Origin: a virus
Direction: 5' to 3' (one strand)
IMG/VR virus record: IMGVR_UViG_3300042691_045931
Coordinates: 1-21,721 of that record
DNA: 21,721 nt
Shown here: piece after piece, positions 1 through 21,721 of the stretch
Numbering within the stretch: position 1 is the first letter of the stretch
Layout: each line of letters starts with the position of its first letter
The notes under the pieces: generated by a model
Database searches by the model: none
The model's input: only the letters and a program-made list of their open reading frames with translations
Told to the model about the DNA's origin: nothing
Position numbers and translations under genes: made by a program

Positions 1-163
1 AGCTCTTAGATTCTCGATATTTGCTGGCGGTATTTTGGTGTATTATAGGGTATACCCCCTCCCCCACCCAGAGGTTATCCATTCCAACTAATATAGGGAT
101 GCTCGATCCTCTTGGGTATTGATATCATTTGCTTCAAGTAGATGATGGTATAGCATTAATAAT

Positions 164-213
164 AGGGCCTGCGGGCCCCTTTTTCCTTCTGGTGAATTTT
201 AGTCCCAGGAGGA
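164..213 (+). promoter_or_regulatory. Module A: terminator, box and Shine-Dalgarno
   Basis: A GC hairpin (gggcc 165-169 with ggccc 174-178) and T-run 180-184 is followed directly by the box ccttctggtga (185-195) and AGGAGGA (207-213), 7 bases before the ATG at 221. About 40 bases from the hairpin's 3' arm through the SD are repeated exactly at 4267-4306. The terminator role is from sequence; the promoter role is inferred. Confidence 0.6.
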
Positions 214-220
214 CAATTCT

Positions 221-2191
221 ATGTCTAAGTTTATCAAATCTGCCAAAACCAAAGCGGGCCGTATTCAGCTTGCCTACTCCTTTGAGTGGGAGTTGGGAGC
301 TGAGTTGGGAGCTGACCCCGCTCCCTACTACTTCTCTCTTTATAACGTTTTACTTGAGTTCCGGGAGTGGCTGGAACTCAATCCATTCACTCCCTGGAGT
401 GAATGGGAGGAGTGGAATAGTCTATCTAGCTCCCAGCGCTGGATTATCTCTCGGGTCATCACCCGAGAAGTAGCCTTGGAGGAGGCAAAGGAAGCAAATA
501 AAGTGCGCCTCCGCCTTATCCGATACCTTCATTTAAACGAAGGTATTAAACTCCCCTACGAGAAAGAGGGAATTTGGTTCGAGGAGCTAAGAACTCCTCA
601 GTTAGCTGAACGCCTAGTAGATCTAGGTGTTAAACACTGGTGGGAAGTAAAGCGCTTTCTCCCTCTATGGGAGGGTGTCCGCGCCCCTGGGCGGGTATGG
701 AACTCTGGTTACCAACCAGACCACAGTACGGTATTGGCAGTAGCATGCACCCCGAACTATAACCGCTTACCCATTTGGGTTAAGCGTGTACTAGTTCGTA
801 TGCCTGTTTCCACCCGCATTGGTAACGTCTGGGATCTAATCCCAGCTGCGAGCGTGTGGAAGTACAATACAGAGATTCCTAAGTCTCTGGCTGTACGGCT
901 GGGAACTCTGTACAAGTCCCGCCCAGACCTCCGAGCCCTTGCTGGGGTCATCTGGAAAGAGGAGGGGAAACAATGGGATCGGGCACGCCGCCGTTCCCGT
1001 ACCGAACGCGTTAATGCGTTCTGGCAGCGCTTTAATGAGGTGTGCCACTTGGGGCGCACGGCCATAGCTCAGTACCTGTGGCTTAATGGGCACAAGCGCC
1101 TAGCCCTCCGTAAATTGTACGGGGAACTTAGTTGTGCTATTGAGCGCCCTCTGCTCAAGGCCTTTAAAGAAAACGAAGAAACTATATTTGGGGAGGGCGG
1201 GCATATACCTACCTTGAAGGTAACAGCAGCTAATAAGCTATTGCTACGTGAGAATCCTCTAGAGTACATTGTCCCATTGGTGGTTACTTTTGGAGGCCGC
1301 TCTGAGGAGTGGCTCAGTAAGATGGCCAAGCTCGGCTACAGCGAGCATGACGCCACCTACTGGTTACCCCTCGGCGGGCAGGGATTGAGCGAGTTTCTAT
1401 TCGCACAGGGGGAGCGCCTACGCCAGCGCTCTACCTCAGTTTCTGAACTCGGCTTAATATGCCGAGTCTGGCACAAACTAAATACAGAGGAGCGCTCTCT
1501 GCCATTCCGTCAACTAGTGACGGCATGTAAAGTACGTAAGTACACAAATATTAAGCACCAAGAGTTTGCTTTTGAGTGCGCCAATTGGGGCGTATCTACC
1601 CGGGATTTCGAGTACTACGAGGGGCGTTTTATACGTTCCCTACAACAACCCAACTTCCTCCCGGGGATTAGTGCAACCCGGGATGGAATACGGGCGTACT
1701 TCCTCCCCCGGGAGGATACGCGAGGGCTCTTCCTCGGTGAATATACCAACTGTTGTCAGCACCCAGACGGAGATGGGGGGGCCTGCGCTTGGTATGGGCA
1801 AGAAAAGCCCAATTCTGGATTCCTCGTATTTGAAGATGATATAGGAACCATAATAGCCCAGTCCTGGACCTGGATTAACAAGTCCGGGGATTTGTGCTTC
1901 GACAATTGCGAAGCACTTGGGCTAGAGCAACGAGAGCCCACGGTTATTCTTCTCTACGAAGAGATAGCCCAGAAGATTCTTAAGATGTGGTTCATCGAAG
2001 GGGTGATCATGGGAGAAAGTGGGGATCTCTATAGTGCCTTCGTCAACCGGGTGCTCCTCGGAGCAAACGGGGATCTTTATGGTGCCCTCGCCGCATGGGG
2101 CAAGGTACTTAAAGTAGGAGGGTCTCTTCTACCACAAGATTACAAAGGGTATACGGATGCTAAGCGCGTCTATGTGATCAGTCATAACTGA
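221..2191 (+). CDS. Large protein with C-terminal CCQ-motif domain, function unknown
   Basis: This 656-residue soluble protein starts at the ATG placed 7 bases after a strong AGGAGGA. Most of it is Trp/Arg-rich and probably helical. Residues about 495-570 form a distinct domain: a FLPRED stretch, then YTNCCQH (C511, C512, Q513, H514), a glycine-rich DGDGGAC segment, IIAQSWTW and CFDNCEALG. That pattern recalls a domain I associate with large phage and plasmid proteins (PcfJ-like in general style), but I cannot name the family with certainty. The clustered Cys and His could bind metal. It is the first gene of the island of individually terminated genes. A 34-codon open stretch in another frame begins at its stop, so a frameshifted extension is conceivable but unproven. 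I am sure that it is a gene and unsure what it does. Confidence 0.85.
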   Translation: MSKFIKSAKTKAGRIQLAYSFEWELGAELGADPAPYYFSLYNVLLEFREWLELNPFTPWSEWEEWNSLSSSQRWIISRVITREVALEEAKEANKVRLRLIRYLHLNEGIKLPYEKEGIWFEELRTPQLAERLVDLGVKHWWEVKRFLPLWEGVRAPGRVWNSGYQPDHSTVLAVACTPNYNRLPIWVKRVLVRMPVSTRIGNVWDLIPAASVWKYNTEIPKSLAVRLGTLYKSRPDLRALAGVIWKEEGKQWDRARRRSRTERVNAFWQRFNEVCHLGRTAIAQYLWLNGHKRLALRKLYGELSCAIERPLLKAFKENEETIFGEGGHIPTLKVTAANKLLLRENPLEYIVPLVVTFGGRSEEWLSKMAKLGYSEHDATYWLPLGGQGLSEFLFAQGERLRQRSTSVSELGLICRVWHKLNTEERSLPFRQLVTACKVRKYTNIKHQEFAFECANWGVSTRDFEYYEGRFIRSLQQPNFLPGISATRDGIRAYFLPREDTRGLFLGEYTNCCQHPDGDGGACAWYGQEKPNSGFLVFEDDIGTIIAQSWTWINKSGDLCFDNCEALGLEQREPTVILLYEEIAQKILKMWFIEGVIMGESGDLYSAFVNRVLLGANGDLYGALAAWGKVLKVGGSLLPQDYKGYTDAKRVYVISHN

Positions 2192-2288
2192 TCAACAACG
2201 CCTCCCCGCTCCTGTTATTAATCTCGTGGCTTTACGCCGCGAGATGGAACAGATAAAGCAGGAAATAGCGAAGCTCCACCGTGAGTGA
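2187..2288 (+). other. Possible short coiled-coil ORF or frameshifted tail of the 656-aa gene
   Basis: From the end of the preceding gene a different frame stays open for 34 codons and reads like real protein, ending REMEQIKQEIAKLHRE, an amphipathic helix. No ATG begins it; a GTG at 2226 would give 20 residues. There is no good ribosome binding site. It could be a tail reached by frameshifting near the stop at 2189-2191, a small gene with a rare start, or chance. Confidence 0.2.
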
Positions 2289-2317
2289 GCGGAGCTAAAT
2301 AAGTAGAGTAGATAAGG

Positions 2318-2370
2318 AGGGGCCTCGGGTCCCTTTTTCCTCGTAGTGAACCTTATCTCTAAGGAGGAGA
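2318..2370 (+). promoter_or_regulatory. Module B: terminator, box and Shine-Dalgarno
   Basis: Stem aggggcc (2318-2324) pairs with ggtccct (2328-2334), followed by T-run 2334-2338, box cctcgtagtga (2339-2349) and AAGGAGGAG (2361-2369) before the ATG at 2373. The GTG inside the box (2346) opens the same frame, but it lies upstream of the SD and is not the start. Confidence 0.6.
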
Positions 2371-2372
2371 TT

Positions 2373-2696
2373 ATGCTTTACGTTTTGAACTCTTTTCCCA
2401 ATTCTTTGTACCCCACCACACCAGGTGGGGTTATAACCAGCACTTGTATTTCAGAGGAAGAGGCCCGCGCTCTCCTCTCCATTACTGACTGGACAAGTGC
2501 TATAGGGCACCTCTCTACGGCGGAGCTACTCTCCGCCCGTCTCGGAGTAACCGTACCCGTGAATCGGGTACAGGTGCCCCCAGGGGCCGAGTATATTGTA
2601 TGTTTATTTGTCAGCCCTCGGCGGTTGGCAGAAGGAGAACGATGGACGGAGGAGGATATACTCCAGTTCGACATCAACTACATCCTTGTTAAGTAG
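2373..2696 (+). CDS. acrIII-1: AcrIII-1 family viral ring nuclease (DUF1874), anti-CRISPR
   Basis: The 107-residue protein matches the DUF1874 / AcrIII-1 family (SIRV1 gp29, STIV B116) along its length. It begins MLYVLNSF, like the family's first strand. It has AIGHLSTAELLSARLGV, with H46 aligning to catalytic H47 of SIRV1 gp29, then VNRVQV. The segment RRLAEGE places R84 and E87 opposite R85 and E88. The protein ends with a beta-strand as in the family. Family members cut cyclic tetra-adenylate (cA4), the second messenger made by type III CRISPR effectors, and so stop Csx1/Can-type ancillary nucleases. Some cellular relatives (Crn2) are fused to or sit beside CRISPR genes, but no cas gene is nearby here, which favours a viral or plasmid anti-CRISPR. 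The start at 2373 is fixed by AAGGAGGAG. The gene has its own terminator and box, so it is expressed alone. Confidence 0.9.
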   Translation: MLYVLNSFPNSLYPTTPGGVITSTCISEEEARALLSITDWTSAIGHLSTAELLSARLGVTVPVNRVQVPPGAEYIVCLFVSPRRLAEGERWTEEDILQFDINYILVK

Positions 2697-2704
2697 TTGA
2701 TAGA

Positions 2705-2754
2705 AGGGGCACAGTGCCCCTTTTTCTTTCATTGAACTATTAACCCGGGAGGGA
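2705..2754 (+). promoter_or_regulatory. Module C: terminator, box and Shine-Dalgarno
   Basis: Stem aggggca (2705-2711) pairs with tgcccct (2715-2721), with T-run 2721-2725. The box is the most divergent copy (ctttcattgaa, 2726-2736). The SD is GGGAGGG (2747-2753). The stem closes the AcrIII-1 gene, nine bases after its stop. Confidence 0.6.
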
Positions 2755-2756
2755 TT

Positions 2757-2894
2757 ATGAAATCATTAGCATTAACATTAGTAGTATCCATAGTTATAAT
2801 TCCCGTCATCTTCATAACGGTAATAACTAATCCGGTAATAACTAATCAATTACCTAGCCGTGGAGACGGTCAAAACATACCATCTGTACGTTAG
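2757..2894 (+). CDS. Small single-pass membrane protein, 45 aa
   Basis: The frame encodes 45 residues starting MKSLALTLVVSIVIIPVIF. One hydrophobic helix spans residues about 3-24, and a short polar tail (SRGDGQ) follows. There is no cysteine and no lipobox. GGGAGGG lies just upstream of the ATG, and the gene has its own module upstream and its own terminator downstream (2921-2942). Tiny single-helix proteins of this type are common among phage early genes that act on the host membrane, but nothing here shows a specific target. Confidence 0.7.
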   Translation: MKSLALTLVVSIVIIPVIFITVITNPVITNQLPSRGDGQNIPSVR

Positions 2895-2920
2895 GAGTAT
2901 CTGGACATGAAATAAAAGAA

Positions 2921-2971
2921 AAGGGGCCTCGTAGCCCCTTTTCTTTTAGTGATCTTTATACCCAAGGAGGG
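2921..2971 (+). promoter_or_regulatory. Module D: terminator, box and Shine-Dalgarno
   Basis: Stem aaggggc (2921-2927) pairs with gcccctt (2934-2940). Then come the box cttttagtgat (2943-2953), a TTTATAC segment and AAGGAGGG (2964-2971), before the ATG at 2976. Confidence 0.6.
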
Positions 2972-2975
2972 TATT

Positions 2976-3110
2976 ATGAATACTAAACTATCAATTGTTA
3001 TTGCTGTCAGTGCCGTTTTACTAACATGCTCTGCCATCATTGGTGGAGTATACGTAGGCATTTGTCACAGTAACTACCCCGTGACGGCGTGCGAGGTAGA
3101 CAAAGAGTAG
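2976..3110 (+). CDS. Small cysteine-containing membrane protein, 44 aa (paralogue 1)
   Basis: The protein has a hydrophobic helix (residues about 5-28) that includes LLTCSAIIGGVY, then a short tail with two more cysteines (C30, C39) and an acidic end, VDKE. The LLTC stretch resembles a lipobox, but Thr at -1 is not canonical. The next gene is a clear paralogue sharing the C-x-AIIGGVY core, the two tail cysteines and the VDK end. That fits a short loop closed by a disulfide outside the membrane. AAGGAGGG precedes the ATG. Confidence 0.75.
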   Translation: MNTKLSIVIAVSAVLLTCSAIIGGVYVGICHSNYPVTACEVDKE

Positions 3111-3115
3111 TAGTT

Positions 3116-3170
3116 AAGGGGCCTGCCCAGGCCCCTTTTTCCTTCTAGTGATCTATAACCCTAGGAGGGA
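3116..3170 (+). promoter_or_regulatory. Module E: terminator, box and Shine-Dalgarno
   Basis: Stem aaggggcct (3116-3124) pairs with aggcccctt (3129-3137), then T-run, box ccttctagtga (3141-3151), TCTATAACCC and AGGAGGGA (3163-3170), before the ATG at 3173. This copy is close to the consensus. Confidence 0.6.
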
Positions 3171-3172
3171 TT

Positions 3173-3304
3173 ATGAAATACACATTATCTTACATAGCAG
3201 CTATTGCGGTAATTCTTGGCACATGCGGTGCCATCATTGGTGGAGTATACCATGAGGCCTGTTATGGGCCTCTACCTACCTCACTATGTAAGGTAGACAA
3301 ATAG
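3173..3304 (+). CDS. Small cysteine-containing membrane protein, 43 aa (paralogue 2)
   Basis: This is a paralogue of the gene just upstream. Both have a hydrophobic helix with GTCGAIIGGVY (TCSAIIGGVY in paralogue 1), two cysteines in the tail (C30, C39) at identical positions, and a VDK terminus. Sequence between those anchors has diverged (HEACYGPLPTSLC), while the second halves of their terminators are almost the same. The arrangement points to duplication of a whole module plus gene followed by divergence of the tail, which would be the exposed part. AGGAGGG sets the start. Function is unknown. Confidence 0.75.
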   Translation: MKYTLSYIAAIAVILGTCGAIIGGVYHEACYGPLPTSLCKVDK

Positions 3305-3312
3305 TAGTAGTT

Positions 3313-3365
3313 AAGGGGCCTGGGCAGGCCCCTTTTTCCTTCTAGTAGTTTATAATCCTAGGAGT
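3313..3365 (+). promoter_or_regulatory. Module F: terminator, box and Shine-Dalgarno
   Basis: Stem aaggggcct (3313-3321) pairs with aggcccctt (3326-3334), followed by T-run, box ccttctagtag (3338-3348), a TATAAT hexamer (3352-3357) and AGGAG (3360-3364). The TATAAT match suggests this copy could also serve a host sigma-70-type polymerase as a -10 element. Confidence 0.6.
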
Positions 3366-3370
3366 ACATC

Positions 3371-3886
3371 ATGAATGGTCTACAAATGGAGAAAGTAGTG
3401 TTGCGTGTGATTGAAGAATTAGGTTTTAAATGTCCCAAGCCCCGTGAGGTATGGGGGGAGGGTTACTTGTATAACGCCGCCCATGAGCTCGCGAATAAGC
3501 ATCTAGAGCTCAACTCCCGAGGCGGTGTCCTTCGTCGTCTCGTCCCCACTGATGATTGGGGAGTCCTAGACCGGGTATACAAGGTGGACGTAATAGTCTG
3601 CCAGTATACTGGGGAATTATGGGCTCTTCAGCTTACTACCGATGCCGAGGCGGTATATAAGAAGCTGGGCCAGCTTTATAGTACCGATAGTCTTCGTCTG
3701 GCTGTTGGCATCGCCAAGACCTGCTTGGTGGAGATTAAACCCCCTCAGCCTACCTGGGAGGGGCTCGGCCTGACTAGCCGGGTGGACCGAGATCATCTCG
3801 AGGAGTGCCTCTATGAGATGTTTGAGACAATAGAGAAGAGTGACAAGCTCTTTCACTACCAGCTAGATCTAAGCTGGTTAAAGTAA
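3371..3886 (+). CDS. Soluble protein, possible PD-(D/E)XK-like fold
   Basis: The gene encodes 171 residues with no membrane segment, starting at the ATG after AGGAG. A helix containing E39 is followed by a predicted strand pair with D73 (YKVDVIV) and ALQLTTD (Q87, T89). This order (helical acidic residue, D on a strand, then Q-x-T on the next strand) resembles atypical PD-(D/E)XK nucleases that have Q in place of E. The canonical lysine is absent, so it may be inactive, be a different fold, or use another residue. The rest is helical with a conserved-looking W-rich middle. It is the last gene of the tight series 2373-3886. Downstream lies a structured region rather than a simple terminator. 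The nuclease idea is inference only. Confidence 0.75.
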   Translation: MNGLQMEKVVLRVIEELGFKCPKPREVWGEGYLYNAAHELANKHLELNSRGGVLRRLVPTDDWGVLDRVYKVDVIVCQYTGELWALQLTTDAEAVYKKLGQLYSTDSLRLAVGIAKTCLVEIKPPQPTWEGLGLTSRVDRDHLEECLYEMFETIEKSDKLFHYQLDLSWLK

Positions 3887-3907
3887 TAGGGTATAAAGTC
3901 CTAGTTA

Positions 3908-4028
3908 CTGAGGAGTCTATTAATCGAATACTCCTCAGAGTAAATGGGATGCCTACGCTACCTGAGTGGAGTCACGGCTGTGGTTCCACTCACTCGATTA
4001 CATAGACGCTAAGTGCATCTATGTAATC
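3908..4028 (+). ncRNA. Three consecutive hairpins, candidate structured RNA
   Basis: Three perfect stems follow one another: ctgaggagt 3908-3916 with 3930-3938 (9 bp), gagtgga 3964-3970 with 3985-3991 (7 bp), and gattacataga 3996-4006 with 4018-4028 (11 bp). None is followed by a T-run, unlike the terminators around it. The region lies between the stop at 3886 and module G. It may be a 3' untranslated structure, a small RNA or a leader element for the 49-aa gene. No riboswitch class is recognised. Confidence 0.4.
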
Positions 4029-4040
4029 AATTAATACTCA

Positions 4041-4089
4041 GGAGGGCCCACTCCCCTTTTCTTTCTAGTGAATATTTACTCTAGGAGGT
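4041..4089 (+). promoter_or_regulatory. Module G: weak terminator, box and Shine-Dalgarno
   Basis: A weak stem (ggag 4041-4044 with ctcc 4051-4054) and cccctttt are followed by the box ctttctagtga (4061-4071) and CTAGGAGG (4081-4088), before the ATG at 4096. This is the poorest hairpin of the set. Confidence 0.5.
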
Positions 4090-4095
4090 AAATCC

Positions 4096-4245
4096 ATGTC
4101 CCCTTATCACACTTATCTTCAATTAAATCATCAAACGATTCAACTCCGGTCCGTAGATGGGCCAGCATGTCATCTAGACCTGGATGGTCACCGCTGGTAT
4201 GTTCTACCAGATGGTGACTTCGAGGTCATCACTCTAATAGACTAA
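4096..4245 (+). CDS. Small soluble protein, 49 aa, unknown
   Basis: A 49-residue protein begins MSPYHTYLQLNHQTIQLRS and continues with a compact pattern of short beta-strands and turns (HLDLDGHRWYV, PDGDFEVITLID). AGGAGG lies 8 bases before the ATG. A second, N-terminally deleted copy lies about 1 kb downstream (5080-5198), with mainly synonymous or conservative differences. This shows that the reading frame was once under selection in both copies. No family recognised. Confidence 0.7.
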   Translation: MSPYHTYLQLNHQTIQLRSVDGPACHLDLDGHRWYVLPDGDFEVITLID

Positions 4246-4251
4246 CACTAT

Positions 4252-4304
4252 GGGGAGTATATAGCTCCCCTTTTTCCTTCTGGTGAATTTTAGTCCCAGG
4301 AGGA
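4252..4304 (+). promoter_or_regulatory. Module H: terminator, box and Shine-Dalgarno (duplicate of module A)
   Basis: Stem ggggag (4252-4257) pairs with ctcccc (4265-4270), followed by T-run, box ccttctggtga (4276-4286) and AGGAGGA (4298-4304). The stretch 4267-4306 matches module A (176-215) base for base, although the genes they serve are unrelated. Confidence 0.65.
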
Positions 4305-4307
4305 CAC

Positions 4308-5066
4308 ATGTATAAAATCCTAGCAGCGTCAATCTACGCCGCATTACAGGCAGCGGGCGTCTACGTCCACCCAACGACGTGGGCGTTCATCTCGTACTAT
4401 TTCATGGGAGGTTCCCAGCCCCCGACTCTATCTGAAGCCGACATCGCTGAGACACGCGATGCGGTAATACGAAACCTCAAGGCTCGTCTTAAGGACGAAG
4501 GGGTAAGCCGCCGCTCTCTAGTTACTTTCGTGGACATAAATATAGAAAACGGTTGGTGGTCTTCTTTAAAGGGGGCCATCGGTAACTTCAACTACCGCAT
4601 TTTGGCGGTAGGTCCCGACACGATTAAGGTGGAGTGTCGTGACACGTGGAACTTCAATCCCAACTCTTATTTCCTAAAGCTACCCTGTTCGCCTCGTCTA
4701 GCGAGTGCAATATCTTCTCTGGCCAAGAAGGTAGGTATAGAGGTCTTCTACGAGAAAAATAAAAGAGAGCTAATTATCTGTGAAAAGGATCTGGTCAAGC
4801 TCAATCCTGGTCGTGCCTTCACGACCGTGTGGGAAGTAGAGGTACCCACAACGGAGGTAGTTCCTGAGTGGGCTACTTACTGGGAGGTGGCTACCTGGAA
4901 TGAGGGTAACTATGCCTTCATTCGGCCTCTTAAGTACGTGCCATTACCCCTCTGCCGCTACCAGCGGGGTAAAGGAGTTTATGTTGGACGGGACTACCAT
5001 CCCGACATCGATTACGTGTCGATGTTAGAAGCAGGTTGGGCTCCCGCTGTAGATTTACCTGAATAA
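4308..5066 (+). CDS. Unknown protein, 252 aa
   Basis: The start is the ATG 4 bases after AGGAGG. Residues 1-35 are hydrophobic and small-residue rich (AASIYAALQAAGVYV), which may be one membrane segment or a buried helix. An alpha/beta body follows, with SRRSLVTFVDINIENGWW, GNFNYRILAVGPDTIKV and a notable RDTWNFNPNSYF turn (near residues 110-122). The C-terminal half is rich in Trp and Tyr. No catalytic motif is convincing. The DTWNFNP element looks like a conserved family signature, but I cannot place it. As a stand-alone cassette with a duplicated module it belongs to the same island as the AcrIII-1 gene, so a counter-defence role is a guess from context. Confidence 0.8.
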   Translation: MYKILAASIYAALQAAGVYVHPTTWAFISYYFMGGSQPPTLSEADIAETRDAVIRNLKARLKDEGVSRRSLVTFVDINIENGWWSSLKGAIGNFNYRILAVGPDTIKVECRDTWNFNPNSYFLKLPCSPRLASAISSLAKKVGIEVFYEKNKRELIICEKDLVKLNPGRAFTTVWEVEVPTTEVVPEWATYWEVATWNEGNYAFIRPLKYVPLPLCRYQRGKGVYVGRDYHPDIDYVSMLEAGWAPAVDLPE

Positions 5067-5079
5067 TTAAACATTTATT

Positions 5080-5198
5080 CTAGGAGGTAAATTCAGCGTC
5101 GGTCTGTAAATGGGCCGGCATGTCATCTAGACCTCAATGGTCATCGCTGGTATGTTGCACCAGATGGTGATTTGGAGATTATTACTCTAATAGGGTAA
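5080..5198 (+). pseudogene. Truncated copy of the 49-aa gene
   Basis: The SD context (ctaggaggtaaat) of the 49-aa gene recurs here and is joined to the second two-thirds of its coding sequence (from RSVDGPACHLDLDGH onward, here RSVNGPACHLDLNGH) after a deletion of roughly 45 bases that removed the ATG and the first 17 or so codons. The remaining frame is open to the TAA at 5196-5198, but it has no good start. The box and terminator normally upstream are also missing. This looks like a decaying duplicate. Confidence 0.75.
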
Positions 5199-5204
5199 TA
5201 CTAT

Positions 5205-5252
5205 GGGCCCGTCTCTACTTCTTATTCAAGATAGAGGCGGGCCCCTCGTCTT
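5205..5252 (+). terminator. Strong hairpin terminator
   Basis: Stem gggcccgtctct (5205-5216) pairs with agaggcgggccc (5233-5244), 12 pairs with one G-U, followed by ctcgtcttta. It ends the left gene island. Confidence 0.7.
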
Positions 5253-5320
5253 TAAATGATAGCGCCTTAAAAAGAAGAGGAATGAAGTTCAGCACCTGAG
5301 TTCGTTAAGTACGCCAGCAA

Positions 5321-5358
5321 TTGGCCCCTTTTCTTTTAGTAGTCCTATACACCCAAGT
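5321..5358 (+). promoter_or_regulatory. Module I: box without Shine-Dalgarno
   Basis: ggccccttttcttttagtag (from 5323) continues into CCTATACACCC. The box is clear, but the hairpin is only a 4-bp gcca/tggc stem and AGGAGG is absent. It serves the SD-less gene starting at 5366. Confidence 0.5.
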
Positions 5359-5365
5359 ATACACA

Positions 5366-6106
5366 ATGAGAAACAACAACAACGACAACCAGGCCTCTAA
5401 TCAAGCCTCTAACCAACCCACCAACTCCAAAAACTACGTATTTACCCTTAACGTAAGTCGCTCTGCCAGCACTAAGCCTGGCGTTGTTACTTACGTGCAC
5501 AATGGCGCTATCAAGCGCCGCCTGGATGGGTCTAGCTACTGGCTGGAGTTCCGGCTGATATCCAGTAAAAACGGAGAGGTACCTCTCACTACCTCCGATG
5601 GCCGTAGCTTATCTACAGCCGAGTTTGTAAAGCTTCTCTCCGGAGACGCCAGCGATGACGTGATAATGTCTGTAGAGTTATCTACAGATTTTGAAGACGG
5701 GTGGGACAGCTCGTGGGGGTGTGTAAAAGTTAGCTTCAGCGCGGAAGACCTCCGCGTTGGACGCGAAACGGAATACAAGGGCACAATAACCCAGTACTTT
5801 CACCTTGAAGGTGCGGAAATCCAACTTCATCGGGAAGTTGTCCGTCCGAAAATAGACCCGTCTATACTAGACGGGTTTGAGGGAACGGCAAAATCTAACG
5901 TGGTAACTACGGAACAGTTACATAGTAAAGCGGCCGCCCGCAAACGCAAACGGGAGGCTGCTAAGGCTGCACGAGATACTGCAGCAATAGTATCTAAGCC
6001 AGGTACTGTTGCTAAGTCAGTAGTAGCATCTGATGATACTGCTACTGATTGGGAAGTGCCGGCTGACCTATCAGTCGACATCGACATCAACGATCTACTT
6101 GACTAA
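5366..6106 (+). CDS. Unknown protein with Asn/Gln-rich start and acidic tail, 246 aa
   Basis: The ATG at 5366 is preferred over an upstream TTG at 5321, because that TTG would lie inside the terminator/box. The protein has a disordered Asn/Gln/Ser segment (residues 1-21), a beta-rich body (about 22-160), a very basic helix (SKAAARKRKREAAKAAR, 187-203), and a low-complexity tail ending DIDINDLLD. A beta domain followed by a flexible linker and an acidic tip is a layout also seen in single-stranded DNA-binding proteins, but no OB-fold signature is certain. There is no SD, like the next gene and the one at 11767. It lies directly before the polymerase gene, and both carry the box, so they may be co-regulated and cooperate. 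Confidence 0.8.
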   Translation: MRNNNNDNQASNQASNQPTNSKNYVFTLNVSRSASTKPGVVTYVHNGAIKRRLDGSSYWLEFRLISSKNGEVPLTTSDGRSLSTAEFVKLLSGDASDDVIMSVELSTDFEDGWDSSWGCVKVSFSAEDLRVGRETEYKGTITQYFHLEGAEIQLHREVVRPKIDPSILDGFEGTAKSNVVTTEQLHSKAAARKRKREAAKAARDTAAIVSKPGTVAKSVVASDDTATDWEVPADLSVDIDINDLLD

Positions 6107-6110
6107 TAAA

Positions 6111-6163
6111 AAGGGGCCCAAGCAGGGCCCCTTTTTCCTTTAGTGGCCCTATATTACCACTAA
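6111..6163 (+). promoter_or_regulatory. Module J: terminator and box upstream of the polymerase gene, no Shine-Dalgarno
   Basis: Stem aaggggccc (6111-6119) pairs with gggcccctt (6125-6133), followed by T-run and the box cctttagtggc (6137-6147), then CCTATATTACC. No AGGAGG lies before the ATG at 6166. If the box is the promoter read by the polymerase encoded downstream, this site would make its expression self-reinforcing. Confidence 0.6.
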
Positions 6164-6165
6164 CC

Positions 6166-9100
6166 ATGAGTACCATCAACTCTATCGTCTTTCAATCCAA
6201 TATTCTCGTAGCCTCTATCAGCGTCGCTATCATCGCAGGTGCTCCTACTACACGACGTGTAGGCCCTGGTCGCCGCGCTCAGCAGATAGCGAGCCGTCGC
6301 GCTAATCGCGTAGTACGCCGTCGCTCTCGTCGTATAGCGTCAGCCGGCCGCCCCATCCGCTCTCTACCTCAAAGTCAACGTCCCTGCGTTGTAAAATCAG
6401 CACGACGTGCGCTACGTCGTGCCGCAGCTGCCGCAGCTTCAGCCGCCCGCAAACCCGTATTACGTAACCGTAACGTCGTAGACAAACTTGTCTTACGACA
6501 ACGTAAGGCCAAACCTATACTGCGCGCTGTCAGCGCAGTATTTGCGCGTCCCTCGCGTTCTATTAGCACCGGCGCTAAAGCCGTTGCTACCGTAAATAAT
6601 GCTGCTGATAGTATTATCGCTGCCCTCGACCAAGGCCGCGTAAACTACCGCGGCAACGGCCGCACGTGTGTAGGCAAGAAGTACAAAACTAAAAACGCTA
6701 AAGCCGTTTTAGCGATAACTAAAGCTGCTAAAGCTACTGATAAAGCAGCACGCGTTAAACGCTGTATGAGCGTTGTAGTACCAGAATTACCAAGTGATGT
6801 ACTGGCTTGCCGCATGAGAATCGTAGGCAAACTATGCGGTGTGACCTTTGTACAAGGGGACATAGCGTCTTATTGTGACAATGTCGTTACTGTACCTTCA
6901 TTCGAAGATATATACGCGATAACTCACGAGCTTGTCCACCACTGCCAAGCTCTAGGTCTTACTGAAGACCTAGATATAGCTCTGGTGTCTGAGGCCGCTA
7001 TTGGCGCGGGCTCGGCTCAATGGCATGACACTAAATCTTACTACGAAGGTACTGAACACGAGAACGACGAATACGAAGCAGCTCTGCTTATGTACGACCC
7101 GGCATTAGTGGCCCGCCTCTTATGCACTCACTACCTCATGACCGCGTTTGTAGAAAGCGGGGCACCTGGTCCTGATGATATATGGATGGATGTAGTAGAT
7201 AGTTTAGATCCTGCGATTTGTCGTGAAGTCGTAGGTCTCGATGATCGCGTACTCGATTATAAAACCTATGGCGAATATGCTGAAGCCGTTGGATATGATG
7301 ACACTAATACGTTATTAGACTGGGAATTTGTCTTTAACAATAGTGTCAACAACGATAATGCTGTTGCGCTAACCATTCAAGCAATTGATGGTCTTATTGG
7401 TGCGGCGCCCGCAGCAGTAACTCCTACCCACCCGCTCTCTAACATAGGAGCCCCTACTAAGGGGTTAGAGAGTGATAGCTCCTCTAACAATACCACCAAC
7501 ACTAGCACTACCATGAAGAGCATTATCGAGATGTTAATTCCTGACCCTAGTACTCTCGGTGGAGTCGTGTCTCCTAAGCAGGAGGCGCGCATCACAGCAG
7601 CTCGTAAAGAGTTAACCCGCTTGTTTGGGGCTAATAACTTCGACCTTCTGCCTGAAGGTCCGATTCTCTATGTCGTATCTGGTTACAACCGTATGTGTAA
7701 GAAGTTCCTTGCGCTTCTAGACCATCGGGTTGTTTACACCACGGATTCTAAAATGAATCCTAAGGTCATTAACTTAGGTGTAACTAAGTCTATTCCCTAT
7801 GAAGACGACAAGCATACCTATACTACTAAGACCGAATGCTTAGTTAGCATGTATAGTGAGCACTTCCTCACTAAGTTAGCCACGTGGTCTGGTGACGATT
7901 TAGCCGCTCTTGTAGGCTGTCTATGTGTCAAGCAGCATCGTACTGTTAGTGTTGAGGGCCCCTGTGTGGTTATCAAAGGTAATAACCGCAGCACTACTTT
8001 CAACTTTAGTACAGGTAGCGTCAATGATGGTCGTCAGAGTCGCATCGCTAATGAACTCGTTAAAGTCGGAGGCAAAGACTACAGTGGTCGTGTAGCCCTT
8101 GTGGCGCTCTGTATGAAGGTAGCGTATAACGCCACTGGTGCGCGTGCTATCCTCAATGAGGTAACTAACCTGTGGCGCGAGGACATCAACTACGGCGCTC
8201 AGCCTAAAGAGGGTCAATCTCTATTTGAGATTAATCGCTGTATGTCCCGTCCTGTAGCGTTCAAGCCTTGGGATAAGGCCTTCCCCTTCCTGCAAGTGGA
8301 GAACGTTGGCCTCGCACCCAGCGATCTTGAATTGTCGCTCAAAGCCAATGTCATAGCAGCACCTGATAAATACAATGCAAAATGGATCGCTGTAGGTAAG
8401 GGTGCCAAGGCCATGTTCCTCGGACTTAAGGATAGTAAGATATACTCCATCCATGATTTTAGCAAGCCCACTAAGGTGTACAACCGTCCGCCTAGCTCGG
8501 GTAAATACACTCGTGCTGAGATTATAGATCGTCGTGATAGTCTACTTCGCGTTGATTTAGGTGATGGTAACTATAGTTGTGGTGGTGGCCTCTATCTACG
8601 CACCGCATTCACCAATAGCCGCTTTGGCTTTGGCAGTGGTGTTGCTGCTATACGCCGCGACCTTGAGTTCGAATACACCGTACCGAAGACCATTACTAAG
8701 GAGTTTCACGTACTCCGTATTCCTAGCTCAGTTCGCGCTCTTATGGCTGCTGATCTAGATGACCCCACGAGTAAACTCATGGAAGTCATCGAAGGCAAGA
8801 TAGAGAAAGCGAAGGGCCAGGTTTATGCTCCTGGTAACTCTATCATTAGCATTATGCAGGGCAAGTACTGCATAGTGAAGAACGAGACATTCGCGCAGGA
8901 CATCCGCGTAATAGGCGGGACTGTCACGCGTAATGGCGTCGAGGGCCGCGCTGATAGCGTCACTATTCGACTTGAGACCGAGATGGTGGGGCGCGACCAA
9001 GCCCTCAAACTCCGCGGTCTAGGTAAGAAGCTTACCACTCTTCCCTATGACGTTGAGGGACTATCTCAACCCTGGGATATCATCCTAAATAACGAGACCA

Positions 9101-11262
9101 CCAAGGGATGGCCCGCGCTCATAGAGATGTTCGCCATTGAGAAGGGGGGCTGCACCTATACTCCCGAAGGTGCGCTTCTCACCATCGATGATACTGGTGA
9201 AGTTATTGATCTTATGACTAAGAGTAATACCTTTACTGAGTGGGCTCAAGCCAAACTGGCTACTGATGATACTGGAGCCAGTGTTAAAGAGGTCATCTCC
9301 TTTGATATGGCCCGCGACCTGTGGGATTCCATCTCCTCCGTAGTAACTAACGATGACATCAAGGTAATCGACATCGACGATACCAGCGTCCGTATCGAAG
9401 AAACAGTAGAGGTTATATACGGCTATCTGCCATACGATATCGAGATAGCCACTCCTCGTGAGTCCGTAGCATTCTCCAAAATGACTATGGAGCAGATAGG
9501 TATTGTGGCTCTACAGAACCGCGGTTGGGGCGAAGCGCTCATGGAGGAGGTTAAATACGATAACGTCATGTCCATAGTTAGTATGATCACATCTAAGGAA
9601 TGTGATGCTTGTATTAACATCAGCACTACTGAGGGGCGTGACCATCTACGGGACATTATCGGCGTAGTTAACAACTATGTTTCTGATAGCACCCCTGGCA
9701 GTGACCGCAATCTGCTAGATCGTTTTGCTACCGTCTACCCCGATGGAGTGGATATCGTTGCTCAGAATAACGGTAATGAAGTCTCTCTTCATATCAATGG
9801 TAAGGCCCTAAGCGCGTTCGGTACCTTCTCTGGCGCCTCCGCTACTGGTATTATGCTAGACCTCTTGACACTGTTGGCCTACGTTACTGATGTAGGAATT
9901 GAAGACCAAAGCGGTTTGGATAGTAAAATCTACTCCATGACCGCTAAGGTCAGCCGCGGTTTACGCACATGGTGTAACACCATGGTTAAATCCAAAGGCA
10001 TTATGAAGAGTATGGCCCGCGCTGGCGATGTGGTCGTTGGTAAGGTCAAGACCAGCTATAGCCCCTTGCTCCATAGCGCTGATGGCGTGCCTGTAATTCT
10101 CATGCACCCCAATTGCCCTATGGTACGTATGCTTGGCATCGAAGAAGGTCAGGTTATTGGGATACAACGGACTCCTATGGGCTTCGTCCTATGCGGCCGC
10201 GTTAAGTTATCTACTACCGATGCCTTCGTCGCACACTACACAGTCAACCCTCTCCTATGGCACGCCGTTAACGAAGGCGATGCTGATGGTGACCAGTGCG
10301 GCGGCATTAATGCTCACAAATACGGTATCGACGCTGAGAGTGCCCTCACTATCAATGCTAGTCTCATGGGCATAGGCGGCTACTTCTACTGCTACGAAGC
10401 AGATGACCTGCCGTTCTTCGCCTTCATGAGCTATGAAGATAAGATAGGCAAGAAATCCCTCACTAAGTGGGATAAGCCTGTAGCTACTGCTATCGCTGTC
10501 GATAAGTACGTCAGCGACGCTGCTGAGGTGCACACGCATTATAAAGTAGCCGTAGGTGTTGGCTATGGTATCTGTTCTGCACTTGCCTTCCAAACCTGGG
10601 ATAGTATGTACCGTGCTAGCGGCGTCGATACCGACGCACTTAAAGCGTGTGTTATCGCCTGGCGTTTCGTCTATGAAAGCATGGGTCTCGGGGGCTATAC
10701 CCCTGAGGCTAAGATCTTCATGGCTACTTTAGTGCAAGCAGCCCGCGCCTGGGCTGCTGGCGTACCTATGTATAAGTCGTCGCAGGACGGGTTATACTAC
10801 TCTGCCAATTCCACTAAGCTTTTGGATACGGATCGCCAAGGAGGTGGTGTACCTCCTGCTCGGGCTATGGCTGACCTTATGCCCGCTAAGCTGGCTAAGG
10901 AGCCCGCGGTAATCTACCAGCTTATAAAGGCCCGCGCCCGTACTCTCACATACGGTGCTCTCGAACGGGGCAACTTCGCTCGCGAGAGCCTTATCATGTC
11001 ATCTGCCATATACGGAGCCTTCCGTCGTACTGGCCAGGGCCATGATCCTGTGGTTCCTATGACCCAGGATGACGCAGCCAGTTATGGCGCTGATGATATC
11101 GTCCCCGTTAGTGTGTTCGACATGGTAAGTGAGTTCCAACTCTCTAACTATGTCAGGAACCCTCAACTTAAGCAGCTGTTGGAAATCGCAACTGTTGTAC
11201 ATCTCGACCTCGGCGACTATAAACTAGAACTCGCTGAAGCTGAAGATCATCCTGATTTCTAA
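6166..11262 (+). CDS. Zincin metallopeptidase fused to a single-chain two-barrel RNA polymerase, 1698 aa
   Basis: The order of domains is as follows. Residues 10-27 are hydrophobic, and about 28-140 are Arg/Ala-rich and disordered. A zincin domain has HELVHH (H254, E255, H258) and a probable third ligand in EHENDEYEA (297-305). A Ser/Thr/Asn-rich linker (about 420-450) ends at an internal Met450. The polymerase follows. Near residues 943-975, KLRGLGKKL (K948, R950, K954, K955) and DIILN (from D971) match the beta-subunit barrel (HGNKG and DIVLNP in bacterial RNAP). At about 1330-1380, VIGIQRTPM, VNPLLW and NEGDADGDQ match the beta-prime barrel; D1372, D1374 and D1376 would bind the catalytic magnesium. 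The single chain recalls YonO-type and crAss-like phage polymerases. The peptidase is not part of those as I know them. It may cleave the precursor at the linker or act on a host protein. No SD precedes the ATG at 6166. Confidence 0.85.
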   Translation: MSTINSIVFQSNILVASISVAIIAGAPTTRRVGPGRRAQQIASRRANRVVRRRSRRIASAGRPIRSLPQSQRPCVVKSARRALRRAAAAAASAARKPVLRNRNVVDKLVLRQRKAKPILRAVSAVFARPSRSISTGAKAVATVNNAADSIIAALDQGRVNYRGNGRTCVGKKYKTKNAKAVLAITKAAKATDKAARVKRCMSVVVPELPSDVLACRMRIVGKLCGVTFVQGDIASYCDNVVTVPSFEDIYAITHELVHHCQALGLTEDLDIALVSEAAIGAGSAQWHDTKSYYEGTEHENDEYEAALLMYDPALVARLLCTHYLMTAFVESGAPGPDDIWMDVVDSLDPAICREVVGLDDRVLDYKTYGEYAEAVGYDDTNTLLDWEFVFNNSVNNDNAVALTIQAIDGLIGAAPAAVTPTHPLSNIGAPTKGLESDSSSNNTTNTSTTMKSIIEMLIPDPSTLGGVVSPKQEARITAARKELTRLFGANNFDLLPEGPILYVVSGYNRMCKKFLALLDHRVVYTTDSKMNPKVINLGVTKSIPYEDDKHTYTTKTECLVSMYSEHFLTKLATWSGDDLAALVGCLCVKQHRTVSVEGPCVVIKGNNRSTTFNFSTGSVNDGRQSRIANELVKVGGKDYSGRVALVALCMKVAYNATGARAILNEVTNLWREDINYGAQPKEGQSLFEINRCMSRPVAFKPWDKAFPFLQVENVGLAPSDLELSLKANVIAAPDKYNAKWIAVGKGAKAMFLGLKDSKIYSIHDFSKPTKVYNRPPSSGKYTRAEIIDRRDSLLRVDLGDGNYSCGGGLYLRTAFTNSRFGFGSGVAAIRRDLEFEYTVPKTITKEFHVLRIPSSVRALMAADLDDPTSKLMEVIEGKIEKAKGQVYAPGNSIISIMQGKYCIVKNETFAQDIRVIGGTVTRNGVEGRADSVTIRLETEMVGRDQALKLRGLGKKLTTLPYDVEGLSQPWDIILNNETTKGWPALIEMFAIEKGGCTYTPEGALLTIDDTGEVIDLMTKSNTFTEWAQAKLATDDTGASVKEVISFDMARDLWDSISSVVTNDDIKVIDIDDTSVRIEETVEVIYGYLPYDIEIATPRESVAFSKMTMEQIGIVALQNRGWGEALMEEVKYDNVMSIVSMITSKECDACINISTTEGRDHLRDIIGVVNNYVSDSTPGSDRNLLDRFATVYPDGVDIVAQNNGNEVSLHINGKALSAFGTFSGASATGIMLDLLTLLAYVTDVGIEDQSGLDSKIYSMTAKVSRGLRTWCNTMVKSKGIMKSMARAGDVVVGKVKTSYSPLLHSADGVPVILMHPNCPMVRMLGIEEGQVIGIQRTPMGFVLCGRVKLSTTDAFVAHYTVNPLLWHAVNEGDADGDQCGGINAHKYGIDAESALTINASLMGIGGYFYCYEADDLPFFAFMSYEDKIGKKSLTKWDKPVATAIAVDKYVSDAAEVHTHYKVAVGVGYGICSALAFQTWDSMYRASGVDTDALKACVIAWRFVYESMGLGGYTPEAKIFMATLVQAARAWAAGVPMYKSSQDGLYYSANSTKLLDTDRQGGGVPPARAMADLMPAKLAKEPAVIYQLIKARARTLTYGALERGNFARESLIMSSAIYGAFRRTGQGHDPVVPMTQDDAASYGADDIVPVSVFDMVSEFQLSNYVRNPQLKQLLEIATVVHLDLGDYKLELAEAEDHPDF

Positions 11263-11287
11263 TTACAATGGGGTCATATGACCCCTG

Positions 11288-11320
11288 GGGGCCACCTGGC
11301 CCCTTTTTCTTTTAGTGGAG
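11288..11320 (+). promoter_or_regulatory. Module K: terminator and box after the polymerase gene
   Basis: Stem ggggcca (11288-11294) pairs with tggcccc (11297-11303), followed by T-run and the box cttttagtgga (11309-11319). The next start codon is about 450 bases away, so transcription from this box would first cross the repeat region 11350-11730, giving a noncoding RNA or a long leader. Confidence 0.6.
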
Positions 11321-11766
11321 CTCTTCCCTCCATATGATAGGTAGTATCTAATATTGCTCATGACAGCGAATGTTACTAGCGGCGGCTTATGCCCGTGACG
11401 GCGAACTCTATTAGCGGTGGCAATAAACTATCTGTTATGCGTACTCCCTAAGCACCCAGCAAGAGCTGCGTTAGTTTCATTAGCCACTCCCTTTCAGAAG
11501 AGCTATTGTCGCGATAGCTACCATAGCTATACTAGCCACTCCCCAACGGAGGAGCTTATGGTACTCGAGCTGCGAAAGTAGCCAGTGCCACTCCCCAACA
11601 GAGGGGCTTGTGTCGCACTAGTCGTGATAACTACTATAGCTGCACTAGCTGCTCTAGCCACTCCGTTGGGGAGGGCCTATGGTACTCGAGCTGCGAAAGT
11701 AGTCGATACCACTCCCCAACGGAGGGATATAACCTCTAATTACTCATTATTACCTATTAGCTAGCC
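11321..11766 (+). repeat. Noncoding region with repeated CCACTCC hairpin units
   Basis: No credible gene lies here. A short unit starting CCACTCC occurs at 11484, 11536, 11588, 11658 and 11709; its core CTCCCCAACGGAG can fold as a ctcc/ggag stem. In the 11658 copy the core is reverse-complemented (CTCCGTTGGGGAG) while the flanks keep their direction. The 11536 and 11658 copies are followed by the same 25 bases (begin ATGGTACTCGAG), giving a repeat of about 120 bases. It could be a structured RNA, a long 5' leader for the gene at 11767, or a protein-binding or replication site. Confidence 0.6.
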
Positions 11767-12465
11767 ATGAGAACAACACAACGCACCGCCAAAACCACCG
11801 CAGGAACCACCGCCAAAACCACTACTACTCTATCCCCTATAGAAGCATTCAAAGCAGCGGTAGCAGAACCTAAACCACAGGAATCCAAAGCGCAACTGCT
11901 TTTCTCAATAGCGTTTACAACTAAGTTCCTTCCAGAACGCTTTTGGAACAAAGAATGCTCCGACGGAACCGTCCGGCTAGTAGGCACAGTCACGCGGACT
12001 AACAATATTACCCGCCAGGGTTTCCCAATTGCTAACGACCAGCTTGTTGATATGACAGTTGAAGTCCGGGTAACACCGGACCAATTTGAGATTATCTCTG
12101 ATGGCGCTGAAGGCATGGTAGGAGCGGGCTTATCCGTTCTCTTCGAGGTCGGGGAGCCCATCTTATCCGAACTCACCGTAAACGGTGAGGAAGTCAATAG
12201 CATTGTCTTTTACGCTATGGCCTTGGTAGGCATGGAGGTCAATCATACTTCCATTAGCGGCCGAGGCTTTGATTCAAAGAATGAGATGGATAACTGGTTC
12301 TCAAAGGCGCGGTCTCAGAATAATGCTCGGCAGAAGCGCCGGCAAGTAGAGCGCACTGCTCGGCTACAAGCAACACAAGCTGCACAAGCTGTTGTCGCTG
12401 CTGCAAATAACGATGCAGAGTGGGCGGCGACGACCCCTGCCGCAAGCACCAATCCTATGGACTAG
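11767..12465 (+). CDS. Unknown protein with Thr/Lys-rich start and basic C-terminal helix, 232 aa
   Basis: The protein begins with a disordered Thr/Ala/Lys segment (residues 1-24). A folded, beta-rich middle (about 42-160) has the stretches VRLVGTVTR, LVDMTVEVRV and LTVNGEEV. A basic helix (about 176-200, QKRRQVERTARL) and an Ala/Gln-rich tail ending TNPMD follow. The general plan (disordered start, beta domain, basic helix, flexible tail) matches the protein at 5366, but I see no residue-level homology. No SD precedes the ATG (GCTAGCCATGAG), as with 5366 and 6166. Its location after the polymerase and after module K suggests the same functional set. It could be a nucleic acid-binding partner, but this is inference. 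Confidence 0.8.
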   Translation: MRTTQRTAKTTAGTTAKTTTTLSPIEAFKAAVAEPKPQESKAQLLFSIAFTTKFLPERFWNKECSDGTVRLVGTVTRTNNITRQGFPIANDQLVDMTVEVRVTPDQFEIISDGAEGMVGAGLSVLFEVGEPILSELTVNGEEVNSIVFYAMALVGMEVNHTSISGRGFDSKNEMDNWFSKARSQNNARQKRRQVERTARLQATQAAQAVVAAANNDAEWAATTPAASTNPMD

Positions 12466-12470
12466 TAATT

Positions 12471-12554
12471 AGCCGACCTTATCGGAGGTCGGCTGATATA
12501 CGCCTCTCTATTAATAGAGAGGCGTATATATCGTTCTACTACAGAGAGAAGGAA
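12471..12554 (+). promoter_or_regulatory. Leader with hairpin and 34-bp perfect palindrome
   Basis: Stem agccgacct (12471-12479) pairs with aggtcggct (12486-12494), followed at once by a perfect 34-bp palindrome (12496-12529, centre TTAA). Then come a shared CTACTACAGAGAGAA stretch and the purine-rich GAGAGAAGGA before the ATG. The same arrangement, with a different palindrome, precedes the gene at 13517. A bidirectional terminator or an operator is possible. Confidence 0.6.
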
Positions 12555-13415
12555 ATGAACGCTATACCACACACAATAATATCTAGACAGGGCGTCGAAC
12601 AGAATAGAAGACAGTTTAAAGAACAACCCTTCGGGGAAGATTTGGGCAATGGCATCACCTTAGAAATGGTTGCCATCCCGGGGGGAACTTTCCTGATGGG
12701 TTCATCGCCAAATGAGAAAGATAGTTACGATGATGAACGCCCTCAACATGAGGTTACTGTCTCCACCTTTTTCATGGGTAAATACCCCATCACCCAGGCT
12801 CAGTGGAAAGAGGTTGCCTCTCGCACAGATTTAAAAGTTAAACAAGACCTTAATCTCAACCCGGCCCATTTTAAAGACCGTCCCGATAGTGATCGCCGCC
12901 CCGTAGAACAAGTCAACTGGTACGATGCCGTTGAATTTTGTGCGAGATTATCGAAACTGACGGGAAGGGAATACCGACTACCGAGTGAAGCGGAATGGGA
13001 ATACGCTTGTCGTGCTGGAACCACCCCCCCATTTCACTTTGGGGAAACCATTACGGGGGAATTGGCTAACTACCGTGCCAGCTATACCTACGCTGGAGAA
13101 CCGAAGGGAGAATATCGAGAAGAAACGACTCCCGTGGGACAATTTCCCCCCAATGCCTTCGGACTGTGCGATATGCATGGCAATGTCTGGAAATGGTGCG
13201 CCGATACTTGGCATGATAATTATGATGGTGCGCCGACGGATGGCAGTGCTTGGATAGAAAATGAGGATGATAATCATTCTTCTCTGCGGGGCGGTTCCTG
13301 GGGCTTCAATCCTGATAGCTGCCGTTCCGCGATTCGCGGCAGCAGCAACCGCCGCGACGTCTGCGGCAACGATGGCGGTTTTCGGGTGGTCTGCGTATTC
13401 AGAAGAACTCCCTAA
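12555..13415 (+). CDS. FGE-sulfatase/C-lectin fold protein, probable DGR target, 286 aa
   Basis: After about 20 residues shared with the following gene (NAIPHTIISRQGVEQNRRQF), the protein is a typical cyanobacterial FGE-sulfatase domain. It has MVAIPGGTFLMG, DDERPQHEVTV, YRLPSEAEWEYACRAGT, FGLCDMHGNVWKW and the C-terminal LRGGSW (from L244) ... CRSAIR ... GFRVV. Enzymatic FGEs make formylglycine in sulfatases. In this lectin-like subgroup the fold instead displays a variable ligand surface, diversified by a DGR reverse transcriptase. The codons at the exposed positions (13302-13376) almost all end in C or T, as expected if they derive from AAC/AAT in a template repeat. No reverse transcriptase or template repeat is in this window. 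The ATG at 12555 follows GAGAGAAGGA. Its codon use differs from the flanking genes, which suggests capture from a host. Confidence 0.85.
   Translation: MNAIPHTIISRQGVEQNRRQFKEQPFGEDLGNGITLEMVAIPGGTFLMGSSPNEKDSYDDERPQHEVTVSTFFMGKYPITQAQWKEVASRTDLKVKQDLNLNPAHFKDRPDSDRRPVEQVNWYDAVEFCARLSKLTGREYRLPSEAEWEYACRAGTTPPFHFGETITGELANYRASYTYAGEPKGEYREETTPVGQFPPNAFGLCDMHGNVWKWCADTWHDNYDGAPTDGSAWIENEDDNHSSLRGGSWGFNPDSCRSAIRGSSNRRDVCGNDGGFRVVCVFRRTP
13287..13394 (+). other. Putative DGR variable repeat (VR)
   Basis: This covers the RGGSW-to-FRVVC segment of the preceding gene. Framework codons (CGG GGC GGT TCC TGG, TGC CGT TCC GCG, TTT CGG GTG GTC TGC) alternate with sites coding G, F, N, D, S, I, V and C, whose codons all have a pyrimidine third base (GGC, TTC, AAT, GAT, AGC, ATT, GTC, TGC). 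That is the pattern left by adenine-specific mutagenesis of AAY codons. The template repeat is not present here. Confidence 0.6.
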
Positions 13416-13442
13416 CCCTTTTTCCTTGATGGAATAGTAATC

Positions 13443-13516
13443 AGCCGACCTTTGATAAGGCCGGCTGAGCCCTTCTACTAGTAGAGGACGTATATACCGT
13501 ACTACAGAGAGAACAA
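13443..13516 (+). promoter_or_regulatory. Leader with hairpin and palindrome, paralogous to 12471-12554
   Basis: Stem agccgacc (13443-13450) pairs with ggccggct (13459-13466), followed by palindrome TCTACTAGTAGA (13474-13485), GTATATACCGT and CTACAGAGAGAA before the ATG at 13517. Layout and flanks match the leader of the FGE gene, but the palindrome arms differ. An orphan box-like stretch (ccctttttccttgatgg, 13416-13432) lies just upstream without a GC stem. Confidence 0.55.
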
Positions 13517-13891
13517 ATGACATTAATCAACGCAACCCCTCACTCTATCACCCTCGTCTCTAGAGAGGGCGTCGAACAGGACAATAGAAGACAGTTTCTT
13601 GCTGAAACTGTTGAAATTCTGAGAGAGATACCTCCGTCGGGGATTCTCGCACGAGTTTCAATGGTCAACTTCCCTGCGGGGGAGATCGATGGTATTGCCA
13701 TCGAGTCCGTCACTTACGGAGAGATCGAAGGACTACCAGAACCCCAGGAAGGGGTTTATTACATTGTATCTGGGTTAGCGGCCGCCGCGGCCGCTAAGAT
13801 AGGTCGCGTGGACTGTTTAGCCCCCGGCGCGCTAGTTCGGGATAAAAAGACAGGCGTAATTCTAGGTTGTCTGTTTTTACAAGTATCCTAG
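13517..13891 (+). CDS. NATPH-type conserved phage/plasmid protein, 124 aa
   Basis: The N-terminus INATPHSITLV and the later segments PPSGILARVS, YGEIEGLPEPQEGVYYIVSG, and LAPGALVRDKKTGVILG match a family of about 110-130 residue proteins found in phages and bacterial mobile DNA (typical start NLTPH or NATPH), whose function is unknown to me. The length agrees, so this is the intact version of the module whose first 20 or so codons also head the FGE gene. A poly-alanine stretch (GLAAAAAAK, near residue 90) is encoded by a GC-rich 21-bp inverted repeat (cggccg core, around 13777-13800), which is odd for an otherwise conserved helix. The start follows AGAGAGAA. Confidence 0.8.
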   Translation: MTLINATPHSITLVSREGVEQDNRRQFLAETVEILREIPPSGILARVSMVNFPAGEIDGIAIESVTYGEIEGLPEPQEGVYYIVSGLAAAAAAKIGRVDCLAPGALVRDKKTGVILGCLFLQVS

Positions 13892-13917
13892 ATTAGTTTC
13901 AATATTAAATAGAGATC

Positions 13918-14196
13918 ATGCTGCCATTTAAAGAGTTTCGGAAGCAATCCTTCAGCCATCACCTTAGAAATAGTTGTCATACCGGGGGGATCCCCCTTGA
14001 TCGCGAGGGCGCTGATTCCCCTCGATTTTGGGATAAAGCTGATCGCTTGATGGTGGTGACGGTAGGAGGTGCAGCCCTAGGTGGATCAATTGCGGGAGTT
14101 TACGGTGCGGTTATTGGGCCACCGGTCCAGAGTATTGTCTGTATAAATTTAACCAAGACCGAGACAGAGGTTCTGGGTGCATTGGTTTTCGAATAG
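13918..14196 (+). CDS. Hypothetical 92-aa protein containing an out-of-frame FGE relic
   Basis: The frame begins MLPFKEFRKQSF, resembling the MLSFEEF start of the two genes downstream. Bases 13955-13990 match 12650-12686 of the FGE gene in about 32 of 36 positions, but the frame used here reads SHHLRNSCHTGG rather than ITLEMVAIPGG. Residues about 43-65 (MVVTVGGAALGGSIAGVYG) form a glycine-zipper-like hydrophobic helix. The gene therefore appears to be assembled from pieces. It may be expressed from the ATG at 13918 or from a later start just before the helix (TTG, about 14047). There is no strong SD. It may be a pseudogene remnant. Confidence 0.45.
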   Translation: MLPFKEFRKQSFSHHLRNSCHTGGIPLDREGADSPRFWDKADRLMVVTVGGAALGGSIAGVYGAVIGPPVQSIVCINLTKTETEVLGALVFE

Positions 14197-14223
14197 TTTG
14201 TGATTAATCAATCAGTAATCAGT

Positions 14224-14306
14224 TATCAGTAATCAAGATTTAATCTATCAACAGGAGATGTTATGCTATCATTTGAAGAGTTTCAGAACCAGGTCTTAAA
14301 AGTATT
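14224..14306 (+). repeat. 83-bp direct repeat, copy 1 (leader and gene start)
   Basis: This is identical to 14593-14675. It covers TATCAGTAATCAAG spacer DNA, the SD CAGGAGAT and the first 44 bases of the gene at 14263. The upstream TATCAGT-type tandem motif resembles spacer repeats common in Microcystis-like genomes. Confidence 0.85.
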
Positions 14307-14580
14307 TAAATGCACCAAAGAAGAATGTGAGTTTTGGGATTCTTCTTATTATTTCTCGGCATTAATTAATTACACCAATGGCCATTATTTATTCTTTAGA
14401 GTCAGATATGTAACAAACCCTGAAAACTGTAATTATGGTCGTTGGATCGTTATAAAAGAATACGACAAAGCTTACAGAAACATTTCAGATTCTTTGATGC
14501 AAGCAATAAAAGTTGTTGCACAAAAAACAGAAGAAAGCATCAAGGAAGAAAATGCTATCTTTAAAAAAATAGAAGAGTAA
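14263..14580 (+). CDS. Unknown 105-aa protein, tandem copy 1
   Basis: The protein starts MLSFEEFQNQVLKVF after CAGGAG. A beta-strand core (ALINYTNGHYLFFRVRYVTNPENCNYGRWIVIKEYD) and a C-terminal helix (SDSLMQAIKVVAQKTEESIKEE) follow. It looks like a small alpha-beta protein of the immunity-protein or SMI1-like size range, but I recognise no family. The gene is markedly AT-richer than the surrounding DNA, which points to a different origin. The next gene is a diverged duplicate. Confidence 0.75.
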   Translation: MLSFEEFQNQVLKVFKCTKEECEFWDSSYYFSALINYTNGHYLFFRVRYVTNPENCNYGRWIVIKEYDKAYRNISDSLMQAIKVVAQKTEESIKEENAIFKKIEE

Positions 14581-14592
14581 TTGGTTATCAGC

Positions 14593-14675
14593 TATCAGTA
14601 ATCAAGATTTAATCTATCAACAGGAGATGTTATGCTATCATTTGAAGAGTTTCAGAACCAGGTCTTAAAAGTATT
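14593..14675 (+). repeat. 83-bp direct repeat, copy 2
   Basis: A perfect copy of 14224-14306, offset by 369 bases. The downstream parts of the two genes are diverged, so the identical 83 bases are younger than the rest or are kept by gene conversion. Confidence 0.85.
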
Positions 14676-14949
14676 CGGTGCCTCTAAAAGAGAGTGTGAT
14701 TTTTATAATTTCTCGTACGGTTTCGTTGCAGAAATTAGTTACACTAATTGCCAGTGGTTATTTTTTGCAGTCAAATATGTAACAGACCCTGAAAACTGTT
14801 ACTATGGCCACTGGATTTGTGTTAAAAGATATGACAAGGCCTGTAAGTGTATTACTGAGTTATTGCCTCAAGCAATAGAAGTTCTTGCACAAAGAACAGA
14901 GGAAAGTATAAAAGAAGAAATTGCTGTTTTTAACCAATTAAAGAAGTAA
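14632..14949 (+). CDS. Unknown 105-aa protein, tandem copy 2
   Basis: The gene has the same length as copy 1. The first 14-15 residues are identical, and the middle retains SYTN, VKYVTDPENCYYGHW and AIEVLAQRTEESIKEE. Replacements are concentrated at residues 15-45, including changes of Cys, Trp and Lys. Tandem duplicates that keep the scaffold and vary a patch are typical of immunity or inhibitor proteins adapted to different partners, but this is inference. CAGGAG precedes the ATG. The next gene begins 14 bases after the stop. Confidence 0.75.
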   Translation: MLSFEEFQNQVLKVFGASKRECDFYNFSYGFVAEISYTNCQWLFFAVKYVTDPENCYYGHWICVKRYDKACKCITELLPQAIEVLAQRTEESIKEEIAVFNQLKK

Positions 14950-14963
14950 TTAGGGAGTAAAAA

Positions 14964-15149
14964 ATGAGCCTCTGCCTATCATGCGCCCGTCGTAATGACC
15001 AAGATCCATGTATGGGTCAATTCTCTGACGGGCATTACTATTGGGGAACTCCAGTAGTTCGGTCCGAATTGGAGAAGGTACCTCCTTGGGTATGGGATAA
15101 AGAAGTATATTCTGTTAAGGAGTGCAGCAGATGGGAAGAAAACCCTTAA
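14964..15149 (+). CDS. Small Cys-containing protein, possible zinc-binding, 61 aa
   Basis: The protein begins MSLCLSCARRNDQDPCMG, with C4-x2-C7 and C16, and has C54 near the end. The four cysteines could bind one zinc ion. The remainder is Trp/Tyr-rich and acidic. AGGGAG lies 7 bases before the ATG. The frame overlaps the next gene by 19 bases, which suggests translational coupling. Similar tiny CxxC proteins are frequent in phage genomes, but no specific family is named. Confidence 0.65.
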   Translation: MSLCLSCARRNDQDPCMGQFSDGHYYWGTPVVRSELEKVPPWVWDKEVYSVKECSRWEENP

Positions 15150-15760
15150 GTGCCTTAATAATATGTGCAATAATGGCACTCGGCGTAGCTGCATTCGCTG
15201 GCGTAGGATCTAACTTATCGAAGGCCTCGCCTTCCATATGTAGCGCTAATAATGACAAGGTAGTAGATAGAGTTAAGGTAATCACATCCACCGATCCCCT
15301 ACTTGCCTCTAATAGGAGAGGCTGTTATGTATATATACCCTTAGATGGGCCCCCGCCTGAGATAGGCGAGCGGTTAAATATACAAGGGAGAGTAGTGAAT
15401 GGTGAGTTTAAGGGCACCTATAACCGTACTTATCTAGACTATGATAGTGATAGCAACCCTAGGCTTAAGAAGCGGTTCCTCAGAATAGAGGAGCCCTTAC
15501 AAGAGACCGAACCTGATTCTGGTTACTATCTGTTAGGTAACCTCAGCCTACGCGTCGATGCGCTCGACGTGCGGGCCATCAATTATGCGTTACGACACGG
15601 CGGTGTCGTATACGCCATCATCGAATGGGACCAAGGTGTAGTGTATAGTATGACCTTCGTTAACGAGACCGAGTTCAATGAGGCCATAAAACGTGCTAGA
15701 TACACTACTCGCCCTTATACTAGGGAGAAGGCCCCCGCCCATACCAGTGGAGCTATGTGA
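15131..15760 (+). CDS. Membrane-anchored or exported protein, 209 aa
   Basis: The ATG at 15131 follows AAGGAG with 8 bases between, better than the GTG at 15122. The N-terminus MGRKPLSALIICAIMALGVAAFAGVGS is a signal peptide or single membrane anchor; an Ala-x-Ala-like cleavage site near AFAG is possible. The exported part is beta-rich (CYVYIPLDG, IGERLNIQGRVVNG) and resembles an OB-like barrel, ending in an acidic then basic region. Its last 68 bases overlap the next frame, which also looks OB-like. No family recognised. Confidence 0.75.
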   Translation: MGRKPLSALIICAIMALGVAAFAGVGSNLSKASPSICSANNDKVVDRVKVITSTDPLLASNRRGCYVYIPLDGPPPEIGERLNIQGRVVNGEFKGTYNRTYLDYDSDSNPRLKKRFLRIEEPLQETEPDSGYYLLGNLSLRVDALDVRAINYALRHGGVVYAIIEWDQGVVYSMTFVNETEFNEAIKRARYTTRPYTREKAPAHTSGAM

Positions 15761-15995
15761 TATAAGGCGCTATAATGGCGCCCACGTGACAACCAGAGCC
15801 TGGGTTAAGAGCACTACATACTCTAACCCTACCCTACCCAATCATGCCTACGTCCTCCTATACGAGGATGCGGGCACTAGCAGGTGCAGTTTACTTATCC
15901 TGGCTAGGAGAATACGCAGCGGTAGGTTTATAGAAGTAACGGGTAACGTTAGTAACGGCACGTTAATTAACGTTACCTTTAAAACATTACCTTAG
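15693..15995 (+). CDS. Small beta-rich protein overlapping the previous gene, 100 aa or fewer
   Basis: The open frame starts at GTG 15693 inside the previous gene; an in-frame GTG at 15747, 16 bases after AGGGAGAAGG, is another candidate and would give 82 residues. The content (VELCDIRRYNGAHVTTRAWV, HAYVLLYED, FIEVTGNVSNGTLINVTF) is a run of beta-strands, plausibly OB-fold-like. It resembles the preceding protein in strand pattern (ERLNIQGRVVNG versus RFIEVTGNVSNG). The two could be parts of one frameshifted protein or two related domains. Confidence 0.55.
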   Translation: MLDTLLALILGRRPPPIPVELCDIRRYNGAHVTTRAWVKSTTYSNPTLPNHAYVLLYEDAGTSRCSLLILARRIRSGRFIEVTGNVSNGTLINVTFKTLP

Positions 15996-16005
15996 GGTAA
16001 GTCAC

Positions 16006-17049
16006 ATGACAATCGTATTGGGGGCACTGGCCCTCATAGTATCTCTGATACCATATCTGAGTATCGAGATTCTGTTGATGGCGCTTATGCCGCTTATTAG
16101 CGGCGATAACGCAATGGGCGTATTAGCTATAGTGATAATTGGAACTATAACCAGTGAGGCCCGCATGAGTAGCCCGGCCTTTACTGGTATGAGGGTAGTT
16201 ACCGCCACTAGCGGGTACGACGCATCGGCTTCGCTGTTAATACGCATCACCAGCCTAATTGGTGGTATAGTAGCCAGTCTAGGCATAATAGTGATGGACC
16301 AATACCTCGGTGTATCTCATATGTGGATAACGCCATTAATGATGGCCATCTTCATATTAGTGCAGTGTTGGGGCCGGCCTAGGCTAATAGGTCTAGCCGT
16401 TATAACGGCTATCTTCCTATGGCTGCTACATAGTCAGCCCCACGCTACTACCATCCTAGGTATGGGGGGCTACGTTATGGCCAGCCTAATACGCCCCGCT
16501 AGACGTAAGACTGAGGACTGTGAGACCAGCAATGCGCTGGGAATCGCTATGTCACTAGGACCATTCTTCGCTATTGGGTTACCTGTAGCTGCAGCCGCCC
16601 CTGATGGTAAGACTGAATCCTACCTCGAGGCCGTTGTGCGGGGCATATCATTGGGACTAGTCATGTTAGGTAATAGTAGTGGGCGAGATGCCATGAGTTC
16701 CTATCTGGCCCTAACGGATGTAGATCAGTTGAATTGGCCCGCCTTCGTCGGCGTAGTAGTGTTACTGACACCCCTATTCTTATCAGCCTATTGGCTGACC
16801 ATCTGGATGATAAGGAGCCCTATGTGGCAACGCTGGTTACACGCCGGCCCCACTCGCCTTATCAATCTAGGTGTAACGGCGGCCGCGCTGGTCGTGTTGA
16901 TGGCATCGACTCACGTTAGTATTCTATTCCTACCGGGGGCCGTATGTCTAGGACTGATGTATATGGTAGAGGAGATATCAGGGATAGATAAGATGCTACC
17001 CTTCCCCATACTAATAGTCGTCAGTTATATAAGCCAATGGGTCTCCTAG
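16006..17049 (+). CDS. Polytopic membrane protein, 347 aa
   Basis: There are roughly nine to ten hydrophobic helices, beginning MTIVLGALALIVSLIPYLS and ending ILIVVSYISQWVS. A charged loop RPARRKTEDCETSN lies in the middle. The helices of the two halves are not obviously repeated. No transporter signature is convincing; a TctA-like permease was considered, but there is no supporting motif. The start has only a weak upstream AGGG. It follows 10 bases after the previous stop, so it belongs to the same transcript as the exported protein genes. A transport or envelope role is possible. Confidence 0.75.
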   Translation: MTIVLGALALIVSLIPYLSIEILLMALMPLISGDNAMGVLAIVIIGTITSEARMSSPAFTGMRVVTATSGYDASASLLIRITSLIGGIVASLGIIVMDQYLGVSHMWITPLMMAIFILVQCWGRPRLIGLAVITAIFLWLLHSQPHATTILGMGGYVMASLIRPARRKTEDCETSNALGIAMSLGPFFAIGLPVAAAAPDGKTESYLEAVVRGISLGLVMLGNSSGRDAMSSYLALTDVDQLNWPAFVGVVVLLTPLFLSAYWLTIWMIRSPMWQRWLHAGPTRLINLGVTAAALVVLMASTHVSILFLPGAVCLGLMYMVEEISGIDKMLPFPILIVVSYISQWVS

Positions 17050-17054
17050 TGTGG

Positions 17055-17080
17055 TACTAGGCCCCAGTGGGGCACTAGGG
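17055..17080 (+). other. Hairpin between membrane-protein genes
   Basis: ctaggcccc pairs with ggggc-a-ctag around an AGT loop, just after the stop at 17049. No T-run follows, so it is more likely an RNA stability or spacing element than a terminator. Confidence 0.35.
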
Positions 17081-17150
17081 GACATCGACTGCGGCCTAAT
17101 CGGCGGCACTGGGTGTACCCATCCATTAACTACATACGCCGGAGAGCTAT

Positions 17151-17393
17151 ATGAAGCCTATAGAGTTAGATGCGCGTCACGTAGCGTATCTATCACTGTT
17201 CATGTTCATGATGGCAGTGCTGGTCATCACACATAGTGTAGCAATACTAGTAATCGTAGCATTCCTGGCCCGCGCGCTCTATCTATCGAGCTCCAAGCGG
17301 AGCAATGCGCGTATCATACTATCACCTAATGGTGTAGAGAGTCGAGTAGGCGGGAAGAGCTACTGGAAGATAGGGGAGGTAGGAAATGTCTAG
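17151..17393 (+). CDS. Small membrane protein, 80 aa
   Basis: A long hydrophobic region, residues about 11-45 (AYLSLFMFMMAVLVITHSVAI and onward), would make one long or two short helices. A polar tail with RSNARIILSPNGVESRVGGKSYWKIGEV follows. CCGGAGAG precedes the ATG. The last bases overlap the start of the next gene by 8, so the two are translationally coupled. Small tails of this kind often have a PH-like or short beta extension; the function is unknown. Confidence 0.7.
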   Translation: MKPIELDARHVAYLSLFMFMMAVLVITHSVAILVIVAFLARALYLSSSKRSNARIILSPNGVESRVGGKSYWKIGEVGNV

Positions 17394-17592
17394 CTACCCC
17401 ATTCATCTATATAGTCTAGCCATTAAGCCGCGATATAGAGGACTAGTAGTTCTCGTATCCAAGGCATGTCTAGAGATGAAGAAGGCCCCCGCAGGGGGGG
17501 ACCAGCCGTCAAGTATGGCCATACTACGGAGCCCGCCGCGGGGAAGAGTGGCCGCATCATTAAGAGACCCCAGGTCCCGCCTTATCAATTAA
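17386..17592 (+). CDS. Basic protein, 68 aa, unknown
   Basis: The ATG lies 6 bases after GGAGGTAGG, within the end of the previous gene (overlap 17386-17393). The product is basic (several RY, RG, PPRGR and RDPRSR segments), has one hydrophobic strand (LVVLVSKACLEM) and is otherwise likely disordered. The good SD and the overlap argue that it is real. Its Arg-rich tail could bind nucleic acid or membrane. Confidence 0.5.
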   Translation: MSSYPIHLYSLAIKPRYRGLVVLVSKACLEMKKAPAGGDQPSSMAILRSPPRGRVAASLRDPRSRLIN

Positions 17593-17612
17593 CCAACTAA
17601 CCGAGGTGTATT

Positions 17613-18134
17613 ATGAAACTCAAGATCAAATTAACTCGTAAAACATCAAACAAGCAGGTCACCTTTACCTTCACCGAAAAGGGCAACGCGGTGCTAACCG
17701 GCACCTGTGTGGGGGCCTCTGACTATCATTTGAAGCTAGCAAACGGTGGTTCTGTCGACGCTAGTGATCTAGCCGTCGGGCTAACTGTCAATGTAGTATT
17801 CTCTTCGCGCGATGCTCAGAGTGCAGTCGAGAGTATAGCCTCGGCCTATGAGGAATATGGAAACGGTAGCCCATTTATCACGATGGTGATTGAATGTAAG
17901 ACCAAGAAGCCTACGGCTGAAGGTAACCTCATAATCATGATGGCAGACATCACATCAGTTAATTATGAGGCGATGAATGATGATACCCTCGTGACCGAGG
18001 ATGAGTTAGATATGCTCTTCCAGAAGGGGGCAGGAACTAAGGGAGCAAGTGGAGCAGCGCGTGAAGCAAGTGTTCCTACTTCAGGTGCTCCCAACTGTTT
18101 CAACCGTAAGGTAACTCTCCAAGAGAGACACTAA
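17613..18134 (+). CDS. Unknown 173-aa protein, paralogue of the next gene
   Basis: The protein has a beta-rich N-terminal half (MKLKIKLTRKTSNKQVTFTF, GNAVLTGTCVGASDYHLKLA), a middle helix (SAVESIASAYEEYG) and PFITMVIECK. The end is acidic (DDTLVTEDELDMLFQKG) followed by a low-complexity tail of about 33 residues not shared by its neighbour (GTKGASGAAREASVPTSGAP and onward). GAGGTG lies 7 bases before the ATG. A hairpin (18178-18204) separates it from the paralogue at 18232. An OB-like or SH3-like beta fold is possible. No family recognised. Confidence 0.75.
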   Translation: MKLKIKLTRKTSNKQVTFTFTEKGNAVLTGTCVGASDYHLKLANGGSVDASDLAVGLTVNVVFSSRDAQSAVESIASAYEEYGNGSPFITMVIECKTKKPTAEGNLIIMMADITSVNYEAMNDDTLVTEDELDMLFQKGAGTKGASGAAREASVPTSGAPNCFNRKVTLQERH

Positions 18135-18166
18135 TAGAGAGCTAGAGTATAAATTACACGGCTCGC
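18132..18166 (+). repeat. Direct repeat after the first paralogue (TAATAGAGAGCTAGAGTA ... TAAATTACACGGC)
   Basis: It overlaps the stop region of the first paralogue and recurs at 18678-18718 after the second, with a small insertion there. The duplication thus includes the 3' flank of the gene. Confidence 0.7.
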
Positions 18167-18177
18167 CGAGGGGAAGA

Positions 18178-18204
18178 GTGACCCTCTACTAGGTAGAGGG
18201 TCAC
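18178..18204 (+). terminator. 12-bp perfect hairpin
   Basis: gtgaccctctac (18178-18189) pairs with gtagagggtcac (18193-18204) around a TAG loop. The following bases are cccatc, not a T-run, so its terminator role is uncertain. It may isolate the two paralogues or act as a leader structure for the second. Confidence 0.4.
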
Positions 18205-18231
18205 CCCATCAAATAATTAAGCAGGACTGCC

Positions 18232-18666
18232 ATGAAACCAAGAATGAAACTAAGAATCAAATTAACCCGTTCGAGTGAAACCAAACAAGTTACATTTACG
18301 ACTAACCGCAGCGGCAACGCCGTATTAACTGGAACTTGCGTTGGAGCACAAGACTATTACTTGGAGTTAGCAGACGGCCGTTCTATTGATATCAGTGAGC
18401 TGGCCATTGGTATGATTGTCAACCTAGTGTTCCCGCATAGCAATTATATAGCCAAGAGCGTAGCTGATGGCTACAAGATGTATGGAAATGATAACCCATT
18501 CATCACGATGGTGATTGAATGTAAAATCAAAGAACCCACGGCTGAGGATAATATCATAATCATGGAGGACGACATTGACTCCGTTTATTATGAGGCCTGT
18601 AGTAGTGATGACACCCTCATTCACGAGGGAGATATAAATGTGCTCTTCCAAAAGGTGACCATGTAA
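18232..18666 (+). CDS. Unknown 144-aa protein, paralogue of the previous gene
   Basis: The protein aligns with the preceding one almost from end to end (MKLRIKLTR, QVTFTT, GNAVLTGTCVGAQDY, IGMIVNLVF, PFITMVIECKIKEPTAEDN, DDTL, LFQK). It has three extra N-terminal residues, a diverged helix near residues 69-82 and no low-complexity tail. The conserved cores TGTCVGA and FITMVIECK probably mark the structural framework. The upstream SD is weak (CAGGAC). Duplicated genes with differing tails suggest related partners or a two-subunit assembly. Function is unknown. Confidence 0.75.
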   Translation: MKPRMKLRIKLTRSSETKQVTFTTNRSGNAVLTGTCVGAQDYYLELADGRSIDISELAIGMIVNLVFPHSNYIAKSVADGYKMYGNDNPFITMVIECKIKEPTAEDNIIIMEDDIDSVYYEACSSDDTLIHEGDINVLFQKVTM

Positions 18667-18677
18667 CTCACCAGTGT

Positions 18678-18718
18678 TAATAGAGAGCTAGAGTAGCCTA
18701 GCTATAAATTACACGGCC
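18678..18718 (+). repeat. Second copy of the 3' flank repeat
   Basis: This is the repeat of 18132-18166 with a GCCTAGC insertion, after the second paralogue. It is followed by a GC hairpin (gcccgcggctactagcgggc, 18715-18734) with no T-run. Confidence 0.65.
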
Positions 18719-18768
18719 CGCGGCTACTAGCGGGCCAACCCCGCTCATACCAGAGGGCGCGTAATACA

Positions 18769-19176
18769 TTGAAACTAAATACAGCACTAGAGGTAATAGC
18801 AGAATGGTTAGAGGAGTATGGCCCGGCCCATCTCCCCATTCTAATGCGATACGCCTTACTAGAGAGATACACATTAACGAAGGCCCGAGAGATGGGCCAC
18901 GATATTAATATATGTACAACAGCGTTCAAGAGCCTATGGATAGAGGCCAATGATGAGGAGGTGCAGATCGCGATATTACTGGGGAGGTATCTAGAGGGAG
19001 GAGGAAGAGTAGAATACTTCCGAGAGAGGCCCGAGTTAGTAGAAGCGATGGGCTACTTCATGGCCCTAGGAGACCACGAGTTTTACAGAGAACTAGACAA
19101 TAAGATAATAAATGCGGCTAGAGAGAGAGCCACGCGGGCAAGCAGTACTAGACTAAACAAATCATATGCAAATTAA
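18769..19176 (+). CDS. Helical protein, 135 aa, unknown
   Basis: The most likely start is TTG at 18769 (weak GAGGG upstream), because the next in-frame ATG would remove the conserved-looking MKLNTALEVIAEWLEEYG start. The product is nearly all helical and acidic-amphipathic (TLTKAREMGHDINICTTAF, EEVQIAILLGRYLEGGG, ELVEAMGYFMALGDHEFYRELDN), with a basic C-terminal end (RERATRASSTRLNKSYAN). No motif is recognised. It overlaps the next gene by 11 bases. Confidence 0.65.
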   Translation: MKLNTALEVIAEWLEEYGPAHLPILMRYALLERYTLTKAREMGHDINICTTAFKSLWIEANDEEVQIAILLGRYLEGGGRVEYFRERPELVEAMGYFMALGDHEFYRELDNKIINAARERATRASSTRLNKSYAN

Positions 19177-19411
19177 ATACACAATACGAGCAAAGGATGG
19201 TAGGTACCTCTCTCCCATTACTAGAGAGGAAGCAGAGGAGTTACTAAAGAGCGGTCTAATTAAGAAGGATAGCGAGGACGGGTACATAATGGTAGCAGAC
19301 AGCGCGTTTGCCGTCAGTCAATACGTGATATATGATTGCCAGCACTTATGTGATGATTTAATAAATAATAATAAGACAACAGCTACCGCCGAACAGCCCC
19401 GCTCCTTATAA
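19166..19411 (+). CDS. Small protein, 81 aa, unknown
   Basis: The ATG lies within the end of the previous gene. The protein begins with a beta-strand (MQIKYTIRAKDGRYLS), then a helix (REEAEELLKSGLIKKD), another strand (GYIMVADSAF) and a helical, Asn-rich end. It is mildly acidic and has no signal or membrane helix. The overlap with the previous gene argues for an operon 18769-19411. Confidence 0.6.
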   Translation: MQIKYTIRAKDGRYLSPITREEAEELLKSGLIKKDSEDGYIMVADSAFAVSQYVIYDCQHLCDDLINNNKTTATAEQPRSL

Positions 19412-19491
19412 GTAAACAGCCCCTATAAGGGATAGAGCCGAGAGGTAGAGGGGCCCGTCGTAATTGTGAGTACAGCCTCATAGCAACAGCG
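19412..19491. terminator. Convergent intergenic region with short stem-loops
   Basis: The + strand genes end here and face the - strand HNH gene. The sequence contains ccccgctccttataa and cccctataaggg; similar CTCCTTATAA and TTATAAGGG pieces recur at 21089-21125. Its termination role is inferred from position. Confidence 0.35.
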
Positions 19492-20181
19492 TCACACGTA
19501 AGCAGCCTGCTCCCTCCTGAAGATATCAAGTAGGGGATCGATAGTAGATCTAAGGCCAGCCATGAGATGACGAGCTGCATTAGTAGGTAGGCCCCGCCAC
19601 CAGCGCTGCACCTTCTCCTGAGCCCAATCGAGGCCCAACCGCGTCATAGTGCACTGTAGTGTGCGCTCAAGCAGGCGGGTGAACTGAGCGAGGGGGCGTA
19701 TATCACCACTATCGGTACCGTAGTGTGCTACCCACTGAGAGGGGTCAGCGATAACCTCAGGATTCTGAGTAGCGTGGGCCAGGAGCTTATTCTCGATGGG
19801 GCTCACGTACCAGAGATTACTATAGTCGTTATTAGAGGTATCACCATCGAGGTGATGTACCTCCATGAGGCCCGCGCGGCAGACCTCACCGCGGCGTTCT
19901 CGTCTCCAACCAGCGGCGGGCCGCCTATCAATGTAGAGCACTATCTGGTGAACATATACCAACTCCTTACGGACGTTAGTGCAGTGGAACGCGAAGAAGC
20001 GACACTGCTCGAGATAGTCGAATAGCCGCTTATTCTCCTTAGCGAGAACGTACTGGTAGCCACTGGCATTGGTACGAATAGTGGCAGCCGCGAGATAACG
20101 GCGGGCCCCGCCTAGCATAATATACATGGCGTGATAAGATGGACGAGGTTCGAATCCGCTACTTGAATATTTTGTTTCCAT
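19492..20181 (-). CDS. HNH homing-type endonuclease, 229 aa
   Basis: Residues 107-136 read EVHHLDGDTSNNDYSNLWYV followed by SPIENKLLAH. This is the HNH motif: H109/H110, the N117-N118 turn, N122 and H136, of the kind found in free-standing phage homing endonucleases (HNH_3-like). The N-terminal part is alpha-beta. The C-terminal 80 residues are helical with Trp/Arg (WAQEKVQRWWRGLP) and may bind DNA. It is the only gene on the minus strand, a sign of independent insertion. The assigned ATG (20179-20181) has only a distant AAGGAAGG. An internal start at MYIML (residue 19) is possible. Its own 5' side is the hairpin array 20223-20552. There is no RuvC-like domain, so it is not a full IscB. Confidence 0.8.
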   Translation of the reverse strand: METKYSSSGFEPRPSYHAMYIMLGGARRYLAAATIRTNASGYQYVLAKENKRLFDYLEQCRFFAFHCTNVRKELVYVHQIVLYIDRRPAAGWRRERRGEVCRAGLMEVHHLDGDTSNNDYSNLWYVSPIENKLLAHATQNPEVIADPSQWVAHYGTDSGDIRPLAQFTRLLERTLQCTMTRLGLDWAQEKVQRWWRGLPTNAARHLMAGLRSTIDPLLDIFRREQAAYV

Positions 20182-20222
20182 ATGTTATACTGGGGGTATT
20201 CCTTCCTTTTTTACTACTGTGT

Positions 20223-20253
20223 TGCCGGGAGCCCCCACGATGGGCCCCCGGCA
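20223..20253. terminator. GC-rich hairpin, terminator-like
   Basis: tgccgggagccc (20223-20234) pairs with gggcccccggca (20242-20253) in 11 of 12 positions, then attttctt. On the + strand it looks like a terminator; it also forms the upstream edge of the hairpin array and lies 42 bases before the HNH start on the - strand. Confidence 0.5.
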
Positions 20254-20552
20254 TTTTCTTATCTCTGGGTCCCCCCTCCATCGGAGGCCGGGATCGAGAG
20301 ATAAGAAAATGCCCTACAGATGCATATCCCCCCTCCATCGGAGGCCGGGACGCCATCTATAGGGCATTTGATTATCCGTTGATCGCGGGTCCCCCCCTCC
20401 ATCGGAGGCCGGGGTCGCAATCTAGGGATAGGTTCAACCTACTGGCCAGATATTCAGTAGGTCTAGATCATGCTCACTGACCAGATATTCAGTGAGCACT
20501 AGCATATCTATATTATACATCGAAATTATCGTCGTGGCAATAATGCCGATGT
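20250..20552. ncRNA. Array of hairpins with conserved caps and variable stems
   Basis: Three hairpins share a 22-base cap (CCCCCCTCCATCGG start; 20271-20292, 20328-20349, 20392-20413) but have unrelated stems: 17 bp (20250-20266 with 20297-20313), 15 pairs plus a G-U (20307-20322 with 20354-20369), and a weaker third (20373-20387 with about 20416-20430). Two smaller hairpins share the loop CCAGATATT with different outer stems (20437-20462, 20471-20498). A nested stem follows (20517-20552). Stems that differ yet still pair imply selection for structure. Bases 20307-20313 can pair with either of two partners, so two folds exclude each other. No known RNA family is recognised. Confidence 0.6.
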
Positions 20553-21257
20553 ACTAATTAGCGAGGAAGGCCCGGGCTCTAGGAACCCTCGATGGCCATA
20601 GGTGGTGCTATCTGGGCGCCGGCCGCATCTCTGTGAAGGGGGGTGATGTATTAGGCTAATTTTGTGGATATGCTAGCAAGATGGGCCTAAATAGTCTAGC
20701 GGCCGCACCTCTATAATCCAATACATCCATTATACCACGCCCCTGCAGTGGTGTCAACCCCAACATTGAGGATACAGTCAACTAACATAAGGCCCGCGGT
20801 ATAACGGTACGCGGCCGGTGTAGCTCAGTATTGAGGCCATACTGTCACGATGGTGGGCTCTACTACGGTATAAGGAACCAGTGTATAAGCTCAGCTACTG
20901 TTATATACCAATGCATATGGGGCCCGCGATGTTATAACACAGTGGGCCCTGCGGTAGAGGGGGGCCCGCTCTATAATCAGGCGGCCCCTTCCCTCCTCGT
21001 GGACTATCAATATAAGGAAGACAAGGACATGACGACTGAACTATGTTGATCGTGTAGGTATTACCGCCACCCCTTCCGTGGTGGCCCCCTCCTTATAACA
21101 GCCCCCTTATAACCACTCTCATAAGGGCGAGGGGCAGAGCAGGTATAGAACAGGGACTATCCGCGAGCCCCAATTAGAATAATGGACACAATAGTGCCAT
21201 ACGATAGTCTAGGCGGCCAAATGATAGTATAATAGTGCCAATATAATAGAACAGCCA
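20553..21257. other. About 700 bases with no confident gene
   Basis: Only weak open frames occur (one of 72 codons at 20831-21049 has no ribosome site and odd composition). There is a short direct repeat GGCCGCAYCTCTRTR (about 20627 and 20702) and a possible gatgtatt/aatacatc stem (about 20646-20655 with 20721-20730). The gccac/gtggc stem near 21065-21084 and the cccttat/ataaggg stem near 21107-21127 are likely transcript ends. GGCCC and CTAG are unusually frequent. It may be a regulatory or replication region, but no iteron set is convincing. Confidence 0.4.
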
Positions 21258-21479
21258 ATGAATAATGAGAGTAATGATATAAATTACGCTAAGGCGCGAC
21301 TAGATGCACACAGCATACCCTGGGCGCCTATCAGCGATGAGTGCCTTCGTATCACAGTAGGAGAGCGCTCCTACTACTACTACCTGCGCCGGGGGAGGTG
21401 GCGGGCCAGAGGAAGCAATAGGGAGTATAATACACACTCTATCGACCACCTAATAAAGTTCCTCTCCAGGATCCCTTAA
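21258..21479 (+). CDS. Small phage-type protein, 73 aa
   Basis: The protein begins MNNESNDINYAKARLDAHSI. The middle (LRITVGERSYYYYLRRGRWRARG) and end (SIDHLIKFLSRIP) resemble a small phage protein type with the plan of a start helix, HGI-like turn, aromatic strand, TGKWR-like turn and a final helix before YL. I know these only as conserved phage hypotheticals. No SD precedes the ATG. It is the last gene before the inverted repeat at 21489. Confidence 0.65.
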   Translation: MNNESNDINYAKARLDAHSIPWAPISDECLRITVGERSYYYYLRRGRWRARGSNREYNTHSIDHLIKFLSRIP

Positions 21480-21488
21480 TTAACTAAC

Positions 21489-21587
21489 GGCCCACCACAG
21501 GCCCACAACAGCTAATCAGAGGGACCCATCCTAGAGTTTCAATCCCTAGTAGGGATTAAGTTAGCTGTTGTGGGCCTGTGGTGGGCC
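21489..21587. repeat. Perfect 27-bp inverted repeat enclosing a CRISPR-repeat-like loop
   Basis: The arm 21489-21515 (begins GGCCCACCACAGGCCC) is the exact reverse complement of 21561-21587. The loop is 45 bases (21516-21560). There is no T-run after the right arm, so it is not a simple terminator; a further GC stem (21584-21590 with 21603-21609) and a CCAATAATTTATTGG palindrome (21608-21622) follow. Confidence 0.9.
21536..21560 (-). CRISPR. Solitary CRISPR-repeat-like unit
   Basis: On the - strand the sequence reads CTTAATCCCTACTAGGG followed by ATTGAAAC. It has the internal aatccct/agggatt dyad and the ATTGAAAC end (crRNA 5' handle) of cyanobacterial type III-B and I-D repeats, and it resembles a Microcystis-type repeat as I remember it. 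There is only one copy and no cas genes, so it is not an array. A degenerate extension may run into 21561-21572. It could be a decoy repeat (RNA anti-CRISPR), a captured repeat or chance. Confidence 0.5.
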
Positions 21588-21622
21588 CCCCCGATAACGT
21601 AAGGGGGCCAATAATTTATTGG
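21584..21622. terminator. GC stem plus AT palindrome after the inverted repeat
   Basis: ggccccc (21584-21590) pairs with gggggcc (21603-21609), followed by the AT-rich palindrome CCAATAATTTATTGG. This is terminator-like, but the T-run is poor, so the call is tentative. Confidence 0.35.
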
Positions 21623-21721
21623 TTACAGCGTCTAATAAATAGCTTCACCCGATTGGGGGAATCGCCAAGGGCGGTTTATATGTCATCCTGAGGAGAGGAT
21701 AGGCCTAACTCCCTTACGGGA

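Follow-up and report, generated by a model that had tools for sequence, protein, structure and literature searches.

A predicted single-chain, two-barrel RNA polymerase with an N-terminal zinc peptidase domain in Ma-LMM01-type phages of Microcystis

Results and Discussion

Identity and conservation of the gp064 orthologue

The 21.7-kb IMG/VR virus record analysed here, referred to in full as the window, is 86-91% identical in nucleotide sequence to Ma-LMM01, MaMV-DC and their relatives (Fukuivirus), model viruses of toxic, bloom-forming Microcystis that kill these cyanobacteria. It encodes a protein of 1,698 residues that, at a probability of roughly 70%, is a phage-specific, single-chain, two-barrel, DNA-dependent RNA polymerase (RNAP) that transcribes phage genes and carries an N-terminal basic/hydrophobic tail and a gluzincin-type peptidase (Table 1). 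The protein is the orthologue of Ma-LMM01 gp064 (BAF36155; 87% identical), annotated as "hypothetical" and assigned to PHROG 30979, function unknown; the literature searched contains no function for gp064 and no report that names it as an RNAP.

Each of the nine Ma-LMM01-type records in the phage collection has a homologue of the protein (87-88% amino acid identity), as do 17 IMG/VR loci (87-100%), and the frame is therefore not a chance ORF. The single frame proposed by the first-pass annotation is thus real, and the landmarks listed there are at the positions given: HELVH (254-258), EHENDEYEA (297-305), Met450, KLRGLGKKL (948-956), DIILN (971-975) and NEGDADGDQ (1369-1377), with D1372, D1374 and D1376 correctly numbered. 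The start is Arg-rich, as described, residues 1-140 being 19% Arg with a net charge of +32. All 14 full-length IMG/VR copies, from Microcystis phages, retain both HELVH and DxDGD. Purifying selection acts on every domain, with dN/dS values of 0.12-0.16 for residues 461-1698, 0.19 for the zincin and 0.42 for the basic N-terminus. Sequence searches of Pfam, NCBIfam and the PDB gave no match.

Table 1. Coordinates of the gp064 orthologue, its predicted parts and the associated elements (window positions unless another locus is named)
Feature	Position	Strand	Remarks
ORF, zincin plus single-chain two-barrel RNAP-like module	6166..11262	+	1,698 aa; ATG 6166, stop 11262
Terminator hairpin, T-run and CCTTTAGTG element	6101..6165	+	just ahead of start codon
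Hydrophobic stretch (~7-25), then Arg/Ala-rich basic tail (residues 1-140)	6166..6585	+	net +32
ASRRANR (42-48)	6289..6309	+	ASR[RK]ANR motif common to Microcoleus phage and G001 homologues
Zincin domain (~195-330)	6748..7155	+	alignment and low-confidence model
H254-E-L-V-H258, zinc-binding/catalytic motif	6925..6939	+	conservation
E302, predicted third zinc ligand	7069..7071	+	invariant in all eight aligned zincins
Ser/Thr/Asn-rich linker (426-460)	7441..7545	+	Met450 at 7513, not preceded by a Shine-Dalgarno
RNAP-like module (~461-1698)	7546..11259	+	BLASTP and family alignment
K948-L-R-G-L-G-K-K955, candidate second-barrel (beta-like) lysines	9007..9030	+	motif
Predicted beta-prime-like barrel (~1287-1400)	10024..10365	+	invariant K1293, R1335-T-P1337, W1365, N1369, GDxDGD
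N1369-E-G-D-A-D-G-D1376, predicted catalytic Mg-binding motif	10270..10293	+	invariance
Terminator and CTTTTAGTG element	11289..11317	+	just past gene; same kind as the upstream element
Repeated intergenic element, copies	176-222, 2292-2365, 2706-2763, 2923-2951, 3094-3178
Repeated intergenic element, further copies	3291-3375, 4052-4098, 4267-4313, 6101-6165, 11289-11317
NADAR insertion in the Microcoleus phage homologue	L020, residues ~2960-3110 of 3,410		before YEGLGLSGY block

The predicted polymerase module and its family

Sequence comparison places the C-terminal two thirds of the protein in an extensive family of phage proteins that carries no annotation. The homologue in the Microcoleus phage My-WqHQDG was found by tblastn, and scans of IMG/VR DNA with patterns for the motif context added G001/L057 (3,253 aa), L125, L127, L130, L131, L133, L134, L135 and a split version in G002. 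BLASTP with the gp064 orthologue or the Microcystis orthologues gave E-values of ~2e-82 for L127, 3e-57 to 4e-61 for L135, 4e-31 for L130 and 5e-21 for L125 (overall ~1e-82 to 1e-15, L134 included). A family profile search of phage records identified one gene per phage, except for one contig in which the gene is in two pieces; the same search misses the split G002 gene. The RNAP part gave no sequence match in Pfam, NCBIfam or the PDB, and searching GTDB genomes with the motif pattern returned mostly Ca-binding repeats, with no relative recognised.

An alignment of 12 divergent members, down to ~19% identity, has K1293, R1335, P1337, W1365, N1369, G1371, D1372, D1374, G1375 and D1376 invariant, together with Y1503, E1504 and a few others. 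Conservation of the DxDGD aspartates, the check proposed for the original annotation, thus extends to proteins only ~25% identical and to all 12 of these members. K-x-R-x-x-G-x-K is conserved in most of the 12, and the K948...K955 block is, by this motif, a candidate for the second barrel. Modelling of residues 501-1698 with AlphaFold2 (15 sequences) gave an unusable model (pLDDT 28), and the two facing double-psi barrels are a prediction.

In G002 the polymerase appears to be split over several ORFs (L056 6002-15637, - strand), with stand-alone zincins of 161 and 195 aa encoded upstream in the same direction. The G002 polymerase gene ends 56 residues past the motif and is followed by further ORFs, one of which resembles, by eye, the missing C-terminal part. 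The Microcoleus phage homologue (L020) has a NADAR domain (E 1.3e-20) inserted within the polymerase module. A 1,383-aa frame with RYP...IDNDGDCDGD in L120/L121 (phrog_8308, unknown) possibly represents a further family of two-barrel polymerases.

Relationship to proven RNA polymerases

The virion RNAP of Thermus phage P23-45, gp96, is known from a crystal structure and from its activity (PMC10770324). HHalign alignment of the gp064-family barrel profile with the gp96 family (P 7.7e-6, probability 84%, 79 columns) places R-x-P and DxDGD in register, with a score of 46.2 as compared with 17.4 or less for 40 column-shuffled targets. YonO also aligns in register (RxP..DxDGD), weakly, with P values of 0.064 for the whole profile and 0.31 for the barrel block, and HHalign detected no sequence similarity to gp66 of the crAss-like phage phi14:2. 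There was no Pfam polymerase match to indicate the T7-like fold of N4-like virion RNAPs, and the signature is of the two-barrel type.

DxDGD could, in principle, be a chance occurrence, the protein being structural or calcium-binding and unrelated to RNAPs. GDxDGD repeats of the thrombospondin/dockerin type make up most genome matches to the motif pattern, and unrelated proteins chosen as decoys for NxGDxDGDxC score 21-39 in HHalign on the motif, which must therefore not be over-read by itself. These decoys, however, align over only ~13-19 columns, as compared with 79-99 columns that include RxP for the P23-45 RNAP, a match that, on these alignments, differs in kind, and in the gp064 family the motif occurs once, in a globular context and accompanied by distant invariant residues. 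A chance resemblance is consequently highly improbable and, at the level of sequence, already largely refuted.

The module might instead be another member of the superfamily, a primase or PolD-like DNA polymerase, or an inactive scaffold. PolD has the same barrels and aspartates (PMC10770324, PMC4996933), and most Ma-LMM01 genes are preceded by host SigA-like promoters (PMC5780444). The phage, however, already has a primase (gp134) and a DNA polymerase I (gp178) (PMC5780444), the closest detectable relative of the module is a proven RNAP, and all catalytic residues are invariant with a dN/dS of 0.14, so that such a role is improbable. Homology to proven RNAPs covers one barrel, with the second predicted from its motif, and the gp064 module is very probably a member of the two-barrel RNAP superfamily.

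The zincin domain

Gluzincins have two His residues, a general-base Glu and a downstream Glu ligand. Eight zincin sequences were aligned: four Microcystis-phage alleles, G001, the Microcoleus phage and the two stand-alone G002 proteins. The only catalytic-type residues invariant across all eight are H254, E255, H258 and E302, E302 being the one invariant Glu downstream of HExxH. The zinc site is, as judged from this alignment, complete and of the gluzincin type, and HExxH and the third-ligand Glu persist in proteins ~25% identical, in line with the proposal under examination. A model of residues 218-326 (pLDDT 50-70) has the order helix-strand-strand-HExxH helix-helices expected of a zincin. 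Foldseek with this low-confidence model returned noise and no structural match; the zincin profile has only weak matches in the PDB, including a gluzincin-type aminopeptidase (E 1.5), and the zincins of the relatives have weak sequence matches to Tox-MPTase4, Peptidase_M78 and Peptidase_MA_2.

The zincin-polymerase fusion is maintained at ~25% identity in two further cyanophage lineages, the Microcoleus phage My-WqHQDG (3,410 aa) and G001 (3,253 aa), and G002 has its two zincin genes 2-5 kb upstream of the split polymerase gene. That zincin and polymerase are joined in three lineages and are neighbours in a fourth speaks for a functional connection between them. HExxH is absent from the remaining family members found, from both the proteins and their near neighbours, and the peptidase is therefore presumably not needed for polymerisation. 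The N-termini of L135, L130, L134 and L120 were evaluated as degenerate zincins and did not score above shuffles; the L125 N-terminus shows marginal similarity, located outside the active site.

The zincin is the fastest-changing part of the protein. Identity over residues 201-300 falls to 44-76% in the more divergent copies, as compared with 85-100% over most of the polymerase part, and synonymous divergence (dS) is ~1.07 for residues 201-330 versus 0.21-0.29 for the polymerase part. The region encoding residues 195-400 (window 6748-7365) is present as divergent alleles among otherwise near-identical phages, a pattern that means exchange of divergent module alleles or rapid diversification.

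The linker and the possible substrate of the peptidase

Cleavage of the linker by the zincin, freeing the polymerase, was one of two roles initially envisaged, with the internal Met450 remarked on as lying at this position. Met450 is present in the linker, but an internal start there is not supported, as there is no Shine-Dalgarno-like sequence ahead of it, and Met450, although conserved among Microcystis phages, is not alignable in the Microcoleus-type homologues.

Self-processing at residues 426-460, in which the polymerase, or else the basic tail, is released either before packaging or afterwards, would be consistent with the low-complexity sequence located exactly between the modules, with the occurrence of zincin and polymerase as separate proteins in G002 and with published proposals of autoprocessing by the zincins of polyvalent proteins (PMC5512222). 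A protease and its cis site would, however, be expected to change together; in Microcystis phages the linker stays conserved and the fastest change is in the zincin. The N4 virion RNAP is, moreover, packaged uncut (PMC5512222), and in Microcoleus-type proteins the distance from zincin to RNAP motif exceeds that here by several hundred residues, and no linker could be aligned. We regard self-processing as somewhat unlikely.

A target in trans, the other role initially envisaged, fits somewhat better with the rapidly changing zincin and the separate zincin genes of G002. In the preferred reading, the zincin would be an accessory, as suggested by the family members that lack HExxH, that cuts a protein substrate; given a fast zincin next to a frozen linker and polymerase, a variable host protein is, in our judgement, a somewhat likelier substrate than the protein's own linker.

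Comparison with known systems

The first-pass annotation knew of no single-chain RNAP with an attached zinc peptidase. The presence of a zincin and a single-chain RNAP signature in one chain stands, as read from the sequence, with the barrel folds predicted; the claim of no precedent does not. A zincin is nearly always attached to N4-like virion RNAPs (PMC5512222), and a two-barrel RNAP and a metallopeptidase domain share the tape-measure protein of P23-45 (PMC10770324). Such combinations are known, but not, in the literature searched, in the present pairing and order. P23-45 gp96 is a proven single-chain, two-barrel RNAP with a metallopeptidase domain in the same polypeptide, but it is a 5,002-aa tape-measure protein with the RNAP N-terminal (PMC10770324), whereas the gp064 orthologue has its zincin N-terminal and is not of tape-measure size. 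The likeness to gp96 is drawn from the RNAP barrel; the gp96 metallopeptidase is known as an annotation. The N4-like virion RNAP (gp50) likewise joins a phage RNAP and an HExxH zincin in a large multidomain protein, but its polymerase is a T7-like right hand of unrelated fold, with the zincin C-terminal to it (PMC5512222).

YonO of SPbeta and the QDE-1-like RNAPs (PMC5467207) resemble the design predicted for gp064, one chain and two barrels with RxP ahead of DxDGD, but YonO has 839 aa, no peptidase and only weak profile similarity (P 0.06-0.3). The phi14:2 gp66, a virion RNAP of 2,180 aa, represents the same concept of a giant single-chain phage RNAP, but differs in having no detectable similarity and, in the text consulted, no HExxH zincin. 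Polyvalent proteins similarly carry a zincin and other enzymatic domains in one chain (here RNAP, and NADAR in the Microcoleus homologue), and processing of the chain or attack on host proteins has been proposed for their zincins (PMC5512222). By analogy, the N-terminal tail with ASR[RK]ANR, the zincin and the Microcoleus NADAR domain resemble packaged polyvalent proteins.

Transcription and timing

The MaMV-DH01 genome has been described as lacking an RNA polymerase (PMC9927357). In Ma-LMM01, only SigA-like promoters were found, upstream of most genes, and Morimoto et al. concluded that transcription depends on host SigA throughout, leaving three expression classes with near-identical promoters unexplained (PMC5780444). 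The early class, gp054-gp063, lies directly downstream of gp064 and does not include it (PMC5780444). As this class ends at gp063, gp064 would more likely be delivered with the virion, or made mid-infection to serve middle or late genes, than be an early product; it would then transcribe a subset of phage genes. Against the proposed reading, the gp064 gene is located apart from the structural genes gp086-gp091.

An element consisting of a GC-rich terminator hairpin, a T-run and (C)TTYTAGTG, often followed by a Shine-Dalgarno sequence and start codon, is repeated between genes of the window. TTYTAGTG was considered as a genome-wide phage promoter for the gp064 RNAP and was rejected, as in Ma-LMM01 it is confined to the gp063-gp067 region.

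A second candidate polymerase and wider implications

Ma-LMM01 gp080 (BAF36171; L144:7700-18388, - strand; 3,562 aa) has a single NLGDFDGD site. It contains NPISFITSNLGDFDGDTFSA, and a 26%-identical homologue in the Microcoleus phage retains ITMNLGDFDGDPF; gp080 is, on this basis, a candidate second two-barrel polymerase. HHalign alone does not identify gp080 as an RNAP, since decoys picked for the motif reach equal scores. Of gp064 and gp080, one could be a virion and the other a non-virion polymerase, on the model of P23-45. More tentatively, and with the odds somewhat against it, Ma-LMM01-type phages may have two unseen two-barrel RNAPs, namely gp064, whose zinc protease would act on the host, and the giant gp080, with the packaged polymerase and protease (plus NADAR in the Microcoleus phage) forming one injected takeover enzyme.

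If so, the published picture of an infection run wholly by host SigA-RNAP is incomplete, and gene control, described in terms of no RNA polymerase (PMC9927357) or of host sigma-70 throughout (PMC5780444), may need rethinking. A phage polymerase would make the origin of the three expression classes directly testable. L120-L135, G001, G002 and the Microcoleus phage would add a large, unannotated branch to the two-barrel RNAPs, and the zincin fusion, convergent with that of the N4 polymerase, suggests that a protease joined to a polymerase that acts early may solve a problem common to phages.

Other features of the window and its relatives

Variable C-termini of FGE-sulfatase type are often targeted by diversity-generating retroelements. 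The window encodes an FGE-sulfatase domain protein (12420-13415, + strand; E 2.9e-62) with a variable-looking C-terminus, and there is a partial repeat at 13957-14001. A STIV B116-like protein, of a family named for an archaeal virus protein, is encoded at 2346-2696 (+ strand; Pfam PF08960, E 1.9e-12). Tandem duplicated genes at 17613-18134 and 18232-18666 (+ strand; phrog_28585) have a homologue in G002 (L056 350-925, E 4.8e-8), which supports kinship of the window phage and G002. Three CCCCCCTCCATCGGAGGCCGGG-type repeats, spaced 57-64 bp apart, are present at 20261-20417.

Upstream of the polymerase, G001 and the Microcoleus phage encode a conserved small protein (L055:4110-4763 and L020:2240-2896, both + strand) with an HNDLHNGNI motif that suggests a kinase. 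Several neighbouring G002 ORFs (L056 4696-12294, - strand) have similar acidic-hydrophobic ends (SDLDNM, FDLDNL, AFDNM, FDPDDM), and the window ORF at 5321-6106 ends in the comparable DINDLLD; these tails are possibly a shared docking peptide.

What the first reader, a model, noticed from the sequence alone, without database searches (positions are those of the whole stretch)
20250..20552. Hairpins with constant caps and interchangeable stems
Three hairpins share a 22-base cap but have different paired stems (17 bp, 15 bp plus a G-U, and a weaker third), and two more share the loop CCAGATATT with different outer stems. Keeping pairing while sequence changes is direct evidence for a selected fold. 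The cap sequence may be a protein-binding element repeated in series. I know of no RNA family with this layout.
Basis: seen in the sequence. Interest (0 to 1): 0.75.

Follow-up and report, generated by a model that had tools for sequence, protein, structure and literature searches.

The report
Conserved hairpin RNA in Microcystis phage
A row of hairpins in a virus of bloom-forming cyanobacteria is probably the end of a highly conserved non-coding RNA gene, but one of the three matching hairpins looks like a by-product of DNA copying and not a selected RNA fold.

Summary
The hairpins are real. The window is a fragment of a Fukuivirus (Ma-LMM01/MaMV-type Microcystis phage). H1-H3 share a cap, H4-H5 a loop.

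H2-H5 lie in a non-coding block, 20315-20757, the best-conserved 443-nt stretch of the window against two relatives (0 of 300 and 0 of 351 other windows reach it). Two conserved sigma-70 promoter matches (12/12, 11/12) read it on the minus strand; in MaMV-DC 3 of the genome's 4 sites of at least 11/12 lie here, one way. I read it as a structured minus-strand RNA of 200-430 nt; transcription and function are inferred.

H1 differs: its arms are the facing T-rich tails of two opposed terminator-like hairpins, its cap is missing in three isolates and inverted in Ma-LMM01. Arm homogenisation plus loop inversion is the signature of template switching, so H1 is no direct proof of a selected fold. Among H2-H5 orthologues no pair has a two-sided change (0 of 63).

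Ma-LMM01 has a small CRISPR array instead, with a spacer matching relatives' RNA block.

The parts
20729..20757 (-). Promoter P1, TTGACA-N17-TATAAT with TG before the second hexamer; start site expected near 20722
   Evidence: 12/12 consensus; 12/12 in 8 and 11/12 in 3 (DL01, CH01, CH02) of the 11 distinct haplotypes that reach it; no site of at least 11/12 on the plus strand of the locus
20512..20540 (-). Promoter P2, TTGCCA-N17-TATAAT; start site expected near 20505, just before H5; lies inside an inverted repeat (H6)
   Evidence: 11/12; same score in all 11 haplotypes scanned that reach it, and both hexamers visible in a twelfth, A_42386; Ma-LMM01 lacks the region
20516..20553 (-). H6, inverted repeat overlapping P2
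   Evidence: RNAalifold consensus; two one-sided changes, both kept as G-U on minus
20471..20498 (-). H5, hairpin with CCAGATATT loop
20437..20462 (-). H4, hairpin with CCAGATATT loop; absent in MaMV-CH01/CH02
20373..20430 (-). H3, capped hairpin
20307..20369 (-). H2, capped hairpin; on minus it is followed by TTTTCTTAT, so a candidate intrinsic terminator of the minus-strand RNA
   Evidence: terminator role inferred
20250..20313 (.). H1, capped palindrome between two opposed terminator-like hairpins; its arms are their T-rich tails; cap missing in MaMV-DC/CH01/CH02, inverted in Ma-LMM01
20224..20263 (+). H0, GC-rich hairpin (20224-20252) followed by ATTTTCTTATC: candidate terminator of plus-strand transcription from the early-gene side
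   Evidence: early genes gp054-gp063 from PMC5780444 and gene order
20315..20757 (-). Best-conserved 443-nt stretch of the window, non-coding; proposed RNA gene
   Evidence: 95.5% to MaMV-DC, 97.5% to B28429; 0 of 300 and 0 of 351 windows elsewhere as high
19492..20181 (-). HNH endonuclease gene (gp051 homologue) downstream of the hairpins on the same strand
   Evidence: PF13392 E 3.6e-6; phrog_28475
21489..21587 (.). Palindrome with 27-bp arms; its 45-nt loop holds a CRISPR-repeat-like segment and is inverted in MaMV-DH01 and MaMV-DC

Best explanation
H2-H5 are the 3' half of a structured non-coding RNA encoded on the minus strand of Fukuivirus genomes. Host sigma-70-type RNA polymerase starts at P1 and/or P2 (a third such promoter, P3, lies further upstream in relatives), reads through H6, H5, H4 and H3, and stops at H2, giving an RNA of about 200 nt (from P2) or 430 nt (from P1). 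The repeated caps (two in the RNA) and the repeated CCAGATATT loops (two) most likely form a serial binding platform that titrates a host or phage factor. H1 lies beyond the end of this RNA: it is the space between the plus-strand terminator H0 and the minus-strand terminator H2, made of their two tails and kept palindromic largely by template switching. Shown here: conservation, promoter matches and their direction, predicted fold, absence of a convincing reading frame, H1 variation. Inferred: transcription, termination at H2, action in trans, a bound factor.
For: Best-conserved 443-nt window of the contig and non-coding. Promoters P1 and P2 on minus only, conserved, and 3 of the 4 sites of at least 11/12 in the 169-kb MaMV-DC genome are in this locus in one direction. 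Minus-strand fold z -7.0 for 20293-20506, 0 of 200 shuffles as good. H2-H5 pairs standard in 99.7% of 685 cells over 11 distinct sequences, against 40-48% when slid. The same pairs are standard in 736 of 740 cells on minus but 683 of 740 read on plus. H2, H3 and H5 are kept as folds in the isolates where H1 has lost its cap.
Against: No transcript evidence. Ma-LMM01, the phage with published RNA-seq, lacks the block. No two-sided change among orthologues (0 of 63 pairs), so the fold is not proven by covariation. The strand preference of one-sided changes is confounded: C/T differences also outnumber A/G differences at unpaired sites, 8 to 3, and each strand's own optimal fold fits equally well (99.4% of cells on both). 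Much of the conserved block (20546-20728) has none of the repeated hairpins. P2 lies inside an inverted repeat and may be accidental. H2 is a long hairpin with an internal cap, not a classical terminator. The block is dispensable in Ma-LMM01. Exchange of this segment between strains could also make it look conserved.
Confidence: 0.45

Rival explanations
1. The promoters serve the HNH endonuclease gene, and the hairpins are its long structured 5' leader or attenuator that limits its expression.
For: All promoters point at the HNH gene, which is 92-96% identical at DNA level in all 8 relatives compared and has no promoter match of at least 9/12 of its own just upstream on the minus strand. In Ma-LMM01, where H2-H5 are gone, a 12/12 promoter still points at it.
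Against: H2 with its T-rich tail and GC-rich H0 lie between the promoters and the gene; the block is better conserved than the gene; leaders of more than 300 nt are unusual (general knowledge).
Confidence: 0.25
2. The array works as DNA: cruciforms or single-strand hairpins used in replication, recombination or packaging, kept palindromic by template switching.
For: Loop inversions at three palindromes of the locus: H1 (twice), 21489-21587 and the P3 spacer; both strands fold; Ma-LMM01 encodes a Holliday junction resolvase and a UvsX-like recombinase by annotation.
Against: GC-skew extremes lie elsewhere: 75045 and 126334 in Ma-LMM01, 83991 and 134649 in MaMV-DC. Ma-LMM01 does without H2-H5. 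Wherever they are present, the caps of H1-H3 keep one orientation in every haplotype but Ma-LMM01.
Confidence: 0.15
3. The RNA is a counter-defence or inter-phage competition element, for example an inhibitor of host CRISPR-Cas.
For: Ma-LMM01 has a CRISPR mini-array in its place, whose first spacer matches this block in relatives at 34-35 of 36 positions in 8 of 10 other sequences and 30 of 32 in the other 2, and is antisense to the proposed RNA. MaMV-DL01/CH01/CH02 carry two exact host repeats just upstream of P1.
Against: The hairpin block resembles none of seven Microcystis CRISPR repeats beyond chance (93 to 279 of 300 shuffles as good), so it is not a repeat mimic of the Racr kind.
Confidence: 0.08
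4. The capped hairpin is a small mobile or dispersed repeat that inserted several times.
For: One cap on different stems; the cap is present or absent in H1 of different strains.
Against: With up to 3 mismatches the cap occurs nowhere else in six complete isolate genomes; the covariance model finds it only in this locus of Ma-LMM01 and MaMV-DC; the genome collection gave 8 scattered hits, none in a cyanobacterium.
Confidence: 0.03

Closest known systems
Hairpins shaped by replication template switching (arm homogenisation and spacer inversion; PMC8604942, PMC8794818)
   Same: Both arms change together between lineages and the loop flips orientation, seen in H1; loop flip also in the 21489-21587 palindrome
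   Different: H2-H5 show neither two-sided changes nor loop flips
Phage-encoded structured small RNAs in general (recalled)
   Same: Non-coding, strong host-type promoters, multi-hairpin, terminator-like end
   Different: No Rfam match; the layout of repeated cap and repeated loop was not found in any named family I could search
Serial protein-titrating RNAs such as CsrB/RsmY (recalled)
   Same: A short motif presented on several hairpins in a row
   Different: GGA is in the stem, not the loop; the minus-strand cap loop is GAU
Virus-borne mini-CRISPR arrays (PMC6858448) for the Ma-LMM01 version of the locus
   Same: Host-type repeats, 1-2 spacers, promoter upstream, intergenic, spacers matching close relatives near the array's own site
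   Different: Lytic cyanophage instead of archaeal virus; interference not shown

Membership tests
Any Rfam family | Score at or above the family's gathering threshold | tested here: not met
   0 matches in the whole window; only sub-threshold matches in 20180-20780
Structured RNA proven by covariation | Two-sided compensatory changes among orthologues | tested here: not met
   0 of 63 pairs in H2-H5; 0 of 134 over the longer transcript
Template-switch-shaped inverted repeat (H1) | Arm homogenisation together with loop inversion between lineages | tested here: met
   H1 arms differ in step between lineages, cap inverted in Ma-LMM01, loop inverted between MaMV-CH01 and CH02
Intrinsic terminator, H0 (+) and H2 (-) | GC-rich stem followed by a T run | tested here: inconclusive
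   Both followed by ATTTTCTTATC in the window; H0 short and GC-rich; H2 long and not covered by the scan, which allows loops of 3-8
Sigma-70 promoter P1/P2 | TTGACA, 16-18 nt, TATAAT | tested here: met
   12/12 and 11/12; activity not tested
CsrB/RsmY-type sponge | GGA in hairpin loops | tested here: not met
   Cap loop is GAU on minus and ATC on plus; GGA lies in the stem
Racr (RNA anti-CRISPR, PMC10651486) | Mimics a host CRISPR repeat | tested here: not met
   No similarity beyond shuffles to seven Microcystis repeats
Mobile or dispersed hairpin element | Copies at several genomic sites | tested here: not met
   Only this locus
Replication origin or terminus | Extreme of cumulative GC skew | tested here: not met
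   Extremes elsewhere in two complete genomes; initiation itself not testable here
Mini-CRISPR array (Ma-LMM01 version of the locus) | Host-type repeats, promoter-bearing leader, 1-2 spacers against close relatives | tested here: met
   3 repeats at 36/37 to the Microcystis type I-D repeat, 12/12 promoter, spacer 1 at 34-35/36 in 8 of 10 other sequences; activity not tested

The most novel reading that the evidence does not exclude
Fukuiviruses devote one of their strongest host-type promoter clusters to a structured decoy RNA with serial identical caps, a new RNA family. The locus is contested between related phages: Ma-LMM01 has swapped the RNA for a CRISPR mini-array whose spacer is antisense to the RNA of its relatives.
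Probability: 0.2. Interest if true: 0.78.

Novelty: new variant of a known kind. Interest (0 to 1): 0.52.

Why it matters
If transcribed, this is a non-coding RNA better conserved than any other stretch of the window, in phages of a bloom-forming toxic cyanobacterium, and it is not annotated as an RNA in the phage records whose tables I read. The H1 result is a clear example of paired changes in a DNA palindrome that should not be read as proof of an RNA fold. The same locus holds host-type CRISPR repeats in four of six isolates examined, which makes inter-phage CRISPR conflict in a lytic cyanophage testable.

Tried and rejected
Rfam at gathering and relaxed thresholds: nothing. tRNA/tmRNA: none. 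Dispersed element: rejected. CCAGATATT motif in other viral contigs: two single hits in non-homologous contigs. Plasmid collection: only a 26-nt chance hit. GC-skew test for an origin: negative in two genomes. Homology of the three stems by shuffles: weak and uneven. H1/H3 5' arms share TTATCCCT in MaMV-DH01 (p about 0.01 on the 5' arm, 0.05 on the 3' arm); of 14 arm comparisons, 6 had p at or below 0.05 before any correction, so common descent of the stems by tandem duplication is possible but not shown. Strand preference from G-U pairs: 7 of 8 informative one-sided changes in the local palindromes H2, H3, H5, H6 favour minus, but mutation direction confounds it. CRISPR-repeat mimicry by the hairpins: rejected. 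The published Ma-LMM01 transcriptome has no mention of gp048-gp051 or intergenic or non-coding RNA in its main text, and that phage lacks H2-H5 anyway. Structure of part of the large gp064-like protein: model useless (mean pLDDT 30.5), not searched further.

Rows left out: Ma-LMM01 from alignments A1 and A2 because it lacks the block; IMG/VR 3300042386 (A_42386) from A2 because its contig ends early, and it was not in the scan; MaMV-DL02 was never fetched; AB231700 and NC_029002 are duplicate records. Thirteen distinct haplotypes came from 18 entries. In the promoter scan several of the 21 entries are second pieces of the same contig or identical haplotypes. The covariance model was built from 9 hairpins of 5 haplotypes.

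Full report
WHAT THE WINDOW IS. G000 is a 21,721-base IMG/VR record. Its largest protein (window 6166-11262) is 87-89% identical to one hypothetical protein in nine records of Microcystis phages of the Ma-LMM01/MaMV type, genus Fukuivirus, and the hairpin region itself matches the same nine records. Seventeen IMG/VR loci from the protein search and thirteen stretches from the cap search are relatives, in part the same contigs.

THE OBSERVATION. The caps, stems and loops are as described. The 341-base region folds with z -9.2 (plus) and -9.8 (minus), with 0 of 100 shuffles as good on either strand. H1 and H2 overlap by 7 bases.

SURROUNDINGS. Genes on the plus strand run to 19411, then an HNH endonuclease gene lies on minus (19492-20181), then the hairpins. 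By gene order in Ma-LMM01, the plus-strand genes include the homologues of gp054-gp063, which are the early genes in the published transcriptome (PMC5780444, passages). In Ma-LMM01 and MaMV-DC the locus lies in a zone where two gene clusters converge. H0 (20224-20252) followed by ATTTTCTTATC looks like a plus-strand terminator; H2 read on minus is followed by the same T-rich tail.

CONSERVATION. Thirteen distinct haplotypes were aligned from 18 entries. The non-coding stretch 20315-20757 is 95.5% identical to MaMV-DC and 97.5% to IMG/VR 3300028429; no other 443-nt window of the contig reaches these values (0 of 300 and 0 of 351 windows that were more than 95% aligned; medians 86.7% and 88.7%). 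Neighbouring genes range from 69% to 99%. No convincing open reading frame covers the block, and single-base indels occur in it. Ma-LMM01 lacks the block: only 8% of it aligns.

PROMOTERS. On the minus strand P1 is a 12/12 sigma-70 match with TG before the second hexamer, and P2 an 11/12 match; the scan found 4 promoter-like sites in 2.3 kb against 2.7 expected, so it is the quality and conservation of these two that count, not the number of weak sites. All 11 scanned haplotypes other than Ma-LMM01 keep both at 11/12 or better; Ma-LMM01 keeps only a further upstream promoter, P3, at 12/12. No plus-strand site of at least 11/12 occurs in any of the 21 entries. In the 169-kb MaMV-DC genome, 3 of 4 sites of at least 11/12 are in this locus, all in the same direction; three mononucleotide shuffles gave 1, 2 and 5 sites genome-wide. 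In Ma-LMM01, 1 of 7 sites is here, with 0, 3 and 2 in shuffles.

FOLD EVIDENCE IN H2-H5. Over 12 sequences (11 distinct) 63 pairs were counted: 56 never vary, 5 vary on one side and stay paired as G-U on minus, 2 are broken in MaMV-CH01/CH02 (which are identical here), and none has a two-sided change. Cells paired are 99.7%, against 40-48% when partners are slid; that control is partly circular because the structure was derived from these sequences, and the shuffle control is uninformative here because no pair varies on both sides. The same pairs read on plus are standard in 683 of 740 cells against 736 of 740 on minus. This favours a minus-strand RNA, but C/T differences are commoner than A/G also at unpaired sites (8 to 3), so it is a hint, not proof. 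A covariance model of H2/H3 finds matches only in this locus of two complete phage genomes and of other phage loci; the remaining weak matches are short core matches in loci fetched for the cap 18-mer.

H1 IS A DIFFERENT THING. In the window-type lineage its arms are TTTTCTTATCTCT and the complement. In the B-type contigs, DH01 and DL01 they are TTTACTTATCCCTG and the complement, with a longer GC-rich inner part. In MaMV-DC it is a 19-bp palindrome with no cap; in CH01 and CH02 the cap is also absent and the small loop is inverted between the two; in Ma-LMM01 the cap is present but inverted. One-sided mismatches also occur (B_42367, Ma-LMM01, CH01/CH02). The 45-nt loop of the palindrome at 21489-21587 is inverted in DH01 and DC relative to the window, A42882 and A31857, and the P3 spacer of DC carries an inverted GGGG/CCCC core. 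Joint arm change plus loop inversion is the described outcome of template switching between inverted repeats (PMC8604942 abstract; PMC8794818 passages). In every lineage with H2 the two arms coincide with the T-rich tails of H0 (plus) and H2 (minus); in Ma-LMM01 only the tail remains, H2 itself being gone. So H1 gives no clean evidence for a selected RNA fold, and its cap is dispensable.

MECHANISM. I commit to a minus-strand structured RNA from P1/P2 to H2, acting as a serial binding platform (confidence 0.45 for the RNA reading as a whole; the trans function is inference). The main rival is a long leader of the HNH gene, since all promoters point at it and it has no good promoter of its own in the window. 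A DNA-level role is less likely because Ma-LMM01 does without H2-H5 and GC skew marks other places.

A CONTESTED LOCUS. In Ma-LMM01 the block is replaced by three repeats (36/37 to the Microcystis type I-D repeat tabulated in PMC4428289) behind a 12/12 promoter, with spacers of 36 and 33 nt. Spacer 1 matches 8 of 10 other Fukuivirus sequences at 34-35 of 36 positions and the remaining two (window, A8120) at 30 of 32, always inside the proposed P1 RNA, to which it is antisense. Spacer 2 matches H1 arms, including those of Ma-LMM01 itself. MaMV-DL01, CH01 and CH02 carry two repeats with one 39-nt spacer just upstream of P1 (exact over the 27 bases searched; exact over 37 in DL01 and CH01); that spacer matches the P3 promoter region, including their own, so self-matching exists. 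The protospacer-1 flank is GCC; from memory the type I-D motif is GTH, so interference is unproven. The layout resembles the mini-CRISPR arrays of archaeal viruses, which target relatives near the array's own site (PMC6858448, abstract and passages); a Nostoc phage with a CRISPR array is also known (PMC4916379, passages). Searches listed no paper that by title or opening abstract treats CRISPR repeats inside Ma-LMM01 or MaMV genomes; the Ma-LMM01 and MaMV-DC genome papers were not read. The Ma-LMM01 record itself annotates part of this as a '56 bp repeat unit'.

NOVELTY. No Rfam family; no RNA annotated here in the phage records whose tables I read. A new phage RNA candidate of a known general kind, in an unusual setting.

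Noticed in passing
L042/NC_008562 35708-35961; L045, L046, L047 just upstream of P1: Host-type CRISPR mini-arrays in Microcystis phages: Ma-LMM01 with 3 repeats and spacers matching relatives' RNA block and H1 arms; MaMV-DL01, CH01 and CH02 with 2 repeats and one spacer matching the P3 promoter region.
   Followed up: partly
window 21489-21587: Palindrome with perfect 27-bp arms whose loop contains a type I-D CRISPR-repeat-like segment (0 of 300 shuffles as similar) and is inverted in MaMV-DH01 and MaMV-DC.
   Followed up: partly
window 6166-11262: 1698-aa protein with NEGDADGDQ, reminiscent (recalled) of the NADFDGD motif of RNA polymerase beta'. No Pfam match; a PDB sequence search of its part 9466-10866 found nothing meaningful; the AlphaFold model was useless. 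Worth a deeper profile search, since the transcriptome paper infers host polymerase in all phases.
   Followed up: partly
window 176-222, 2706-2763, 3105-3178, 3302-3375, 4267-4313, 6101-6140, 11289-11317: Recurrent intergenic cassette: GC-rich hairpin, TTTTTCCTTC run, then AGGAGG-like ribosome site before the next gene.
   Followed up: no
window 12540-13415: Formylglycine-generating-enzyme-like protein (PF03781, E 1.9e-62); a 45-nt stretch of its gene (12653-12697) recurs at 82% identity at 13957-14001.
   Followed up: no
window 2346-2696: STIV B116-like protein (PF08960, E 1.9e-12), a family named after an archaeal virus protein, in a cyanophage.
   Followed up: no
window 14210-14878 and 17613-18666: Two tandemly duplicated gene pairs (stretches 76% and 71-76% identical).
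   Followed up: no

Follow-up and report, generated by a model that had tools for sequence, protein, structure and literature searches.

A stretch of viral DNA 21,721 nt long (hereafter the window; IMG/VR record IMGVR_UViG_3300042691_045931, positions 1 to 21,721) carries near its end a CRISPR-like repeat enclosed in a long hairpin. This arrangement raises a question: does such a unit act as an RNA decoy against the CRISPR system of the phage's host? A preliminary description, made from the letters of the window, had proposed as much. We compared the locus with host genomes, with related phages, and with known systems.

The hairpin and the identity of the repeat

The inverted repeat is perfect, as had been described: its two arms of 27 nt each are 100% complementary and are separated by a loop of 45 nt, making it the longest perfect inverted repeat among those listed for the window (Table 1). 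Folding of the minus-strand RNA of the hairpin gave −72.8 kcal/mol (z = −9.0 vs. shuffles), and an inner stem-loop of the CRISPR type formed within it.

At the start of the loop, the minus strand (21560 to 21536) reads CTTAATCCCTACTAGGGATTGAAAC. Microcystis subtype I-D repeats have the form GTTCCAATTAATCTTAAACCCTA[T/C]TAGGGATTGAAAC (PMC4428289), and when the window is compared with the 25 nt at the 3' end of the host repeat, the best match has one mismatch, as opposed to 7–10 in each of 20 mononucleotide shuffles; we thus rejected a chance match. The likeness to a Microcystis repeat that had been proposed is borne out (24/25 to the I-D 3' part), but its proposed extent is not: in the 37-nt unit put forward earlier (21536–21572), only 25 nt (21536–21560) are repeat-like. 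The repeat's first 12 nt are absent, and the hairpin arm stands in their place. Over the 25 nt that are left, the sole difference from the host repeat is a phage-specific A-to-T change, by which the interrupted stem of the repeat (−5.3 kcal/mol) becomes continuous (−10.0 kcal/mol). Cas6d would be expected to cut this repeat before ATTGAAAC.

With up to 3 mismatches in 20 allowed, no second repeat copy was found in the window. The remainder of the loop, where a spacer would lie, matched its own locus only, with no protospacer elsewhere. Arms and repeat are less variable than the adjoining linkers (5/80 vs. 19/87, p = 0.004); variation among seven sequences was too low to judge covariation. The 73-aa ORF next to the hairpin had no Pfam match.

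Table 1. Positions of the hairpin, its surroundings, and two further genes in the window
Feature	Position	Strand	Remark
Left arm of perfect 27-bp inverted repeat	21489..21515	.	Arms conserved in relatives
Right arm of perfect 27-bp inverted repeat	21561..21587	.	
Truncated type I-D CRISPR repeat, 3' 25 nt, CTTAATCCCTACTAGGGATTGAAAC	21536..21560	−	24/25 to Microcystis DR1b
Rest of loop, spacer position	21516..21535	−	Resembles native DNA beside the 73-aa gene (TCCGGGATGGGCC in G008)
Adjacent C/G hairpin GGCCCCCCCGATAACGTAAGGGGGCC	21584..21609	.	Loop inverted between relatives (sequence, alignment)
Palindrome CCAATAATTTATTGG	21608..21622	.	Centre inverted in L128 (alignment)
Conserved non-coding region, 3' end	21648..21721	−	Cut by window end; ~360 nt in relatives
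73-aa ORF	21258..21479	+	Converges on hairpin from opposite strand
HNH endonuclease ORF (PF13392, 3.6e-6)	19492..20181	−	Other side of same intergenic hot spot
AcrIII-1-type protein (PF08960, STIV_B116-like, 1.9e-12)	2346..2696	+	Counter-defence context (Pfam)

Phage lineage and host

Between 62 and 80% of the window aligns at 85–91% identity to MaMV-DH01, MaMV-DC, MaMV-CH01/CH02/DL01/DL02, and Ma-LMM01. This alignment identifies the window as part of the genome of a Ma-LMM01-like Microcystis phage, whose host, judging from these relatives, is likely Microcystis. The C form of the I-D repeat, with 200 spacers, occurs in FACHB-524, which six MaMV phages infect (PMC11855584), and I-D arrays are also present in Microcystis genomes. 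When a 600-nt phage unit was compared with 12 Microcystis genomes, the repeat alone matched among the matches listed, in 8 of the 12; the exact phage 25-mer, with T at position 6, occurred in none of them (0/12). Microcystis I-D spacers match relatives of the window phage with 6–7 mismatches and a GTT flank, and GTN/GTH is the I-D PAM (PMC10212523). Ma-LMM01 infects NIES-298 despite matching host spacers, and the authors of that study considered CRISPR to be possibly ineffective (PMC5780444).

Three contigs of 4–6 kb (L019, L022, and L029) hold two repeats each, with the exact 25-mer of the window inside one of the two; these contigs are matched by Microcystis I-D spacers at 40–41 of 40–42 nt. 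The AcrIII-1-type gene that had been reported in the same element is indeed there, though 19 kb away from the hairpin. Elsewhere in the window, a 1698-aa ORF (6166–11262), with no Pfam match, contains NEGDADGD, which resembles the metal-binding motif known from multi-subunit RNA polymerases, and an ORF at 12420–13415 has a sulfatase-modifying-factor (FGE) domain (PF03781, 2.9e-62).

A promoter and a conserved non-coding region

The DNA past window position 21721 can be seen in G005 (L115), a 107-kb contig that is near-identical here. On the same strand as the repeat, it has the promoter TTGACA-17-TATAAT with a TG extension (L115:1018–1046), agreeing with the sigma-70 consensus at 12/12 positions and located 440 nt upstream of the truncated repeat, outside the window. 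In this contig, the promoter is followed by ~360 nt of non-coding DNA (the conserved region being L115:1053–1440), two small hairpins, and the repeat-bearing palindrome. The promoter is kept in the clades carrying the hairpin. Only 7 of 358 columns vary in the non-coding region vs. 35 of 260 in the neighbouring 73-aa gene (p = 2e-8), and the whole unit folds with a z of −7.

Because of its promoter, its conservation, and its folding, we take the non-coding region to be an RNA: this structured, almost invariant stretch of ~360 nt behind a perfect sigma-70 promoter is possibly a new phage RNA. A search of Rfam at E up to 1 returned nothing beyond tRNA, CRISPR-DR5 below threshold, and chance matches, those of microRNA type among them, which leaves no known RNA family for the region at that threshold. 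A host origin of the region was also rejected: among the matches listed for the 12 Microcystis genomes, the repeat is all that matches.

The same locus in related phages

MaMV-DH01 and MaMV-DC both have the hairpin with its repeat, as do several IMG/VR contigs, those of the window's own lineage among them. The preliminary description had held that its reading would fall if the unit were neither transcribed nor conserved in relatives; the hairpin does recur in several of them, but its loop is inverted in MaMV-DH01/DC and the repeat has been lost in L128. In three hairpin clades, the repeat is invariant and in the sense orientation, which is limited to these clades. Inversion of the 45-bp loop in MaMV-DH01/DC places the repeat antisense to the promoter, such that the promoter strand carries its complement. 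L128 keeps the promoter and the non-coding region; in G008, a repeat is kept near the site, and a look for the promoter in the loci examined did not find it. The arms of the G003 clade differ by a paired double change that leaves the palindrome perfect.

Neighbouring hairpins are flipped as well: the promoter core (in MaMV-DC), CTCCCGTAAGGGAG vs. CTCCCTTACGGGAG, and the C/G hairpin. Because the loops of these nearby hairpins are flipped too, inversion seems, from the alignments, to be a general by-product of palindromes in the region, and we rejected a specific invertible switch for the repeat as the leading explanation.

Full-length I-D repeats come directly after the same promoter and 5' leader in Ma-LMM01 and MaMV-CH01/CH02/DL01/DL02. 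The Ma-LMM01 array has three full-length copies, ending in GAAAA, and that of MaMV-CH01 has two exact full-length copies. The term "solitary," which had been applied to the repeat, holds for the window lineage but not for these other members of the genus, which have a mini-CRISPR array at the same locus.

Repeats were also noted at other sites. An inserted segment in MaMV-DH01 (163286–164096; L135:484–1294), absent in MaMV-CH02 and DC, contains two small ORFs and three diverged I-D-like repeats, and it looks, from its sequence, to have been imported from a host. Further solitary repeats (L123:1490–1524, L102:1488–1524, and L010:14400–14440) end exactly where repeat-less relatives have GTN, the repeat standing in place of the PAM.

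Repeat junctions and possible capture from host arrays

In G001, G002, G007, and G008, a host CRISPR leader has been captured (88–94% identity over ~170 nt) and is followed by a full repeat, the second at hand in these relatives (leader and first I-D repeat at L119:1350–1570, with homologues in G001, G002, and G007). An 11/12 promoter accompanies this leader-borne repeat in the one relative scanned. The repeat runs straight into tRNA-Met sequence, and GTC precedes that site in other phages. Similar flanks were found at other junctions: the sequence adjoining the G008 repeat is preceded by GTT in relatives, the native site of the Ma-LMM01 repeat at 13627 is preceded by GTG, and the native flank in another cyanophage family (L010 vs. 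L026) is GTC. Two junctions are mixed: GTA stands in one of two native contexts for the last repeat of the Ma-LMM01 array, and for the second MaMV-CH01 repeat, three lineages have GTT and another three have ATT. The junction of the window hairpin is CTC, not GTN, and the PAM-junction signature was therefore rejected for the window's own repeat; the other exceptions are MaMV-DH01 164073 (GAT) and spacer 1 of Ma-LMM01 (GCC). Overall, GTN occurs at 7/10 junctions (the MaMV-CH01 spacer counted) against a background of 5.5% (p = 1.6e-7), or at 5/10 with the two ambiguous junctions taken as failures (p = 1e-4); the cases were gathered after the first ones had been seen, and these p-values are a guide only.

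The simplest reading of the junctions suggests recombination with a host array by way of a phage-matching spacer, with the PAM swapped for the end of a repeat. For two captured repeats (cases A and B), a host spacer corresponding to the tail was found in none of the 12 Microcystis genomes. A broader proposal, which we regard as somewhat unlikely, is that Fukuivirus phages take up host I-D repeats (sometimes with the leader) through spacer/protospacer recombination, with replacement of the PAM, and reuse them as decoys or anti-rival arrays. The imported repeat would take the place of the PAM, and the protospacer would then be spared as self because the repeat gives it a host-array flank. Some copies would be set behind a strong phage promoter, producing decoy RNAs or anti-rival mini-arrays; the window hairpin would be a late, truncated product, now serving as the 3' domain in phage RNAs of a new class.

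The mini-array of MaMV-CH01

The mini-CRISPR array of MaMV-CH01 (40326–40438; L101:1488–1600) has a single 39-nt spacer in a repeat-spacer-repeat arrangement, and the spacer corresponds to sequence in related viruses. It matches the complement of the promoter region at 39/39 positions, with a 5'-GTT flank, in Ma-LMM01, MaMV-DH01, the window lineage, and others. The promoter of MaMV-CH01 itself has four mismatches at spacer positions 7–10, its palindromic core being flipped. At the same target, a 4-nt deletion in the G003 clade shifts the flank, and MaMV-DC differs at spacer positions 30–33. The array is apparently aimed at rival Fukuivirus phages, with targeting predicted from these matches.

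Candidate functions of the window unit

What, then, might the truncated repeat do? We tentatively favor, with a little less than even confidence, an RNA decoy for Cas6d/Cascade as the best-supported function, by analogy to RacrIF1, which works as an RNA anti-CRISPR decoy (PMC10651486). The long palindrome that holds the truncated I-D copy would close a phage non-coding transcription unit at its 3' end; the minus strand of the window would most likely be transcribed, with the repeat as the 3' domain of that RNA. Cas6d would bind, and perhaps cut, the repeat stem-loop, and Cas6d/Cas7d would be held in dead complexes; with these proteins tied up, host I-D interference would be weakened. The 27-bp stem would keep the RNA together and present the repeat, the ancestor of which probably came from a host CRISPR array via recombination. 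We infer these steps of transcription, Cas6d binding, and inhibition at the window unit from the features described above.

The unit mimics the repeat of the host's subtype (24/25 to the Microcystis I-D 3' part), and FACHB-524 exemplifies a host with the same CRISPR subtype, the host being judged from relatives. The 12/12 promoter is in line with the repeat on the same strand, yet it is 440 nt upstream, and the repeat is antisense to it in MaMV-DH01/DC; the selection of published Racr candidates called for a promoter no more than 250 nt away. At 25/37 nt, coverage of the repeat is 68%, which counts as a partial match in SRUFinder, where a full solitary repeat has at least 90%. The RNA anti-CRISPR reading of the preliminary description is plausible by analogy, for a unit short of full length and in an uncertain relation to its promoter. 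Besides the I-D identity and the promoter, points in its favor are the full repeats of the sister loci, the low variation of the hairpin, the stem made continuous by the A-to-T change, the leader-borne second repeats, the GTT-flanked spacer matches, the RacrIF1 precedent, and the ineffectiveness of CRISPR proposed for Ma-LMM01. Against it stand the 12 missing nt, the distance of the promoter, the inversion in MaMV-DH01/DC, the restriction of the sense orientation to three hairpin clades, and L128, which is without the repeat. A long double-stranded stem could also hinder the loading of Cas7d or invite RNase III.

The chief rival to the decoy, quite possible if doubtful, is that the repeat or a mini-array entered via host I-D recombination, was truncated and caught in the palindrome, and has no present function. 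Such a relic would account for the truncation, the inversion in MaMV-DH01/DC, and the absence in L128; it also agrees with the repeats at related loci that end exactly at the GTN PAM of repeat-less relatives and with hairpin loops flipped across the region as a palindrome by-product. The window junction, however, is CTC rather than GTN, the hairpin and its repeat vary less than the adjoining linkers, and the repeat is held in four clades. The paired arm change of the G003 clade, which keeps the palindrome, likewise counts against a relic, although gene conversion could do the same. We consider it decidedly unlikely that the palindrome is instead the 3' end of the RNA, or a structure for replication or packaging, for which the CRISPR likeness merely supplied a good stem-loop. 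Its position, preceded by two other hairpins and by non-coding DNA that is strongly conserved, would suit that role, as would the folding scores (z of −9 for the hairpin and −7 for the whole unit) and the tolerance of inversion. But the palindrome is absent in L128 and LMM01/CH01, and the repeated acquisition of I-D repeats behind the same promoter would be left unexplained; it also has no T-run and was not found by a terminator scan, on which grounds an ordinary intrinsic terminator was rejected. Very improbable, finally, is a mini-CRISPR array guiding host Cascade against rival phages, as the MaMV-CH01 sister array seems to do. The exact, GTT-flanked spacer match to the promoter of LMM01, DH01, and the window lineage speaks for it, as does the difference at positions 7–10 in MaMV-CH01's own copy, but the window has one truncated repeat followed by sequence that matches its own locus only.

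Comparison with known systems

Most Fukuivirus genomes examined have a repeat-bearing unit after one conserved promoter; this offers a testable answer to the ineffectiveness of CRISPR proposed for Ma-LMM01, and culturable phages (MaMV-DH01, MaMV-CH01, and Ma-LMM01) with their hosts (FACHB-524 and NIES-298) allow testing. The sister loci provide a natural test of anti-rival mini-arrays in tailed phages and of PAM removal via repeat capture, the latter being a route by which solitary repeats in general may have arisen. In staphylococci, phages reportedly recombine with CRISPR loci through spacers (Varble et al. 2019). A like process would explain why sister-locus repeats have their junctions at protospacer boundaries; unlike in the staphylococcal work, recombination is proposed here from natural cyanophage sequences.

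The CH01/CH02/DL01/DL02 locus resembles the viral mini-arrays of interviral conflict in SPV1 and SPV2 (PMC6858448): it has host-type repeats and one spacer that matches related phages and not fully its own genome. The window differs from such arrays in having neither a second repeat nor a matching spacer: it has one repeat, with no protospacer elsewhere, in place of a repeat-spacer-repeat unit with an anti-viral spacer. The array of Nostoc cyanophage N-1 (PMC4916379) is also borne by a cyanophage, with DR5-type (I-D) repeats and without cas genes; it differs in its five repeats and four spacers, in being transcribed, and in having no hairpin. In CRISPR-DR5 itself (RF01318; gathering score 40), the full repeats of CH01, LMM01, and a leader-borne copy match below gathering (37.2, 31.4, and 29.4, respectively), and L115, in which the window-type unit lies, does not appear among the matches at E up to 1.

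The closest precedent is that of RacrIF1 and the Racr candidates (PMC10651486). In contrast to them, the window unit is 25/37 nt long, lies in a 27-bp palindrome behind ~360 nt of conserved non-coding DNA, is of type I-D, and is known from its sequence. It has a promoter in line, though 440 nt upstream, and shares with them an intergenic, single repeat of the host's subtype, carried by a phage, and an acr-type gene in the same element.
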